This document shows, one piece after another, positions 1-64,000 of a stretch of 64,000 nt of DNA. The stretch is from NCBI GenBank assembly GCA_900471815.1, contig UICE01000012.1, positions 30,349 to 94,348 of the forward strand, read 5' to 3'. The DNA is from Hyphomicrobiales bacterium (GTDB lineage: Bacteria > Pseudomonadota > Alphaproteobacteria > Rhizobiales > Rhizobiaceae). Below the pieces are notes generated by a model. The model was not told where the DNA came from. It did no database searches and was given only the letters and a program-made list of their open reading frames with translations. A program made the translations under genes and the position numbers. Each line of letters starts with the position of its first letter. Positions within the stretch are counted from its first letter, which is position 1.

Positions 1-1862
1 ACGATCTTGGCGAAGGCAGGATCGGGCAATTCCGGCGCCATGGCAAAGAAGAAGCGTGGCGCTCCCTGCCCTACATAGCTGGTGACGATTTTTGTTTCCG
101 GCTGCGTTTGCAGCCAACCTTCGACTTTCTCCACTGCGGCTGTCGTGGTCTCGATGCTTGCACCCTCGGGCATACGAACTTCGACCAGCACTTCGGGTCG
201 ATCCGATGTCGGGAAGAACTGCTGTTTCACGCCTCCCATCCCGACGACGGAGACAGCCATTGTGATGCCGACCACGGCGCAGGTCATGAATTTATGGCGA
301 ACCGCAAACTCGATGAGGGAGCGCAGGCGACGGTAGTTTGGCGTGTCATAGATTGCGTGCGGTCCGCCTTCTACAGGCTTGATGTCGGGCAGCATCTTGA
401 CGCCGAGATAGGGCGTAAAGATCACTGCTACAAACCATGAAACGATCAGCGCAAAGCCCACGACCCAGAATATGTTACCGGCATATTCACCTGCAGTCGA
501 TCTTGCAAAGCCTACTGGCATCAGCCCGATGATTGTGACGAGTGTGCCGGAAAGCATCGGCGCTGCCGTATGGCTCCAGGCATAAGCGGCCGCCTTGATA
601 CGGTCCATGCCCTCCTCCATCTTCACCACCATCACCTCAATGGCGATGATGGCGTCGTCCACGAGGAGGCCCAGCGCAAGGATCAATGCGCCGAGCGTGA
701 TACGATCGAAGAACCGGCCGGTTTCCAGCATGATGAGAAAAACGACGGCGAGCGTCAGCGGCACGGCAAGTGCGACAACGATGCCGACGCGCCAGCCGAG
801 GGCAACCAGGCTCACAAACAGCACGACGCCAAGCGCCATTGCGAACTTGAGCATGAATTCGCCAACCGCCTCTTCGATATTGACAGCCTGATCGCTGACT
901 TTGGTAAGCGTCATGCCCAGCGGCAGTGTCTGCGCGATCGCAGCAGATCGTTCTTCAAGCGCCTTGCCGAGATCAAGACCATTCCAGCCCTGTTGCATCA
1001 CGGCGCCCAGCATGATTGTCGGCTCGCCCTCATGGCGGATGATGTAGGTCGCCGGATCCTCATACCCGCGCCGAATATCCGCCAAGTCGGAAAGTTTTAG
1101 AGTGCGCCCAGCCGCTACGATCGGCGTATCGGCGATCGCCTGCACGCTGTTATAGGCTCCGTCGAAACGGATGAACACCTGCGGCCCACGCGTGTCGATG
1201 GAGCCAGCTGGCGTGACCGTATTCTGTCTTTGCAAAGCTGCGGCGATATCGGTTGCCGATATTCCAAGTGTCGCGAGCTTGGCATAGGAAAATTCGACGA
1301 ATATCTGTTCGGGGCGCTCCCCGATGATGTTGATTTTCTTGACGCCCGGAACGTGCAGGAGATCTTGACGGATGACCTCAGCCTGTCGCACGAGGTCCCG
1401 CATCGGCATCCCCTTCGCCTTCAATGCATAAAGACCGAAACTCACATCGGAATATTCATCATTGACGAACGGGCCCATCACGCCCGGAGGCAGATTGCGG
1501 GCTTCGTCGCTGAGCTTCTTGCGCGCCTGATAGAACTCTTCTTCGACGGCGGCCGGCGGCATGCTATCCTTCAAGGTCACGGTGAGGAAGGCGTAGCCAG
1601 GCCGTGTCGTCGTCTCGACACGGTCATACCAGGTCAGTTCCTGGATGCGCTTTTCCAGTGGTTCAGCGACAAGATCCTGCATCTCGCGCGCCGTCGCGCC
1701 CGGCCAGACGGAAGTGACCGTCAGGGTCTTGATGGTAAAGGAAGGATCCTCGGCGCGTCCCAGCTTGACAAAGGCGTACGCCCCCGCCGCAGCCAATAGA
1801 ACGATAAAGAATAAGGTGACGGCACGTTCGCGAACGGCAAGAGCTGACAGGTTGAAGCTCAT
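1..1862 (-). CDS. RND efflux permease (partial, C-terminus off the left edge)
   Basis: About 620 N-terminal residues of an inner-membrane RND pump (family length about 1,030) that exports drugs or other amphiphiles using proton influx. The reading begins MSFNLSALAVRERAVTLFF, with a first membrane helix at about residues 12-30. The paired aspartates of the proton relay are seen in LALGLLVDDAIIAIE near residue 400. The start codon overlaps the stop of the upstream adaptor gene (ATGA), so the two are translationally coupled. It belongs to the multidrug (HAE1-like) rather than the clearly metal-transporting branch, but the substrate cannot be read from sequence. An outer-membrane channel gene is not visible and may lie off the left edge. 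Confidence 0.93.
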   Translation of the reverse strand, partial: MSFNLSALAVRERAVTLFFIVLLAAAGAYAFVKLGRAEDPSFTIKTLTVTSVWPGATAREMQDLVAEPLEKRIQELTWYDRVETTTRPGYAFLTVTLKDSMPPAAVEEEFYQARKKLSDEARNLPPGVMGPFVNDEYSDVSFGLYALKAKGMPMRDLVRQAEVIRQDLLHVPGVKKINIIGERPEQIFVEFSYAKLATLGISATDIAAALQRQNTVTPAGSIDTRGPQVFIRFDGAYNSVQAIADTPIVAAGRTLKLSDLADIRRGYEDPATYIIRHEGEPTIMLGAVMQQGWNGLDLGKALEERSAAIAQTLPLGMTLTKVSDQAVNIEEAVGEFMLKFAMALGVVLFVSLVALGWRVGIVVALAVPLTLAVVFLIMLETGRFFDRITLGALILALGLLVDDAIIAIEVMVVKMEEGMDRIKAAAYAWSHTAAPMLSGTLVTIIGLMPVGFARSTAGEYAGNIFWVVGFALIVSWFVAVIFTPYLGVKMLPDIKPVEGGPHAIYDTPNYRRLRSLIEFAVRHKFMTCAVVGITMAVSVVGMGGVKQQFFPTSDRPEVLVEVRMPEGASIETTTAAVEKVEGWLQTQPETKIVTSYVGQGAPRFFFAMAPELPDPAFAKI

Positions 1863-2974
1863 TGTTTTGTCACCTCTTGCTGCGGGGCAATTCTAACGGC
1901 TGCGCCATTTTCCAGGAGATGCGCGCCAAGAGCGACAACCCTCTGGCCAATGTTGACACCGGTGATAAATGCCATCTCCTCGCTGATCCGTTTGATTTCG
2001 ACTGGTGTAAACGTCACCGTGAGGGTGGCACCGTTGACGACCCAAACACCCGTCCGCCCACCGTTGTCCAGGATCGAACCTACCGGAACTGCGACCTCCG
2101 ACTGCCTGTGCGCGTCCAGGATTTTAATCGTCACCGTCGAGCCGAGCGGGGCAGAGGCGGCGGCGCCATCGAGGACGTAACGCGCCTCGTAGGTACGGGT
2201 CTGCGGATCGGCAGCATCGGAGATCTGTCGCAAGCGCGCCTTTCCGCTGATACCGTCGGCTCCATAGACACTGGCCTCAGCTTGGGATCCTATGTCGGGC
2301 CGCAGTGTCTCAGGTAGCCAGACAACGGCTTCACGCGGGCCAGCCTGCGCGAGTTGAATGACCGTCTGGCCCGCGGCCACGACCTGTCCGGGATCTCCAA
2401 GCGTCTCGACGACAGTGCCATCTGCATCTGCAAGTAGAACGCTATAGGTGGCTGCATTTTCTGCGACACTGGCGTCAGCTTCAGCGGCCGCAAGCTGCGC
2501 CGAGGCCGTGTCGAGCGCTGCTTTCGCTTGTTCATAACGTTGTGGGGTGGCAGCCAGTCCATTTTTCACCAACGCCGCATAGCGTTTCTCATCTGCCTGT
2601 ACTTGGATCAGGACAGCCCGCGCCGCGATGACCGTATTGCGCTTGGCCGTAAGGGCGAGTTGGAGATCTGTTTCATCTATGCGCATCAGAGCCTGACCTG
2701 CCCGAACTTGCTGACCCACATCAACCATCCGCTGGACGATCTTGCCCGGCACCCGGAAACCGAGATTGCTTTGCACCCGTGACGCGACTGTGCCGGTAAA
2801 CGACCGCTCTGCCGATGCAGTCTTCTTCGCCTCTGTCACCCTTACGAGCGGTGCAACCATCCTCGGATCCGCGGCATCGGCTTTCCGTTCAGTGGTTTCG
2901 GACATTAAGATAAAAGCAGCGACCGCCACCGTTCCCAGAAGACCTACAGATGTCAGGACATATTTGCGTTTCAT
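1859..2974 (-). CDS. RND efflux periplasmic adaptor (HlyD/AcrA-type MFP)
   Basis: A 371-residue membrane-fusion protein that would link the downstream RND permease to an outer-membrane channel. The N-terminus MKRKYVLTSV begins a single membrane anchor or signal segment at about residues 5-24. A split lipoyl domain follows (GFRVPGKIVQRMVDVGQQV and DADGTVVETLGDPGQVV), with an alanine-rich helical hairpin between its halves and beta-barrel sequence after it. An upstream ATG at 3049 would add 25 residues running through the operator, so the ATG at 2974 was chosen. It is first in the efflux operon and divergent from a TetR regulator, which is the usual arrangement for a self-regulated pump. Confidence 0.92.
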   Translation of the reverse strand: MKRKYVLTSVGLLGTVAVAAFILMSETTERKADAADPRMVAPLVRVTEAKKTASAERSFTGTVASRVQSNLGFRVPGKIVQRMVDVGQQVRAGQALMRIDETDLQLALTAKRNTVIAARAVLIQVQADEKRYAALVKNGLAATPQRYEQAKAALDTASAQLAAAEADASVAENAATYSVLLADADGTVVETLGDPGQVVAAGQTVIQLAQAGPREAVVWLPETLRPDIGSQAEASVYGADGISGKARLRQISDAADPQTRTYEARYVLDGAAASAPLGSTVTIKILDAHRQSEVAVPVGSILDNGGRTGVWVVNGATLTVTFTPVEIKRISEEMAFITGVNIGQRVVALGAHLLENGAAVRIAPQQEVTKQ

Positions 2975-3007
2975 TTTACATTCTCGGTTTGGCGAGCGAT
3001 CCGTACA

Positions 3008-3033
3008 ATTTAGATTGCGACCTAAATCTAAAT
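3008..3033. promoter_or_regulatory. TetR-type operator between efflux operon and its regulator
   Basis: A perfect inverted repeat with 9-bp arms, ATTTAGATT and AATCTAAAT, separated by 8 bp. It lies 34 bp from the adaptor start on one side and 39 bp from the regulator start on the other. A further half-site, AAATCTAA, occurs at 3053-3060 next to the regulator's ribosome-binding site. The inference is that the TetR protein at 3073 binds here and represses both promoters. Confidence 0.75.
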
Positions 3034-3072
3034 ATGCCATAGATGTCAAATGAAATCTAATCGGAGGCGAAT

Positions 3073-3660
3073 ATGAGAGTGAGCCGCGTGCAGGCAGAGG
3101 AAAATCGAGAAAAGGTGATCAACGTTGCCAGCCGCCTCTTTCGAGAGCGTGGCTTTGATGGAATTGGCTTGAAGGATCTGATGAAGGGTGCCGGTCTAAC
3201 GCAAGGTGGATTCTATAAGCAATTCTCATCCAAGGAACACCTCGCTGCTCTGGCATCCAGCCGCGCCATGGAAAGTGCGACGCGCAGATGGTCGACAGCT
3301 GCCGCGACAGGCTCCGATCCCCTGGAGGCGGTGATGTCGTTCTATCTTTCAATGGGGCATCGCGGGGAAATGGCAGATGGCTGCCCATTGGTGGCGCTGG
3401 GATCTGATGCGGTGCGCCAGAGTGACGAAGTGAGACACCCATTTGAAGAGGGAGTAGCGGCTCACTTTGAGGTGCTGGATGAACTGATGAACGAAGCCAA
3501 GAGCTCCAACCCCAGCGCCAAGGCGATGACAATACTTTCGCTTATGGTTGGTGCCGTCACGCTTTCCCGTATCATGGGGGACAAGAGTTTGGCAGAAGGT
3601 ATTCTTGATGCTGCGGCTGAGGAAGTCAGGCGCATTGCGCACCGTGAAGATGTCGTCTGA
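3073..3660 (+). CDS. TetR/AcrR family repressor of the efflux operon
   Basis: A 195-residue one-component regulator. The N-terminal helix-turn-helix covers about residues 16-58 and includes GLKDLMKGAGLTQGGFYKQF, the typical TetR recognition helix with its F-Y-x-x-F tail. The helical C-terminal half would bind ligand and dimerise. The ATG follows a good ribosome-binding site (CGGAGG) at 3061-3066. The gene is divergent from the RND operon across the perfect palindrome at 3008-3033, so it most likely represses the pump and itself until a pump substrate binds. The ligand is unknown. Confidence 0.9.
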   Translation: MRVSRVQAEENREKVINVASRLFRERGFDGIGLKDLMKGAGLTQGGFYKQFSSKEHLAALASSRAMESATRRWSTAAATGSDPLEAVMSFYLSMGHRGEMADGCPLVALGSDAVRQSDEVRHPFEEGVAAHFEVLDELMNEAKSSNPSAKAMTILSLMVGAVTLSRIMGDKSLAEGILDAAAEEVRRIAHREDVV

Positions 3661-3793
3661 CAGATGCCGCTGGCTTGTTAAGCTCGCCATTGATAAGATT
3701 CAAACCAGCAAACAGCACTATCGTTCATCAATGCTTTCGGAGCCCTTGACCACTCCAGTGGATTGATCGAGGTGGTTTCGCCGGAAATATCAT

Positions 3794-3997
3794 TCAAGAT
3801 CGGTAGATGCGATAGCGATACACGTCGCGAATGTGCTGGTTGAAGAAACGTCCTTTGGAAAAGGCCTGGCGAAAATCGTCATATATTCCAGGCGGCACAT
3901 CCATATAGTCGTACCGATTTCTGCTTGTCACAAACCATATTGACAATATCCGTGCCGCTTCATCATAGCTGGTATTTCGGATCAACGTAGAAGGCAT
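3794..3997 (-). CDS. KTSC domain protein
   Basis: A 67-residue protein that is almost entirely one KTSC domain. Visible family features are the opening SYDEAARILSIWF strand pattern, the aromatic YDYMDVPPGIYDDF core and the AFSKGRFFNQHIRDVYRY ending. The domain is found alone in many bacteria and phages and also fused to lysyl-tRNA synthetases; its biochemical role is not established. ATG 3997 was chosen because GAGGGA lies just upstream, whereas the TTG at 4012 has no such site. It stands alone, with no evident operon partner. Confidence 0.8.
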   Translation of the reverse strand: MPSTLIRNTSYDEAARILSIWFVTSRNRYDYMDVPPGIYDDFRQAFSKGRFFNQHIRDVYRYRIYRS

Positions 3998-4344
3998 TTT
4001 ATCCCTCACCAACCTCCACTACCCGGAGCTCTCTGACGGCCCGAACCATAACCTGTCGGTAGGGAAATGGTTCCCGCATCCGAGCCTGTAAAGCCGGTCG
4101 CGATGCAGCGACGGAACAAGACGGCTGTCACATGCTGAAGCCACAACAATTGCGGCCTATTGCGCAACCGATGTTGCGGGGCACAGGAAAAAGTCTGCCA
4201 TTCACGTCCGATTGGTTGGGCGTCTCGGCAACGGAGCTTCAACGATTCTACAATTGCTGAGACCGATTGAAGACGACGAGGATCGACAGATCGCCCAGCT
4301 AGTCGCGGCGCAACCGTCGATGTCCCCATCACCCCAGGAAGGAT
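3998..4344. other. Intergenic stretch without a supported gene
   Basis: About 350 bp between the KTSC gene and the isochorismatase-family gene. Open frames exist on the minus strand, but they show no recognisable domain, ribosome-binding site or conserved motif and are proline/arginine-rich like random frames in GC-rich DNA. No clear hairpin or repeat was seen. Confidence 0.5.
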
Positions 4345-5004
4345 TTAATGGCCGCCTTTGGTTGTCGGGACGGGGGTATTGAGCAACTGCTGCTCCCACA
4401 GATAGGCAATGCCGCTGCCGGCCATGTGCGAGATGAGCACTTCGGTCAGCTCTTCGACGTGCTCGGTGCGAGCCCAGTCACGCTGCCACTCGCCAGCAAG
4501 AGCCATCCAAGTCATCATGTTAACGCCTGCCGCAATCATCCGCTGGATGGCGACCTGATGAGATTCAGTTGAGCTTCCGCCCGATGCGTCAGTGATTACA
4601 GTCACATCCCAGCCTTCGCCAGCTGCCTGAATCGCTGGCATCGCTACGCAAACTTCGGTCCACAGACCTGCGATGATTAGTTGCTTGCGACCGGTCGCCT
4701 TCACCAGGTCCACCACCTTCTTGTCCTCCCACGTATTCACCCAGGTACGGTCGATTACTTCCTGCCCTGGGAAAACGTCTGTGATTTGCTTGAAGAGCTT
4801 GCCGCCGCGGTCCGCAATCACGCTGGTGAGGATGGTCGGAACATTGAAGGCTTTTGCCAGCTTTGCTAGCGCAGTCGTGTTGTTGACGACGGCCTGAGGA
4901 TCATGGCTATTGAGGTTAGTTAGCTGGTAAGGCTGATGATCAATCAGAACGAGGACGGAATCTTCGGGACGAAGGAGAGAATTGAGGCCGTTACGAAAGG
5001 TCAT
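4345..5004 (-). CDS. Isochorismatase-family cysteine hydrolase (YcaC-like)
   Basis: A 219-residue cytosolic hydrolase of the cysteine-hydrolase superfamily that includes isochorismatase, nicotinamidase and YcaC. The catalytic aspartate is D22 in LVLIDHQ and the nucleophile is C119 in GLWTEVCVAMPA. The catalytic lysine was not placed with confidence. The TWEDKKVVDLVKATGRKQLIIAG stretch is characteristic of the YcaC subgroup, whose physiological substrates are mostly unknown. The gene is divergent from a LysR gene, and a 17-bp palindrome sits directly at its start codon, so the LysR protein probably controls it. Substrate unassigned. Confidence 0.85.
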   Translation of the reverse strand: MTFRNGLNSLLRPEDSVLVLIDHQPYQLTNLNSHDPQAVVNNTTALAKLAKAFNVPTILTSVIADRGGKLFKQITDVFPGQEVIDRTWVNTWEDKKVVDLVKATGRKQLIIAGLWTEVCVAMPAIQAAGEGWDVTVITDASGGSSTESHQVAIQRMIAAGVNMMTWMALAGEWQRDWARTEHVEELTEVLISHMAGSGIAYLWEQQLLNTPVPTTKGGH

Positions 5005-5006
5005 TG

Positions 5007-5023
5007 AATATAGATCCTATATT
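5007..5023. promoter_or_regulatory. Palindrome at the hydrolase/LysR divergent promoter
   Basis: AATATAGATCCTATATT has perfect 7-bp arms around a 3-bp centre. It starts 3 bp from the hydrolase start codon and lies about 130 bp upstream of the LysR GTG start. It is a plausible LysR or other regulator site. Its position over the hydrolase leader would suit repression. Confidence 0.5.
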
Positions 5024-5152
5024 GGCGGTTCGTTAAGAGATGTTGCGAGGATACCCTCATCGGAGAGCCATCCGCAGCCAACTTGTCATTGTCTTCTGCG
5101 AGCCGGTAGACCTAAATCGTGTGACGCTGTGTTGCAGGAAAAGGAACGCGAT

Positions 5153-6058
5153 GTGCAACTTGAGGATCTGAGAATATTCATCGAGGTCGCTGATGCCGGC
5201 GGGATATCGTCAGCTGCGCTGCGCCTGGGCATTTCGAAGTCGATGGTCAGCCGGAGAATCACCCAGCTCGAGGCGGAACTTGGCGCACAGTTACTTGCGA
5301 GGACGACCCGTGGTATAGCGCTGACAGAAGCAGGTGTTACATTCAGGGAGCACGCAGCCCGGATTTCCACCGAACTGGATGTCGCAAAGGAAACGATGTT
5401 GCCGGCCGGTGAGCTTCGAGGCCGCCTGCGCATAGCCGTACCACTGTCATTTGGTCCAACGCATTTTGCTCCTGTCCTTTCGCAGATGGCGCGCCGACAC
5501 CCCCAACTGCATATCAGTTCTTCCTATACTGATCGCTTCGTAGATCTCGTTGGAGAAGGTTTTGACTGCGCAATCCGTGTAGGCCACCTTCAGGATTCCA
5601 ACCTCGTCGCAAGACGTGTGGGACCACTCTTTGGCAAACTTGTCGCAAGTCCTGCCTACGTCGAGGCTCACGGCGCTCCCGTAACACCGGATGAGATTGT
5701 GAATCACCAGGTGGTCATGCGGGAAGCTGAAACGTGGCAATTTATGGATGCCGACAAGATTGTCCTGGTGCGCCCCCAAGAGCGTTTCGTAGCTGACAAC
5801 GGAGTATCGCTCGTGGCGGCCGCTTTGGAGGGGATAGGGGTCGCCTATCTACCCGAACCGCTCGTCGCCGATCATATCTCGTCGGGCGCATTGGTGCCAA
5901 TCATGACAGGTTATCCGGTTCCACCGGCCGCCATCTTCGTTGTGAGGCCGCCCGGTCGGTATCCCACGAGAAAAGTGAGAATCCTCACTGAGATGCTTAT
6001 CGAATGTTTTGGAAACCTGACCGAGGGCGAGGAGAGCGTCGGCAAAGGAGATGCTTGA
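5153..6058 (+). CDS. LysR family transcriptional regulator
   Basis: A 301-residue LysR protein of the subgroup with the VQLEDLRIFIEVADAGGISSAALRLGISKSMVSRRI N-terminal winged helix, split by residues 10-35. The effector-binding domain follows from about residue 90 (GRLRIAVPLSFGPTHFAPVLSQMARRHP, broken here only for description). GTG 5153 was preferred because AGGAAAAGGAA precedes it and the LysR fold begins immediately; the longer frame from 4982 would add 57 residues unlike the family. It is divergent from the isochorismatase-like gene, its likely target. Effector unknown. Confidence 0.88.
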   Translation: MQLEDLRIFIEVADAGGISSAALRLGISKSMVSRRITQLEAELGAQLLARTTRGIALTEAGVTFREHAARISTELDVAKETMLPAGELRGRLRIAVPLSFGPTHFAPVLSQMARRHPQLHISSSYTDRFVDLVGEGFDCAIRVGHLQDSNLVARRVGPLFGKLVASPAYVEAHGAPVTPDEIVNHQVVMREAETWQFMDADKIVLVRPQERFVADNGVSLVAAALEGIGVAYLPEPLVADHISSGALVPIMTGYPVPPAAIFVVRPPGRYPTRKVRILTEMLIECFGNLTEGEESVGKGDA

Positions 6059-6160
6059 TTGGGCCATGAGCAGCATCACCGTGATTGTAGTCGGCCGCCG
6101 GCTGTCACTTGGCAGAGCCGACGGCGCGACAGCAGATGAGCCTTAGTGCTCCAGCCCGCT

Positions 6161-6181
6161 TACTGACAAACCCTGTCAGTA
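6161..6181. promoter_or_regulatory. Inverted repeat upstream of a small ORF
   Basis: TACTGACA and TGTCAGTA are perfect 8-bp arms around a 5-bp spacer. The element lies 59 bp upstream of the small reading frame at 6241 and over 100 bp downstream of the LysR stop. There is no T-run after it, so an operator is more likely than a terminator. The binding protein is unknown. Confidence 0.45.
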
Positions 6182-6240
6182 CTAAGTGATCGATTTGGCC
6201 AGTATTTTGTTCTGCTTTCATGATTGAAAGGAGCGCAGAC

Positions 6241-6405
6241 ATGAGCGGGCATCTCACATATATGATTGCACGAACTATTATTGCCGGCTCATCCGAAAGC
6301 AGGCGTAAAGAAGAGGAGTTCTATCGGCAGTTCTCAGCGACTTTCACCGTCGTCGCATGCATCCGGAGAATATGCCACTTTTCAAAGCAAGCACTGGCAA
6401 GATGA
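6241..6405 (+). CDS. Possible 54-residue small protein
   Basis: A short frame starting MSGHLTYMIARTIIAG behind a good ribosome-binding site (AAAGGAG, 9 bp before the ATG). The first half is amphipathic or hydrophobic and the rest is basic, ending KQALAR. An 8-bp-arm palindrome lies just upstream. No family was recognised. The good translation signal and nearby operator-like site are the only support; it could equally be a relic, since the following 700 bp look decayed. Confidence 0.3.
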   Translation: MSGHLTYMIARTIIAGSSESRRKEEEFYRQFSATFTVVACIRRICHFSKQALAR

Positions 6406-6439
6406 TCCAAGGGCTTCACTGTTCAACGGTTGGTGCAAT

Positions 6440-6845
6440 CCCGTTTCGCGCCCGTTAATCACAAAGCAAACCATGGGTGGGCCGATGACAATAATATCAA
6501 ATGCCTTGTAAGCGGTCCTTTGCACGACATTCTCGGATTGAAACTTCCCCGATTGATCCGGCGGATCAATGTGGTCAGGCAGAAAACACGAGGGAAATCC
6601 GAGCAAAATCTTCGGAAAACTTGCTGCCGAATGCTTGCAGGGATGAATGACAGACTGTCGGCGGATATTGCCTTAACCTGGGGTTTCAGATACGGAAAGT
6701 AGTATCAAGGTGCTGATTAAACGTCGACAGTAAACCTCTTCCACTATAGTCTAGATTCTTTTTCTGATCTTCAAACAAGTCAATGGCGATGCACTTCTCA
6801 CTGGCTCTGGCCGCTGCTGCCATAATGAAGAACAGTCTACCGTGG
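6440..6845 (-). pseudogene. Decayed class I SAM methyltransferase remnant
   Basis: Read on the minus strand, about 6845-6703 encodes FVHHGRLFFIMAAAARASE followed by IAIDLFEDQKKNLDYSGRG. This resembles the glycine-rich SAM loop and acidic strand of methyltransferases that read GVHHG...AVDVFEDQ..NLD.SG. It then meets a stop, and the next segment (FPYLKPQVKAISADSLSF) continues in another frame, as expected after an indel. A third piece near 6520 (AFDIIVIGPPMVCFVINGR) may be the later core but is less convincing. It lies just downstream of the type I secretion adaptor on the same strand. No intact start or full-length frame remains. Confidence 0.5.
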
Positions 6846-7105
6846 TGCACAAAGCTTGTGGCTGGTATCAGTGTTGATGGCGTAGACGGAAGCCGCCAGC
6901 TGTGTAGTTCTGAGAGCATCTTTGGATAAAATCTTCCAGCTTTGTACATGTTGCTGCCCAACGCTCCGGTGGGAGCCCTTGCCGACTGTAGAATCAATGG
7001 CGATGCGCCTCGCGCTGACTTGCCGCTAACTTTCATCCAGCGGCGGTTCGAGCCCTGGCGGTAAATACGCCAAGTGGCATGATGGTGCAAACTGGGTTGA
7101 GGTCG

Positions 7106-8590
7106 CTATCGCTCGCCCATAGCTTCGGACGATATCTCGGCCAATGGCGAGAACAGATACTCAAGGATACGGCGCTTGCCTGTCTTGATCTCTACGGTGA
7201 CTGCCATACCTGGTGTCAGTTGCATCTCTTTGCCCTCGACATTGATGGTGGTTTTATCGGGTGTCACTGTCAGCGGAAAAACCAGATTCTGCATGCGCTG
7301 TACATTTCCAGTCGGTATTGTTGATTGCAATTCCTTGGCCGCCGCGGCCTCCACCTGCTGAGCATCCGGTTCAGGGATGGCATCGGTAGCAACGCGTGAC
7401 ACTTTACCTTCGATAAGCCCAAAGCGCGTAAACGGATAGGCTTCAACCTTGATAACTGCCGGCTGGCCCGCTGCGACAAAGCCAATGTCTCGATTTGGAA
7501 GATAAGCTTCAATTTCCAGCGTGGCATTGGCCGGAACGATGCGCATAAGCTCACTACCGGCTGTTACTACCTGGCCCACAGTCGTAATGGCGGACATTTG
7601 CACGGTACCATCTATGGGACTTGTAATCGTCATGGACTTCCGGCGTTTTTCCGTCTTGATGACCTGCTGTTCAAGCTCATCGACCTTGCGCGCAGCCTCA
7701 GATTGTTTAGTGGTATTGTCAGCGATGTAGCTGTTAACCAGTTTTGCTGCCTCGCTCATGGCCACGTTAAGCGCAGCCTTGGCTGATGCAAGCTGACCGG
7801 TTTGACTGATCAGCTGCGTTGTTGCCTCCTGCTGGCTTTGCAAGGCATCGATGACCTGTGCCCGAGAACCTACTTTCGACGCATCAAGCTCCGATCGCAT
7901 AGAAACCCTTTCCGTCAAAGTGGTTACCAGTATCTTCTGTGCCGCGATGGCGTTGGTCAGGCTGTCGATTTCCGCCTGTTTTTGCTGACGTTGCGCATCG
8001 AGATTGTCGATAGACGAGGCAAGTTGAGACAACTCCGCCTGAAATACCTGTTCTTCGCGCAGGCGGATGTTTTGCGCAATGGTGTCAGCAAATATTGGCA
8101 GCGGACCAAACATCTGACGGTTGGCGCCCCATATGCCTTGTCTGTTCCAGTCAGCAATTGTTTGCAGTACCGCAGTTCGCCGAGACACTTCAGCACGATA
8201 GGCTTGCAGGCTGGCCAAGGCACCGTTTTCCTCAGCCCTAATTTCGGTATCGTCCAGTTCAACAAGGACGCCACCCGCCTTCACGTGATCACCGTTTGAG
8301 ACCGGCACGGATTTGGTTTTGCCCAGTTCCAGCGATTGGACCACCTTGACGCGCCCAGTCGGCTGGAACTTTCCCTGTGCCGTGGAGACAATGTCGAACG
8401 TTCCAAGCCAGGCCCAGATCAATGTTCCCGAGGCCAAAATGCAGATAAAATAGAGGAACGCAGTCCTGATCGGCGAGGCCGGTGTTTCAAGAATCTCCAA
8501 TGCGGCTGGCAGAAACTCATTGTCCGCGCGCGTTCGGCTTTTCGTCTTGACCGACTTCGTACGCTGTGATGGCTTTACCGGAGCGTTCAT
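7106..8590 (-). CDS. Type I secretion periplasmic adaptor (HlyD family)
   Basis: A 494-residue HlyD-type membrane-fusion protein. The short cytosolic N-terminus is followed by one membrane helix (TAFLYFICILASGTLIWAW), a first lipoyl half (GRVKVVQSLELGKTKSVPV), a long coiled-coil region rich in Ala/Gln/Glu, the second lipoyl half (ITSPIDGTVQM) and the beta-barrel typical of HlyD. The start ATG at 8590 overlaps the ABC-transporter stop (ATGA). With the upstream ATPase it would form two of the three parts of a type I secretion system; no outer-membrane channel or cargo gene is seen in the window. Confidence 0.92.
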   Translation of the reverse strand: MNAPVKPSQRTKSVKTKSRTRADNEFLPAALEILETPASPIRTAFLYFICILASGTLIWAWLGTFDIVSTAQGKFQPTGRVKVVQSLELGKTKSVPVSNGDHVKAGGVLVELDDTEIRAEENGALASLQAYRAEVSRRTAVLQTIADWNRQGIWGANRQMFGPLPIFADTIAQNIRLREEQVFQAELSQLASSIDNLDAQRQQKQAEIDSLTNAIAAQKILVTTLTERVSMRSELDASKVGSRAQVIDALQSQQEATTQLISQTGQLASAKAALNVAMSEAAKLVNSYIADNTTKQSEAARKVDELEQQVIKTEKRRKSMTITSPIDGTVQMSAITTVGQVVTAGSELMRIVPANATLEIEAYLPNRDIGFVAAGQPAVIKVEAYPFTRFGLIEGKVSRVATDAIPEPDAQQVEAAAAKELQSTIPTGNVQRMQNLVFPLTVTPDKTTINVEGKEMQLTPGMAVTVEIKTGKRRILEYLFSPLAEISSEAMGER

Positions 8591-10770
8591 GCTTGCGTCA
8601 TTCCGTTCTGGAGGCGCCAAAGATGGGCGTAGAGGCCCTTATCGCGGGTAATCAAGGTTTCATGTGTTCCCTCTTCGATGATGCGTCCGTCCTTCATACC
8701 GATAATCCGATCACAGGCACGAACCGTTGCAAGCCTGTGGGCGATAATGATTACAGTACGCCCACGGACGATCTCCCGCATGTTGGCAAGTATGATGCGC
8801 TCGCTTTCATAGTCGAGCGCACTGGTCGCTTCATCCAAAATAAGGATAGGTGGATTGGTGGAAAGTGCACGTGCAATAGCTAGTCGCTGACGCTGTCCAC
8901 CTGAAAGGTTGGCACCCCGCTCCTCGATCAGCGTATCATAACCACGAGGCAGCTTGGTTATGAACTCATCAGCGCCCGATAGTTTCGCCATCCGGATCGC
9001 GGCTTCGCGTGACATTGCTGGATTTGCAAGAACGATGTTATCGTGAATCGTGCGGTTGAAGAGCATGTTTTCCTGAAGCACAACACCAATGTTTGAACGC
9101 AGCCAGGCCGGGTCGACCTGCGCAATGTCCTGCCCATCCATGAAAACCTGTCCATTGTTTGGAATGTAGAAGCGTTGAACAAGTTTGGTGAGCGTGGATT
9201 TACCTGAACCTGACGGGCCGACAATCCCAATAACTTCTCCCGGGCGCACGGTGAGGTTAATGTCTTTCAAAACATCCTGTGCATCAGGTGCATATCGGAA
9301 TGTCACCGATTTGAAAGTTAAAGCGCCCTTGGGTGCAGGCAAACTAACTGCTATGGCCGGACGCGGCTCTTGTGGTGCATTCAGAATATCCGCAAGCCGT
9401 GAGACTGACACCTGCACCTGCTGAAAGTCCTGCCATAGCTGCGACAGGCGCAGGATGGGTTGCGCAACCTGTCCAGCGATCATATTAAAGGCAACGAGCG
9501 ATCCGACAGACAGTTCGCCGTTGATGACAGCCTGCGCACCAAACAGGAGCAAAGCTGCGCTTGTTACCTTGCTGACATATTGAATTGCATTTTGACCTTT
9601 GGCCGCCAGCATGGTCGCGGCAAATGAGGAATGGACATAGGCGGCCAAGCGTTCTTCCCATTGCGCCGCGACCACTGGCTCCACAGCAGAAGCCTTTAAT
9701 GTCTGGACGCCAACGACTGTTTCAACGAGTAGCTGCTGACTATATGCGCCGCGGTCGAACTTCTCATCGATCTTGTCTTTGAGGAAGGGCCTGATGAGAA
9801 AGCCAATCGCCAGATAAAACGGAATGGATGCCACGACAATCCAGGCCAGTTTCTGTGAATAGGCAAACAGCACAAAGATAAAGACGATTGTGAACACAAA
9901 ATCGAGCCCGGAGAATAGCCCCTGGCCCGTCAGGAAATTCCGGATGGTCTCGAGCTCACGCATCCGCGCCACTGTCTGGCCGGCTGCCCGGGTCTCAAAG
10001 TAACTCAGCGGCAGATTGAGCAGGTGGCGAAACAAGCGCCGCCCGAGCTCGACATCAATCCGGTTTGTGGTGTGGGACAAGGCGTAGGTGCGAAGATATT
10101 GCAAGACCACATCAAAGAGGCCGATAGCAGCAAGGCCAATAACCAAAATGATCAGGGTCGAATAACTGCGATGGGCAAGCACTTTATCGACGACCACCTG
10201 AAAGAATAAGGGCATGACCAGCGCAAAAAGTTGCACAAAGAGCGATGCCAAAAGAACGTGGCCGAGCGAGCGGCGGTAACGCCATAAGGAGGGCAGAAAC
10301 CAGCTGAAGCCGAAAATCTCGCGCGACGCCCCCGGCCCTGCAATACGTCTTTGAACAAGGATGAACTTGCCCTTGGTAAGTTGCAAAAGCTCTTCCGCCG
10401 ATACTTCCCGGGATTTGAAATTCAGCGGATTGACCAGTCGGCAATTTCCATCGGCGGTCACTCCGCCAAAAATGGCAAATGTACCGTCTGCCATGGCAGC
10501 AATATTGGGTGTTGGCAGGCCCGAAAGGCGCTTAAGGTCGCGAACAACTACTGTGCGGGCCTTCAAGCCGATAGACTTTGCCGCCCGCAAAATGTCATCG
10601 CATGCGGCATTGCTTCGAAGCGCAAGTTCGCGGGCTATGGTCTCAGGCTTGGACGAAATCCGGTAATAACCCGCAATAGCCACCAGAGCGCTCAGACCGC
10701 TGTCGGCCCGGGGCTTGTCAAAGGCTGGCGGCGCCTCATCCGGTTCTGTTTGGACCGTGACGCTATCCAT
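8587..10770 (-). CDS. Type I secretion permease/ATPase with inactive C39-like domain
   Basis: A 727-residue ABC exporter. Residues about 1-145 form a C39-peptidase-like domain, but the catalytic cysteine is absent: SGLSALVAIAGYY stands where active peptidases have a Cys-containing motif. This is therefore the non-cleaving type seen in HlyB, which recognises unprocessed, C-terminally signalled cargo. A transmembrane region (about 165-440) follows, then an ATPase domain with Walker A GPSGSGKST, signature LSGGQRQRLAIARAL and Walker B ILILDEATSALD. It is coupled to the HlyD gene. Cargo cannot be inferred; no RTX-repeat protein lies in the window. Confidence 0.93.
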   Translation of the reverse strand: MDSVTVQTEPDEAPPAFDKPRADSGLSALVAIAGYYRISSKPETIARELALRSNAACDDILRAAKSIGLKARTVVVRDLKRLSGLPTPNIAAMADGTFAIFGGVTADGNCRLVNPLNFKSREVSAEELLQLTKGKFILVQRRIAGPGASREIFGFSWFLPSLWRYRRSLGHVLLASLFVQLFALVMPLFFQVVVDKVLAHRSYSTLIILVIGLAAIGLFDVVLQYLRTYALSHTTNRIDVELGRRLFRHLLNLPLSYFETRAAGQTVARMRELETIRNFLTGQGLFSGLDFVFTIVFIFVLFAYSQKLAWIVVASIPFYLAIGFLIRPFLKDKIDEKFDRGAYSQQLLVETVVGVQTLKASAVEPVVAAQWEERLAAYVHSSFAATMLAAKGQNAIQYVSKVTSAALLLFGAQAVINGELSVGSLVAFNMIAGQVAQPILRLSQLWQDFQQVQVSVSRLADILNAPQEPRPAIAVSLPAPKGALTFKSVTFRYAPDAQDVLKDINLTVRPGEVIGIVGPSGSGKSTLTKLVQRFYIPNNGQVFMDGQDIAQVDPAWLRSNIGVVLQENMLFNRTIHDNIVLANPAMSREAAIRMAKLSGADEFITKLPRGYDTLIEERGANLSGGQRQRLAIARALSTNPPILILDEATSALDYESERIILANMREIVRGRTVIIIAHRLATVRACDRIIGMKDGRIIEEGTHETLITRDKGLYAHLWRLQNGMTQA

Positions 10771-10859
10771 AAAGGCACTGCAGTGTTTTTAATTGAGTAT
10801 CAAACATATTGGGTCCGGGATGCGCACTGCATTGTGAATGAGGACTGGAGGAGGAGGTA

Positions 10860-10890
10860 GGGCAATGGAGACTGGAAATATCCATTGCCC
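10860..10890 (+). other. Hairpin in the region upstream of the secretion genes
   Basis: GGGCAATGGA and TCCATTGCCC form a perfect 10-bp stem with an 11-base loop. It has no following T-run. A purine-rich GGAGGAGGAGGT precedes it at about 10848-10859, and a 16-codon frame (METGNIHCPSF...) starts inside it. It could be the stub of a gene cut off by the adjoining repeat, or an RNA element. Confidence 0.35.
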
Positions 10891-10927
10891 GAGTTTCGAC
10901 CTTAAGCCGGAATAGTTGACGAAGAAA

Positions 10928-10995
10928 CCCTTCCTTTAAAAATGCCGATAACAGCCGATTTCCCCATCTTCGATTGTAGCGCAGGTTTCTACAAT
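10928..10995 (+). repeat. Dispersed repeat, copy A
   Basis: The segment shares the core CCTTTAAAAATGCCGATAA and the ending TTTCTACAAT with the copies near 57,638 and 63,943. Within this copy ATTGTAG and CTACAAT can pair as a short hairpin at its right end. It lies in the gap upstream of the secretion operon. No transposase is present, so it looks like a small non-coding repetitive element. Confidence 0.6.
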
Positions 10996-11020
10996 ATCTG
11001 TAAAATTATTGTATTAAAAT

Positions 11021-12047
11021 GATTATCAACGGAAGGCTTTATAGTGGACTGCGCGCCAAAACGTCAGGCACACCTCGCAGGTATTTCAGCATTTTTGTAA
11101 AAACTGCCCAAGCATTCAAGGATTAAGCATGTGCGCTGATACGATGGCTGCTTTGCGCCCCATTCTGGTTGTTCAATTTAGTCCAACTCGCTCCGAAAAG
11201 CTGGTATTTCAGATGAGCGACACCTTATCGTGACAGCGTTAGACGTTTGATTTTCATTTCACGGAAGGGATATCTTTTTTTGGCGACGTCCCGGCGACTG
11301 GCTCAAGATCAAATGCATCCCAAGCGACAGCTTTGGATACAAGCCCTTCCACGGGATTTCGCGGTGCAATCGCCAGTCTGCTCCTTGCCGCCAACAAAGG
11401 TGACCGGGTTCAAACATCGACAAGCCAAAGATATTCGAAAACAGCTCGACCTGGACGATCAATGCAAATACTTGCATTCACAGTTGTTGAACCGATATCG
11501 CTCGGTGAAAGCGCACTGGGCGAACCAAATATCTCGTTACCCTTGCAAACCCGAACTCGAATTCAAGCAGCGCCTTCTAGAAGACCACCTAAAAATTTCA
11601 CAGTCAGAAGAACCTTTACGATTCGGCTCTTCCGGTGATGCCCACATGGTCGATATGGTACTTTCTTATAGCTGGCTTGAACAGCTAGCAGGGTGGATTC
11701 ACTGTCGTTTTGTATTGCCGTGGGGCCAAACGGACACAAAGCATTGCATATTCAACCACGAGACCTGCCGGATTTCTGGATGCTTTGTCGGACCGGCTTG
11801 GTAAACTAGCCACGTTATGATTTCTACACGGCGAGCGGAAGCCAACAACTCTGGTCAAGTCGGCAATCCACTGTGCCAAGGTCCTGTTCCATCCGCAATT
11901 TAACTCTCATAGGGTTCCTCATGGCAAGCTCCTGCACGAGCGAGATATCCCGTCAGCGTTCGCTCCTCGTTGCGTTGTCGCCAGGTCAGCAGGCGGTCGA
12001 CGGCCCCAAGCCGCAGTCCTTGCTCGCTGGATCGTCGGAACGGTTCA
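11021..12047. other. About 1 kb with no supported gene
   Basis: The region between the dispersed repeat and the sulfatase remnant. A 185-codon frame on the plus strand (11247-11804) and shorter ones on both strands exist, but none has a ribosome-binding site, recognisable domain or normal residue bias. The context (decayed sulfatase on one side, repeat on the other) suggests decayed accessory DNA. Confidence 0.45.
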
Positions 12048-12715
12048 CTAGCTCAACAGGTCCTCGACAATGTCGAAAAGCACCGGAGGCATGCCCGCGC
12101 AGTGGACATACTTGATTCTTTCGGTGCGTATGACCTGCAGGTTGCACCATTCTGAAGGCAGGCCGAACCGCCGCTCCATGCGCTTGGTCTTGAGATCGCG
12201 GAAATCAAAGCTCAATGCGCCTCATCGCGCCAACCGGCAGGATTCTTGCCGGTACAGAATGGCAGCAGGTTTAGACCATCGCAGTTGCGCGGGGCTTCGA
12301 GTCCGCCACCAGCAAGCAAAGTCGGCATGAGGTCCACAGCTTCAGTGAATTTCTCCACTATCCGCCCCCGATGGGCACGTGCTTCGGATCGAGGGTCACG
12401 GATAATCAGCGGAATGTGAGCGGATTGATCATAATAGCCAGCCTTGCCGAGCATCCAATGATCGAATAATTGCTCGGCGTGATCGGAGGTGAACACCACC
12501 AAGGTATTGTCCAGCATCCCGCTCGCCCTCAGCGCTGCTACGATGCGCCCAATGTGGTGGTCCACTTCGGCCGCCTGACCGGCGTAGATCGCCTTAACGC
12601 GCCGGATCGTTGCATCGCCGATATCGCAAGCCCGACCATTGAGACCAAGCACGAAGTTATTGACACCTGTAACATCGTGAAGAGCGGCGATAAGGGGGTG
12701 CTGGGAACTCAGGGG
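12048..12715 (-). pseudogene. Sulfatase C-terminal remnant with frameshift
   Basis: Minus-strand reading from about 12715 gives PLSSQHPLIAALHDVTGVN, then IRRVKAIYAGQAAEVDHHIGRIVAAL, LVVFTSDHAEQLFDHWMLGK and VDLMPTLLAGG. These are the distal half of an alkaline-phosphatase-fold sulfatase or phosphonate monoester hydrolase, including the metal-binding SDH. The frame stops at 12212, but homologous sequence continues in another frame (FDFRDLKTKRMERRFGLPSE to PPVLFDIVED) to a stop at 12048. The catalytic N-terminal half is missing, so the gene is dead. Its left end abuts the MFS transporter's C-terminal codons. Confidence 0.8.
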
Positions 12716-13917
12716 CTCCGGCTGTAATCATCTCGAAGAAACTCAATATCATCATTCCTCGCATGCCGTATTTGCAGTGCCAGGACTATCCCTGCGACCA
12801 CTGCCGCGAGTGCTCCCACCAAGGGAATGAACGGCAAGTATCCGCTGGCAATTGTCACGCTGCCGAGCACACCGCCGAGTGCTGTTCCCAGATTGAATGA
12901 CGCGATATTCAGCCCAGCAGCCACTGCCGTTGACTGAGGAATGTAGTGTTGCGCCATTTTCAGCAGGCGAAGTGTGAGCATCGTGACGGTGGAAAAGAAA
13001 GATATTCCCAATAAGCCGACAAGCAGCACCATTGCATCTGGCGAGCCTTTGAACACGAACAGACCGACCAGATTGAGACCCAACCCTGCAACGCCGACCA
13101 TCACACTCCGGTTGACGTCTATCGTATCAACGACATAGCCCCCGATAAGATTTCCGGCGACTGTACATAAACCAAATAATAGCATTGCTGCGCTCAGCCA
13201 CTTAATGTCGGCATCGGTGATTTGTAGCAAATATGGAGCAACGAAAGTGAAGAACGAAAAGGTTGCGAGGCTTACCAAAATACCGATGCCCGCCGTAATC
13301 ATCAATTGCGGATGGGTAACTGCCTGAATTCCAGCCCAAACACCTCGGCGACTTGTACAATTGCAATTACCAACTCTGTTCTGCATGAAAAATAATAATC
13401 CTAGGCCTCCCAAAACACCAAGAACGCCAATGAATATGAAAATGATGCGCCAAGACCAAATATTTCCAAGGTAAGTCCCAAGTGGAACACCTAGCGCAAG
13501 AGCCAGCGTCAATCCGATCCAAACGACCGAAACGGCTCGCCCTGCCCTCGCGGGACCGGTAAGTTTCGTTGCCGCATCTGAAGCAACCGCCATGAAAACG
13601 CCGTGGCCAAGACCAACGACGAATCTGATCGCAAGCAGCGTAAAAATGCCAGGTGCAACAGACATGGCCAGGCTTCCTGCCGCCAGTGTGATCATGGCCA
13701 GCACGAGAACGTGCTTTTCCTGCCATTGCGAGACAAGCGCCGTTATGAAAGGTGCTCCGATCGTGGCACCAAAGGCATAGAAAGCAATTCCTGTGCCAAC
13801 GATCCCAATGTCAGCATGAAGGTCAATGGCGACCGCCGATACCAGACCCGCTACGACAAATTCCGAAAGGCCAAACGCGAACGTGCATAGGGAAAACATG
13901 TAGACGGCGGCAGGCAT
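12709..13917 (-). CDS. MFS transporter (DHA1-type exporter)
   Basis: A 402-residue inner-membrane major facilitator with about 12 hydrophobic helices. The start MPAAVYMFSLCTFAFGLSEF and the loop-2/3 region around RFVVGLGHGVFMAVASDAA match AraJ/NepI-like drug and sugar exporters. The ATG at 13917 follows AGAGGATG; an upstream GTG-type extension was rejected. It lies 134 bp downstream of a LysR gene on the same strand, its likely regulator. The last residues (IEFLRDDYSRSP) run into sequence homologous to a sulfatase gene, so the original C-terminus may have been replaced at a rearrangement junction. Confidence 0.87.
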   Translation of the reverse strand: MPAAVYMFSLCTFAFGLSEFVVAGLVSAVAIDLHADIGIVGTGIAFYAFGATIGAPFITALVSQWQEKHVLVLAMITLAAGSLAMSVAPGIFTLLAIRFVVGLGHGVFMAVASDAATKLTGPARAGRAVSVVWIGLTLALALGVPLGTYLGNIWSWRIIFIFIGVLGVLGGLGLLFFMQNRVGNCNCTSRRGVWAGIQAVTHPQLMITAGIGILVSLATFSFFTFVAPYLLQITDADIKWLSAAMLLFGLCTVAGNLIGGYVVDTIDVNRSVMVGVAGLGLNLVGLFVFKGSPDAMVLLVGLLGISFFSTVTMLTLRLLKMAQHYIPQSTAVAAGLNIASFNLGTALGGVLGSVTIASGYLPFIPLVGALAAVVAGIVLALQIRHARNDDIEFLRDDYSRSP

Positions 13918-14051
13918 AAGCACATCCTCTGAGAAAACTACTTCGTGGGCGCACACCCATTATTGTTAAGTAGCGGCTCAGGATTGGTTCGTAAAATATC
14001 TTATATGTCTCTTAACAAGATGCTCCATGTCTTACTTTGCACGGCTGGGAA

Positions 14052-14948
14052 TCATGTGTGGGACCTGATCTCGTTAAGTAGCCGGTCGCGAACGGCAAGG
14101 GCCCGGTTGCCATTCCACGCCATCAACAATTCGAGGTGACGGATATTATCGGGTGCATCGACGACTATGGGACGAAATACGACGTCGCCACGCCCATCCG
14201 ATGCCAGCGACTCGGGTAGTAGTGCAACACCAAAACCGCTCGCGACAAGTGCTATCAAGGTCTGCAGCCTCCGTGCTTCCTGAACAATTCGAGGCGAAAA
14301 ACCGGCAGCCTGGCAAAGACGGATGATTTGATCGTGAAAGCCTTGCCCCAGAGCTCTGGACGATGCCACAAAAGATTCACCGCTGAGGGCATCTAGCGGG
14401 ATGGAGTCATACGACTGTAATGGATGCCCCGCAGGCAATGCAGCAACGAAACCTTCACGGAATATAATCTCGTAGCACAATTCGGGAGTCGTTGTGCCCG
14501 GTGAACGCAGGATCCCGACGTCGGCCACACCGGCTTCCAAAGCCTTGATCTGCTCATGCGTCGTAGCCTCACGCATGGTAAACTCAACCGTGGGATGGGC
14601 GTTGCGGAAGGTTCGCAGTGCCCCCAGCAGCGACGAATAGGGCGCAATATTGATGAAGGTCATTGTTATGTGGCCATCGACACCTTTGGCGACGCGACGG
14701 GTGCGCGCTACCCCGTCTTCAAGCGAAACTAAGGTTTCCCTCGCCGTTTGCAGGAAGGATGCGCCAGCTGGAGTCAGGGCAACGCTTCGATTCGTGCGTT
14801 CGAACAAGGAAAAACCGATCTCGGCCTCTAGTCGGCGAATTGCCTGGCTAAGCGGCGGCTGGGCCATATGGAGACGCACCGCCGCCCGGTTAAAATGCAG
14901 TTCCTCGGCCACGGCAATGAACTGCCGCAGCAAGCGTGTTTCGATCAT
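14052..14948 (-). CDS. LysR family transcriptional regulator
   Basis: A 298-residue LysR protein starting MIETRLLRQFIAVAEELHF. The winged-helix domain (AAVRLHMAQPPLSQAIRRLE) occupies about residues 1-60 and the periplasmic-binding-like effector domain the rest, with the CatR/BenM-like GILRSPGT and VASGFGVALLPESL features. The ATG at 14948 was chosen because a strong CAGGAGG lies 6-12 bp upstream; the GTG at 15074 would add 42 atypical residues. The MFS gene follows on the same strand, suggesting that this protein regulates an exporter in response to an aromatic or similar compound. Confidence 0.88.
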   Translation of the reverse strand: MIETRLLRQFIAVAEELHFNRAAVRLHMAQPPLSQAIRRLEAEIGFSLFERTNRSVALTPAGASFLQTARETLVSLEDGVARTRRVAKGVDGHITMTFINIAPYSSLLGALRTFRNAHPTVEFTMREATTHEQIKALEAGVADVGILRSPGTTTPELCYEIIFREGFVAALPAGHPLQSYDSIPLDALSGESFVASSRALGQGFHDQIIRLCQAAGFSPRIVQEARRLQTLIALVASGFGVALLPESLASDGRGDVVFRPIVVDAPDNIRHLELLMAWNGNRALAVRDRLLNEIRSHT

Positions 14949-15328
14949 CAAAACCTCCTGCGTTCCAAAGACACGGATGTAGTATCCTTTTCGTCTCATT
15001 TGAAGGTGATGTGCTACTGTTGTCGGCGCTGTCGCGCAGATATTCCGCAAGTTCGTAGTTGGTCCAGTTCGCACCTATTGATAATCGAAGATGAACCCGG
15101 AGCTTGCAAATGCGCCTACCGTACCCATCTTTGCCCTCCAACGGTAATCGAGATTATCGATCAGCCAGAAATGACGCTCGCTTTTCTCCGGGTAAGACGG
15201 CGCTCCTCGGAAACGAGCTAAGTGCCGTCTTGTTGTGGCGGGTCAACCATCACACTGATAGTCCTGGGCGCATCCACGCCACTTAAAATCCGCGTCTTTC
15301 GCATCACCGAATTTTTTGCAACCGAGCC

Positions 15329-15345
15329 CTCAAGAAATTCTTGAG
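15329..15345. promoter_or_regulatory. 17-bp perfect palindrome
   Basis: CTCAAGAAATTCTTGAG is a perfect palindrome with 8-bp arms around a central A. It lies 38 bp upstream of the -35 element of the putative EcfG promoter. It is a possible operator; no known regulator was assigned. Confidence 0.45.
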
Positions 15346-15382
15346 CAACTGAACGCTTAAAATGAAACCTCAGCGTGCTTAC

Positions 15383-15408
15383 GGAACAATAAGCCCATGC
15401 GCGACGTT
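15383..15408 (+). promoter_or_regulatory. EcfG (general stress sigma) type promoter
   Basis: GGAAC at 15383-15387 and CGTT at 15405-15408 are separated by 17 bp. This matches the alphaproteobacterial EcfG consensus GGAAC-N16/17-CGTT. The start codon of the small membrane protein lies about 65 bp downstream. Confidence 0.7.
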
Positions 15409-15474
15409 GTTTCTTCGAAGTGTTTCTGTCGTTGGATAATCAGCGAGAAGCATGAGTAGCTCTAGGAGAGCAAC

Positions 15475-15558
15475 ATGGATATCACCACACTTCTTATTAT
15501 CGTTTTGATCGTTCTTTTCTTGGGCGGCGGCTGGTATGGCCGCGGTCGTTGGTATTAA
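15475..15558 (+). CDS. 27-residue single-pass membrane protein, stress promoter
   Basis: A very short gene starting MDITTLLIIVLIVLFLGGG and ending WYGRGRWY. It has one hydrophobic helix (about residues 4-17) followed by a glycine- and aromatic-rich basic tail. The ATG is preceded by AGGAGAG, a good ribosome-binding site. The EcfG-type promoter upstream points to induction in the general stress response. It resembles the many tiny single-helix stress proteins of rhizobia; a molecular function is not known. The combination of promoter, ribosome-binding site and clean helix makes it likely to be real despite its size. Confidence 0.7.
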   Translation: MDITTLLIIVLIVLFLGGGWYGRGRWY

Positions 15559-16140
15559 CTAATCGCTTTAACCCAAGTTATCCGTTGTACATTTGGGTTG
15601 GTCCATGCATATCGATTCGCCTAAATGCTTTCTACATTTAATAAACCCGGCGTTTTCTAGGCTCAGGCAGAACGGGCTTACGTTACGAGTCAGATTTTTC
15701 GACTAGCCTCTATCCCACCTCGTCGAATTGCAGCGTAACAACAGTGTATTACAAGATCGATTGCTACTGCCGGTAAGAAGCCTACAATATCTCGTCGCCG
15801 GGTTGTAACTTGTTAGGCTCCTGGCGCTTGGAAGACGCCTTAGTGCTTTCGCCCGATCAAGGGACAAAGCATGAAAACTCAGTACCACAATCTCATTCAA
15901 TATACCGACAAGGATTGGCGTGTGATGCAGGTCGTGACCTTGCGTCAAGTGCTCTCCATCGCTCACCCAAAACCGGTGTGCATGCAGACCGTCATGCCCG
16001 AACAGTCATTGCGCTGTTCGATTTAAACATGCGCAACATTGATGAGATAGCCGAACAGGCAGTTCCGAGCGAGAGAAGTTTCGAAACTACAGCCTCTCAA
16101 TCGAGCACGACGCTCACCCGTTAAGCAGGTTAAGGAAAAC
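15559..16140. other. Gap without a supported gene
   Basis: About 580 bp between the small membrane protein and the kinase leader. A 51-codon frame at 15871 (MKTQYHNLIQYTDKDWRV...) and a 104-codon frame at 15810 overlap each other in different registers, and neither shows a family signal. A shortened or decayed gene is possible. Confidence 0.4.
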
Positions 16141-16247
16141 ATGTCAAAGATTGCTAATAAAGCGAAGAGCAAAAAGACGCCGAAGCGGAAGTCAGGAGTT
16201 TCAGTGACAATCTCGGACCGTTCGTAATAGCTGCGGAGACAACGCGA
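16141..16247 (+). other. Out-of-frame N-terminal segment of the PAS-HWE kinase
   Basis: An ATG at 16141 with a good ribosome-binding site (AAGGAAA) begins MSKIANKAKSKK and then runs to a stop out of register. The kinase register just downstream reads DAEAEVRSFSDNLGPFVIAA then ETTRMAMVF, which looks like the genuine PAS lead-in. A single extra base in the five-A run at 16171-16175 would join the two. This is either a recent frameshift, a slippery site or a sequencing error. Confidence 0.6.
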
Positions 16248-17195
16248 ATGGCAATGGTGTTTACAGATACCAAGGAGCCCGATCATCCTATTATCTTTGC
16301 CAATGACAGTTTTTTGGATCTGACAGGATATAGAAGGGAAGAAGTGCTCGGTCAGAATTTTAATTTCCTCCTAGCGCATGTCTCAGACGCTGCTGCTTTG
16401 GCCGACATTAAAGCCGAATTTGCAGAACATTCCGATCATAACTCGGAAATTCTCTATCGTCGCAAAGACGGAAGCGAATTTTGGTCCGCTATATTTATCA
16501 GCCCCGTCAAGGATGAGGCAGGCAAGATTGTCCAGCATTTTGCGTCGTTTGTGGACTTGACCAAGCACAAGGACGAACAAGCCCACTCTAAAATGCTCAT
16601 CGATGAACTCAATCATCGCGTCAAGAATACGCTTTCGACAGTTCAATCGATTGTTTGGCAAGCACTGCGAATGGATTCTGAACCCAAAACCATCCAGGAT
16701 GCGATTGAGTCACGGCTGCAAGCTTTGTCACGTTCACATGATCTTTTGACACGACAAAATTGGAAGAATATTGGCCTGCTCGACGTGATCACGGATGCCT
16801 TGGAACCGTTCGGGATAACGGGAGGCCGTGCAGAACGCATTAAAATCAAAGGTAGCAACATTCTCCTCCCGCCAAAGATTGCGTTGGCACTCGGCATTGC
16901 ATTCCATGAACTTGCAACTAACGCCGTCAAGTATGGTGCATTTTCCAAAGAAACGGGTTCAATATCGATCGATTGGGAAATCAGAGAGACATCTGAAGGT
17001 CGCCGACTGCACTTGAAATGGCAGGAGAAGAACGGACCTGTTGTCGCCCAGCCACTGCGCCGTGGATTTGGCTCGCGCATGATCGAAACAGGGCTGGCTC
17101 ATGAGATAGCAGGCGCGGTTCGCCTTGAATATCCCGCAAAGGGCCTGCTCTGCACCATGAACTTTCCGGCACCATACGTCGATCCAAATGAATAG
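16248..17195 (+). CDS. PAS-domain HWE-family histidine kinase
   Basis: A 315-residue soluble sensor kinase as annotated from the first in-frame ATG. Residues about 1-105 are a LOV-like PAS domain (FANDSFLDLTGYRREEVLG), but GQNFNFLL replaces the flavin-binding GxNCRFLQ motif, so the photoactive cysteine is missing and blue-light chemistry is unlikely. The HWE kinase core has the H-box DELNHRVKNTLSTVQSI, N-box ELATNAVKYGAFS and the W-x-E motif KWQEKNG. The PAS start is probably truncated by the upstream frameshift. It overlaps the next gene, a receiver, by 8 bp. HWE kinases often feed PhyR/EcfG general stress signalling. Confidence 0.85.
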   Translation: MAMVFTDTKEPDHPIIFANDSFLDLTGYRREEVLGQNFNFLLAHVSDAAALADIKAEFAEHSDHNSEILYRRKDGSEFWSAIFISPVKDEAGKIVQHFASFVDLTKHKDEQAHSKMLIDELNHRVKNTLSTVQSIVWQALRMDSEPKTIQDAIESRLQALSRSHDLLTRQNWKNIGLLDVITDALEPFGITGGRAERIKIKGSNILLPPKIALALGIAFHELATNAVKYGAFSKETGSISIDWEIRETSEGRRLHLKWQEKNGPVVAQPLRRGFGSRMIETGLAHEIAGAVRLEYPAKGLLCTMNFPAPYVDPNE

Positions 17196-17607
17196 ATTGC
17201 TTTCCGATCGTCGGCTTCTAGTCGTGGAGGATGAAATGCTCATCCTCATGATGATTGAAGACATGCTTGGTGAGCTTGGATGCACGTCGGTAACCACGGC
17301 AGCTACCAATGAACAAGCGATTAGATTAATTGAAGGCCAAAGCTTTGACGCCGCCATGCTGGATATGAATTTGAACGGCCAAAAAAGTCAGCGCGTGGCG
17401 GATGCTCTTGTCAATCACGGAGTACCTTTCATCTTCTCAACAGGGAATAGTTCACACGATACTTGGGACGGATATGCACACCACGTCGCCATCAGAAAGC
17501 CCTTTCTGTTCAACGAACTGGTAGCTGCATTGACGCAGCTGCTGCGCGCGCCTCGGGAGGATGACACATCGGTCAAAACTCTTAGTCTAGGCTTCAATCG
17601 GACCTAA
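17188..17607 (+). CDS. Single-domain response regulator
   Basis: A 139-residue stand-alone receiver domain. The acidic pocket is VVEDE (E14, D15), the phospho-acceptor is D59 in MLDMNLNG, with the conserved threonine in FSTGN and the lysine in IRKPF. There is no output domain. The start codon lies inside the end of the HWE kinase gene, so the two are co-translated and form a cognate pair. Such receivers downstream of HWE kinases commonly act as phosphate sinks or feedback modules; the partner is inferred from position. Confidence 0.9.
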   Translation: MNRLLSDRRLLVVEDEMLILMMIEDMLGELGCTSVTTAATNEQAIRLIEGQSFDAAMLDMNLNGQKSQRVADALVNHGVPFIFSTGNSSHDTWDGYAHHVAIRKPFLFNELVAALTQLLRAPREDDTSVKTLSLGFNRT

Positions 17608-17646
17608 ACACGAGCTCTGCGGAACAGTCAGATCGCGATGGAGACA

Positions 17647-18147
17647 TCAGAAAATGCCCAAGCGATACGCGCCCTTATCGAGCGATTGCCCGGACAATCT
17701 TTGGCCGAGAAGCTGCACCATTTCCGGGTTGTCGGCGAAGGTGTTATGGACGAGTGCATCGCCTGCCTTGATATTTGTCGTGTCGACAATTGTGATCCCA
17801 AGCTGCTTCAGTTCTGACGCGTAGGGCCGCAAATCCGCAGCACCGACACGATCAACATCCCCCGAAATCCAATTGGAAACCGCGAGCGCTCGATCGCTCC
17901 TTGAGGCGAAGATTGTAAATTGCGGGCGCCTGGGGCCCATTTCGATGAGCTGGCGCCGGAACACATCGACATCGATGTCAGGCGAGGCAAGAACAACGTT
18001 CCTGATCTTTGGCGAGATGCTATTGTCTCGCATGGCCATGCCACGCAGTGCCTCCACCGCAAGCCAGCTTCCCATCGAATGGGCGAGAACCGTGACCTCC
18101 GTTACATCGGGACACTCCAAAAACCATCGGCAATCCGTGAGGCACAA
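17647..18147 (-). pseudogene. Alpha/beta-hydrolase (DUF900-type) C-terminal remnant
   Basis: 166 residues matching the distal half of DUF900/alpha-beta hydrolases, with the nucleophile elbow AHSMGSWLAVEAL, the strand NVVLASPDIDVDVF and the C-terminal DALVHNTFADNP histidine region. Family members are about twice this length, with a signal peptide and an N-terminal segment; neither is present, and upstream minus-strand sequence soon hits stops in all frames. The start (MCLTDCRWF) has no ribosome-binding site. It is therefore read as a 5'-truncated pseudogene, convergent with the receiver gene. Confidence 0.7.
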
Positions 18148-18301
18148 ATTGATGCCGCGTCAAACCAGCCGTCGGAGAATTATCCAAAACCCGTCCGAAA
18201 GGAAATTGGTTCACACGCTTGTCACTTAACGGTGGCTATCAGTTCAATACTGATCATTCCTGCGGAGTACTTCTCGTGATCCTAATCCCAAATGGACGCG
18301 C

Positions 18302-19267
18302 ATGAGCGTCGTCGCATGTTATCTTTATCGTGATGGCAAACGGTTGAAAGACGTGCCGTTCGATGCAGTGTCCATCCCGGAAACAGATTGTGACTTCATC
18401 TGGATCGGGCTGCACAAGCCCACGCCGGAAGAGCTTTCACTGCTGAAAGACCGGTTTGGTCTTCATGAACTTTCGATAGCAGATGCCCTCAGCTCTTTGC
18501 AGATGCCCAAGCTCAGCGCCTATGATGATCAGCTTTTTGTCGTCGCAAAAACCGCGCAGCTTGCGGGTGACCGAATCGCCTATGGCGAAACCGCGATTTT
18601 CGTCGGAAAGCGCTACATAATCACGGTGCGCCATGGTTCGGATCGGGGTCATGGCGAATTGCGCGGCAGACTGGAAACCTCACCTCAGACCCTTCGCCAT
18701 GGAACCGATTATATATTGCATGCCATACTCGACTTCATCATCGACGGCTACCTTCCTATAGTACGAACGATCGAGGACACGGTTCTCGACATGGAACGGA
18801 AGATGCTCGACGCGTTCCTTGATCGTGACCAGATCACTCGCATTTTCAGGCTGCGAAGGGAAATTATTCTCTTTCAACGGGTTTTGGACGCGATGCTGGA
18901 CCTTTGCGGCAAGCTTGTACACCTGGACCTGCCGTGCCTGGACAAGGAAGCTAAGCCCTATTTCCGCGATGCCCTTCAGCATATGCACCGCGTTGAAACG
19001 ATGGTAGGGAGCCTGAGGGATGTGATTACCTCTGTTTTCGAGGCGAGCAATCTGCTGGAACAACAGCGGCAGGGAACGATAACCCGGCAATTGGCGGCCT
19101 GGGCGGCCATTCTGGCCGTCCCGACAGCAATCGCCGGCATCTACGGTATGAACTTCGATAATATGCCGGAACTGAAAACGAGCTACGGTTATTTCGTTGT
19201 TCTCGGGATAATCGCCGTCTTGTGCATCGGGCTTTACGTTCGCTTCAAACGCGCCCGCTGGATATAA
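18302..19267 (+). CDS. corA: CorA-family magnesium/divalent-cation channel
   Basis: A 321-residue inner-membrane channel for Mg2+ and, in some members, Co2+ or Ni2+. The large cytosolic N-terminal domain leads through a long helix (residues about 150-260) to two C-terminal membrane helices. The signature YGMNFDNMPE, containing the GMN selectivity motif, is at about residues 281-290. Length and architecture are normal. It is convergent with the DUF808 gene 6 bp away and appears to be a single-gene unit. Confidence 0.93.
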   Translation: MSVVACYLYRDGKRLKDVPFDAVSIPETDCDFIWIGLHKPTPEELSLLKDRFGLHELSIADALSSLQMPKLSAYDDQLFVVAKTAQLAGDRIAYGETAIFVGKRYIITVRHGSDRGHGELRGRLETSPQTLRHGTDYILHAILDFIIDGYLPIVRTIEDTVLDMERKMLDAFLDRDQITRIFRLRREIILFQRVLDAMLDLCGKLVHLDLPCLDKEAKPYFRDALQHMHRVETMVGSLRDVITSVFEASNLLEQQRQGTITRQLAAWAAILAVPTAIAGIYGMNFDNMPELKTSYGYFVVLGIIAVLCIGLYVRFKRARWI

Positions 19268-19273
19268 TAGCTT

Positions 19274-20296
19274 TTATTTCTTCGGATCCGCTAGCGGCTC
19301 CTTTGATCGGCGTTGCGGAAGGCATGATTTTATAAATTTCCACATCGGTGAGACCACGTATCCCATGACCGGTATCGCAATCAACCCGACGATAATGCCG
19401 ATAACACCCGCGCCAGCGGCCTCGACGACCCATGCGACAACGGACCCGACAGAAGGCAAGGCATGACTTGCCACCTCGCCCACCCCTTCGATCGCATGAG
19501 CAATAGCCCCGGCACCGTAACCCTCTAGTCCATGCACCAGGATACCGCCGCCCACCCAGATCATCGCGGCGGTTCCGATGATACCGAGCCCTTTCAGAAA
19601 ATAGGGCATACCCATAACCAGCCCGCGGCCAACTGCCCGCAAAAGCGTGCCGACGGGAGCTGCCGTCTGCGAGCGCGCCAACACCAGGCCAAGATCGTCA
19701 GCCTTAACGATCAGGGCCACACCCCCATAAACAACCAGTGTGATACCTATGCCCACAACTGCAAGTATGAGGGCCTGCGTCAGTACATTCCCCGACGGAA
19801 GCGACGCAAGCGTGATGGCCATGATTTCAGCCGACAAAATGAAATCGGTCTTGATCGCGCTGGCCACCTTCTCGTCTTCAAGAGATTTGGAATCGATGCT
19901 GGCCGTTTCAAGTGCAGCCTCATGCGAATGGGCGGCATGCGGCAGCAGGAGCGCATAGATTTTCTCCACGCCCTCATAACACAGATATACGCCGCCGATC
20001 ATGAGGAGAGGCGTAATCGCCTGGGGTGCAAGCAGGCTCAGGATCAGTGCTGCGGGGAGCAAAATCACAAGTTTGTTCTTGAGCGACCCCAGGGCGATCT
20101 TGCCGATAATCGGCAGCTCTCGCGCGGCTGAAAATCCGGTGACATAGCGCGGTGTGACTGCTGCATCGTCGATTACGACACCGGCTGCTTTCGCCCCGGC
20201 CTTCGCAGCCTGGCCAGCGATGTCGTCGAGAGAGGCCGCTGCAACCTTCGCCAATGCCGCAATGTCGTCAAGGAGGGCGATCAGTCCTATGCTCAT
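19274..20296 (-). CDS. DUF808 (YedI-like) membrane protein
   Basis: A 340-residue polytopic membrane protein beginning MSIGLIALLDDIAALAKVAA and carrying the DUF808 hallmarks DDIAGQAAKAGAKAAGVVID and AARELPIIGKIALGSLKNK, with some 7-9 hydrophobic segments. The start at 20296 follows TGGAGG with a good spacing; an upstream extension of 27 residues was discarded. No biochemical function is known for the family. A strong hairpin separates it from the Na/Pi transporter gene upstream on the same strand. Confidence 0.88.
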   Translation of the reverse strand: MSIGLIALLDDIAALAKVAAASLDDIAGQAAKAGAKAAGVVIDDAAVTPRYVTGFSAARELPIIGKIALGSLKNKLVILLPAALILSLLAPQAITPLLMIGGVYLCYEGVEKIYALLLPHAAHSHEAALETASIDSKSLEDEKVASAIKTDFILSAEIMAITLASLPSGNVLTQALILAVVGIGITLVVYGGVALIVKADDLGLVLARSQTAAPVGTLLRAVGRGLVMGMPYFLKGLGIIGTAAMIWVGGGILVHGLEGYGAGAIAHAIEGVGEVASHALPSVGSVVAWVVEAAGAGVIGIIVGLIAIPVMGYVVSPMWKFIKSCLPQRRSKEPLADPKK

Positions 20297-20343
20297 TAAG
20301 CCTCCACCAAGAAACCGGATAGCATCCGCAGATATCAATGCAA

Positions 20344-20372
20344 CGTGGCATCTTCCAAAAGAAGATGCCACG
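20344..20372 (-). terminator. Strong hairpin between Na/Pi transporter and DUF808 genes
   Basis: CGTGGCATCTTC and GAAGATGCCACG form a perfect 12-bp stem around a 5-base loop. It sits 25 bp downstream of the Na/Pi gene stop on the minus strand. There is no clear T-run, so it may be a weak terminator or an mRNA-stabilising element. Confidence 0.6.
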
Positions 20373-20396
20373 CGCAAGCTATTACGGCAATGCGCG

Positions 20397-22124
20397 TTAC
20401 TCCGCAGGCATTGGGCTCAGTCCGCCTTCGTTCATTGGGCGAACCTTTTCGCGTTTCTGCGCAGCTCTCGAAAGCACGCCCTGGCGATTGACTGACTTCC
20501 GTTCACTTTCGATACGCTCAATGAGAATTTCGGCACGTTCAATAGAGCCGAGAAGTGCCAGAATTGTTCCACGCTCGGCAGCACCGGCATTCGGTCCCAG
20601 CGCCAAGGTTCTCGCGCGCAATTCCTCTACATCCGGAATGCTTATGTGGCCCGCTGGCATCGGTGGGTTGGTAACACCGTAGTCCGGCATAATACCCTGC
20701 AACGACGCATCAAGCTTGTCGAGAGCAACATCAACGATGACGCGCGCTGCTGAACTAAATTCTTCACGTTTCACGCGTCGGGCGACCTGATGAAGCGACT
20801 CAGTCAATGCAGCGGTGAAATCCGCCTCTTCAATCAGGCTGGCGACAAGATCCAGCTGTTCGTAAGGCAAGTCTTCTTTCATCAGCGAAGCTGTATATTC
20901 ACGTATATCGCGACTGAGAATATCGGTAGCAAGATAATGTTCACCCGGATCGGACGGTGCGGATTTTGCAGACCGTGCAATATCCAGAAACATGGCGCCA
21001 GCCTGAAGATGACGAGCAGTTTCCTGCTGAACTGCCGGGATTGCTTTTGCAAAATCCCCGGCAAGTTTGCGGTCGAGGAATTTGGGTGTCGAATAATCTT
21101 CTGCGTCCTCAGCGTCGGTACGACCGATCCGTGCCAATACGCTCTCAAACACGCCTACGAAAGGAAAGAGCAACGCCGTATTGAATACGTTGAAGAATGT
21201 GGAATAAAGACCAACGGCAACCGGAACAAGCGGGAAAGTTTCCTTACCCTCCACGACAACAGGAACGCCCGGATCACCCCCAAACCACTGCATCGCCCAC
21301 GCAAGAACTTCGATCGAGACAAAGAACAGAGGCACGGTGATGCACACGCCGATAATATTGAATGACATATGCGCATAAGCGGCGCGTTTGGCATTCTTGG
21401 ACAAGTTCAGGGATGCTATCCAGGAGGTAATTGTGGTTCCAAGATCCGCGCCCAGAGAAAAGGCGACCGCAGTGGTCCAGTCAAGCACACCGGCAGCGCC
21501 CAACCCCATGACGATACCGATTGTAGCCGAGGATGAGTGGATCATCGCGGTTACACCAGCTGCGATAAGAACGCACTTGATCAGGTTGAAATAAGAGTCT
21601 GCCTGGAGGGTAGAAAGAACCGACATCACTTCCGGGATATTTCGGAGCGGTCTTAGACCACCGGTCATCAGGTTCAACCCGTAGAAAATCAGGGCAAAGC
21701 CCATGCAGGCAAGCGCGATGTTGCGCACTTTGTCATTCTTCGAAAAACAATATACCAACGAGAAAAGGCCGGCAAAGATCAGACCGAGCGGCCCAAGAGG
21801 GAGCGCAATCAAGCCATTGCCAAGTGTGGTACCGATATTCGCTCCCATTATGACACTGATGGCAGGCCTCAATCCAACGACCCCGGCGTTCACCAGGCCT
21901 ACTACCATAACAGTCATCGCTGTTGATGATTGAATAACGCCCGTGATTAGCGTGCCGGCCACAACGCCTTTTATCGGGGTTCCTGCGGCTTTTGCCAGAA
22001 ATGCCCGCATCTTGTTGACGGAAAGTGCCTGAATGCCATTCGACATGAATTCCAGACCAAGCATGAATATTCCGAGCCCACCGATCACCGGCACGAGAAC
22101 ATCCTTGAAAATATCTATATCCAT
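20397..22124 (-). CDS. Na+/phosphate cotransporter (NptA-like, with PhoU-like tail)
   Basis: A 575-residue inner-membrane symporter. Two inverted Na/Pi repeats carry the substrate motifs TGVIQSSTAMTVMVVG (about residues 60-75) and MIHSSSATIGIVMGLG (about 195-210). The soluble C-terminal part from about residue 350 is helical and PhoU-like, as in many bacterial NptA proteins. It is the low-affinity phosphate route. It lies downstream of a PstS-like gene, forming a small phosphate-uptake locus without the PstCAB permease and ATPase in view. Confidence 0.92.
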   Translation of the reverse strand: MDIDIFKDVLVPVIGGLGIFMLGLEFMSNGIQALSVNKMRAFLAKAAGTPIKGVVAGTLITGVIQSSTAMTVMVVGLVNAGVVGLRPAISVIMGANIGTTLGNGLIALPLGPLGLIFAGLFSLVYCFSKNDKVRNIALACMGFALIFYGLNLMTGGLRPLRNIPEVMSVLSTLQADSYFNLIKCVLIAAGVTAMIHSSSATIGIVMGLGAAGVLDWTTAVAFSLGADLGTTITSWIASLNLSKNAKRAAYAHMSFNIIGVCITVPLFFVSIEVLAWAMQWFGGDPGVPVVVEGKETFPLVPVAVGLYSTFFNVFNTALLFPFVGVFESVLARIGRTDAEDAEDYSTPKFLDRKLAGDFAKAIPAVQQETARHLQAGAMFLDIARSAKSAPSDPGEHYLATDILSRDIREYTASLMKEDLPYEQLDLVASLIEEADFTAALTESLHQVARRVKREEFSSAARVIVDVALDKLDASLQGIMPDYGVTNPPMPAGHISIPDVEELRARTLALGPNAGAAERGTILALLGSIERAEILIERIESERKSVNRQGVLSRAAQKREKVRPMNEGGLSPMPAE

Positions 22125-22165
22125 TGCGTCTTATCCCCATAGCGCCAAGGCGCGGTCCATTGATC

Positions 22166-22187
22166 TGCCTGCATCCCCTTGCAGGCA
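22166..22187 (-). terminator. Hairpin after the PstS-like gene
   Basis: TGCCTGCA and TGCAGGCA form an 8-bp stem with a 6-base loop, 12 bp past the PstS-like stop codon on the minus strand. No strong T-run follows, so termination may be partial, with read-through to the Na/Pi gene. Confidence 0.5.
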
Positions 22188-22198
22188 TGCTTTAACTT

Positions 22199-23281
22199 TC
22201 ATTGCGTTGAGGAGCCGATCAGCCAATATTGCTTTATCCGGCTCACCAGAGGTTCCGATAAAGGTACATAACGCAGGGCCTGCGCATCGCGGCCGCCGCT
22301 CTCAAATGCCAGGCGAAAATAGTCATGGACACGGCGATAGCGACCAGGTGAACGACCCTCTATTGCCACGACGGCATAAGTGGCTCCACAGATGGGGTAT
22401 GTGGCTTCGCCGGGTTGGTCAGTGAGGGATAAGGCAAAGTCCTCCGCCTTCGTCCAGTCAACCGCTGCCTGAGCCGCCCTGACGCCTTCCGGGCCGGGCA
22501 TAACAAATTTGCCTGACTTGTTCTCAATGGCGGCAACCGTCAGATCGCCCCGTTCGACCTGCCCATATTCCGCGTAGGCAATTGCGCCCTTTGTGGCTTT
22601 CACGGCAAGGATAAGGTCTTGTGTCCCTTCGACACTGGTCCCCCACGGCCAGGCTATCAGCGTGTCCGCCCCATATTTCGCTTTCCACTCATCATTCTTG
22701 GAGGAAAGGTAGCTGGAGAACATATAGGTAGTGCCTGATCCATCCTTGCGATGGATGGGACTGATCTTGATGTCGGGGAGATTCTGTTCCGGGTTTAACT
22801 GTTTTATCGCCGGGTCGGACCATGATTGGATTTTGCCAAGATAAATATCCGCAAGAAGCGGACCCGACAGATTCAACCGGTCAATGCCTTCCAGATTGAT
22901 TGCGATGGCAACGCTGCCCAAAACAATCGGGAATTGCTGAAGGCCATGTTTGGCAAGTTCCGCATGCGATAAAGGAACGTCTGTTGCCGCAAAATCCATT
23001 TCCGGCTGGCTGAGGCGCATAACACCTGCAAGCGATCCTACCAATTCATAGTCTACCGTCCAGTCTGGCGAAGTGAAATCTCCACCATCTGTGCGGGATG
23101 CTTTGTAGTTTTCAGCCCATTTCGCAATGATGGGCGCTGCAAATGTCGAGCCGGCGCCGCGGATTGGTTCAGCTCTGGCAGCGGGGGACAGCAAGACGAC
23201 GAAGATCGTGATCGCCAAAACAAAAATGCCTGAAACGCATGATATTTTTTGGAGCATAAACAGCACGGAGCGTTTCATCAT
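22199..23281 (-). CDS. PstS-like phosphate-binding protein
   Basis: A 360-residue periplasmic solute-binding protein. An N-terminal signal peptide (hydrophobic core SGIFVLAITIFVVLL, cleavage after PAARA) precedes the PstS opening PIRGAGSTFAAPIIAKWAENY. The phosphate-site region HRKDGSGTTYMFSSYLS is present. Start codons ATG-ATG at 23281/23278 follow GAGGTAC. PstS normally serves PstCAB, which is not in this window. Here it is followed by a Na/Pi symporter, so it may feed a distant ABC complex or act with the symporter. Confidence 0.88.
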   Translation of the reverse strand: MMKRSVLFMLQKISCVSGIFVLAITIFVVLLSPAARAEPIRGAGSTFAAPIIAKWAENYKASRTDGGDFTSPDWTVDYELVGSLAGVMRLSQPEMDFAATDVPLSHAELAKHGLQQFPIVLGSVAIAINLEGIDRLNLSGPLLADIYLGKIQSWSDPAIKQLNPEQNLPDIKISPIHRKDGSGTTYMFSSYLSSKNDEWKAKYGADTLIAWPWGTSVEGTQDLILAVKATKGAIAYAEYGQVERGDLTVAAIENKSGKFVMPGPEGVRAAQAAVDWTKAEDFALSLTDQPGEATYPICGATYAVVAIEGRSPGRYRRVHDYFRLAFESGGRDAQALRYVPLSEPLVSRIKQYWLIGSSTQ

Positions 23282-23312
23282 TGTACCTCAGATATGATCA
23301 ATTAAAGGTTCA

Positions 23313-23331
23313 CGAAGGCTGATCGCCTTCG
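23313..23331. other. Short hairpin upstream of the PstS-like gene
   Basis: CGAAGGC and GCCTTCG pair with a 5-base loop. It lies 32 bp upstream of the PstS-like start. It may be a 5' leader structure. Confidence 0.35.
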
Positions 23332-23465
23332 CTTCAAAGGAGTTTGAAACGTCTGGCTTGCTTAAAAACTATTCTTACTTTTTCAGTATCTCCGTTTCTT
23401 AAAACATTAATGACAACTCCCTGCTTCGGGTTCTTATTGGGCCCATCACCGAAATTGACAGCCGC

Positions 23466-23483
23466 CTGTCATTCAACTGACAC
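23466..23483 (+). promoter_or_regulatory. Pho-box-like direct repeat
   Basis: CTGTCATTCAACTGACAC resembles the PhoB site, two 7-bp repeats CTGTCAT separated by 4 bp, with mismatches in the second repeat. It is between the PstS-like gene and bdhA, about 56 bp ahead of the latter. Which gene it would serve is unclear. Confidence 0.4.
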
Positions 23484-23538
23484 GTCGAGGAGATTTACAT
23501 TGCTCGACTACGAAGGTCACATTCCGCAGGAGGTTTAG

Positions 23539-24345
23539 ATGTCCGACAGCGCAGGCGATGCCGGCCTCAAGAACAAGGTCGCGATCGTAACCGGATCGAC
23601 AAGCGGCATTGGTATGGGCATAGCACGCCGGTTGGCAGGGCAAGGGGTGAACGTCGTGATCAATGGCCTCGGTGATGCCTCTGTTATCGAGGCGGAACGG
23701 AATGCCATTGAAACCGAATTTTCCGTGCGGTGTCTGTACTCGCCAGCGAACATGCTTTCTGGTCCCGAAACTTCCGGCATGGTACAGCTTGCAGTCGATG
23801 AGCTCGGTTCATGCGATATTCTGATCAACAATGCCGGCATTCAGCATGTGGCACCGATCGACGAGTTTCCGGACGAGAAGTGGGAAGCGATCCTGCAGAT
23901 AAATCTTGGCGCTGCCTTCCATGCCATCAAGGCGGTCATTCCCCCGATGAAGGCACGCGGATGGGGCCGGATCATCAACATTGCGTCTGCACATGCCCTG
24001 GTCGCATCCCCGTACAAATCTGCCTACGTGGCCGCCAAGCACGGTATTGCCGGTCTGACGAAGACCGCCGCCCTGGAGGTTGCAGCAAACCGGATAACGG
24101 TGAATGCGATCTGCCCCGGATATGTCTGGACGCCCTTGGTCGAAGCGCAGATCCCAGGCACCATGGCTGCCCGCGGCATGACCAAGGAACAAGTGATCCA
24201 TGACGTGCTTCTGGAAGCGCAACCCACGAAGGAATTCGTAACCATCGATCAAGTAGCGGCGCTTGCAGCGTTCCTGTGTTCGCACGACACCGCTTCAATC
24301 ACTGGTGCGATCATTCCCATTGATGGTGGATGGACCGCACATTGA
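23539..24345 (+). CDS. bdhA: D-3-hydroxybutyrate dehydrogenase
   Basis: A 268-residue NAD-dependent short-chain dehydrogenase interconverting 3-hydroxybutyrate and acetoacetate in polyhydroxybutyrate turnover. It shows the cofactor loop [16 protein letters not shown], the catalytic serine ([11 protein letters not shown]), the YVAAK tyrosine/lysine pair and the BdhA-type tail ([16 protein letters not shown]). The GCAGGAGG site lies just before the ATG. Acetoacetate decarboxylase follows immediately, so the operon handles ketone bodies. Confidence 0.92.
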
Positions 24346-24380
24346 ACAATGCTTTCGTAGCTATTCAAGGGACAGACCAT

Positions 24381-25124
24381 ATGAAGACCGACGATGTTCG
24401 CCGCGCCTATGCGATGCCTCTGACCAACCCGGCCTATCCGCCCGGACCTTATCGGTTCACGGACAGAGAATATGTCATCATCACCTATCGAACCGATATT
24501 GACGCCTTGCGGCAGGTTGTTCCCGAACCGCTTGAAATTGTCGAGCCGATCGTGAAATATGAATTCATCAAGATGCCGGATTCAACGGGTTTTGGCGATT
24601 ACGTCGAGTCCGGTCAGGTTATCCCGGTGCGATTTGATGGGAAGGACGGTGTCTATGTCCACGCCATGTACCTTGATGATGATGCCCCGATCGCCGGTGG
24701 ACGTGAAATCTGGGGCTTCCCCAAAAAGCTTGCCTATCCCAAGCTTGTGCATGAAGGCGAAGTGATCGTCGGGACCCTTCATTACGGTTCGGTGCTTTGC
24801 GCAACGGCGACCATGGGCTACAAACATCATGCAGTCGATAAAGCCGCAATTGCCAGGTCTCTCAAGCAGCCTAATTTTCTCGTCAAAATCATACCGCATG
24901 TCGACGCCACCCCGCGCATATGCGAACTGGTTCAGTATCACCTTGAAGACATTACCGTGAAAGGTGCCTGGTCAGGCCCAGCCGAACTCGAGCTTCATCG
25001 CCATGTCATTGCCGATGTCGCCCGGCTACCGGTTCTGGAAGTCATCGGTGCGGTGCATTTCCTTGCCGATCTCACCTTGGGCATGGGCAAAGTCGTTCAT
25101 GATTATTTGAGCGATCCGGTTTGA
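24381..25124 (+). CDS. adc: Acetoacetate decarboxylase
   Basis: A 247-residue enzyme converting acetoacetate to acetone and CO2. The Schiff-base lysine lies in [14 protein letters not shown] (about residue 115), with the glutamate/arginine neighbourhood and the GRE turn preserved. ATG 24381 follows AAGGGAC; an upstream ATG at 24330 would overlap bdhA and lacks a site. It sits between bdhA and a patatin-like lipase, so the unit would degrade a polymer-derived C4 pool. Confidence 0.92.
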
Positions 25125-25153
25125 ATCGCCCGGTCACAAAGGAACGTATCAAT

Positions 25154-26317
25154 ATGGACCAGTTAGCCGGCACTCCCACGAACAAGGCTGTCAGTATCAA
25201 GGAGGTGCTTGATCCCTATCAGTCCGTCGCGCTTGTCTTTCAGGGCGGCGGCGCACTCGGTGCCTATCAAGCCGGGGTTTTTCAGGCATTAAGCGAGGCA
25301 GGCGTGGCCGCCAACTGGTTATCAGGCGTTTCGATCGGAGCGATAAACGCGGCGATCATTGCGGGCAATAAACCGGGAGACCAGGTGGATCGGCTAAGGA
25401 ATTTCTGGGAGACGGTATCCAGCAGAAAGGTCTGGCATTTCACACCGGAGGGCGACTACTTTCGCAAGCTGCGCAATCAGGCCAGCGCTATGATGACCAT
25501 GACTTCGGGGCTACCGGGCTTTTTTGCACCGCGGGAAATGAACCCCTGGCAACAGCTTGCGGGGGCATCCGGCGCGACCAGTTTCTATGATACCAGCGAA
25601 CTGGAAACCACGCTGAACCGGCTGATCGATTGGAAGGTTCTGAACGACAGACAGCAACGGCTGAGCGTCGGTGCCGTAAATGTGAGGACAGGCAACTTCC
25701 GCTATTTCGACAGTGAAATCGAAACTATCTCAGCCCAACATATTATGGCGTCTGGCGCACTTCCCCCGGCTTTTCCAGCGATCCATATCGAAAACGAATA
25801 TTACTGGGATGGCGGCATTGTATCGAACACACCACTGCAATATTTGCTGGAACAGGAAGATGTTCATGATACGCTTGTCTTCCAGGTCGATCTGTTCAGT
25901 GCACGCGGGACTCTGCCCCGCGAAATGCCGGATGTGCTCGCCCGACACAAGGATATTATGTATTCGAGCCGGACACGCAACAACACGGATACATTCCGCC
26001 GGCTGCATAATCTCAAACTGAAGCTGCATCAGGCCTTGCTGCGCGTGCCAGCCGAAGCGCTCACCGCTGAGGATAGGGAATTTCTTTCCTCCATGCAGGA
26101 TGTGCCACAGATCAACATTGTTCACCTCATCTACCAGCAAAAACTTTATGAAGGCCATGCCAAGGATTACGAATTCTCCGGAACTTCGATGCGCGAACAT
26201 TGGGATTCTGGCTATGAAGATACGCGAAAGACCCTGCGCCACCGTACCTGGCTGGAAAAGCCGCCAGAGTCTGTCGGCATGACGGTGCACGATGTTCACC
26301 GCGATGACCCGAGTTAA
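25154..26317 (+). CDS. Patatin-like phospholipase/esterase with DUF3734 tail
   Basis: A 387-residue serine hydrolase. The oxyanion loop FQGGGALGAYQAG and nucleophile elbow GVSIGA appear within the first 80 residues, and the catalytic aspartate in WDGGIVSNTP near residue 210. The C-terminal third matches DUF3734. ATG 25154 follows AAAGGAA; a TTG at 25121 overlapping the adc stop is an alternative. Patatin proteins with this tail occur next to bdhA in rhizobia. Involvement in PHB granule or lipid mobilisation is inferred from that neighbourhood. Confidence 0.88.
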   Translation: MDQLAGTPTNKAVSIKEVLDPYQSVALVFQGGGALGAYQAGVFQALSEAGVAANWLSGVSIGAINAAIIAGNKPGDQVDRLRNFWETVSSRKVWHFTPEGDYFRKLRNQASAMMTMTSGLPGFFAPREMNPWQQLAGASGATSFYDTSELETTLNRLIDWKVLNDRQQRLSVGAVNVRTGNFRYFDSEIETISAQHIMASGALPPAFPAIHIENEYYWDGGIVSNTPLQYLLEQEDVHDTLVFQVDLFSARGTLPREMPDVLARHKDIMYSSRTRNNTDTFRRLHNLKLKLHQALLRVPAEALTAEDREFLSSMQDVPQINIVHLIYQQKLYEGHAKDYEFSGTSMREHWDSGYEDTRKTLRHRTWLEKPPESVGMTVHDVHRDDPS

Positions 26318-26966
26318 CTAATGTCGTGATGGTCGGATTTTACCGTAGGCGACGGAGCATGGCCTGCATATTCTAAACGGGTACCACGGACGAAACTCTT
26401 TTTGGCTTTCCTCAAACTGACGGCGGTGGTGGTATCCACACTCCGTGAGGGCCAAGTTTCGTGGAAGATTGGTTGCCGTTTTCGCAGGAACTCTTATCTA
26501 AAACTAGACTTGGATGATATAGTTGCCCGACGTCAAGATAGAGGCGCTTGGCGTAACCAAGCTGGAACCTACCCCAGGCAATAAAATATCGATATACATG
26601 ATATACTATACGAAGATTTGTACTTCATATGACCGCCAGCTCAATAGTCGACGAAAATATGTGCTTCCTTTGCTGCCTAAATGAAAGCCGAACGTGCCTC
26701 CGCCACAGGTGTCCGTCCAAAGCTTCAAGACACTTTTGCCGAGCCAACTTTAGGCTCATGCCCTCATGGGCGTTGGTCCTTTCGGTATGCACCATGCTTG
26801 AGCAAGGTCCTGATTACTGCTGGATCCATTATATGCAAGGTGGAGTGGAGAATCCCCCGGTTATCCACTCTCTCATAAGATTACAGCCAGTTAGAGAAAT
26901 TGCTTTCATTCGATCATAGGTCTGCTATCGCCATTTTGGATACCGGAAGCTGCCTTTGCTAAATCA
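26318..26966. other. About 650 bp with no supported gene
   Basis: Between the patatin gene and the convergent TetR gene. The left part is GC-rich, with an AT-rich patch around 26580-26630 (CGATATACATGATATACTA). Frames on both strands lack family signals. It may hold an unrecognised RNA or degenerate DNA. Confidence 0.45.
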
Positions 26967-27665
26967 TCATGACAGACGGATCATAAGCCCCCTCAATACC
27001 GTCTGTGTGATCGTCTTTGCAGCCATGTCATAGTCCACTGCCGTTAGTTCGTCGACATTAAGCGCATCGCAGGCCAAAGCCTCGAACTCGGCATAGAATT
27101 GCGTCACTGACCACAACAGAATGAACAGGTGGCGGGCATCGATTTTCTCGATCTTTCCCGCCGCCGCCCATGCATCGATTACTCTTGCCTTCTCGGACGT
27201 AACAGTTCGCATGTGGTCGCGGGCCGCGACCGAAAGGTGTTCAGCTCCCTGCAATATCTCATTTGCAAAAAGGCGCGTCTCCGCGGCATTCTCCCTGGCA
27301 TTGTCCAGCTTCGCACGCACATAGGCCTCGATCGCATCGCCGGGTTCACGATCGGCGGAAATATGCCGAAACGCATCATCCCAACTGTGGATCAGGTGAT
27401 CTATGGCAGCGGTGTAGATTTCCTCTTTGGACGAGAAATAATAATAGACATTGCCCTTAGGCAGACCCGAAGCCTTGGCGATTTCAACGATGCGGGCTCC
27501 ATCAAGACCTTTGCGCGAGAATATCTCGACAGCTGCAGTCAAGATCTTGAGCACATTCCGCGCTCTGATCGGCTCATCCGACGCGGCTTGCGCGGCAAGT
27601 CCTTTTTCAGCGGCGGCATGAGTTGCGCTAAGTTCTTCTGCCATTGGTATCCCGTTATTTTTCAT
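26967..27665 (-). CDS. TetR-family regulator, RutR-like
   Basis: A 232-residue repressor with an unusually long N-terminal tail (about 40 residues). The TetR helix-turn-helix follows (ILTAAVEIFSRKGLDGARIVEIAKASGLPKGNVYYYFSSKEE, here split only by domain order). The rest matches the RutR-type C-terminal domain that senses pyrimidines in enterobacteria. It is divergent from a nucleoside-import/degradation operon, and two RutR-like operators lie in the shared promoter region. The probable role is repression of that operon until a nucleobase or nucleoside binds. The exact inducer is unknown. Confidence 0.87.
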   Translation of the reverse strand: MKNNGIPMAEELSATHAAAEKGLAAQAASDEPIRARNVLKILTAAVEIFSRKGLDGARIVEIAKASGLPKGNVYYYFSSKEEIYTAAIDHLIHSWDDAFRHISADREPGDAIEAYVRAKLDNARENAAETRLFANEILQGAEHLSVAARDHMRTVTSEKARVIDAWAAAGKIEKIDARHLFILLWSVTQFYAEFEALACDALNVDELTAVDYDMAAKTITQTVLRGLMIRLS

Positions 27666-27772
27666 AAGGTTTTGTCCGAATAATCGCCCACGTCAACACT
27701 CCTTTTCCCTTAGGAGGTAGGTCAGTCTTATTGAATGGGCCGCAAAGAATCGTGACGCCAATAAAAAAGAAG

Positions 27773-27788
27773 TTGACAATTTGGTCAA
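27773..27788. promoter_or_regulatory. RutR-like operator, site 1
   Basis: TTGACAATTTGGTCAA differs at one position from the RutR consensus TTGACCANNTGGTCAA. It lies in the divergent promoter between the TetR gene and the nucleoside operon, 32 bp (centre to centre, three helical turns) from site 2. Confidence 0.7.
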
Positions 27789-27804
27789 GTTTTTTCATGA
27801 AAAG

Positions 27805-27820
27805 CTGACAAAACGGTCAG
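27805..27820. promoter_or_regulatory. RutR-like operator, site 2
   Basis: CTGACAAAACGGTCAG has perfect outer arms CTGAC/GTCAG and the same 16-bp layout as site 1. Its distance to the ATG at 27867 is 46 bp. Two phased sites imply cooperative binding. Confidence 0.65.
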
Positions 27821-27866
27821 GTTCTTGAAAGAGCCTGCCAGAGTCGACCAGTCAGGGGACGTGGAA

Positions 27867-28718
27867 ATGCCAATATCGTTAAGGGCCGCCATGGGGGAAT
27901 TTCTGTCAGATTGGTCCGCTGACCTGACTGCACCATGGCGTTCGCTGATCGGGCATGCGGGGCCTGACATCGAAGCGATAGCGCCCGAACTCGAGCTGGA
28001 GGTCTGGGAGCCTATTTTCCCCGTTCGTCTCGAAAAGCATTTTCCCGGAATGCCTGCCGGCGCGCACTGCCTGAGGGCATTTGAAGGAATTAAACCCGAC
28101 GACGTTCATTGTGTCATTCTGGGTCAAGACCCCTACCCCGAACCCGGGTTTGCTACCGGACGTGCCTTTGAGGCCGGGAATCTTGCGGGTTGGAACGAAC
28201 TTGACAAGATGTTTTCCAAGAGCATTCGGGCCTATATGCAGATGATCGTGGCAGCGCGAACAGGCGATCTATCTTACGCCCGCAGCTTCGAAGACTGGCC
28301 GAAGACACTTGCCGCCATGGAAAGCGGTACAGTCGACATCGAACATCCATCCGCTATAGCCGACCGCTGGGTCTCAAATGGCGTTCTGCTTCTGAATGCC
28401 TCGCTCACGCTCACCCGTTTCAAAGTGAATATGGATGAGCATCAGACGAAGGGCCATCTGCGACTCTGGCATCCGCTGATTGTGGAAACCCTGCGTGTCC
28501 TCGCCTCCAAGGGCAAGCCGTTGGTGTTCCTCGGTTTTGGTGGCGCCGCTGCAGACGCACTGGCAGACGCTGGCATTGACGAGTCTGCCAATGGAAATCT
28601 GCGCTGCATCTTGCGGGAACATCCAGCCTATGCCGATGCCATCCTTTCTAGACCCAATCCATTCATTCTTTGCAACGACTCTTTGAAGGAGATGGGCGCT
28701 CGTCCCATCGCGTGGTAA
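27867..28718 (+). CDS. Uracil-DNA-glycosylase-fold protein in nucleoside operon
   Basis: A 283-residue member of the uracil-DNA glycosylase fold. The water-activating motif is GQDPYP (UNG has GQDPYH), a LLLNASLTL strand is present, and the second active-site motif reads REHPAYAD where UNG has HPSPLS. The DNA-intercalating loop is therefore altered. It is first in an operon under RutR-like control with a nucleoside transporter, which is odd for DNA repair. A role in cleaving the glycosidic bond of free nucleosides is possible but unproven. ATG 27867 was preferred; TTG 27825 is an alternative start. Confidence 0.78.
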   Translation: MPISLRAAMGEFLSDWSADLTAPWRSLIGHAGPDIEAIAPELELEVWEPIFPVRLEKHFPGMPAGAHCLRAFEGIKPDDVHCVILGQDPYPEPGFATGRAFEAGNLAGWNELDKMFSKSIRAYMQMIVAARTGDLSYARSFEDWPKTLAAMESGTVDIEHPSAIADRWVSNGVLLLNASLTLTRFKVNMDEHQTKGHLRLWHPLIVETLRVLASKGKPLVFLGFGGAAADALADAGIDESANGNLRCILREHPAYADAILSRPNPFILCNDSLKEMGARPIAW

Positions 28719-28720
28719 CC

Positions 28721-30352
28721 ATGGCGTCAACGAAAACATTCGATTTCATAATCATAGGCGCCGGTTCGGCAGGTTGCGTCCTGGCAAACCGCCTGTCCGC
28801 CGATCCTTCCAACAAGGTACTTTTACTTGAAGCGGGCGGGCGGGATCTCAACCCATTGTTTCGGCTGCCCATGCTTATGGGCAAGCTATTTCATTCGGGC
28901 ATCTATAACTGGCACTATCACACCGAGCCGGAGCGGCATCTGAACGGACGCTCTCTCTATTGGCCTCGTGGCAAAGTACTTGGCGGAACATCCACGATCA
29001 ATGGCATGATCTATGTTCGCGGCAACCGTCACGACTATGATCGCTGGGCGCAGATTGGCGCAGCGGGATGGTCATACGATGAAGTACTGCCGGCATTCCT
29101 CCGCTCCGAGAACCACGTGCAACGCAATGGCGCCTACCACAATTCCGAAGGCGAACTGACGGTCTGCCGGGCACGCGGCTGGAACAGCCTGCTGGATGTT
29201 TTCAACGAGGCAGGCGGACAGGCAGGATATCCGCACAATGACGATTTCAACGGTGGCGAACAGGAAGGTTTCGGTCGCTACGACTTCACCATAGCCAAGG
29301 GCAAACGCTGCTCGGCAGCTTATGCCTTTCTACGCCCTGCCAGGAAACGTTCGAACCTGACGATCATTTCACGCGCTCATGCGAGGCGTATCCTCATTGA
29401 AAATGGCCGGGCTATCGGCGTCGAGTTCAGCCGAAAAGGCAGTATTTCGCAAGTCTATGCAGACCGTGAAGTGATCCTGTCTGCTGGTGTCGTCAATTCA
29501 CCGCAAATTCTCATGCTGTCGGGAATCGGCGCGGCGGACGAACTTGCGCAGCATAATATTCCGGTCGTCCAGGACCTCCCCGGTGTAGGCAAAAACCTTC
29601 AGGATCATGTGGATTGCGTCATGTCCTATGAGTGCCGGGAGCCGGTCACTCTCTATTCGGACCTGCGCGCCGACAAGCTTACCTGGTCGGTGATCCAGGG
29701 TATGCTGTTCGGGAAAGGAATCGCAACGACTTTTCCCTATGAAGCCGGAGCCTTCGTCAAATCGCGCCAAGACCTGGTTGCACCCGATATCCAGCTTCAC
29801 TTCATGCCGGCACTTGAAAAAACCGCGAACCTGCATTTTCCAAATCCGTTCAAGAAAGAGCGTGTAGAGGCCAATCACGGCTTTTCGTTGCGCGTCGGTC
29901 CGGTCAATCCAGAAAGCCGCGGCGAGATCAGGCTGCGCTCGGCCGATCCGATGGACAGGCCATGCATCACAGCGAACTATCTGCAAACAGAATTTGACAT
30001 TCGAACGATGATCAATGCGATCCGCATGACGCGGGACATTATCAAGCAGACAGCTTTCGATAAATATCGCGGCAAGGAACTTGCTCCTGGTCCCGCCGTC
30101 GAAAGCGACGCGGAAATGATCAAGTGGCTGCGTGCCAATGCCATGACGACGTTCCATCCTGTCGGCACCTGCAAGATGGGCAATGACCAGATGGCCGTCG
30201 TCGACTCTCGATTGAGGGTTCACGGCGTAAAGAGCCTGCGCGTCGCGGACGCTTCGATCATGCCAATCATTTCAAGCGGCAACACGAATGCCCCGGCGAT
30301 CATGATCGGGGAGCGGGCTGCTGAATTCATTCTTAAGGAGCCATCCATATGA
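28721..30352 (+). CDS. GMC-family FAD oxidoreductase
   Basis: A 543-residue flavoenzyme oxidising an alcohol group. The FAD-binding GxGxxG (FIIIGAGSAGCVLANRLS) is at the N-terminus, the GMC signatures RGKVLGGTSTINGMIYVRGN and SAGVVNSPQILMLSGIG follow, and the active-site histidines lie in TTFHPVGTCKMG and the NTNAP region. It starts 2 bp after the glycosylase stop. The resemblance to choline dehydrogenase is general; given the operon, a nucleoside hydroxymethyl or a sugar hydroxyl is the likelier substrate. Confidence 0.9.
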   Translation: MASTKTFDFIIIGAGSAGCVLANRLSADPSNKVLLLEAGGRDLNPLFRLPMLMGKLFHSGIYNWHYHTEPERHLNGRSLYWPRGKVLGGTSTINGMIYVRGNRHDYDRWAQIGAAGWSYDEVLPAFLRSENHVQRNGAYHNSEGELTVCRARGWNSLLDVFNEAGGQAGYPHNDDFNGGEQEGFGRYDFTIAKGKRCSAAYAFLRPARKRSNLTIISRAHARRILIENGRAIGVEFSRKGSISQVYADREVILSAGVVNSPQILMLSGIGAADELAQHNIPVVQDLPGVGKNLQDHVDCVMSYECREPVTLYSDLRADKLTWSVIQGMLFGKGIATTFPYEAGAFVKSRQDLVAPDIQLHFMPALEKTANLHFPNPFKKERVEANHGFSLRVGPVNPESRGEIRLRSADPMDRPCITANYLQTEFDIRTMINAIRMTRDIIKQTAFDKYRGKELAPGPAVESDAEMIKWLRANAMTTFHPVGTCKMGNDQMAVVDSRLRVHGVKSLRVADASIMPIISSGNTNAPAIMIGERAAEFILKEPSI

Positions 30353-30669
30353 TCGTCGAACATCGCACCTATACGTTTCGCCCTGGATCGGTCGACGGCT
30401 GGCTGAAAAAATACGAGACCGAGGGCCTGCCGATCCAGAAGCGGCACCTCAACACATTTCTCGGTCTCTATGTCAGCGAGATCGGCCACCTGCACACAAC
30501 GGTTCTGATGTGGCGCTATGACAGTCTTGCCGACCGGGAGACAAGACGGGCAGCCATGTATGCTGACCCGGATTGGCAGGCATTCATCTCCGGCGTCTGG
30601 TCTCTCGACGCCATTCAGAGTCAGGACGTTATGATTATGAATCCGGCACCATTTTCTCCCGACGCCTGA
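30349..30669 (+). CDS. NIPSNAP-family protein
   Basis: A 106-residue single NIPSNAP domain of the dimeric alpha/beta-barrel superfamily, opening IVEHRTYTFRPGSVDGWLKKYE and including LNTFLGLYVSEIGHLHTTVLMWRYDSLADRE. Such proteins are often oxygenase- or isomerase-like partners in catabolic operons, but no reaction is established. The start overlaps the GMC stop codon (ATGA), so expression is coupled. Confidence 0.85.
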   Translation: MIVEHRTYTFRPGSVDGWLKKYETEGLPIQKRHLNTFLGLYVSEIGHLHTTVLMWRYDSLADRETRRAAMYADPDWQAFISGVWSLDAIQSQDVMIMNPAPFSPDA

Positions 30670-30724
30670 GACGGGCGGTGTCTGAAGTGAAAAGGGCCCA
30701 AAATCCTGGACCCCGATGACGACC

Positions 30725-30745
30725 GGGCGGCAAACGAAGCCGCCC
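30725..30745 (+). other. GC-rich hairpin before the binding-protein gene
   Basis: GGGCGGC and GCCGCCC form a 7-bp GC stem with loop AAACGAA, 49 bp upstream of the BMP start. No T-run follows. Positioned between the enzyme and transporter blocks, it may reduce read-through or stabilise the binding-protein transcript. Confidence 0.5.
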
Positions 30746-30793
30746 CAATAAGAAGTTGCTGATATACAACCTCCAGAGCAAGGAAATGGGAAC

Positions 30794-31864
30794 ATGACCA
30801 ACAAGACTTCAAATGAAATGAATATGTTGCATAGGCCGGTCGGTCGCCGCACACTCCTCAAGGCCTCGGCCGGACTGGCCGCCATGACAATCGCAGGTGG
30901 CCGACTGACAACGGATGCGCGCGCTGCGGGCGGCCTTGTCGCGCTGGTTCACACGCAGGCAGCGGGTGATGCCGGTCCCGTGGACTCGATGATCGCCAGG
31001 CTCACACAACTCTCCAAAGAGCTGGGGTTCCAATATCGCGCCGTATACGCTCAAGACCCGGCGACCTATGAGACCATTTTCCGTACTCTCGGCGATGCTG
31101 GCGCGGCAGTGATCGTTTCGACCTTCAACGAGGTAGCAGAACCCTTCAAAGCGCTCGCCCCTTCCTACCCCGATACTAAGTGGATTCAACTTTTCGCTGA
31201 TCCCTTCGAGCCAGCAATCCCCAATGTCGTGACGGTGTCCTATGATTACTATCTCGGCTGTTATCTCTCCGGCATTTTTGCTGCGCGCGTGAGCAAGTCG
31301 GGCAAGCTTGGTTTCATCGGGGGCGTGTCCATTCCGCCAATCAATGCCGACTATAATGCATTCAAGGCAGGTGCCTTGTCCGTGCGTCCGGATGCATCGG
31401 TCAAAATCGCGTTTGCAGGATCTTTTCAAGACCCGGCAAAAGGTCAGGAGATCGCGACACAGATGTATTCAAGTGGCATTGACTTCATCCAGACTGATGC
31501 TGCAGCAACAGATTTCGGTATCATTGCCGCAGCAAAAGAGACGGAAGGCCGTCTGGTGAGCGTCCTTGATCCCGCTCAATTCCCGCAAGGTCCAAAATCC
31601 GTAATTTCAATCGTCGGCCTCGACTTCGGAACCTCGCTCTATAACGAGGTAAAGAAGGCATTTGGCAGCGAATTTGCTGGCGGAACCCATGAGCATACCG
31701 GTTTGGGAACAGGCGTTATCGACTTCATCCCGTCGCCACTCTTCGCCGAACAGGGGCCAGCTGACATTGTTGCCAGGGCAAAGGAAGTGGAGCCAGAGAT
31801 TGCAGCGGCACGAGCAGCAATTCTTAACGGATCATTGAAGGTTCCGTTCAATACAAAGCTGTGA
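30794..31864 (+). CDS. BMP-family nucleoside-binding lipoprotein-like protein
   Basis: A 356-residue periplasmic binding protein of the BMP/PnrA family, which bind purine nucleosides. It has a twin-arginine-like signal (GRRTLLKASAGLAAMTIAGG) ending near ARA. The mature part has the family's STFNEVAEPFKALAPSYPDT and KSGKLGFIGGVSIPPINADY segments. It is followed by a double-ATPase and two permease genes, which together make a complete importer. The translation site is AAGGAAATGGGAAC before the ATG. Confidence 0.9.
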   Translation: MTNKTSNEMNMLHRPVGRRTLLKASAGLAAMTIAGGRLTTDARAAGGLVALVHTQAAGDAGPVDSMIARLTQLSKELGFQYRAVYAQDPATYETIFRTLGDAGAAVIVSTFNEVAEPFKALAPSYPDTKWIQLFADPFEPAIPNVVTVSYDYYLGCYLSGIFAARVSKSGKLGFIGGVSIPPINADYNAFKAGALSVRPDASVKIAFAGSFQDPAKGQEIATQMYSSGIDFIQTDAAATDFGIIAAAKETEGRLVSVLDPAQFPQGPKSVISIVGLDFGTSLYNEVKKAFGSEFAGGTHEHTGLGTGVIDFIPSPLFAEQGPADIVARAKEVEPEIAAARAAILNGSLKVPFNTKL

Positions 31865-31886
31865 ACTTCGACTGGATCAAGCCGCG

Positions 31887-33446
31887 ATGACACAACTTAG
31901 CCCCCCAATATTTGAATGCCGCGACGTGACCGTTCGCTACGGTCATGTCCTCGCGCTCTCTAATGTCGGAGCCGTTTTTGAACGTGGCATGATCCACGCG
32001 GTGGTCGGCCAGAATGGTGCGGGCAAGACGACGTTTGCCCGCGTCCTGGCCGGTCTGGTTCGCCCTGCATCGGGTGAGATCAAGATCGACGGTCGCCCGC
32101 TTGCAGGCGGCAACGTCAGGGATGCCCGGCGTTCGGGTGTTGAACTCGTCCACCAGAGCTTCGCGCTACCCCCCTCTTTCACGGTCGCCGAAGCAATGCA
32201 GTTTGGCGCGAAAGGCGGAAGATTCTTTACAAAGAAAAAACTTGAAAAGCGGTGGCAGCTCCACCTCGACGCGCTCGACGTGAAGGTGAGTACGAGGCAG
32301 CGCATTCGCGACCTGCCGGTCGAGACCCAGCAAGGGGTTGAAATCGCAAGAGCTCTTGTTTCGGACGCAAAGCTGCTCATTCTGGATGAACCCACCGCGG
32401 TTCTTTCTCCTGAAGGTGCCGAGAAGCTTTTCGAACGAGTGAGGCGTCTCAAGGAGCGCGGCGTGACCGTGATCCTTATCTTGCACAAAATTCGAGAAGT
32501 TCTGGCAATTGCAGATACCGTCACGGTTCTGCGTGGCGGTAAGCTCGTGGATGGGCCGCTTGCCAGCAATGGGATTGATGCGAACCGGCTGGCAGAGCTT
32601 ATTATCGGGCCAGCTGCTGCCCGCAATCTCAATCCGGAAGCCAAAGCCGCTTTGACCGGAACAACGCTGCTCCCGCATACCGAAAGGCAAGCGGACATCA
32701 CTGCGGCGCCGGTCCTCAAGATGCGTAACGTTTCCACGCGACCCGACCCTGAAGGTCCTGCGCTCGACGGGATCACCCTCGACATCCGTCCCGGAGAAAT
32801 TATCGGTGTTGCGGGCATTGAGGGAAATGGACAAAGGACACTGGTGCGCGCAATTTCGGCATTGGCGAATATCGTCAACGGTGAGATTTCCATCGACAGC
32901 ACAAATGTGACCGACACCCCGCTCGCGGCAAGACGGGCGATCGGGCTGCGCGTCATTCCCTTTGAGCGGAATGTTGAAGGACTTAGCATGACCAGTTCCC
33001 TTTGGGAAAATTGGTCCGCACGAAGTCTTCTTCAGACACCGCTTTTATCCACTATCAGCCCCTCTGCTATTCGCAAGCAATGCGATAGCGCCCTGAAGCA
33101 ATGGGATGTCCGTTATTCCGATGTGAGACAGCGCGCTGGTTCCCTTTCGGGAGGAAACGCTCAGAAGGTAATACTGTCGCGCGAGATGGATGAAGATGCC
33201 TGTCTTATTCTTGCAGCGCAGCCCACCCGTGGTCTGGATATCGGAGCGACCTCTTTTGTATGGGACTCGATGCGCAATGCGCGAGCACGCGGTTGTGGTT
33301 TATTGTTCATCTCGTCGGATCTAGACGAAATCTTCGATATTTCGGACCGTATAATTGTCATGCTGTCCGGGCGCATCGTCGCCGAATTCCGCCCCCCCTA
33401 TGATCTTGCCGCAGTCGGCGCAGCCATGACAGGAGTGCTGAGATGA
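31887..33446 (+). CDS. Nucleoside/sugar-type ABC transporter ATPase (two domains)
   Basis: A 519-residue ATPase with two tandem nucleotide-binding domains, as in ribose- and nucleoside-type importers. Domain 1 has GQNGAGKTTFAR, an unusual signature IRDLPVETQQGVEIARAL and LLILDEPTAVLSP. Domain 2 has GIEGNGQRTLVR, a degenerate Walker A, and GSLSGGNAQKVILSREM. In the first domain's D-loop region the sequence ends in AVLSP, also usual. It is preceded by the binding protein and overlaps the first permease (ATGA). Confidence 0.92.
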   Translation: MTQLSPPIFECRDVTVRYGHVLALSNVGAVFERGMIHAVVGQNGAGKTTFARVLAGLVRPASGEIKIDGRPLAGGNVRDARRSGVELVHQSFALPPSFTVAEAMQFGAKGGRFFTKKKLEKRWQLHLDALDVKVSTRQRIRDLPVETQQGVEIARALVSDAKLLILDEPTAVLSPEGAEKLFERVRRLKERGVTVILILHKIREVLAIADTVTVLRGGKLVDGPLASNGIDANRLAELIIGPAAARNLNPEAKAALTGTTLLPHTERQADITAAPVLKMRNVSTRPDPEGPALDGITLDIRPGEIIGVAGIEGNGQRTLVRAISALANIVNGEISIDSTNVTDTPLAARRAIGLRVIPFERNVEGLSMTSSLWENWSARSLLQTPLLSTISPSAIRKQCDSALKQWDVRYSDVRQRAGSLSGGNAQKVILSREMDEDACLILAAQPTRGLDIGATSFVWDSMRNARARGCGLLFISSDLDEIFDISDRIIVMLSGRIVAEFRPPYDLAAVGAAMTGVLR

Positions 33447-34489
33447 TCGATCGGCTCGTAACCGTTTTCCGTGCGCTGATCTTCATCATGCTGGGACTTA
33501 CGCTTTGCGGCATCATCTTTCAGGCCGCTGGCTATTCTGCTCCCTTGATGTTCCAGTCTATCGCGGATGGCGCCTTCCTCAGACCAGGCGCACTGCAACA
33601 GATACTTCGCTGGGGGCTCCCGCTGTTCATCACCGCTGCGGGTGTAGCCGTCTCCTTTCGAGCGGGCTATTTCAATATCGGTGCTCAAGGCCAGTTCTAC
33701 ATGGGAGCCATCGCAGCCGCTTTCATGGCGGATTGGCTCAATGGCGCATCGGCACCTGTCCTTGTCACGGCCTGCTTCCTTGCGGGCATGACAGGCGGTG
33801 CACTCTGGGCACTTTGGCCAGGACTTCTGCGGCTGAAATCAGGTGCTGACGAAGTGATAACTACCCTAATGGGAAATTTTATCGCAGGTCTTGTCCTGCT
33901 CTATGTCACCGCCGGGCCTCTTAAAGATCCATCAGGAACCGGACAGCAGGCATCAAGCCGTCCACTTGCGGGTGCCTACCGGATCAGCGACTCGCTCGGG
34001 CTGTCTCCAACGATCATCATCATCGCCGTTATTGTCGGCCTTGCGATGTGGTTTCTGGTTAATCGGACCGCCTTCGGGATAGTTTCCGGCCTTGCTGGTC
34101 GAAATCCGACAATGGTCGAGTGGCAAGGCGCGCGGACATGGCGCATAGGACTTGCAAGTTTTCTCCTCAGCGGTGCGCTTGCCGGTCTTGCAGGAACCAT
34201 CGAATTCATGGGGCCAAATGGACGGCTGACCGGTGGTTTCCTACCCGGTCACGGCTTCACCGCGATTCTGATCGCTCTCGTTGCCAACTTCTCGGTTGTC
34301 GGCACGGCCTTCGTGGCACTTTTCTTTGGCGGGCTTGCGTCTGCCGCTCTCTACCTGCCCATCATGGCTGGCCTACCCTCTTCGGCAATCGACATTATCA
34401 ACGCAGCCATCGCTCTTTTCATCACCGCAAAATCCAGTACCGTCGACCGGATAGCGAAAATTGGAGGACGGATATGGAAGACTTCGTAA
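33443..34489 (+). CDS. ABC transporter permease, nucleoside type (1)
   Basis: A 348-residue inner-membrane permease of the BPD_transp_2 family, with about 8-10 hydrophobic segments. Features include GLPLFITAAGVAVSFRAGYF-like membrane entry, NIGAQGQFYMG and MGNFIAGLVL. Its start overlaps the ATPase stop and its end overlaps the second permease, so a heterodimeric channel is inferred. Confidence 0.9.
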   Translation: MIDRLVTVFRALIFIMLGLTLCGIIFQAAGYSAPLMFQSIADGAFLRPGALQQILRWGLPLFITAAGVAVSFRAGYFNIGAQGQFYMGAIAAAFMADWLNGASAPVLVTACFLAGMTGGALWALWPGLLRLKSGADEVITTLMGNFIAGLVLLYVTAGPLKDPSGTGQQASSRPLAGAYRISDSLGLSPTIIIIAVIVGLAMWFLVNRTAFGIVSGLAGRNPTMVEWQGARTWRIGLASFLLSGALAGLAGTIEFMGPNGRLTGGFLPGHGFTAILIALVANFSVVGTAFVALFFGGLASAALYLPIMAGLPSSAIDIINAAIALFITAKSSTVDRIAKIGGRIWKTS

Positions 34490-35367
34490 TCGCCATTCTG
34501 CGCTCAGGCACTCCTTTGATTTACGTAACACTTGCCGGTGTGATTGCTCAACGAACAGGTGTCTGGCATCTGGGCCTTGAAGGTCTGATGATTGCAGGTG
34601 CCTGCACAACCATTCTTGGCATTGTGCTCACACAATCGATCTGGCTTGCCCTTCTGGGCGCAATTATCGTCTGCGTGCTTGGATCAATCCTGTTCTGGTT
34701 TGTAGTGGAAAAGCTCAAGGCCAACCAGATTATCGCGGGGTTGGGGCTGACCGGTTTGGGGCTGGGTGGCACTGCACTCGCCGTGCAATCCATATTCGGC
34801 ACGCAGGCGGCTGTAAGCGCACCATTTGGCCTGCCCCGCATCGGTTCCGCTTTTGGATCATTCGGCTCCTTGTCTATCCTCGTCTTGATCATGCCTGCAA
34901 TCGTCTTTGCAATGTGGGTTATATTGCGCCGAACTCGTTTCGGCCTGCGCTTGGCTGCCGCTGGCGAGCACCCTTTCGCTGCGCGCAGTGTCGGCGTCAA
35001 CCCGGCTGTCATGCGCCTCATTGCATTGATGGTTGGCGGCGTGCTTTGTGCGCTGGCGGGTGCTGAACTTGCTGCGGGAAGCCTTCAGATATTTGCCCAA
35101 AACATGACGGCCGGTCGTGGCTTCATGGGGTTTGCTGCGGTCATATTCGGGGCCGGACATCCCATCGGCGCGACTCTGGCGGCCATGTTCTTTGCCATTG
35201 TTGGCGCACTCGGCATCAGGGCTCAGCTGGCTTTCGGCGATCGTGTTCCCCACGACCTGCTGCTCGCTTTGCCCTATTTGGCCACTGTTCTCGGCATCTG
35301 GCTCAGCACGCACCTGCGCGGAGGTACCAAAGCTGCCAGCGGCTTCGGTGAGCTACGCGATCAATAG
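34474..35367 (+). CDS. ABC transporter permease, nucleoside type (2)
   Basis: A 297-residue second permease of the same family, starting MEDFVIAILRSGTPLIYVTL, with the family's WHLGLEGLMIAGA and AGEHPFAARSVGVNP motifs. The ATG lies within the first permease gene, preceded by TTGGAGG. A much longer frame from 34120 is an artefact in the first permease. It completes the BMP-type importer for the operon. Confidence 0.9.
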   Translation: MEDFVIAILRSGTPLIYVTLAGVIAQRTGVWHLGLEGLMIAGACTTILGIVLTQSIWLALLGAIIVCVLGSILFWFVVEKLKANQIIAGLGLTGLGLGGTALAVQSIFGTQAAVSAPFGLPRIGSAFGSFGSLSILVLIMPAIVFAMWVILRRTRFGLRLAAAGEHPFAARSVGVNPAVMRLIALMVGGVLCALAGAELAAGSLQIFAQNMTAGRGFMGFAAVIFGAGHPIGATLAAMFFAIVGALGIRAQLAFGDRVPHDLLLALPYLATVLGIWLSTHLRGGTKAASGFGELRDQ

Positions 35368-35430
35368 ACACCAGCCTGGCGTCGCTCCACTTCGGAACCG
35401 GTGCGACGGCACAACGAACAGGACACGCCC

Positions 35431-36942
35431 ATGCTCCAGACGCTGATCAAGAATGCCACCCTGTTGACGATGTGTCCTCAGAACGGAACCAAGCCGTTCG
35501 AAGGCGACATTCTGATCGAGGACGGGCGCATTGCTGCTATCGGCCAAAATCTCGCCGCCCAACCGAGTGCCACCCTTATCGACGGCAAAAGCCGTCTCAT
35601 CATGCCGGGCCTCATCAATGCGCATACCCATTCAAGCGAAACGTTTTTTCGCGGGCGATATGAAGGCATGCCATTGGAAATCTGGTTGCTCTACGCCTAC
35701 CCATTATTGATGGGCCCCGTTATTAATGACAGGCTGCTTTATCTGCGCAGCCTTCTTCTTGCCATGGACTCGTTGCGCAATGGCGTCACAACGATTTGCG
35801 ACGATTTTTTTGATCCGCCGGTACATGATCTCTCACGGCTATCAACGGTATTCAGGGCCTATGACGATGCGGGTATTCGCGCCAATGTGTCCAGCGCCGC
35901 TATGAACGTACACACATTGGATGCCTTGCCCTTCGCCCGCGAGATCATGCCGCGCCATCTGCAGGAAAAGCTTGATTTTGGCCCGCCCATGTCGGCCGAG
36001 GCCTATATCGATTATTGCCGTTCCGCATTTTCCTCATTGCATGGCAAGGCCGGTCGGCTCAACTTCATGATCGCACCTTCGGCGCCACAACGCTGTACCC
36101 CGGATTTGCTGCAGGCTTGCCATGCGCTGGCTGTGGAAATGGGCGTTCCGCTGCATACACATATCTTGGAAACCAAGACACAGGCCGTAACCGGACATCA
36201 AATTTACGGCAAGAGCCTGATCGGCTATATGCGTGATCTCGGCGTCCTGTCGCGCAACACGACCATCGCCCATTCTGTTTGGGTGAGTGAGAGCGACATG
36301 GAAATGATGGGCGATGCCGGATGCTCAGTTGCCCATAATGCCATTTCCAACCAAAAACTGGGGGCGGGGATTGCTCCCATTCGCCACCTGATGAATGCGG
36401 GCGTAACCATTGGTCTTGGAACCGATGGCGTTTCGTCGAATGACACAGCTCGCGTCTTCGACGTCATGCGGGTGGCCGGACTGATCCACAGCGTCTCCGG
36501 CCCGGATCACGATCAGTGGATTCGAGCTGACGAGATACTCACCATGGCGACGATCAGCGGAGCACGCAGTGCCATGCTGGAAAATGTGACTGGTTCACTC
36601 GAAATTGGCAAAGCCGCCGATCTGTTGATCCTTGACCTCACAACTCTCAGCTTCACGCCTCTCAACGACATCGCCAAGCATCTCGTCTACGTAGAAAATG
36701 GCTCTTCCATTGAAACGGTCATGGTCGCAGGACAGATTGTTTTCAATGCAGGCAAGTTGCAACTGATTGATGAGGCTGCGATACTGGCCGAGATCCGTGA
36801 ACTTCTCCCAGCGCATCTCGCCGCACATACTGAACTCGAAACACGCAACGCAGTCTTCCACACCACTATGGCCGAAATTCATCGACGCGCTACGTCTACG
36901 GATATCGGCATGGACCGCTATGCAGGAGATACTGGGGCGTGA
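35431..36942 (+). CDS. Amidohydrolase/deaminase (SsnA/TrzN/8-oxoguanine-deaminase-like)
   Basis: A 503-residue metal-dependent hydrolase acting on amidine or amino groups of heterocycles, for instance purine or triazine deaminases. Metal ligands are seen in NAHTHSSETFF, the histidines of PLHTHILET and TIAHSVW, and the aspartate of GTDGVSSND. The preceding Cys-Ser-Val-Ala-His-Asn-Ala-Ile stretch is a family hallmark. ATG 35431 follows AGGACA. As the last gene of the nucleoside operon it probably deaminates the imported base or a derivative. The substrate is unassigned. Confidence 0.88.
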   Translation: MLQTLIKNATLLTMCPQNGTKPFEGDILIEDGRIAAIGQNLAAQPSATLIDGKSRLIMPGLINAHTHSSETFFRGRYEGMPLEIWLLYAYPLLMGPVINDRLLYLRSLLLAMDSLRNGVTTICDDFFDPPVHDLSRLSTVFRAYDDAGIRANVSSAAMNVHTLDALPFAREIMPRHLQEKLDFGPPMSAEAYIDYCRSAFSSLHGKAGRLNFMIAPSAPQRCTPDLLQACHALAVEMGVPLHTHILETKTQAVTGHQIYGKSLIGYMRDLGVLSRNTTIAHSVWVSESDMEMMGDAGCSVAHNAISNQKLGAGIAPIRHLMNAGVTIGLGTDGVSSNDTARVFDVMRVAGLIHSVSGPDHDQWIRADEILTMATISGARSAMLENVTGSLEIGKAADLLILDLTTLSFTPLNDIAKHLVYVENGSSIETVMVAGQIVFNAGKLQLIDEAAILAEIRELLPAHLAAHTELETRNAVFHTTMAEIHRRATSTDIGMDRYAGDTGA

Positions 36943-36964
36943 AGGACCGTCGCGATTGGTTAAT

Positions 36965-37078
36965 ACGCGATGCCGGCCCTGTCCGCAAATTGACGTTTGT
37001 CTGTGTGACCGCCGACGCAGCCAGTGCCGAAGCGGCAGTCAAAAGGCCGATAAAAATGAACAGTGATTTCTTGAGCAT
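36965..37078 (-). pseudogene. Truncated bacterial SH3-domain protein
   Basis: MLKKSLFIFIGLLTAASALA is a clear signal peptide, cleaved near ALAASA, followed by the start of an SH3b domain (TQTNVNLRTGPAS). The domain then breaks off, and the rest of the frame runs antisense to the amidohydrolase 3' end. The ATG at 37078 has a GGAGA site. The start of a real gene thus survives, but no functional domain remains. It marks a recombination point downstream of the nucleoside operon. Confidence 0.7.
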
Positions 37079-37093
37079 GATTGTCTCCAGCAT

Positions 37094-37572
37094 CTCGGTT
37101 TAACGATGTCTCACCGTGATACGGCTGGCTGGCTACAGTCCTACGCGGACATCAGCATGGCCGGGCCGGGACGGGACGAGGCGGTCGACCTCACCTAATG
37201 TGGTAGGATTTACGTCGCTTTTTTGTGTGCGGTTAACATTAGCCGCCTTGAATGGAATTGAACCGCAGACCACTCAATGCAGTTCTCTTAAGTGCGGTTC
37301 CAGACGAGGCACTATGCGATTTTCGGAGCACATGCCGGGAAAATCACCTGTGCTGCCACCAGCTCCGCGCCGCGGAACCGGCCGGCGCTTCAGATTTGGG
37401 TTCCAGAATCGAGAAGAGCGCCGAGGATGGGGCGATTCCGGTGAAGGGGAGGATCGTACATTAGGATAAACCAGGCCTTCGTGATTTGGTTCAATCCGGT
37501 CCTTCCTCATATTGCCGTCAGCAGCAGAGGTGGGTAGGAACAGTCATTCGCGCACGGTCTGTTGAAGGCCGC
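37094..37572. other. Gap with a partial dispersed repeat
   Basis: About 480 bp between the SH3 relic and the LysR gene. Positions 37243-37271 match 63874-63902 at 27 of 29 bases (CCGCCTTGAAT...GAACCGCAGACC). Long frames on the plus strand here have no domain or ribosome-binding site. It appears to be repeat-associated intergenic DNA. Confidence 0.5.
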
Positions 37573-38439
37573 CTACGAGCCCAAGGCCATCGAGTGGAGT
37601 CGAAGCACAAGGTGATTGATAGCCAGTGCGGCGCCTGGGCTGAGCGTTTTGGACCGGTGAAGACGTATCTCGGCGCCAGGCAGCGGCGGCAGGCATTGAC
37701 CGGGATCAACGTTGCGCAGGCCGTGCGAAAGCATGCCACCCTTGACGACGGTCACCGCCAAGCCCTGCCTAACAATAGCCTCCACGGCTGCAAGACTCGA
37801 GCTGACATAAGCCAACCGCCATAGTCGACCTGCCTCACTGAGCGCCTCAAGGGCCCAGGCGCGAAACAGGCAATCTGGATTCGACAAGGCCATCGGCAGA
37901 GGATTGATATCCTCGACGGCGTGGTCGGCCGCTGCTACCCAAACCGCCTTTTCCCGACAGATCAACTCTCCTTCGGTTGCGCCTTCTGGATGCATGGCAA
38001 TGACCGCATCGAAGGACGATCCGAGCCTTTTCAGGAATCGGGCAGTCAGACCGATCTCCATCTCGATTTGAACGAGAGGAAATCGCTCGGCCATGTCGGC
38101 CAACAGGCGCGGCAGGACCTTGGTGCCATAGTCCTCCATGACACCGATGCGAATGCGTCCGATAACCTTCTGATTGGAAAGGCGCGCGATCGCTTGCTCG
38201 TTGAGGGTGAGGATACGACGCGCATCGATCAGAAAATCCTCGCCGGCTGCCGTGATTTCGACGCGCCCTGTCGATCGGCGAAACAGCGCGACACCAAGGC
38301 GCTCCTCAAGGCGGCGTACCTGCAAACTCACCGCCGCCTGTGTTCGGTTGAGCCGCTCGGCGGAGCGCGTGAACGACAGGTGCTCAGCGACGGCGACGAA
38401 AGCCCGCAAGAGTTCCGGATCGAGGGTCGAAGTGCTCAT
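37573..38439 (-). CDS. LysR family transcriptional regulator
   Basis: A 288-residue LysR protein beginning MSTSTLDPELLRAFVAVAEH. The HTH (SFTRSAERLNRTQAAVSLQV) is near residues 20-45 and the effector domain from about residue 90. It is divergent from a DMT exporter gene, with about 90 bp of AT-rich promoter sequence between them, so it most likely activates that exporter. Effector unknown. Confidence 0.9.
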   Translation of the reverse strand: MSTSTLDPELLRAFVAVAEHLSFTRSAERLNRTQAAVSLQVRRLEERLGVALFRRSTGRVEITAAGEDFLIDARRILTLNEQAIARLSNQKVIGRIRIGVMEDYGTKVLPRLLADMAERFPLVQIEMEIGLTARFLKRLGSSFDAVIAMHPEGATEGELICREKAVWVAAADHAVEDINPLPMALSNPDCLFRAWALEALSEAGRLWRLAYVSSSLAAVEAIVRQGLAVTVVKGGMLSHGLRNVDPGQCLPPLPGAEIRLHRSKTLSPGAALAINHLVLRLHSMALGS

Positions 38440-38531
38440 AATTGAATGTTATCAAGTTTATGAGATTAATTCGATTCCTTTTAGCATACTTGTCGCTTAT
38501 CACGGGCTCTGAGCCCGGGAGGTGCGGCGGT

Positions 38532-39479
38532 ATGGAAATTCTTGGCGTCCTTGCGGCAGTTCTGTCCAGCGCGATCGGGGGTACTGCGATCGGCGCCACA
38601 CGCTATCTTGCGGACACGCTCGATCCACTGACGATTGGGGCCATTCGGTTTGGCGGCGGTTTCCTGGTCCTGCTGGCGATAGCGGTTTGGCGGCGCGACC
38701 GATGGCCGAGCAAAGACGACTGGCTCGGCACGGCTGCGTTGGGTCTCTTGTTCTTTGGTCTGTTTCCAGTGCTTTTCAACGCGGCTTTGATCTATACGAC
38801 CGCCTCGCGGGGTGCATTGGCGCTCTCGACATTGCCACTGCTCACCATGGTCGCCAGCGCAATCTTGGGGGTCGAACGGCCGACAATGCGCAAAGTGATC
38901 GGCGTCCTCTTTGCAATGGGTGGTGTATTTGTTGCGCTCGGCAACGGCACGACGACCACACCACCGGACGCATGGCGAGGCGATACCCTGATGCTAGCGG
39001 CCGCATCCTGCATGGCGCTTTACAACGTCTGGTCCCGTCCGTTCATATCCCGCTCGGGACCGATTCCGTTTGCCGCCTTCGGCATGGGCGTGGGCGCGGC
39101 GTGCCTGTCGGTCTTGTCTGCTCTGACTGGTGGTCTTGCACAACTCGCCCTGCTGAGCGCACCGCAATGGATTGCTAGCGGATATCTCGCGATCGTATGT
39201 GGAGCTGGCATTTTCTTCCTGTGGGCCTATGCACTTGGCAGAACCACTCCCACACTCGTTGCTGTGTCCGTTGCGGTGAATCCGGTAACGGCTTCGATCT
39301 TCGGCGTTGTCCTCCTCGGCGAATCGACGGGAGCACACCTGATCATCGGGCTTCTGGCTGTTCTTATCGGAATCGGTATCGCATCAGGACCAATCGACCG
39401 GCGCGGTCTCCTGAGCCGACGGCCGGCATCCACTGCCACCAAAGCATCAAGTGGCGTCAATCGAAGCAAAATGCACTGA
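38532..39479 (+). CDS. DMT-superfamily (EamA) exporter
   Basis: A 315-residue inner-membrane transporter with ten predicted helices in two EamA repeats. MEILGVLAAVLSSAIGGTAI starts the first, and PNG-like VNPVTASIFGVVLLGE marks the second. ATG 38532 follows GGGAGGT with proper spacing; the frame from 38442 would add a poor N-terminus. Substrates of this family are mostly amino acids and metabolites; here the divergent LysR gene suggests inducible efflux. Confidence 0.87.
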   Translation: MEILGVLAAVLSSAIGGTAIGATRYLADTLDPLTIGAIRFGGGFLVLLAIAVWRRDRWPSKDDWLGTAALGLLFFGLFPVLFNAALIYTTASRGALALSTLPLLTMVASAILGVERPTMRKVIGVLFAMGGVFVALGNGTTTTPPDAWRGDTLMLAAASCMALYNVWSRPFISRSGPIPFAAFGMGVGAACLSVLSALTGGLAQLALLSAPQWIASGYLAIVCGAGIFFLWAYALGRTTPTLVAVSVAVNPVTASIFGVVLLGESTGAHLIIGLLAVLIGIGIASGPIDRRGLLSRRPASTATKASSGVNRSKMH

Positions 39480-39881
39480 GGATGAGACGGCGTAGCAGCC
39501 TTGACTATGAGGTAGATTGAGTTGGCGACAATGCGGTATGATCAACGTTCGCACTACCCTTTATCTGGCCATCGTTTTGCGCCGAAATTATTGCTGAAGC
39601 GGTGTGGCTGTACTTCCGCTTTCCGCTCAGTTTTCGCATGGTTGAGCGGCATCGACAAGCTGCCCAACCATAAGGTTCAAGAATCTAGGTACTGTGCTGG
39701 TGCGACAGCCGCCTTGCGCCTTCAATCCGGTCTTCCTGCCAATGTTTCTCCTCAAGATATTGTCTTGCGCTGTAGACCTTTATACGAACGAACAGATTGC
39801 AGCGGCGCTGGGGAGCATCCCACGACCAAATAATCGGGCCTGGATGATAACTCGAAAGCGACCACTGCGATCGCAGCGAGC
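39480..39881. other. Gap without a supported gene
   Basis: About 400 bp between the convergent DMT and acetate kinase genes. Two overlapping plus-strand frames (39522-39833 and 39694-39885) have no recognisable domain. No terminator-like stem with a T-run was found. Confidence 0.45.
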
Positions 39882-41072
39882 CTAGTGTGGGATGCTAGTC
39901 TCGCGTAGGAATTGCATTATCTGACTAGCCACCGCCCGTTCCTCGTCAGTTCGAATAACGAGCACTTTTACCTTGGATGAAGGGGCACTAATATCCTCTT
40001 CACCCCACCAGTTCCGCTGTGCATCTATTTTAATGCCCAGCCAATCTGCTGCCTCCCCGATCTTCTGGCGAATTAAAGGAGAGTTTTCCCCGATACCTGC
40101 ACAAAAAACCAAAGTATCCAGCCCTCGCAAAGCAGCAGTCATCGCACCCATTTCACGTGCGATTGTATAAACGAACAAATCGACTGCTTCTTGTGCAAAG
40201 GCATCTTGTGAGTCTAACAGTGTTTGCATGTCGCCTGAAATTCCCGAAACGCCAAACAGCCCAGATCGGCTTTCCAACAAATCCGCGACTTCGTCCACAT
40301 CCATTCCGCGATATTTGATCAGATGGAGGATGACAGCGGGATCAAGAGAACCGCACCGGGTGCTCATGATCAATCCATCCAACGGTGAGAACCCCATGGT
40401 GGTCGCCACACTGACACCTGCATGCATTGCGCAAAGGCTAGCCCCACTTCCGAGGTGCGCCACGATTGTGCGCCCCCCTGCCATTGCTCCAAACTTTGAT
40501 GTCAGTTGCGACGCAATCGAGGTGTAGGAAATACCGTGAAATCCATAGGAAATTATCCCGGACTCCGTGAGTTCCCGCGGAAGGCCATAAAGCTTGGCAA
40601 GCCGCGATCTATGGCCATGAAACGCAGTGTCAAACCAGCCGAATTGCCTGATTTTCGGCCAGTTTCCTCGCACGGCCTCCACAATTTCAAGGTTACGGGG
40701 CTGATGCATCGGTGCCAACGGCACCAAGTGCCGAAGTTGCTCAACGGTTTTGTCGTCAAGTAATGCTGGTGATGAGAACAACGTACCGCCATGCACAATA
40801 CGATGACCAACGATTTCGATGGTGCTGGATAATTGCCGATCCTCAAGATCAGAGATCACCAGATTCACGGCCTCGCCGATACTGATAGAATCTTTGGCGA
40901 GGTGAATATCTGCGCCAGCACACCCACAATTATCGACAATTTTCATTTGCGGGGTGTGGTCCAGCGAAGAGATGCTGCCGCGAAGCAAGATAGGCAAGTT
41001 CTCCCTTCGCTCAAATAGAGCATATTTCAGACTGGACGAACCTGCGTTCAAAACCAGAAGTGAGTTGCTCAT
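39882..41072 (-). CDS. ackA: Acetate kinase
   Basis: A 396-residue kinase converting acetyl phosphate and ADP to acetate and ATP. Visible motifs are LNAGSSSLKYALF, GHRIVHGG, FDTAFHGH, TIVAHLGSGASLCAM, MSTRCGSLDP and FCAGIGENSPLIRQ. It follows phosphoketolase with a one-base overlap (TAATG), so it takes the acetyl phosphate made there and yields ATP. Together they form a bypass suited to low oxygen. The operon is likely FixK-controlled from the box at 45036. Confidence 0.95.
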   Translation of the reverse strand: MSNSLLVLNAGSSSLKYALFERRENLPILLRGSISSLDHTPQMKIVDNCGCAGADIHLAKDSISIGEAVNLVISDLEDRQLSSTIEIVGHRIVHGGTLFSSPALLDDKTVEQLRHLVPLAPMHQPRNLEIVEAVRGNWPKIRQFGWFDTAFHGHRSRLAKLYGLPRELTESGIISYGFHGISYTSIASQLTSKFGAMAGGRTIVAHLGSGASLCAMHAGVSVATTMGFSPLDGLIMSTRCGSLDPAVILHLIKYRGMDVDEVADLLESRSGLFGVSGISGDMQTLLDSQDAFAQEAVDLFVYTIAREMGAMTAALRGLDTLVFCAGIGENSPLIRQKIGEAADWLGIKIDAQRNWWGEEDISAPSSKVKVLVIRTDEERAVASQIMQFLRETSIPH

Positions 41073-43456
41073 TACGCTTTCCATTTCCAGTCGAGAATTT
41101 CTGGCATGTCCAAACCATGCTCCCGAATATAGTCGTGATGGCTCAACAGTTTTGTGTTCATGCGTTGTTTCAGTTCGACCGCTGCTGGGCTGGTATGGCA
41201 AACGTGACTTATCACGCTCAAAACCAGGCTGAATCTATCGAGACCGTTCATAACCGTCATGTCGAAGGGTGTTGTGGTCGTGCCCTGCTCATTGTAGCCA
41301 CGGACATGGAAATTACCGTGATTGGTCCTGCGGTAAGTCAAACGATGAATTGTCCAGGGATAGCCATGATAGGAGAAGATGACGGGCCTATCCTTAGTGA
41401 AGATCGCGTCGAAATCCTCATCGGCAATTCCATGCGGATGGCGTTCCTTTGGCTGGAGCGCCATGAGGTCAACGACATTAACCACCCGGATACGAAGCTC
41501 GGGCATGAATTCGCGTAATATGCTGACCGCAGCGAGCGTCTCCAACGTCGGAACATCTCCTGCACAGGCCAAGACAACGTCCGGCTCAAGTCCATCTTCA
41601 TTCGATGCCCAGTGCCATATTCCAAGACCTGCCTCGCAATGAACCTGCGCCTGGTCCAGCGACAGCCACTGCCACATCGGCGGCTTTCCCGCGACAATGA
41701 TGTTGATCCTGTCCCAGGTGGACAACACATGATTGGTGGTGCAAAGCAGTGTATTGGCGTCGGGCGGAAGGTAAACTCGCACAATGTCTGCCTTCTTGTT
41801 CAGAGCAACGTCGATAAAGCCCGGATCCTGATGGCTGAAACCATTATGCTCCTGGTGCCAGACATGGCTGGTGAGCAGATAATTCAGGGAGGAAATCGGT
41901 TGTCTCCAGGAAATATTCCTGCTCGCATCCAACCATTTAGCGTGTTGATTGAACATCGAATCAACGATGTGGATAAAGGCCTCGTAGCACGAAAAAAACC
42001 CATGCCGGCCCGTAAGCAGATAGCCTTCGAGCCAACCCTGACAGGTATGTTCCGACAGGATTTCCATAACCCTCCCGTTCGGCCCAAGGTTGGTATCTTC
42101 GGGTAAAGTTGCAGCCATCCAGGCACGGTCCGTTACTTCAAAAACCTCCTGAAGACGATTTGAGGCGGTTTCGTCTGGCCCTACGATGCGGAAATTCCGT
42201 TCGACGACGTTCGCCTGCATCACGTCACGCAGGAAGCCTCCCATCACCTTGGTGCCTTCGGCTTTCACGCAACCGGGCAAAGACACGGTCACTGCATGGG
42301 ATTTCAATTCGGGCATGCCCAAGGACTTTCTGAGCGTTCCTCCATTCGTGTGGGGATTGCTTCCCATTCTACGGCGTCCGTGCGGCACAGTTTCAAGGAT
42401 TTCGGGCACCGGCGCGCCCTTGGCATCGAAAAGCTCCTGCGGCCGATAACTGAGCAGCCACTCCTCCAAAAGCCTCAGGTGATCTGGATTGCTTGCGAAG
42501 CCCGACAACGGCACCTGGTGAGAGCGCCAGAAACCTTCCGTCTTCAATCCATCGACTTGTTTGGGTCCGGTCCAGCCCTTTGGACTGCGCAATACGATCA
42601 TTGGCCATCGCGGACACGCCACCTGCTCATTTTTGTCAGCACGGGCATCTTTTTGAATTTCTCGGATTGTTTTCATGGCCTGATCGAGAGCAGCTGCCAT
42701 CAATTGGTGCATGGTCGAAGGATGATCCCCCTCGACAAAGATTGGGTCGTATCCATAACCGATAAACAGCGAGCGCAATTCCTCGCGCGGGATTCGGGCA
42801 AGAAGCGTCGGGTTTGCAATCTTGTATCCGTTAAGATGCAATATCGGCAGCACCGCGCCATCCATTTGAGGATTCAAGAACTTATTCGAGTGCCAAGCGG
42901 CAGCCAAGGGCCCGGTTTCGGCCTCTCCGTCGCCAACCACGCAGGCAACAATCAGGTCCGGATTATCAAATGCTGCGCCGAAGGCATGAGATAGTGAGTA
43001 GCCAAGCTCGCCGCCTTCATTGATGGATCCGGGAACGTCCGGGGCCGCGTGACTTGGAATACCTCCGGGAAAGGAGAATTGGCGGAATAGCTTGCGCATT
43101 CCGCGTTCATCCCGCGTCACATCCAAATAATGGGAGGTGTAACTGCCCTCAAGATAGGTATTTGCCACCATTGCAGGGCCACCATGTCCCGGCCCGCAGA
43201 CATATATCATGTCCGCATCGAAGGTTCTGATAACCCGGTTAAGATGGGCGTAGATGAAATTCAATCCTGGCGATGTTCCCCAATGCCCCAACAGGCGCGG
43301 CTTTACATGCTCGATCTTCAAAGGTCTGCGGAGCAAGGGGTTGTCCAGCAGATAAATCTGGCCGACCGTCAAATAGTTGGCAGCTCGCCAGTATAAATCA
43401 ATCATTCCTACTTCTTCGGAGGATAGGAACGGCTCTGTGGTCATCGTCTCAGACAT
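41072..43456 (-). CDS. xfp: Phosphoketolase (XFP family)
   Basis: A 794-residue thiamine-diphosphate enzyme splitting xylulose-5-phosphate and/or fructose-6-phosphate to acetyl phosphate. The family stretches [18 protein letters not shown] and [20 protein letters not shown] precede the cofactor-binding [19 protein letters not shown]. The full length matches the family. The ATG at 43456 follows GCAGGAGG; a longer frame from 43582 is unlike the family. It shares an operon with acetate kinase. The specific substrate (C5 or C6) is not resolved. Confidence 0.95.
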
Positions 43457-43618
43457 TCTGTCCTCCTGCGGTAAGGTGATATAGTCAACTGGAGTTGTTG
43501 CATCTCGCCCAATTTTGGGACATTCCGAGGAAGCTGATGGGCCAGCCGATACTAAATTCGCAAGGCTGAGGACTCCTGACATCAGAACTCCCCATGCCGG
43601 GGTGATGTTCCGGCAAAG

Positions 43619-44068
43619 TTATGATTTAACAGCCTTATGCCCTGTCATTTCGGTAATGAGGATACGAAAATAGACGGGTTCCAGAGGCCGGGGATGGTCT
43701 CTGATTACCGTTTTCACATAGGCTGGCTCCCACCACTCGGCTCGTTTGCTGAGAAGGGCATGAGCCTCGTTGCGCGCTGCGATATGGTCGGGATGATCCG
43801 TGAGCTCTTCGTACTGACCAAAGGCCACGACGGTTTGCCAATTATTTGTGCCACTAATCTCATCAAACTCAAGGCAGACATGAGGATTTGCACGCATCCA
43901 TTCAATCTTGCGCCCGTAAGTCGTGAAAGAATAGAAATAACCGGGCCGGGCGACAAAATTCATGGGGATGATATATGGCTGGCCATCGCGCACACAGGCA
44001 AGCCGCCCAACCTTGGCATGTTCCACCAGATGCATGATTTCAAACTGGTTCATTGCGTTGATTTGCAT
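43619..44068 (-). CDS. Pyridoxamine-5'-phosphate-oxidase-like flavin protein
   Basis: A 149-residue split-barrel protein of the PNPOx/flavin-nucleotide-binding family, opening with HAKVGRLACVRDGQPYIIPM and containing SFTTYGRKIEWMRANPHVCLEFDEI, which matches the FMN-binding region of the family. These small proteins often bind FMN, F420 or heme. It lies 35 bp downstream of a universal stress protein gene, upstream of phosphoketolase, in the presumed FixK operon, suggesting redox or hypoxia function. Confidence 0.85.
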   Translation of the reverse strand: MQINAMNQFEIMHLVEHAKVGRLACVRDGQPYIIPMNFVARPGYFYSFTTYGRKIEWMRANPHVCLEFDEISGTNNWQTVVAFGQYEELTDHPDHIAARNEAHALLSKRAEWWEPAYVKTVIRDHPRPLEPVYFRILITEMTGHKAVKS

Positions 44069-44103
44069 CTTAAAGGCTCCGTATCGCTATCCGACGTTCC
44101 CGC

Positions 44104-44940
44104 TTAATGGGCCATGAGAATGGGAAGGCTGGGATCATCGATCATCGACCGTGTAACGCCCCCGAAAATCCGCTCGCGAAATCTTGTGTGACCGTAGCCC
44201 CCCATGACGACAAGTTCCGCCGAAATATCAATTGCATGTTGCTTGATGACATTGGCTATCGCGTAATTGGAACTCGGGATTCTGTCGACGACAATTTTAA
44301 CCCCATGATGGGCAAGATACGCCGCAATATCGGCTCCAGGTTCAGGGCCGCTTGCCACCGAGCTTGAATCCGGATCGATCATTGTGACGTGGACTTCTTC
44401 AGCGCACGCCATAATGTCGAGAGCCTCGCGGGCTGCTCTCGTACACTCCACGCCCGAATCCCAGGCAAGCAAAACCTGTTTTGGTCGTAAAGTTGGTCTG
44501 GTTCCATGCGGCACCAGTAAGATCGGTTTGCCGGATTCAAATAATGCACCGTCTATTATCCGATGCTTCAATCGTTCATTCGCGAGAATATCCGGACCAA
44601 TGATCGTAGCATCCGTATATCGCGCATGTCTGCCGACTATATGGCCGACCCTGGCGGGCTCTGGATACTCATCGATGACGGTTGCCGAGATATCTGCATC
44701 TCGGACAAGACCCTCCACTTCATCGACTCTTTTGTCGAGCGCTGCCAGCTGCTGCTGTCTCTCTTTCAACCAAATATCCGCCGACCCAAGAGCGTAGTCG
44801 CCTATTGGCGGTGGCGATGCAACTGCAAGCACCGTGACCGAAAGTTGCGCATTGATCTCAGAACATAGATCGATTGCCACCTCCAGATCATGGTCAGTTT
44901 GTGTGACCTCGACGACACTCAACAAACTTCTGAAAACCAT
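44104..44940 (-). CDS. Universal stress protein (tandem Usp domains)
   Basis: A 278-residue protein made of two UspA folds. The second carries the nucleotide-binding motif MGGYGHTRFRERIFGGVTRS. The ATG at 44940 follows GGAGAG; the ATG at 44952 is an alternative. The first fold is more diverged, as usual for tandem Usp proteins. It is the first gene of an operon leading to the PNPOx-like protein, phosphoketolase and acetate kinase. A perfect FNR/FixK box lies about 100 bp upstream. Confidence 0.9.
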   Translation of the reverse strand: MVFRSLLSVVEVTQTDHDLEVAIDLCSEINAQLSVTVLAVASPPPIGDYALGSADIWLKERQQQLAALDKRVDEVEGLVRDADISATVIDEYPEPARVGHIVGRHARYTDATIIGPDILANERLKHRIIDGALFESGKPILLVPHGTRPTLRPKQVLLAWDSGVECTRAAREALDIMACAEEVHVTMIDPDSSSVASGPEPGADIAAYLAHHGVKIVVDRIPSSNYAIANVIKQHAIDISAELVVMGGYGHTRFRERIFGGVTRSMIDDPSLPILMAH

Positions 44941-45035
44941 TGCTCTCTCCATAGGACGACGGTGCGATTGAGCAATTGATAGAGGCCAAGCGGGACACGA
45001 GCATTGCGCTGGATCAAATTGGGAAAAGTTCCGGT

Positions 45036-45049
45036 TTGATGCGCATCAA
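45036..45049. promoter_or_regulatory. FNR/FixK box (perfect)
   Basis: TTGATGCGCATCAA matches TTGAT-N4-ATCAA exactly. It is centred about 80 bp from the HemG-like start (plus strand) and about 100 bp from the Usp start (minus strand), so one site may serve both divergent operons. Confidence 0.85.
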
Positions 45050-45121
45050 TGCATCCAGTCCAACGATCGCCGAAGGTGCGAACTTCTCTCAACGCATGCA
45101 AATATCGAAGGAGATGAGACT

Positions 45122-45667
45122 ATGAAACTTTTGGTTCTCTATTCGACCGTCGAAGGACAGACCCGTAAAATTGCCGATGCTATCGCGAGCCACATTGAGG
45201 CTAAAGGGCACTTTGTTGAGCTAACAGATGCAAATCAGGTGGGGCCAGCTGATCCGGGCACCAGCGATGGAGCAATTTTGTGCGCGCCGGTTCACGTCGG
45301 CCGATACCCAACAGCTTTTGTCCATTACGTTCAACACTGGCATTCTGTGTTGAACGAGGCAGCCACAACCTTCGTTTCTGTATCATTGTCAATTGCCAGC
45401 ACAGATGAAGCTGAGAAAGCGGAGGCGCGAAATTATCCTGTGACGTTGTGTGAGCAAACAGGTTGGAAGCCCAAAACTATCCTGCATTGTGCAGGCGCTT
45501 TGAAGTACTCCGAATATGATTTCTTCAAGCGGTGGATGCTAAAGCGAATAGCCACCACTGAAAGTGGGCCGATCGACACGAAGAAAGATTACGAGCTTAC
45601 CAACTGGACCGACGTAAAGCGGTTTGTCGACGATTTCATTAATACACTGCAAACCGAGGAGGGGTGA
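45122..45667 (+). CDS. HemG-like flavodoxin protein
   Basis: A 181-residue protein of the menaquinone-dependent protoporphyrinogen oxidase (HemG) subgroup of flavodoxins. The FMN loop LYSTVEGQTRKIADAI is at the N-terminus, GAILCAPVHVGRYPTAF follows, and the HemG-like C-terminal insert is visible around KRWMLKRIATTESG. In heme synthesis it would replace oxygen-dependent HemY, which suits low oxygen, matching the FNR box upstream. A general flavodoxin role cannot be excluded. Confidence 0.85.
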   Translation: MKLLVLYSTVEGQTRKIADAIASHIEAKGHFVELTDANQVGPADPGTSDGAILCAPVHVGRYPTAFVHYVQHWHSVLNEAATTFVSVSLSIASTDEAEKAEARNYPVTLCEQTGWKPKTILHCAGALKYSEYDFFKRWMLKRIATTESGPIDTKKDYELTNWTDVKRFVDDFINTLQTEEG

Positions 45668-45671
45668 GATT

Positions 45672-45857
45672 ATGTTGGGTTGGCTCGTTCGTTTGATCTT
45701 TCTCATTGCCGGCACGATCACAGGGTGGTTCGTGGCAACCAACGCCACAAATTTTGTTGTCCTGCAGATGTTTGTGATGCTCGTCATCATTGCTATTTTT
45801 TTCGGAGCCTTGGCGTTTCTGCCTGCCGCTCTGTCCTGGTTCAGACGGCAAAGATAA
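45672..45857 (+). CDS. Small two-helix membrane protein
   Basis: A 61-residue protein starting MLGWLVRLIFLIAGTITGWF, with a first helix at about residues 3-20 and a second (FVVLQMFVMLVIIAIFFGAL) at about 26-47, ending RRQR. The ATG follows GGAGGGGTGAG at 45658-45668. It lies 4 bp after the HemG-like gene and is probably co-expressed from the FNR box. No function is known; it resembles small DUF1049-type (LapA) membrane proteins only loosely. Confidence 0.8.
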   Translation: MLGWLVRLIFLIAGTITGWFVATNATNFVVLQMFVMLVIIAIFFGALAFLPAALSWFRRQR

Positions 45858-45876
45858 TCTGTAGGCAAAAGTCACC

Positions 45877-48441
45877 TTAACCGATAATCCTTCGCACGAT
45901 CGGAACGAGCTTCAACAAATCGAACAGCAGCACTGTGGCAATTCCGGCACTTGCGGCAAGCGCCGCCTGCCCCGCCGCAGGTTTGACGAAACCGAACAAC
46001 GACGCAAGATATGGCTGCAAAATGCAGATCGACACTACACTGACTGCAATGATTGACGCGATCCAGAACGTCATTCGCCCCCTTTCAAACAGATGCAAAA
46101 TCACAATTTCACGGCGACTGTTCGATAGAGCAAGCGACAAGTTCCCCGCCGTAACTGCAATGAAAGTTGCTGTTCGAGCGGCTTCAACGCTTACACCTTG
46201 CAGCAAAAAAAGCTGGTAAAGGCCCAAGCATACAATCAAGAGCAAACTGCCTTGGCCAAGACCGAAACTTATCTGGGCAATACCCACCAGCGGATCTTCG
46301 ACTGGTCGCGGCGGTCGGCTCATAATGTCATTTTCGGCGGGTGTGCGTTCGAACACTATTGAGCACATCGGGTCGATGATCATTTCAATCATTACTACGT
46401 GCGCAGGAAAGAAAAGGGGCGGCATGCCAACAATAAGAGGAAACAACGCCAGTCCTGCAATCGGAACATGCACCGCCGAGATATAGATCATCACTTTACG
46501 CAGATTATCGAAGATGCGTCTTCCCATTTTAACCGAACTAACGATACTTCCGAAATCTTCGTTTAATAACACTATTCCTGCCGCTTCACGGGCAACATCC
46601 GTTCCCCGTTTTCCCATTGCTATGCCAATATGAGCAGCCTTGAGTGCTGGCGCATCGTTCACGCCGTCGCCGGTCATCGCAACTATTTGCCCTTGGATTT
46701 TCAATGCCTCTACAAGACGCAGCTTTTGTTCTGGCATGATGCGAGCGAATACATTTCCGGATGTAGCCAATCGCCTCAGCTCATCGCTGCCCGCTCGTTC
46801 TAGCTGGTCGCCTGTGACAACTCCGCCCCTGATATCAAGGCCCGCGGCTGAGGCAATTGCCAACGCCGTAGCCGGATAATCGCCGGTGATCATTTTAACA
46901 GATATTCCAGCTCGCATGGCCTCTCTCACCGCGGCAGGCACAGTTGTGCGCAAGGGGTCCTCAAAACCAATCAATCCGGCAAATGTAAAATCAAAATCAT
47001 GCTGAGACTCGGGCAACACATTCCCCGCACTTGTGCCGATACCGACGCCCAGGACACGCAATCCGTTTTTAGCCATAGCCTCCACATGCACCATGACAGC
47101 TTTCGCTTTGTCGTCATCCAGATGGCACAAATCAATGATGGCTTCTGGTGCCCCTTTACAGGCGATCGCAAAATGTCCTGCATCATCTTTCCAGACGATG
47201 GACATGGCCAGTAATTCCGGCTTCAGGCCATACTCGCGCACCATCGGCCAATCTATCGTGTTATATTCCCTGGTATGCGCTGCCAGTCCTGCGACGGCCT
47301 GATCCATCGGATCGATAGATTGGTGCCGTGTCGCGAGCCAAGCCGCATCTACGAGCGAGCGGAGGGTCTGCGGTATGTCACGCAAATCCGGGGCAACATC
47401 CAATTGTTCCGTCAAATTATCGAGAAACCGGACGCGCATGCGGTTCTCAGTGAGCGTGCCCGTTTTATCCACACAAAGAACTGTAGCAGCTCCCAAAGTT
47501 TCAATTACAGCCGGACGACGAGCCAGAACCTTTAGGCGCGCAAGCCGCCATGCTCCGATAGCCAGAAAGATGGAGAGTACCACCGGGAATTCCTCTGGAA
47601 TCATACCCATGGCAAGCGCGATTCCGGACAGGACGCCTTGCAGCCAATCCTCTCTATAGAGTCCATAAAACAGGATAAGAGAGCAGCACACGATTGCTGC
47701 CAGCCCTCCGAAAAGTCGAACAATGCGGTTTACAGAGATTTGCAGGCGAGTTCGCTCCACGACGATAGACGAAAGCGAAACGCCGATGCGCCCGGCTTGC
47801 GTGCGGGTTCCGGTTTCCATTACCGTTGCAGTACCATGACCTTTGACAACGAGGGTTCCAGCATAGATAAATGGCTGGTCCTCGCCTCCCGGATCCGCAG
47901 GTGAGGCATAACTATCGCTTGCGCGCTTGCGCACCGGAACGCTTTCACCAGTCAATAATGATTCATCCACAATCAGGCCCGAACTATCACGCACCACTGC
48001 ATCGGCCGGAATACGTTCTCCTTCGTCAACAAGAATGACATCCCCGGGAACGATGAAATGCCCTGGAATGGTTTGTTCCTTGCCGTCCCGAATAACACGC
48101 GCGGATGGCGCGCTCAGGTTGCGCAGAGCCGCAAGCGCATTTTCACTCCTTTGTCGTTGAAAAAAGACCAACCCAATTGTCAACAAGGCGAATCCAGACA
48201 GGAGAAGACCCTCCGCAAGATCGCCAATCAAGAGATAAAGCGTTGCCGCTGCTGCAAGGAGGAGCAACATTGGCTCAGAAAATATGTCTTTCACAACAAT
48301 AAAAACTGATCTGCTGGCATCTCCCGGCATGGCGTTCGGCCCATGCCGTTCGAGCCGCCGCCTCGCCTCGGCGCTCGTCAGTCCGGCAAGGTTTGGGTTT
48401 TCGAATGGCTCGGCGGAGGGGAGTGGTTGCAGCGTGATCAT
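45877..48441 (-). CDS. P-type cation ATPase
   Basis: An 854-residue P-type ATPase with a cation-ATPase N-terminal domain (NLAGLTSAEARRRLERHGPN), actuator TGES motif, phosphorylation site VDKTGTLTENRM (Asp near residue 325) and hinge TGDGVNDAPALKAAHIG. The helix-4 motif reads GMIPEEFPVVLSIF, not the Ca2+-type PEGLP, so the ion (H+, Mg2+ or other) is unclear. It is followed by convergent genes and preceded on the same strand by a Usp gene, with which it shares the promoter region near 49375. Confidence 0.92.
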   Translation of the reverse strand: MITLQPLPSAEPFENPNLAGLTSAEARRRLERHGPNAMPGDASRSVFIVVKDIFSEPMLLLLAAAATLYLLIGDLAEGLLLSGFALLTIGLVFFQRQRSENALAALRNLSAPSARVIRDGKEQTIPGHFIVPGDVILVDEGERIPADAVVRDSSGLIVDESLLTGESVPVRKRASDSYASPADPGGEDQPFIYAGTLVVKGHGTATVMETGTRTQAGRIGVSLSSIVVERTRLQISVNRIVRLFGGLAAIVCCSLILFYGLYREDWLQGVLSGIALAMGMIPEEFPVVLSIFLAIGAWRLARLKVLARRPAVIETLGAATVLCVDKTGTLTENRMRVRFLDNLTEQLDVAPDLRDIPQTLRSLVDAAWLATRHQSIDPMDQAVAGLAAHTREYNTIDWPMVREYGLKPELLAMSIVWKDDAGHFAIACKGAPEAIIDLCHLDDDKAKAVMVHVEAMAKNGLRVLGVGIGTSAGNVLPESQHDFDFTFAGLIGFEDPLRTTVPAAVREAMRAGISVKMITGDYPATALAIASAAGLDIRGGVVTGDQLERAGSDELRRLATSGNVFARIMPEQKLRLVEALKIQGQIVAMTGDGVNDAPALKAAHIGIAMGKRGTDVAREAAGIVLLNEDFGSIVSSVKMGRRIFDNLRKVMIYISAVHVPIAGLALFPLIVGMPPLFFPAHVVMIEMIIDPMCSIVFERTPAENDIMSRPPRPVEDPLVGIAQISFGLGQGSLLLIVCLGLYQLFLLQGVSVEAARTATFIAVTAGNLSLALSNSRREIVILHLFERGRMTFWIASIIAVSVVSICILQPYLASLFGFVKPAAGQAALAASAGIATVLLFDLLKLVPIVRRIIG

Positions 48442-48477
48442 CTCGTTACCTTGGTTATTCGCATGCCTACGAAATGC

Positions 48478-49308
48478 TCAACGCATCAGGAATAAAGGAA
48501 GTGTCGATGTTTCGATCATGCTTCTCGTCACGCCCCCGAAGAGCCGTTCGCGCAAACGCGAGTGCCCATAAGCTCCCATAACGATCATATCCGCAGCGAT
48601 TTCAGTCGCGTGCTGTTTCAAAACGTCAGCCACGGCCGAGCCGGACATGTGCAACCGATGGATTTCCGCCGCAATGCCATGTTTGGCCAGATAGGGAGAA
48701 ATGTTCTCCTGCACGCTGCTGTTGCACGCGTCTGCCTCAGCGTCTTCGACAATAACGACTATGACTTCGGCGGCAGCAGCCATGACGTCAAGGGCTTCCC
48801 GGGCCGCACGAACAGCTTCGATCTGCCCATCCCATGCAAGCATAACCTTGCGGGGTTGTAAGGTGGCGATCGCGCCTCGAGGGATCATCAGAGTCGGTCT
48901 GCCGGAGTGAAAGAGTGCCCCGCTCAGTACAGGCATTTTCAGTCCAGGCTGATGCAGCAAATCTGGCCCTAATAACGTCAAGTCCGAAAAACGGGCGCGC
49001 TGCCCTATAATTTCATCCGCCCACGCCTTTTCACAATAGTGGCTGTCAATATCACAGCTCAGGCGAGCATTCTTGATGAGCGATGCGATTTGCCGCTCAC
49101 GCTTTTTCATGGCGGCAATATCGTTCTCGCGCTCCAGCAACCAGCTGGTGGAAACAACGACCCCATATCCACCCATCGGACTGGGCGCTAGCGATACGAT
49201 GAAAACGCTCAGATGCGCGTCGAGCTCTTTACAAAGCTGCGCTGCATTTATGATGTCCCGGTCGCACTGATCCATACCGATGACGCAAAAGACGCTCTTG
49301 AAAGCCAT
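48478..49308 (-). CDS. Universal stress protein (tandem)
   Basis: A 276-residue tandem Usp protein, similar in layout to the other two in this island. The second fold carries VMGAYGHSRLRERLFGGVTRS; the first, near SPMGGYGVVVSTSWLLERE, lacks the intact ATP-binding motif. It is 36 bp upstream of the P-type ATPase gene and probably shares its transcript. A near-perfect FNR/FixK box lies 66 bp upstream. The proposed role is hypoxia or stress tolerance; the mechanism is unknown. Confidence 0.9.
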   Translation of the reverse strand: MAFKSVFCVIGMDQCDRDIINAAQLCKELDAHLSVFIVSLAPSPMGGYGVVVSTSWLLERENDIAAMKKRERQIASLIKNARLSCDIDSHYCEKAWADEIIGQRARFSDLTLLGPDLLHQPGLKMPVLSGALFHSGRPTLMIPRGAIATLQPRKVMLAWDGQIEAVRAAREALDVMAAAAEVIVVIVEDAEADACNSSVQENISPYLAKHGIAAEIHRLHMSGSAVADVLKQHATEIAADMIVMGAYGHSRLRERLFGGVTRSMIETSTLPLFLMR

Positions 49309-49374
49309 CTATCTATCCTTGTGAAGAACAATATCTCGGACTTTTAGCCATATGCCAGGCTGTTGCGTGACTCA

Positions 49375-49388
49375 TTGAGCTGGATCAA
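49375..49388. promoter_or_regulatory. FNR/FixK box (9 of 10 conserved)
   Basis: TTGAGCTGGATCAA differs at one position from TTGAT-N4-ATCAA. It lies between the minus-strand Usp/ATPase operon and the plus-strand gene at 49440, at distances of about 67 and 52 bp. Confidence 0.75.
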
Positions 49389-49439
49389 AGCGCATCGAAA
49401 ATTCTCGACTAAATTGCTAGCGAACACGGAGATTTACGA

Positions 49440-49823
49440 ATGGTCAAATCAGAGCTGTCTTCCAAATTTCGACATGTACGGCTGGTGCTGGCACGCGATA
49501 AAGAGCATCCAGACGGTGATGCTCACGAAGGGTATGACCTTTTGGTACCGCTTGACGAAAATGGGCATCTTGATGCCGCCGAGTGGAAAGCCAAGCAGAA
49601 CTTGTGCCGTGTCCGGCGCTTCCGATCCAAGGGCGAAGATTTAATCGGGGCGTTGCGTCGAAAACCGGGCGGTCAATGGTACTTCGATTATGCACAAGGC
49701 GAGTCTGACGACGAGATTGTCTTCAACCTGAGCGACGAGCGTTTTGTCCAGGGAGAATACTTGTCTGTCCGGAATGGCGGAACTATGCATCCATATAGAA
49801 TTACTCTCGTGACCATGCCGTGA
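49440..49823 (+). CDS. Conserved hypothetical protein in the FixK island
   Basis: A 127-residue soluble protein with no recognised domain. It is acidic/basic mixed, with FRHVRLVLARDKEHPDGDAH near the start and KPGGQWYFDYAQGESDDEIV in the centre. The ATG follows CGGAG. Its position behind an FNR/FixK box and ahead of a Usp gene puts it in the hypoxia regulon. Nothing further can be inferred from sequence. Confidence 0.75.
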   Translation: MVKSELSSKFRHVRLVLARDKEHPDGDAHEGYDLLVPLDENGHLDAAEWKAKQNLCRVRRFRSKGEDLIGALRRKPGGQWYFDYAQGESDDEIVFNLSDERFVQGEYLSVRNGGTMHPYRITLVTMP

Positions 49824-49867
49824 TCCAGTAAGCTCGGGCGCAAACCCCTTTGCTCTAAGGAAATGCA

Positions 49868-50689
49868 ATGTCTTACAAAACGATACTCGCGAACTTTAAT
49901 ATCGATGGCCCAACGGGACCACTTATGGATTTCGCGATTTATTTGGCCACAAGCTTCAGCGCACACCTGATTGGTATTTGCGCGGCCGACATAACGCTTC
50001 CCATGACGGCACCTGAAGGCGTGATAACGAATGGCGAAACCGTGCGCCGCTTGAGAGAGGAAACCGAGCATCGACAGAAGAAAATGCGGCGCGAGTTCGA
50101 AACTTTGCCGGGTAATAAAATCTCCCGTGAATGGCGCGATGCGATTTCCAATCCCACGAGATTTCTACTCGACAATTCAAGGGTGGCCGATTTAATTGTG
50201 ACGGGATGCGAAGATGACATGACGCTTGGGCATCCCGATAGTTACATCAATTTAGGCAATGTGGCATTGCAGGCTGGACGGCCGGTTCTCGTCACCGCAA
50301 AGGGAGCCCGTCGGATTTTCACCAACACGGCTGTCATTGCGTGGAAAGACACACGCGAAGCTCGGCGCGCCGTTATTGATGCTCTTCCATTGTTGTGCCA
50401 GGTCAATGAAGTTATCGTCGTGACCGCGGACAAGAACGCGGACATTCTTACGCAGGAATGTCTTGATGATGTCAGCATATTTCTTCACAGACACGGGATT
50501 GCGGCGCGCAGCGAAATCCTGACGGACAAACACGAAAGTGAAAGCCTTCTCAGTTTTATCAGACAAGCGGAGGCGGAGCTGGTCGTTGCAGGTGCATACG
50601 GCCATAGCAGGGTCAGGGAAATGATATTCGGTGGCTTCACTCGCTCTTTGCTTGCGGAAGAGGGCGTCAGTCGTTTTTTGTCAAGTTGA
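49868..50689 (+). CDS. Universal stress protein (tandem)
   Basis: A 273-residue tandem Usp protein with the ATP-binding tail AGAYGHSRVREMIFGGFTRS in the second fold. The ATG follows CTAAGGAAATGCA. It is 44 bp downstream of the hypothetical gene and probably shares its FNR/FixK promoter. Three paralogous tandem Usp genes in 7 kb is notable. Confidence 0.9.
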   Translation: MSYKTILANFNIDGPTGPLMDFAIYLATSFSAHLIGICAADITLPMTAPEGVITNGETVRRLREETEHRQKKMRREFETLPGNKISREWRDAISNPTRFLLDNSRVADLIVTGCEDDMTLGHPDSYINLGNVALQAGRPVLVTAKGARRIFTNTAVIAWKDTREARRAVIDALPLLCQVNEVIVVTADKNADILTQECLDDVSIFLHRHGIAARSEILTDKHESESLLSFIRQAEAELVVAGAYGHSRVREMIFGGFTRSLLAEEGVSRFLSS

Positions 50690-50948
50690 TTGTCATGAGC
50701 CACCGAGATTGAATGTGCCTGATGTGTTGCCAACTCGAACCAGAGTAGTCTTCGATCGCATGTCACATAAGATTGGCAGTAAAAGATACTGCACAACGCG
50801 TTGATACGATAAGCGCTGGCGGCAAGTCGGCTACAAACCGATATCAATCTGGCTGTTTGCCGGTTCCGAGTTGAAAAATATGCATTTTTGTTGCTCTCTG
50901 TTACCAGAACATATGATTTTTCATTTTATCCGGAACTCCGACAACATT

Positions 50949-52466
50949 ATGCCAGTACGAGACACATCCGGTTTTCAGGGACGGTTCCTTCAAGTTGCGC
51001 TCTCTTCGCGTTTCGAAGGGGCACGGGGCTATGTTCTGGCAGTGGTGGTGGTGCTGATCGCCTTGCTGCTCCGGCTTGCAATGCAGGACCTGCTTCAGGA
51101 TCGCGCTACTTTTATTCTCTTCATTCCCTCGATTCTTGTGGCGTCCATAGCGGGCGGAATTGGACCAGGATTGGCAGCGGTACTTCTCTCCCTGGCTTCC
51201 TCGCTTTATCTGGGCGGGATGCAGTACGATCGATCGCAAGCCGTCGTAGAGTTTGGTATTCTTATTGTCATTGGTCTGGTGATCGCGTGGATGGGAGGAC
51301 TGCTTCACCAGGCACGGCGGGTCGCCGACAAAACGGTACGTGATCTCGATGCTCGCGAAGCGCATCTCCGGTCGATTCTCGATACGGTCCTTGATGCAAC
51401 GGTCGTTATTGAAAAGGATGCAACAATTACATCGTTCAACGCGGCAGCCGTGCGCCAATTCGGATATTCCGAAGCAGAGGTTGTCGGCAGGAATGTCCGC
51501 ATGTTGATGCCCGAACCTTACCAGAAGGAGCATGACGATTATATAAGCAGATACCTTAGAACCGGTGAAAAGCGCATTATTGGTGTGGATCGGGTTGTCG
51601 TTGGCAGACGCAAGGATGGTTCGACCTTTCCGATGAAACTGGCTGTCGCTGAGATAAAAACCGGAGATAAGGTATTTTTCACGGGGTTCATCCGGGATCT
51701 TACCGAGCGTCAGGAGTCTGCAGCGCGACTTGAGGAGATACAAAGTGAACTGGCACGACTGGCACGACTTAATGAATTGGGGGAAATGGCATCAACACTG
51801 GCGCACGAATTAAATCAGCCGCTGTCGGCGATCGCAAATTATGCCCAAGGGTGTACGCGCCTGTTGCGCGACATGGATGATGCCCTTGCCTCAAGGATGA
51901 GAGGGGCCCTTGAAGAAACTTCGCGGCAGGCGCTCCGCGCGGGCCAGATTATCAGACATCTAAGAGAATTTGTAACCCGCGGCGAAACCGAAAAGGCGCA
52001 GGAAGACATTCACAAGCTGGTTGAGGAAGCTGGCGCACTGGCACTTGTAGGGTCACGGGAGCGGGGGATCAGATCAATATTCGAATTCGGTCCCGATGCG
52101 AAATTGGTTATGGTCGATGGCGTGCAAATTCAACAGGTCTTGATCAACCTGATACGCAACGGCATGGAGGCCATGCGAGACAGCGAGAAACGTGAACTGG
52201 TTGTACAAACCAGCTTGGACGGAAAAGGCTGGGTGGTTGTCGAAGTTGCGGATACCGGAACAGGCATTCCTGACGAGATTGCTGCACAACTGTTCAAACC
52301 CTTCATGACAACCAAACCCGGCGGCATGGGGATTGGACTTTCGATTTCCAAACGCATTGTTGAGTCCCATGGCGGGGAAATAGTTGCACAAAAGAACGAA
52401 AGCGGTGGTACGACGTTCCGCTTTACACTTCCGGCAATCGAGGATCATCACGAAAATGGCGATTGA
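50949..52466 (+). CDS. fixL: Oxygen-sensing histidine kinase FixL
   Basis: A 505-residue membrane-anchored heme sensor kinase, the same length as rhizobial FixL. Four helices (residues about 28-120) precede the heme PAS domain. The proximal heme histidine lies at residue 195 in [10 protein letters not shown], and the oxygen-stabilising arginine 20 residues later at 215 in [10 protein letters not shown]. The kinase has [19 protein letters not shown] (His near 286), followed by the ATP-binding domain with [12 protein letters not shown]. Loss of oxygen would trigger autophosphorylation and transfer to FixJ. The N-terminal start is uncertain: TTG 50871 and ATGs at 50880/50913 are alternatives. 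Confidence 0.92.
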
Positions 52467-53076
52467 TGACTACACCGTTCACGTGGTGGATGATGAAGAA
52501 GCTGTCAGGAAATCTTTGGCTTTTTTGCTGACCATGTCCGGCTTTACGGTTCGCGTGCACGAGTCGGCGACCGGATTTCTCGCGGCGGCACCGACAATCC
52601 GCAATGGTTGTCTGATAACAGATCTTCGCATGCCTGACATGAGCGGCGTGGACCTTCTTCGAAGTTTACAATCTGCGGAACTTCACATCCCCTCTATTGT
52701 CATAACCGGACACGGCGATGTTCCCATGGCTGTGGAGGCGATGAAGGCCGGAGCTTTGGATTTTATCGAAAAGCCGTTTGAAGAAGAGCTGTTGATTGAT
52801 GCTGTCAAACGCGCGGCGTCGAAACTGACCGATACGACAGACGGTTTGGACGATTTTGCCACAATTCACGCTCGATTGAAGGAACTAACTGACCGTGAGC
52901 GGCAAATCCTTTCGGGTGTTGTGGCAGGTCATGCCAACAAAACAATCGCTTATGATTTGAACATCAGCCCACGCACCGTTGAGGTGCATCGCGCCAACGT
53001 CATGACAAAAATGAAAGCGAAGAGCTTGCCGGAGCTAGTGCGGATGGTGCTCAGCATAAAACTCGATATTGGTTAG
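52456..53076 (+). CDS. fixJ: Two-component response regulator FixJ
   Basis: A 206-residue receiver plus LuxR/FixJ-type DNA-binding domain. Receiver features: acidic D12/D13, phospho-acceptor D56 (LITDLRMPD), T-loop TGHGD and EKPFEEE lysine. The output domain carries [19 protein letters not shown] and [20 protein letters not shown]. It overlaps the end of fixL by 11 bp, so the pair is co-translated. Its likely targets include fixK at 53632. The spacing and architecture match the rhizobial FixJ family. Confidence 0.94.
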
Positions 53077-53186
53077 CCATCTTCTTTGGTTTGACTTGGC
53101 GCAATACGCACCGCTCGAAACAAGGTTAAAACGGACAGGTTACTTTTCAGTGGCTGACCGCTCGGTTATGTTTCGAGGAATACCAG

Positions 53187-53552
53187 TTGACCGTTACCTG
53201 CCACGTCCTTGTTGTTGCTCCAGATGCTAGCTTGCGAAGGTCGCTGGAGTTTGCACTTGAGGTGGAAGGCTTCCTTGTTCATTCCTACACTGACTACACC
53301 GCCGCCCTCGCCTCGCCTCATGTCGCAGAGTGTATCTGCCTGGTAATAGACGAGGAAGCCATCTTGAGCGCTTCGGTAGTGATCGCTGCGCTCCGAAAAC
53401 TCAGCAAACCAATAGTGCTTTTGAGCGACGGCTTAGACTCGGTTCCTGACGCGCCTAACATGCGTGTTCTTCGAAAGCCACTGCTGGGAAATACACTAAT
53501 TAGAGCAATCCGGATGGCTGGCCAAGCAGGCAAAATGCACCCGTCTACGTAA
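53187..53552 (+). CDS. Degenerate FixJ-like receiver
   Basis: A 121-residue single receiver without a DNA-binding domain. The fold is recognisable (CHVLVVAPDASLRRSLEFAL, then CICLVIDEEAI). The acidic pair is reduced to a single D13 in VVAPD, while D55 and the lysine of RVLRKPLL survive, so normal phosphorylation is doubtful. Start TTG 53187 follows CGAGGAA. Its place between fixJ and fixK suggests an accessory modulator, perhaps competing with FixJ for FixL. This is an inference from position and sequence only. Confidence 0.7.
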   Translation: MTVTCHVLVVAPDASLRRSLEFALEVEGFLVHSYTDYTAALASPHVAECICLVIDEEAILSASVVIAALRKLSKPIVLLSDGLDSVPDAPNMRVLRKPLLGNTLIRAIRMAGQAGKMHPST

Positions 53553-53558
53553 AAATGC

Positions 53559-53565
53559 GTAGGTA
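53559..53565 (+). promoter_or_regulatory. FixJ-type site ahead of fixK
   Basis: GTAGGTA, read within TGCGTAGGTACATAACC, resembles the FixJ core GTAnGTA. It lies about 67 bp upstream of the fixK start, an expected position. Short, so support is modest. Confidence 0.4.
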
Positions 53566-53631
53566 CATAACCGAATTTCGCACCCCGCCAATTTCAACGA
53601 ATGTCTCCCATAGAGCGAATGGGAGGTCATC

Positions 53632-54288
53632 ATGTTAGCCTACACAAACACCGGAATGTCGGGACACCCTATATCCGATGATAATGGCCGTTCTCTTGTC
53701 CAATTGCCGTTCAGTCTCACTCTTCCCCACCAGATAACTTATTTTGCTCCTGGATCGGAAATTTATGCACAAGGCCAAAAGGCAGGAACAATCTACGAGG
53801 TAGAGTTCGGCGCGGTTCGTGTATATCGGCTTCTCACCGACGGGCGCAGGCAGATCAGCGCGTTTTATCTACCCGGCGAAATTTTTGGTCTAGAAGCTGA
53901 CGAGACCCACCATTTCTTTGCCGAGGCCATAACTGGCACGAACCTGCGCCTGTTACCACGTTGGAAGCTCGGCAATATCCCGCAGGAACTGTTTTCATCG
54001 ACATTACGCAGTCTCACGCGTGCTCAGGAACACTTGCTTGTTCTCGGTCGACAGACGGCAATCGAACGGGTGGCTGCCTTTCTGATCGATATGGCCGATC
54101 GACAGGGCGGACTGGAACAGGTGGAAATACCAATGTCACGTGTGGACATCGGTGATTATCTTGGTCTGACAATCGAAACTGTTTCGCGTGTGTTTTCCAA
54201 ACTGAAAGATAAGGGTATCATCACTCTTCCAACCCTGCGCAGTGCCCAAATCAAAAAGTGGAATGCACTTCGAGCTTTGAGCGAGTGA
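53632..54288 (+). CDS. fixK: CRP/FNR-family activator FixK
   Basis: A 218-residue regulator without the N-terminal cysteine cluster of FNR, so it is not itself an iron-sulfur oxygen sensor, as in FixK. The cyclic-nucleotide-like beta-roll (YFAPGSEIYAQGQKAGTIYEV) is followed by a CRP HTH with IGDYLGLTIETVSRVFSKL, whose E-T-V-S-R residues fit TTGAT half-site recognition. The ATG follows GGGAGGT. It is the obvious candidate to bind the FNR/FixK boxes at 45036, 49375, 55089 and 57511. Confidence 0.92.
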   Translation: MLAYTNTGMSGHPISDDNGRSLVQLPFSLTLPHQITYFAPGSEIYAQGQKAGTIYEVEFGAVRVYRLLTDGRRQISAFYLPGEIFGLEADETHHFFAEAITGTNLRLLPRWKLGNIPQELFSSTLRSLTRAQEHLLVLGRQTAIERVAAFLIDMADRQGGLEQVEIPMSRVDIGDYLGLTIETVSRVFSKLKDKGIITLPTLRSAQIKKWNALRALSE

Positions 54289-54315
54289 ACTAATGCAAAC
54301 CGTCCACGGAAAGCC

Positions 54316-55068
54316 ATGAGAGATTATTTGCGGCGGCTGACGGGACAGGCAAGAAATGAGGCTACCGATCGTCATCTGGCCTACGTGTTGACGTTCGTTG
54401 CAGGCGCTGCAAATGCCGGCGGTTTCCTGGCAGTCAGGCAATATACTTCGCATATGTCAGGGATCGTTTCTATGGTTGCCGACAGTGCTGCTCTTGGCGA
54501 AATTGAATTTGTGCTTGCTGGGATAGGCGCTTTTGCCTCGTTTGTCGCAGGTGCTGCCGTTTCGGCTATACTGGTCAATTGGGGAAAGCGACATTCTCAC
54601 CAGAGTGTATATGCTTTTCCGATTGTGGTTGAAGCTTTGCTATTGCTTTGTTTTGGCGTCCTTGGCAGCAATCTTTCCCAACATGAATGGCTTTTTATTC
54701 CAGCGACCGTGGCGCTCCTATGCTTTATCATGGGACTGCAAAACGCAGTCATCACCAAACTTTCCAACGCCCGCATCCGAACGACCCACGTAACGGGAAT
54801 GACGACTGACATGGGTATTGAATTGGGCAAGCTGTTCTATTGGAACACTGTGCGCGATGATATCGGCAAGCCATTGGTACGCGCAGACCGAGCAAAGCTG
54901 AAAGTTCATTCATCTTTGATCTTTTTGTTTTTTGCCGGCGGTATTCTTGGCGCGGTCGGCTTCAGGCTTACTGGCTACAGTGCAACGATTGTTCTTGCTG
55001 CCTTTCTTTTCGGGATCGCGGTGATGCCGCTGTTTGATGATGTGAAACAGCCGTTGAAGAAACGATAA
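54316..55068 (+). CDS. DUF1275 (YoaK-like) membrane protein
   Basis: A 250-residue membrane protein with about six helices, opening AYVLTFVAGAANAGGFLAVR and containing the family stretch NARIRTTHVTGMTTDMGIELG. The ATG follows the fixK stop by 28 bp, with AAAGCC-type spacing only, so the start is less certain. No function is established for DUF1275 proteins. Its position directly after fixK and before the next FNR box suggests co-transcription with fixK. Confidence 0.85.
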   Translation: MRDYLRRLTGQARNEATDRHLAYVLTFVAGAANAGGFLAVRQYTSHMSGIVSMVADSAALGEIEFVLAGIGAFASFVAGAAVSAILVNWGKRHSHQSVYAFPIVVEALLLLCFGVLGSNLSQHEWLFIPATVALLCFIMGLQNAVITKLSNARIRTTHVTGMTTDMGIELGKLFYWNTVRDDIGKPLVRADRAKLKVHSSLIFLFFAGGILGAVGFRLTGYSATIVLAAFLFGIAVMPLFDDVKQPLKKR

Positions 55069-55088
55069 TTGATGGTGCGAATCTCGGT

Positions 55089-55102
55089 TTGATCGGGATC
55101 AA
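55089..55102. promoter_or_regulatory. FNR/FixK box (perfect)
   Basis: TTGATCGGGATCAA matches the consensus at all ten conserved positions, 69 bp upstream of the beta-CASP gene. It is well placed for FixK activation. Confidence 0.85.
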
Positions 55103-55170
55103 TGCGCTTCAAGCGTATCTGCTCAACGGTATAGTTCCGTTGACCATATTCCCCAACAGAGACGAGTCGG

Positions 55171-56775
55171 ATGTCATACCCTCGATTGCACTTCCACGGA
55201 GCAGCCCACGGTGTCACTGGTTCCTGTTTTGAACTTGAATTGCCGGCTACACGTATCATTGTTGATTGTGGAATGTTTCAAGGGTCAAAATCCGAGAGGG
55301 CACTAAACTATGAACCCTTCCCTTTTGCCCCATCGTCAATCGACGCAGTTGTGCTCACCCACGCACACATCGACCATAGCGGCTTACTGCCCAAGCTCGT
55401 CAAACAGGGCTTTCATGGCCATATTTTCGCAACCTTGGCGACTGTCGATCTATGTTCGGTTATGTTGCCGGACTCTGCTCACATACAGGAAACGGAAGTA
55501 GAACAATTGAACCGACGCAATGTGCGCCGGGGCAAGCCGACTGTCTTACCAATTTATACCCAGGAAGATGCGGCTGCCTGTATGCCTCTCTTTTGGCCCC
55601 ACGAATATCTTCATTGGTTCACGGTTGTGGATGGCGTTAGAGCCCGTTTCTGGAACGCTGGCCATCTTTTGGGTTCAGCCTCGGTCGAACTCGAAATAAC
55701 GACCGATAATGGTCAGGCTATGCGCTTGCTTTTCTCCGGCGATATCGGACCGGACCATAAACTTTTGCAATTTAAACCGGAGGGACCAACCGCATTGGAT
55801 TATGTTATCTGCGAATCCACTTATGGTGATCGTGACCGCGGCGATACGTCTGCCGATCAACGCCGCGCCAGGTTGCGGGACGAAGTGCTGGCGGCAACAA
55901 CAGCCGGAGGACCGCTAGTGATCCCCTCTTTCGCCGTCGAACGTACCCAGGAACTCCTCGTAGACCTTTTTCTACTCATGAAAGCCGGCGACATTGCAAC
56001 TTTGCCCGTGTTCGTAGACTCGCCTCTGGCCACTCGTGCGTCCGAAATTTTCGAGCGACACGCGGGGGAGATTGAAAACAGGGCCGGCCTGCGGAGCGCC
56101 CTTGCCGCTTCAAATCTTCGTTTCACCGAAACCGTGGAACAGAGCAAGGCAATAAACAAGATGAAAGGTAATTTCATCATTATAGCAGCGAGCGGGATGT
56201 GTGACGCGGGACGCATCCGGCACCATCTCAAATCCCACCTGTGGCGGCGGGAGGCCACGTTGCTGCTTGTCGGATTTCAAGCTCAAGGTTCTTTGGGCAG
56301 AATACTGCTTGACGGAGCTGCCCGGGTTAGAATTCAAGGTGAAGAGATAGAGGTAAAAGCAAAAATTCGCCAACTTGACCTCTATTCGGGCCACGCGGAT
56401 GCGCCCGAGCTACTGCGATGGGTGCACGAGCGGATTCCTATCAAACATGGGATTTTCCTGACACACGGTGAAGACAGCGGACTTGAAGCACTAAAGCGTG
56501 AACTCAAAGCTCTGTTCCCGAAGACATCGATTGTGGCACCTCTGCTGGATGAAGCATACGAACTGACCGAAGATGGAGCGCACCGCGTCGATCCGGGTCG
56601 TCAACCGCGTCTGCATCCAGGCAGCGTGGCTCATCTCGACTGGCACAATGATCTGTCGCGCCTGTTGCTGGATATCAGCCGAAAGGTGAGCGAGGGGGCC
56701 GACGAGCGAGGAAGAACGGCGATCATTCGCCGTCTCAGGCGGGCTATGGAAGCTGCCGCCGGAGGCGAAAAATAG
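55171..56775 (+). CDS. Beta-CASP metallo-beta-lactamase RNA nuclease
   Basis: A 534-residue MBL-fold/beta-CASP protein. Residues H64, H66, D68 and H69 form the zinc motif THAHIDHSG; the beta-CASP insert and SGHADAPELLRW follow. This family cleaves or degrades RNA; members of this small bacterial subgroup are often stress- or hypoxia-linked. It sits alone behind a perfect FNR/FixK box, so post-transcriptional adjustment to low oxygen is a reasonable inference. Confidence 0.9.
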   Translation: MSYPRLHFHGAAHGVTGSCFELELPATRIIVDCGMFQGSKSERALNYEPFPFAPSSIDAVVLTHAHIDHSGLLPKLVKQGFHGHIFATLATVDLCSVMLPDSAHIQETEVEQLNRRNVRRGKPTVLPIYTQEDAAACMPLFWPHEYLHWFTVVDGVRARFWNAGHLLGSASVELEITTDNGQAMRLLFSGDIGPDHKLLQFKPEGPTALDYVICESTYGDRDRGDTSADQRRARLRDEVLAATTAGGPLVIPSFAVERTQELLVDLFLLMKAGDIATLPVFVDSPLATRASEIFERHAGEIENRAGLRSALAASNLRFTETVEQSKAINKMKGNFIIIAASGMCDAGRIRHHLKSHLWRREATLLLVGFQAQGSLGRILLDGAARVRIQGEEIEVKAKIRQLDLYSGHADAPELLRWVHERIPIKHGIFLTHGEDSGLEALKRELKALFPKTSIVAPLLDEAYELTEDGAHRVDPGRQPRLHPGSVAHLDWHNDLSRLLLDISRKVSEGADERGRTAIIRRLRRAMEAAAGGEK

Positions 56776-56792
56776 CTGTTCTGTCCGACCGC

Positions 56793-57443
56793 TCATCCTA
56801 CGGTCAGCAGATCTTCAACCGCTCTCACGCCAGGGGCAGACCATGCTGCACGTGTAGCCAGATTGCGATCCGCCCAAGCCTTCACGTGCCCTTCGAGTGT
56901 TACCTTTCCAACATCGTCGACCGTAACATGAATATCGGATGGCTCCACCCGTGCAGTTCTGTTCAAAGCGTTTTCGATCCGTCTTTTGACATCAAAACGC
57001 GACACATGAGGCTTGACCTCAATATTGTTAGCGACGTCGAATACGCCCGCCAATGCCCGCACTGCTTCCGTTGCCGCGATCTTCTGATAATGCCACTCGA
57101 CGGTACCCCTCAGTATTACCCATCCGTCTTCCACCTGCACCTGCACAGCTCCATCTGGTATGGTTGTGCTCCAGTCGAGTATGTTCAGCGCACGCTTGGC
57201 TATTTCATCATCAGCCGTGCGATGTTTACCGGCAGGTCGCACCTCCAAATCTTGTGCGATCCCGCGAACGCCCTTGACGCGGCAGACGACGTCGGCTGCA
57301 GTATTCTTCTCCATATATGTGGCGACATGACCCGTCAGGGTGACAACTCCGCTTTCCACCGATACGCCGATGTTGGTAGCATTGAGGCTTGGTTCAAATT
57401 CGAGTTCATCCAAAACATTTTGCCTAAGAACCATATCATTCAT
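56793..57443 (-). CDS. Three-BON-domain protein
   Basis: A 216-residue protein with three tandem BON domains: DELEFEPSLNATNIGVSVES, then WSTTIPDGAVQVQVEDGWVI and ARVEPSDIHVTVDDVGKVTL mark the successive strands. No signal peptide is visible on this start, so location is uncertain; BON domains bind membranes or lipids. ATG 57443 follows AAAGGAA; a longer frame from 57548 crosses the FNR box. It is divergently oriented to nothing nearby and is convergent with the nuclease gene. Confidence 0.88.
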   Translation of the reverse strand: MNDMVLRQNVLDELEFEPSLNATNIGVSVESGVVTLTGHVATYMEKNTAADVVCRVKGVRGIAQDLEVRPAGKHRTADDEIAKRALNILDWSTTIPDGAVQVQVEDGWVILRGTVEWHYQKIAATEAVRALAGVFDVANNIEVKPHVSRFDVKRRIENALNRTARVEPSDIHVTVDDVGKVTLEGHVKAWADRNLATRAAWSAPGVRAVEDLLTVG

Positions 57444-57510
57444 GGCGGTATTCCTTTCATGCATCAGCCCCTTAGTTTCACAAGATGCGCGTGACCTCAC
57501 GGAGTTTGCA

Positions 57511-57524
57511 TTGATCAAGATCAA
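57511..57524. promoter_or_regulatory. FNR/FixK box (perfect)
   Basis: TTGATCAAGATCAA, exact consensus, 68 bp upstream of the BON-domain gene on the minus strand. Confidence 0.85.
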
Positions 57525-57637
57525 AGCAAACCCTTGGCGCCCGCACATTTCGCACCAGAAATTGTCGATGCCTTTCCTGTCAAAATGCTGAAATTCACAG
57601 AACCGCTACTGCGTACAAATAGGGAAATTGTCAGCAA

Positions 57638-57706
57638 TCCTTCGTTTGAAAATGCCGATAATAGTCGAATTTCGAGTAATTTTAATTTTAGCCAAATTTC
57701 TACAAT
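57638..57706 (+). repeat. Dispersed repeat, copy B
   Basis: Shares CCTT-GTTTGAAAATGCCGATAAT and the terminal TTTCTACAAT with copy A, and the upstream CTGCGTACAAA-AG stretch (57609 onward) with copy C. It lies between the BON promoter region and the GST remnant. Confidence 0.6.
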
Positions 57707-57733
57707 CGAGATAAAAGGCCTGTTTTGTCTCGC

Positions 57734-57943
57734 CTACGGAGTGTAGATTGCAGAACCGCTAGCCTGCAGGTGCTGAAGACCGTCAAAGTGAATTGGAGCA
57801 TTCTCGTACGACTTCAGCCAAATTGCCTGACCCCAACCGGTCAACGCAGACAGGTACGTGTTAGCGACCGTAAAATTGTCCCCCATAAGAAACTGCCTGT
57901 CCGCGAGATGCTCATTAATCCAGGCGTAGCGTTTTTCCGGCAC
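57734..57943 (-). pseudogene. Glutathione S-transferase C-terminal remnant
   Basis: Minus-strand reading [20 protein letters not shown], then NTYLSALTGWGQAIWLKSY and HFDGLQHLQA matches the C-terminal helical domain of bacterial glutathione S-transferases. The thioredoxin-like N-terminal half and the true C-terminal end are missing. It directly abuts an AraC regulator fragment on the opposite strand, so the locus is a recombination scar. Confidence 0.75.
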
Positions 57944-58144
57944 TCAGCGCTTTGCAGTATCAGAAACGCGTCCGCCTTCTCCACGCGCGCTCCCAACTGA
58001 TAGCCGGACAGGGTTCCGCGGCTTCGATCGCTTATAGCGTGGGATACGAAAGCCCCAACCAGTTCAGTGGCGAAATGCGCGACTGTTCGGACTGCCACCG
58101 TCGAGGGATCTGGCAAAGGCCATGCACGAAGTGAAAGCTGCGTA
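57943..58144 (+). pseudogene. AraC-family regulator remnant with frameshift
   Basis: [19 protein letters not shown] followed by [20 protein letters not shown] is the second helix-turn-helix of an AraC regulator. After about 58070 the homology continues in a different frame ([20 protein letters not shown]). All earlier parts of the gene are absent. The remnant is thus N-truncated and frameshifted. A stop at 58144 ends the second frame. Confidence 0.75.
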
Positions 58145-58287
58145 GCTGCTGGGTCACCCCTATACGATTGGCTTTGAGCTCTCATTCCAATTTGAACGAT
58201 CGCTTTACCGATCGGCAAGCACTCGGTGGCCGACGCAGTCAGGCCGCCGAGTTTTCTATCGGTGATTCGAGATGGATTGAGTGAACC

Positions 58288-59895
58288 CTAGTAATTTCCT
58301 AGGAAATGCATCTTTCGGATCAAATCGGATGCCCTCTCTCCAATGACCACGCACGGCGCCATCGTGTTGCCGGTGGTAATCCGCGGCATGATCGAGGCGT
58401 CCGCGATGCGAAGGCCTTCGATGCCGTAGACCTTGAGTTCGTTGTCGACCACCGACATGGCGTCGCGTCCCATCTTGGCGGTGCAGGATTGATGCCAATA
58501 GGTGACAGCCGAGCGACGGATAAAATCGATCATGCCTGATCTGTTTCGCTGACCGGGAGCGGCTTCGCCTGTCACCAAGGGTCTGAAGCTATCACTGTTT
58601 CCGAGTTCGCGGCACAACTCGACTGCGGCTAACGCTGCTGCCATGTCTTCCGGTTCACTGAGTGAGTTCGGTTCGATCAGGACGGGATCGTTTATGTCGG
58701 GGCCAGAGAGCCTCAAACGGCCGCGGCTTTTCGGCTGTGCTAGACCATTGAACATCGTCCAGCCGTGCTCCGGTGTTTCAAGACCGGCCTCAAGCGGCGA
58801 CGGAACGGCGAACTCCACCTGGCACTGGAGGATATCTGGCTGGGACAGACGTCCGTCACTCTTCCAGTAGAGATTTGCCTCGCAACCGCTCCCGCCGATG
58901 GCTTCCGGTTTTCGATAGGCCCAGGTGCAGCCGAAGGCGAGATGATCCTGATGATTGCGACCAACCCCCGGCAGGTGTTGCACGACTGGAATGCCGTGAG
59001 AATGCAGTTCGTCTTCCGGGCCGATACCGGACTGCATAAGGACTTTCGGCGTGTTGATCGCTCCAAGCGACAACACCGTTTCGCAATGCGCCATGAACTG
59101 ACGTCGCCGACCATCGATCAGAGCTTCAACACCTCTCACCCGCTTACCATCGAAGATGAGACGCGTAACCAGCGCCTCCGTTATCACCGTCAAATTTGAA
59201 CGCGACAGCAGCGGACGAACGTATGATTCAAACACCGTTTCCCGCTTGCCCTCCCTGATACGCAGTTCAGCAATCGATGCGCCGCCAGCGGCCTCCATCA
59301 TTTCGCCATTTGTTGAATCGAAGACCGGAATGCCCATCGCTGACGCGGCGCTCAAAAGCGCTTGCGCCACTGGCTGCGGCGACGCAGGCTGCGATACATG
59401 GGCGGGCCCACCGGTTCCGCGACGAGATGGGTCCGGCACGCCTTGCCAGTTTTCGATCCGGCGATAGTAGCCAAGGATCGATTGATAGCCCCAGGCCTCA
59501 TCCCGGGCCTCGGCCGCAAAGTGGTTCCAGTCTTCCTTGTGTCCCCTGGCCCATACCATGACGTTGATGCTCGAACCACCGCCAAGCCCTTTGCCCATGC
59601 TCAGAGGAAGTCGGCGGCCATCCAGGCCAGCCGCTGGCTGTCCGACAAAGCCCCAGTCCCGGTTTGATCCAAGATTGAGTGGCCATTGCGCAGGGTTCGA
59701 TACGGTCTCGGATTCATCATCTCCGCCCGCTTCAATCAGCAGAACGGTCGCGTTTCCATCCTCCGCCAGCCGCGCCGCGACAACCGAGCCGCTGGAGCCG
59801 GCGCCGCAGACGATGAAGTCGTAGACGTCACCGACCGCGTCATGTGGGTGCAACGTGGTATCGGGTGCATTTTTATCATGGCTATGCCGTTTCAC
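58288..59895 (-). CDS. GMC-family FAD oxidoreductase (second)
   Basis: A 535-residue GMC flavoenzyme. FAD loop DFIVCGAGSSGSVVAARLAE, GMGLGGGSSINVMVWARGH-type signature, SLGAINTPKVLMQSGIGPED and catalytic YWHQSCTAKMG are present. Start GTG 59895 follows AGAGGATCTCAC; no good ATG exists. It is closer to alcohol/choline dehydrogenases than to the nucleoside-operon paralogue. Substrate unknown; it stands alone beside a decayed GST/AraC locus. Confidence 0.88.
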   Translation of the reverse strand: MKRHSHDKNAPDTTLHPHDAVGDVYDFIVCGAGSSGSVVAARLAEDGNATVLLIEAGGDDESETVSNPAQWPLNLGSNRDWGFVGQPAAGLDGRRLPLSMGKGLGGGSSINVMVWARGHKEDWNHFAAEARDEAWGYQSILGYYRRIENWQGVPDPSRRGTGGPAHVSQPASPQPVAQALLSAASAMGIPVFDSTNGEMMEAAGGASIAELRIREGKRETVFESYVRPLLSRSNLTVITEALVTRLIFDGKRVRGVEALIDGRRRQFMAHCETVLSLGAINTPKVLMQSGIGPEDELHSHGIPVVQHLPGVGRNHQDHLAFGCTWAYRKPEAIGGSGCEANLYWKSDGRLSQPDILQCQVEFAVPSPLEAGLETPEHGWTMFNGLAQPKSRGRLRLSGPDINDPVLIEPNSLSEPEDMAAALAAVELCRELGNSDSFRPLVTGEAAPGQRNRSGMIDFIRRSAVTYWHQSCTAKMGRDAMSVVDNELKVYGIEGLRIADASIMPRITTGNTMAPCVVIGERASDLIRKMHFLGNY

Positions 59896-60086
59896 GTGAG
59901 ATCCTCTGTGAATTGTTTCAGGTAAATTTGGGGGAGTCCTGGACGCTAAGACGAGGAAATGTTTACGGATCTGGGTCAAGGATCCGACGTCCTACCGTTA
60001 TTTCGCATCGGGCCTGCCGATCTGTTTAACGGGTTTGTCTCGACGCCATCGGGAAGGTCTCGACCGTCCCGATGGCGCGAAGTCGA

Positions 60087-60884
60087 TCATTGCTTTTTCG
60101 CGGACGCGGCCTTGGCAGCCTTATCAATGGTCTCGGCGATGACTGCCGGCTGCGTCATGAACAGGGCGTGGCTTGCCGACACCTTGATGATCTTGGCCTT
60201 GATGCGCTCAGCCATGTGGATCAACATGGCCTGGTCGAAGGCCTTGTCTTCAGTAGCAATGACGGCCCAGCTGGGCTTGGTACGCCAAGCGGCATTTTCG
60301 AGCTTGGTGCCGAACGCCGACATGTTGATCGGAACCTGCGCATCCCTCATGAAGGCAACATCGGCGTCGCTGACGTCATGTGCGAACCCCGCCTTGAACT
60401 TTTCCGGGCTGACATAGCCAAAACCATCCTTTGTGGTCTCAATTACGAATTCAGAAGCAGGCGCAAAGCCTTCATATTGCTGAGCCGTCGTCTCGCCGAC
60501 ATCGGGGGAGAGAGCGGAGACGTAGACGAGGCCCGCAACCTTCTCATCAACGCCAGCCTCCGTGATGACCGTGCCACCCCAGGAATGACCGACGAGAATA
60601 ACCGGACCATCCTGACGCTCAAGCGCACGCTTGGTGGCGGCGACATCGTCTGCAAGCGACGTCAACGGGTTCTGGACGATGGTGACGCGATAACCGCGTT
60701 TCGTCAGGTTGTCGTAAACACCCTTCCAGCCGGAACCGTCAGCAAACGCGCCGTGAACAAGAACGACGTTTCTTACGGATTGATCTTTAAGAATAGTGTC
60801 GGCGGCAACCGCCGCCGGTAGCGCAACCGACAGTGAGGCTGCGGCTGCGATTGCCGAAATGGTCGTGATGGACTTGCGTGTCAT
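60087..60884 (-). CDS. Secreted alpha/beta hydrolase
   Basis: A 265-residue esterase-like enzyme with an N-terminal signal peptide (MTRKSITTISAIAAAASLSV... cut after AVA). NVVLVHGAFADGSGWKGVYD gives the oxyanion region and LVGHSWGGTVITEA the nucleophile serine. ATG 60884 follows GAGGAGAAGG; the longer frame is less convincing. It is divergent from an OhrR-like regulator and shares a palindromic operator with it, so it is likely induced by organic peroxides or related electrophiles. Substrate unknown. Confidence 0.88.
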   Translation of the reverse strand: MTRKSITTISAIAAAASLSVALPAAVAADTILKDQSVRNVVLVHGAFADGSGWKGVYDNLTKRGYRVTIVQNPLTSLADDVAATKRALERQDGPVILVGHSWGGTVITEAGVDEKVAGLVYVSALSPDVGETTAQQYEGFAPASEFVIETTKDGFGYVSPEKFKAGFAHDVSDADVAFMRDAQVPINMSAFGTKLENAAWRTKPSWAVIATEDKAFDQAMLIHMAERIKAKIIKVSASHALFMTQPAVIAETIDKAAKAASAKKQ

Positions 60885-60905
60885 GGCCTTCTCCTCGTTG
60901 TAACT

Positions 60906-60922
60906 GCGATAATCATTATCGC
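60906..60922. promoter_or_regulatory. Palindromic operator, hydrolase/MarR divergent promoter
   Basis: GCGATAATCATTATCGC is a perfect 17-bp palindrome with one central base, 22 bp upstream of the hydrolase start. A related half-site TTATCGCAATATT lies at about 60969-60981 next to the regulator promoter, so two sites may be used. Confidence 0.7.
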
Positions 60923-61028
60923 GATATCTATTAGATTTCACATCTTGCTCTGCACGTCAACATAATTCTTATCGCAATATTGGTTTTCGTGATAAATTCG
61001 ATTATATGGGCGTCTTCAGGAGTTCAAA

Positions 61029-61496
61029 ATGACCAAACGCCATAACGATCCCCCGCCTCTGCGCGACCAACTTTGCTATGCGATCTACACCGCCGGCATC
61101 GCCGTTCAGCGCGCTTACAAGCCGCTTCTCGACGAGCTTGGGCTGACATATCCGCAGTATCTCGTCCTGAACGTTCTCTGGGCGGAAGACGAACAAACCG
61201 TGGTTTCTATCGCCGACCGACTAGCTCTTGAGTCCAGCACGTTGACACCGCTTCTGAAACGCCTGGAAGCCGCCGGGCTCGTACGTCGGACGCGCAACGC
61301 TAGCAATGAGCGTCAGGTTCTGGTGGCGCTGACAGATCAGGGTCGTGCCTTGCAGCATAAGGCAGGCTGCCTCAGCGACACCTTGCTTGCAGCCTCGACC
61401 CAGACACCAGCAGAACTCGCTGCCTTGAACCGCGACGTACGGCATCTTCGTAACGCGATCTATTCCCAGATCGGCGGGTGGGACGCACCCGCCTGA
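61029..61496 (+). CDS. OhrR-like MarR-family redox regulator
   Basis: A 155-residue MarR regulator of the OhrR subgroup: LRDQLCYAIYTAGIAVQRAY contains C16 in the position of the peroxide-reactive cysteine, and LGLTYPQYLVLNVLW follows. The winged helix includes LALESSTLTPLLKRLEAAG. The ATG follows CAGGAG. It is divergent from the secreted hydrolase rather than an ohr peroxidase, so the target set differs from the classical pair. Confidence 0.87.
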   Translation: MTKRHNDPPPLRDQLCYAIYTAGIAVQRAYKPLLDELGLTYPQYLVLNVLWAEDEQTVVSIADRLALESSTLTPLLKRLEAAGLVRRTRNASNERQVLVALTDQGRALQHKAGCLSDTLLAASTQTPAELAALNRDVRHLRNAIYSQIGGWDAPA

Positions 61497-61524
61497 CCTG
61501 AATTGCGGTAGATGGCCTAAATGC

Positions 61525-62304
61525 TCAAGCGGTCGGAACAGTCCCGCCGTCGATCACATGCTCCGTGCCGGTGATAGACGATGCCCGATCGGAGGCAAGG
61601 AATGCGATCAGGTCTGCGACCTCTTCCGGCGCGGCTGGTCGTCCAAGCGGTATGCCGCCGAGCGAGTTCATGATGACCTGCACCGCGTCGTCGTAGCTGA
61701 TACCGGCTTGCTCGGCTATGCGCAGGGCCAGGCCATTGGATCCCGGGCTTGCGATCCAGCCGGGAGAAACCCGCACCACCCGTACACCCTTCGGAGAAAC
61801 TTCCTTGGAAAGGCTTTTGCTGTAGGTGTTGAGCGCCCCCTTGGCCGAAGCATAGGCGGTCGTCGCCTCGGGTAGTGGAAGGTTTCGCTGGATCGAGGTG
61901 ACGTGGATGACGACACCACTTCCCTGAGCGACCATGCCAGGGATCAGTGCACGATCCAGCCTGACCGCTGGAAAGAAGTTAAGGTTGAATTCCTTGTCCC
62001 ACTCCTTGTCTGTGAGCACAGTAAAGCCGCCAGAAGGTGCCGAAGAACCGCCCAGCACGTTCACAAGAATATCGAGGCCGCCGAGTTCCCGATGCACCGC
62101 ATCGACGACGGTTTGAACCCCCGTCGGGGTCGTCAGATCGGCTTCAACGAATGCCGCACCGGAGAAATCTGCCGGTTTGGTGCGCGCGCTGGTAAGCACA
62201 CGAGCGCCAAGATCCTTGAAGAGCGCTACGGTTGCAGCGCCGGCCCCCGAAGTGCCGCCGGTGATCAGGGCGCGGCGGCCCTGCAAGGTGAGGAACTGTG
62301 TCAT
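61525..62304 (-). CDS. Short-chain dehydrogenase/reductase
   Basis: A 259-residue SDR with cofactor loop [15 protein letters not shown], catalytic serine in HVTSIQRN and YASAK pair, and C-terminal [12 protein letters not shown]. Its start overlaps the upstream NTF2-like gene (ATGA). The missing NNAG is replaced by VNVLGG. The substrate is unknown; the divergent LysR suggests inducible catabolism or detoxification. Confidence 0.9.
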
Positions 62305-62630
62305 ACGGTGATCTCCAGTTCGGCGACCTTGTCGCCCGCGAGGACGAAGAAGAACCGCAGGTCGATGGGGCTTCCCGGGAAATCACCTACGGCGCGGGCC
62401 GTTACCTGGGTTTTCCCGTTTTCGGTGGCAATGAAGAAGGGTTCCACCGTGTAGCTGTATTGCTGAGCTTCATCAGCCATCCATGCGCGGATGGCATCCC
62501 GGCCCCGGTGCGTGAGGCCTTTATCTTTCACGATGCCGTTCTCGGTGAATGTGGAAGCGATCACATCCGGGCTGCCTGTCCGGTCGGCATTGAAATAGTC
62601 TTCGATGCCTTTGGGTAGTTTGATCGTCAT
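62301..62630 (-). CDS. NTF2-like/SnoaL-type protein
   Basis: A 109-residue cone-fold protein (SnoaL/NTF2-like), with [20 protein letters not shown] at the N-terminus and [17 protein letters not shown] at the end. Such proteins are often small isomerases or binding proteins in operons with SDRs. It is coupled to the SDR gene and divergent from a LysR regulator. Confidence 0.87.
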
Positions 62631-62696
62631 TCGTATCCTCCAATCATGTTTCCAGCCTTTACCGGCTGTAAGCTCGACTCTCTTCCGGCCGACAAG

Positions 62697-62721
62697 GTCA
62701 ATCTAAGGCCGGATGATTGAC
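62697..62721. promoter_or_regulatory. Inverted repeat at LysR/NTF2 divergent promoter
   Basis: GTCAATC and GATTGAC, perfect 7-bp arms with an 11-bp spacer, in the gap between the NTF2-like and LysR starts. The spacing suits a LysR-type T-N11-A-like site. Confidence 0.5.
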
Positions 62722-62768
62722 ATAATAACTGGGACAAAGCAGGATGAGGAATTTCGAAAAGAGGGACA

Positions 62769-63665
62769 ATGGCGCGATCTTTTCTTACCGACCTGGATGC
62801 CGTTCTAAGCATTGCCCGGCTGGGTTCGTTCCGGGCCGCAGCGCTAGAGCTCGGCATGTCCACGACCGCACTGAGCAACGCCATTGCGAAGCTAGAGCAG
62901 CGCCTGGGCATTCGCTTGTTCAACCGTACAACGCGCAGCGTTTCGCTGACCGATGGGGGAACGACCTTTGTCGAGCGAATTGGACCGGCAATGACCGACA
63001 TCCACGATGCCATGCTCGCGGCTCAATCGCTTCAGGATACTCCGACCGGCACATTGCGTATCAATGCATTTGCGTCAGCGGCTCGAGAGGTGATGGAGCC
63101 GCTCATCCTGTCGTTCATGCGGCGTTACCCCCAGGTTCATGTTGATCTGGTCACGGAGGGTAAACTCGTCGACATCGTCGCGGCCGGCTTTGATCTGGGC
63201 CTGAGGACGGTTGATCTGGTCCCGAACGACATGATTGCCCTGCCACTCGGTCTCGATCGCAGCAATGCCGTCGTCGCGTCGCCGAATTTCCTGCGCACTC
63301 ACGGCAGGCCAACCGTCCCGGCCGACCTATACCGATTTCGCTGCATCCGTGCGCGTCTGCCCAACAACGCCTTGTTTCGTTGGCGGTTCGAGAAGGACGG
63401 GAACGCCGTGCAGATCGATGTCCAAGGCTCTATCACGCTGGACGAGCCAGGCCTCGTCAGTATAGCGGCCCAGAATAGCGTTGGAATTGGATATGTCATG
63501 GAAGCGGATGTGCGCGATGACATTGCGGCCGGGCGACTAGTGCGCGTTCTCGAGGACTGGACTCCCCCACTGGCACCATTAGCCCTATACTACCCCGGCA
63601 GGAAGAATCCGCCGGCTGCCTTCAGCGCATTCATTCAAGCTGCCCGCGATTTTGCGAAGGGGTAA
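62769..63665 (+). CDS. LysR family transcriptional regulator
   Basis: A 298-residue LysR protein beginning [20 protein letters not shown]. The HTH ([20 protein letters not shown]) is at about residues 24-43, and the effector domain includes [20 protein letters not shown]. The ATG follows AAGAGGGACA. It is divergent from the NTF2-like/SDR operon and likely regulates it. A TrpA/GcvA-like effector cannot be assigned. Confidence 0.88.
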
Positions 63666-63873
63666 TCGACCGGTGCATAAATCAACGTCTTCTCGACATC
63701 GAAGATACGCACCCAACATACTTTCACGTCATCCGTCTTGCTGGGAAGAACAGCCTGGAAAATGACTGTTATCCGGACAGGGACCTACATCCCATGTACG
63801 TGGCCGATCGCTGTGATTTTAGATGCTCGGAAAATCAAATGGCAGGAAATGGTCAAATCAAGAGGCGCAATTA

Positions 63874-64000
63874 CCGCCTTGAATAGAACTGAACCGCAGA
63901 CCTATAGATTACTGCTGCGTACAAACAGAAAAATGATCAGCACCCTTCCTTTGAAAATGCCGATAATAAGCTGATTTTCAAAGATTTCGAATGTAGCGCA
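63874..64000 (+). repeat. Dispersed repeat, copy C (reaches the right edge)
   Basis: The first 29 bases match 37243-37271 at 27 positions. The later part (63943-64000) shares CCCTTCCTTTGAAAATGCC and GAATGTAGCGCA with copy A, and the middle (TGCGTACAAA) with copy B. It is the most complete copy seen, about 127 bp, and runs off the window. No gene was found from 63666 to the edge. Confidence 0.6.

What the first reader, a model, noticed from the sequence alone, without database searches (positions are those of the whole stretch)
26967..36942. RutR-like regulator controlling an undescribed nucleoside uptake/oxidation/deamination operon
Eight genes (UNG-fold glycosylase homologue, GMC oxidase, NIPSNAP protein, BMP binding protein, double ATPase, two permeases, amidohydrolase) are co-oriented and largely overlapping. 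A TetR protein with RutR-type C-terminal sequence is divergent, and two RutR-like 16-bp operators lie between. The set is not the known Rut pathway. A DNA-glycosylase fold used in catabolism would be new; alternatively it protects DNA from damaged bases imported by the transporter.
Basis: partly seen in the sequence, partly recalled or inferred. Interest (0 to 1): 0.85.

Follow-up and report, generated by a model that had tools for sequence, protein, structure and literature searches.

The report
DNA-repair fold in nucleoside-feeding operon
Rhizobia and some of their relatives carry a conserved gene set that likely imports and digests pyrimidine nucleosides, and it includes a protein related to a DNA-repair enzyme that is predicted to act here on free nucleosides instead of DNA.

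Summary
In detail: a divergent RutR-like TetR gene, two RutR-type operators (27773-27788, 27805-27820) and eight co-oriented genes lie where stated. Relatives sharpen it. In 24 of 24 loci read that hold the UNG-fold gene, it is followed by the GMC oxidase and NIPSNAP genes, near a RutR-like gene and a BMP-type ABC importer. An operator pair 32-34 bp apart is present in 25 of 27 regions tested, against none in shuffles. Sister operons add thymidine phosphorylase, RihA/UriH-like nucleoside hydrolase or a dCMP-type deaminase, so pyrimidine nucleosides are the likely substrates; all five UNG-less relatives carry such a phosphorylase or hydrolase. The UNG-fold protein keeps the uracil pocket and catalytic Asp, Asn and His (24 of 24), but loops that bind DNA in Ung are changed and a new Arg is invariant. 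I read it as a small-molecule glycosidase working with the GMC oxidase (SapB shows that a GMC enzyme can oxidise a nucleoside 5'-OH). Function is untested. A DNA-repair role is not excluded: 20 of 21 genomes examined have no match over the ung cut-off. I found no report of this operon in the searches made. New variant of a known kind.

The parts
26967..27665 (-). RutR-like TetR-family regulator, divergent; not RutR itself
   Evidence: Pfam TetR_C_3 122.6 bits; RutR equivalog TIGR03613 147.7 of 368 bits; best solved relatives are RutR; 34% identical over 155 aa to the genome's own RutR
27773..27788 (.). operator 1, TTGACAATTTGGTCAA
   Evidence: a pair 32-34 bp apart in 25 of 27 regions tested
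27805..27820 (.). operator 2, CTGACAAAACGGTCAG
27867..28718 (+). UNG-fold protein (283 aa), predicted glycosidase of a free pyrimidine nucleoside
28721..30352 (+). GMC flavin oxidoreductase, choline-dehydrogenase-like, predicted alcohol oxidase of the sugar
   Evidence: GMC_oxred_N and _C; PRK02106 684.8 bits over its 605 cut-off; follows the UNG gene in 24 of 24 loci
30349..30669 (+). NIPSNAP protein, role unknown, third member of the module
   Evidence: Pfam NIPSNAP 98 bits; present in 24 of 24 loci
30794..31864 (+). BMP/PnrA-type substrate-binding protein
   Evidence: Pfam Bmp 136.5 bits
31887..33446 (+). tandem ABC ATPase
   Evidence: Pfam ABC_tran, two stretches
33443..34489 (+). ABC permease A
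   Evidence: Pfam BPD_transp_2
34486..35367 (+). ABC permease B
   Evidence: Pfam BPD_transp_2
35401..36942 (+). COG0402-type amidohydrolase, predicted deaminase (ATG at 35431 also possible)
   Evidence: Amidohydro_1 182.6 bits; nearest solved: MTA/SAH deaminase, atrazine chlorohydrolase

Best explanation
This conserved gene set, which would be repressed by the RutR-like protein encoded beside it, likely imports pyrimidine nucleosides through its BMP-type ABC transporter and digests them, with a UNG-fold protein predicted to cut the base off a free nucleoside that the neighbouring GMC flavoenzyme would first oxidise on its sugar. Shown: gene content and order, the operator pair, the strict UNG-GMC-NIPSNAP linkage in the loci read, the conserved uracil pocket and the altered DNA-binding loops. 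Inferred: (1) the TetR protein represses from two tandem operators and is released by a pyrimidine ligand; (2) the importer brings in pyrimidine nucleosides; (3) GMC oxidises the 5'-OH; (4) the UNG-fold enzyme hydrolyses the N-glycosidic bond of this product, which ordinary phosphorylases or hydrolases would not take; (5) the amidohydrolase (a dCMP-type deaminase in two sister operons) removes an amino group; (6) the released uracil or thymine goes to the reductive Pre/dihydropyrimidinase pathway encoded elsewhere in the genome. Steps 1 and 2 are likely; 3 to 6 are proposals.
For: Linkage: UNG, GMC and NIPSNAP all present and in this order in 24 of 24 UNG-bearing loci read, and all three absent in 4 of 4 loci found with the importer but without the UNG gene. 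Pairwise divergence of UNG tracks that of GMC (r 0.92), ATPase (0.91) and TetR (0.91) over 21 loci, so it travels with the operon. Substrate class: sister operons add thymidine phosphorylase (L033: PRK05820 518.8 bits, cut-off 269), a nucleoside hydrolase whose best models are the pyrimidine-specific RihA and UriH (below their cut-offs) and a dCMP-type deaminase. UNG-less relatives: 5 of 5 carry a classical phosphorylase or hydrolase, against 6 of 22 UNG-bearing ones (Fisher p 0.006; loci related, L038 dropped, S. meliloti counted once). Operators: 25 of 27. Active site: D88, Y90, F101, N177, H252 in 24 of 24; canonical Leu80, Ala189 and Ser193 (numbering of the G430 Ung) become Arg99, Arg250, Ala254 in 24 of 24. 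Downstream route: RutR, PreA, dihydropyrimidinase and a hydantoinase/carbamoylase-family amidase, with a RutR-type site, in the same genome. GMC precedent: SapB oxidises pseudouridine and uridine to 5'-aldehydes (PMC10127198, passages read).
Against: No activity is shown for any protein. Six UNG-bearing operons also hold a classical nucleosidase, so UNG is not simply its substitute. The genome already has a separate cluster with a PNP/UDP-type phosphorylase, a pyrimidine phosphorylase and UPRT and a nucleoside hydrolase. The amidohydrolase is closest to purine and triazine enzymes, not pyrimidine ones, and is missing in six of the UNG-bearing loci (L033, L036, L037, L039, L040, L041). By NCBIfam the GMC protein falls in a subfamily named choline dehydrogenase. 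Arg99 also occurs in distant UNG-like proteins outside such operons, and the insertion is partly shared with a solved Ung, 5x3g. 20 of 21 genomes examined have no match over the ung cut-off, so the protein could still serve DNA. In L041 the operators lie before BMP, with the UNG-GMC-NIPSNAP genes on the far side of the TetR gene. The catalytic loop 89-98 is poorly modelled. Net charge does not separate the protein from canonical Ung.
Confidence: 0.5

Rival explanations
1. Reverse order: the UNG-fold protein hydrolyses the imported (deoxy)nucleoside directly, and the GMC enzyme then oxidises the freed ribose or deoxyribose; NIPSNAP acts on that product.
For: Same linkage data. 16 of 22 UNG-bearing operons show no other nucleosidase in the stretch read. 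Hydrolysis, unlike phosphorolysis, leaves free sugar, which needs a further enzyme; oxidative (deoxy)ribose routes exist (PMC6365646, passages read).
Against: The deoxyribose dehydrogenase in that paper is an iorAB-like molybdenum enzyme, and the terms GMC, choline dehydrogenase and NIPSNAP do not occur in its main text. This order does not explain operons with both UNG and a classical hydrolase, where the extra hydrolase would be redundant.
Confidence: 0.2
2. The UNG-fold protein is a DNA-repair glycosylase kept in the operon to guard the genome against uracil or modified bases misincorporated from imported nucleosides.
For: Ung family-1 catalytic motif and fold. 20 of 21 genomes examined, including 16 of 17 that bear the operon UNG gene, have no match over the ung cut-off.
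Against: The window's genome has three other UDG-superfamily genes over the Pfam cut-off. The Ser of HPSPLS is Ala throughout, the Ser of the GS loop is kept in 1 of 27 sequences, and new arginines are invariant. A guard would be expected to follow the importer; four importer loci lack UNG, GMC and NIPSNAP together.
Confidence: 0.2
3. The operon feeds on another heterocycle with a CH2OH group (vitamin B6, thiamine pyrimidine or a plant nucleobase conjugate), and the RutR-like regulator is only a homologue.
For: The best named models for the binding protein, the ATPase and both permeases are putative B6 transporters; solved GMC relatives include pyridoxine 4-oxidase; a solved BMP relative is called atrazine periplasmic binding protein (6pi5).
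Against: All these transporter scores lie far below cut-off (binding protein 42.6 of 400 bits). Sister operons carry thymidine phosphorylase, nucleoside hydrolase and dCMP-type deaminase.
Confidence: 0.08

Closest known systems
Rut operon and RutR (E. coli)
   Same: TetR_C_3 regulator, palindromic TTGAC-N6-GTCAA operators (motif recalled), pyrimidine theme
   Different: No RutA-G enzymes among the genes; regulator far below the RutR equivalog cut-off; the genome holds a separate, closer RutR beside a reductive pathway
Family-1 uracil-DNA glycosylase (Ung)
   Same: Fold; GQDPY, LLLN and HP active-site motifs; uracil-pocket residues
   Different: HPSPLS becomes HPA..; Ser of the GS loop kept in 1 of 27; about 34 extra residues between Phe101 and Pro145; 70.6 of 185.75 bits on the ung equivalog; sits in a catabolic operon
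5x3g, Ung of Nitratifractor salsuginis
   Same: Of the five best solved Ung sequences whose alignments were printed, the only one that the family profile matches in one stretch across the inserted region (its Y81G mutant is the other one-stretch row)
   Different: C-terminal part not matched; its genomic context and activity were not examined
BMP/Nup-type nucleoside ABC importers with nucleoside phosphorylases and UPRT (a cluster of this kind is also in this genome)
   Same: Importer type and substrate class
   Different: Oxidase plus UNG-fold module instead of, or besides, phosphorolysis
SapB, GMC oxidase of pseudouridimycin biosynthesis (PMC10127198)
   Same: GMC family; oxidation of a pyrimidine-type nucleoside 5'-OH, the reaction proposed here
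   Different: Biosynthetic, Streptomyces; no sequence comparison with SapB was made

Membership tests
RutR | NCBIfam equivalog cut-offs (TIGR03613 368 bits, PRK15008 230 bits) | tested here: not met
   147.7 and 123.4 bits; the genome's other RutR scores 256.8 and 230.9, so it meets only the second
RutR | RutR-type palindromic operator (motif recalled) | tested here: met
   two sites
RutR | released by uracil or thymine | not testable with these tools
   ligand assay needed
Ung family 1 | catalytic Asp (GQDPY), Asn (LLLN), His (HP) and uracil-pocket Tyr/Phe (roles recalled) | tested here: met
   24 of 24 loci
Ung family 1 | equivalog TIGR00628 cut-off 185.75 bits | tested here: not met
   70.6 bits
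Ung family 1 | Ser of the HPSPLS loop (phosphate contact, role recalled) | tested here: not met
   Ala254 in 24 of 24
Ung family 1 | intercalating Leu of that loop (role recalled) | tested here: inconclusive
   the gap can be placed two ways; a Leu follows at 260 in 26 of 27 and 22 of 24 loci
Ung family 1 | Ung fold | tested here: met
Ung family 1 | removal of uracil from DNA | not testable with these tools
   enzyme assay needed
choline dehydrogenase | subfamily model PRK02106 cut-off 605 bits | tested here: met
   684.8 bits
choline dehydrogenase BetA | equivalog TIGR01810 cut-off 732.1 bits | tested here: not met
   604.5 bits
putative B6 ABC transporter | NCBIfam equivalogs NF047927-NF047930 | tested here: not met
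   binding protein 42.6 of 400, ATPase 378 of 670, permeases 128.6 of 400 and 91.3 of 465
BMP/PnrA binding-protein family | Pfam Bmp cut-off | tested here: met
   136.5 of 24.1 bits
named COG0402 hydrolases (N-ethylammeline chlorohydrolase; 5'-deoxyadenosine, 8-oxoguanine, guanine, MTA/SAH deaminases) | NCBIfam equivalog cut-offs | tested here: not met
   294.6 of 609, 259.5 of 522, 218.2 of 532, 130.4 of 375.4, 180.3 of 779
Rut uracil pathway | Rut enzymes in the operon | tested here: not met
   none among the operon genes

The most novel reading that the evidence does not exclude
A DNA-repair fold has been recruited into nutrition: a Ung-derived enzyme that cleaves free, 5'-oxidised pyrimidine nucleosides, paired with a GMC nucleoside oxidase, in a previously undescribed oxidative route of pyrimidine nucleoside catabolism found in plant-associated Alphaproteobacteria, including symbiotic plasmids of Sinorhizobium meliloti.
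Probability: 0.35. Interest if true: 0.88.

Novelty: new variant of a known kind. Interest (0 to 1): 0.64.

Why it matters
If true, it would be a UDG-superfamily enzyme working on free metabolites, and a way to take nucleosides apart by oxidation before base release. It would re-label a group of proteins now annotated 'uracil-DNA glycosylase' (the 120 listed homologues at 58-98% identity; 900 in all at E <= 1e-3, of which the unlisted may include ordinary Ung). It would also give a concrete, testable nucleoside-feeding trait on S. meliloti symbiotic plasmids: strain Rm41 has the genes, while the S. meliloti 1021 pSymA record is held but is not among the 37 matching plasmid records.

Tried and rejected
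Considered and set aside: (1) UNG as the plain substitute for a nucleoside phosphorylase or hydrolase: the association exists but six operons have both. (2) Net charge as a sign of lost DNA binding: the 27 aligned proteins average pI 5.3, but the one canonical alphaproteobacterial Ung at hand also has pI 5.85, so it is not informative. (3) Arg99 as an operon-specific mark: it also occurs in Variovorax and Alloyangia proteins outside such operons; of the positions compared, Arg250 is the one absent from those two and from canonical Ung. (4) Loss of the intercalating Leu: ambiguous alignment. (5) Free-sugar oxidation by a known deoxyribose dehydrogenase: different enzyme type. (6) Sigma-70 promoter and terminator scans found no promoter at 27600-27950 or 36900-37600; the only terminator-like hit is operator 2 itself. 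(7) Literature, judged by title and start of abstract of what was listed: searches (6 papers; 20 of 23 listed; 3; 10 of 3,295 listed; 4) showed no account of this operon; two searches found no paper; others (7; 15 of 39 listed; 2) gave nothing on it beyond the papers cited. (8) Of the 35 YTGACN6GTCAR sites in the genome (control pattern 13), regions around three off-window sites were opened: C8:430740 lies beside pyrimidine genes, the other two fall inside reading frames of unrelated genes. (9) Class- and phylum-wide searches added little: 2 of 385 and 2 of 398 genomes with the UNG gene, and 2 of 318 in the class with the BMP gene, the window's own genome counted each time. (10) The stretch before the transporter genes on pTiAF3.44 (L072), where no TetR gene is annotated, shows no operator pair; it is not among the 27 regions. 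The pair criterion was set.
Full report
What is there. Nine open frames match the finding: a TetR gene on the minus strand (26967-27665) and, on the plus strand, a UNG-fold protein, GMC oxidoreductase, NIPSNAP, BMP binding protein, tandem ATPase, two permeases and an amidohydrolase, ending at 36942 (families). Three of seven junctions overlap by 4 bp. Between the divergent genes lie TTGACAATTTGGTCAA (27773-27788) and CTGACAAAACGGTCAG (27805-27820), the only two matches of YTGACN6GTCAR in 64 kb; none of 100 shuffles had two. The genus is probably Phyllobacterium: relative G016, called same genus, has a contig of the same length as the P. myrsinacearum record that holds the operon, with the gene at the same place.

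Conservation. The UNG gene was found in 3 of 59 relatives, 15 of 397 genomes of the order, 2 of 385 of the class and 2 of 398 of the phylum, the window's genome counted each time, in 6 loci of genome contigs and in 37 of 72,556 plasmid records. Of these 37, 34 are Sinorhizobium or Ensifer at 55-59% identity; the other three are 33-35% identical and lie in other surroundings. I read 24 loci of the operon type: the window, L004-L009, L027-L041, and S. meliloti Rm41 and BL225C (L100, L101). UNG, GMC and NIPSNAP are present in 24 of 24, in that order, with a RutR-like gene and the importer. L038 ends inside BMP, L007 cuts the TetR gene, and in L041 the TetR gene lies between NIPSNAP and BMP. Pairwise identities of UNG over 21 loci correlate with GMC 0.92, ATPase 0.91, TetR 0.91, BMP 0.81 and NIPSNAP 0.65.

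Operators. A pair of sites (8 or more of 10 matches to TTGAC-N6-GTCAA) 32-34 bp apart is found in 25 of 27 regions before the operon, including three of the four from UNG-less loci, and in none of 200 shuffles of each; L034 and L064 have one site. The criterion was set. The loci are related, so these are not independent events, but identity of the UNG protein falls to 47-48% (L039, L040). In L041 the pair stands before BMP, not before UNG. The pTiAF3.44 stretch looked at has no pair.

Substrate class. Searching with the BMP protein found 18 of 394 order genomes, the own one counted. Four of these loci have the importer and no UNG gene (L061-L064); they also lack GMC and NIPSNAP, and three of the four keep the RutR-like TetR gene. 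A fifth UNG-less relative sits on Ti plasmid pTiAF3.44 with P450, ferredoxin and nucleoside hydrolase genes. The place downstream of the permeases varies between operons: a VOC protein, thymidine/pyrimidine phosphorylase, nucleoside hydrolase, amidohydrolase, SDR, or in L039 and L040 a dCMP-type deaminase. One example of each was named by NCBIfam: thymidine phosphorylase PRK05820 518.8 bits over 269 (TIGR02643 521.7, under its 570.7); hydrolase best RihA 276.8 of 433 and UriH 239.2 of 450, below cut-off; deaminase best ComEB 66.2 of 219.45, below cut-off. Together they point to pyrimidine nucleosides. All 5 UNG-less loci carry a phosphorylase or hydrolase; 6 of 22 UNG-bearing ones do (L029, L033, L034, L036, L037 and S. 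meliloti, counted once; L038 dropped), Fisher p 0.006 with related loci. Absence was judged in the stretches fetched, which reach 0.4 kb or more past the last operon gene. So the UNG-GMC-NIPSNAP module can stand without a classical nucleosidase in the operon but also coexists with one.

Fit with the rest of the genome. One RutR-type site, C8:430740, lies between a closer RutR gene (230.9 bits against a PRK15008 cut-off of 230) and a row of omega-aminotransferase, hydantoinase/carbamoylase-family amidase and dihydropyrimidinase genes; a PreA gene (747 bits) with its partner lies on the other side of that RutR gene. That is a complete-looking reductive pyrimidine route that could take uracil or thymine released by the operon. 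The two RutR-like proteins are 34% identical over 155 residues. A separate cluster holds two permeases, a PNP/UDP-type phosphorylase, pyrimidine phosphorylase and UPRT, and a nucleoside hydrolase gene lies at C8:418906, so the window operon is an additional system, likely for substrates or conditions these do not serve.

Mechanism. The tightest link is UNG with GMC and NIPSNAP, not with the importer or the deaminase. I therefore propose that GMC prepares the substrate of the UNG-fold enzyme: oxidation of the nucleoside 5'-OH, as SapB does to pseudouridine (KM 34 uM) and uridine (KM 901 uM) with H2O2 release (PMC10127198, passages), then hydrolysis by the UNG-fold enzyme. A 5'-carboxylate could be held by Arg250 where Ung holds DNA phosphate; this is speculation. 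The reverse order (hydrolysis first, sugar oxidation second) and a DNA-guard role remain open. The amidohydrolase is called a deaminase from its family and from the deaminase that takes its place in two operons of one bacterial family; its nearest solved relatives act on purines and triazines, and six UNG-bearing loci lack it.

Literature. The RutR regulon study (PMC5343134, passages) and GapMind (PMC9007349, passages) were read only in passages, which do not describe this operon. Term searches showed no paper on it in what they listed. A listing has a paper titled 'Root-secreted nucleosides: signaling chemoattractants of rhizosphere bacteria' (PMC11120975, title and start of abstract only), which would make such an operon useful.

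Verdict. The gene set and its operator pair are real and conserved; pyrimidine nucleosides are the likely food; the catabolic use of a UNG fold is the best reading and is directly testable, but unproven.

Noticed in passing
window 39882-54288: Acetate kinase, phosphoketolase, a PAS histidine kinase with response regulator and a Crp-type regulator (families) lie with genes that read as universal-stress proteins and a P-type ATPase (not scanned); it looks like a low-oxygen island.
   Followed up: partly
window 23539-26317: An SDR gene, acetoacetate decarboxylase (Pfam ADC 306 bits) and a patatin-like gene, co-oriented, end about 650 bp before the TetR gene; no decarboxylase or patatin match was seen in the relatives, so they are not part of the conserved set.
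   Followed up: partly
L072 (pTiAF3.44) 1669-10059: A relative of the importer (BMP 67% identical) on a Ti plasmid of Agrobacterium larrymoorei, with ferredoxin, P450, FAD oxidoreductase and nucleoside hydrolase genes; a P450 gene also lies between two BMP genes in L036. Perhaps uptake of a modified nucleoside.
   Followed up: partly
L068 9992-10855, L069 9980-10819, L070 about 10001-10860: Distant UNG-like proteins (33-35% identical): beside an amidohydrolase in Variovorax, beside exonuclease-domain and hypothetical genes in Alloyangia, and frame-broken near GMC and amidohydrolase genes in Azospirillum. The first two carry the TGR motif. A wider UNG subfamily of unknown role.
   Followed up: partly
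L071 (S. meliloti AK57 pSymA): GMC, BMP, ATPase and permease genes are annotated or matched as split pieces, whereas Rm41 and BL225C match over 97-100% of each; either sequencing errors or decay.
   Followed up: no
genomes: No match over the canonical ung cut-off in 20 of 21 alphaproteobacterial genomes examined.
   Followed up: partly
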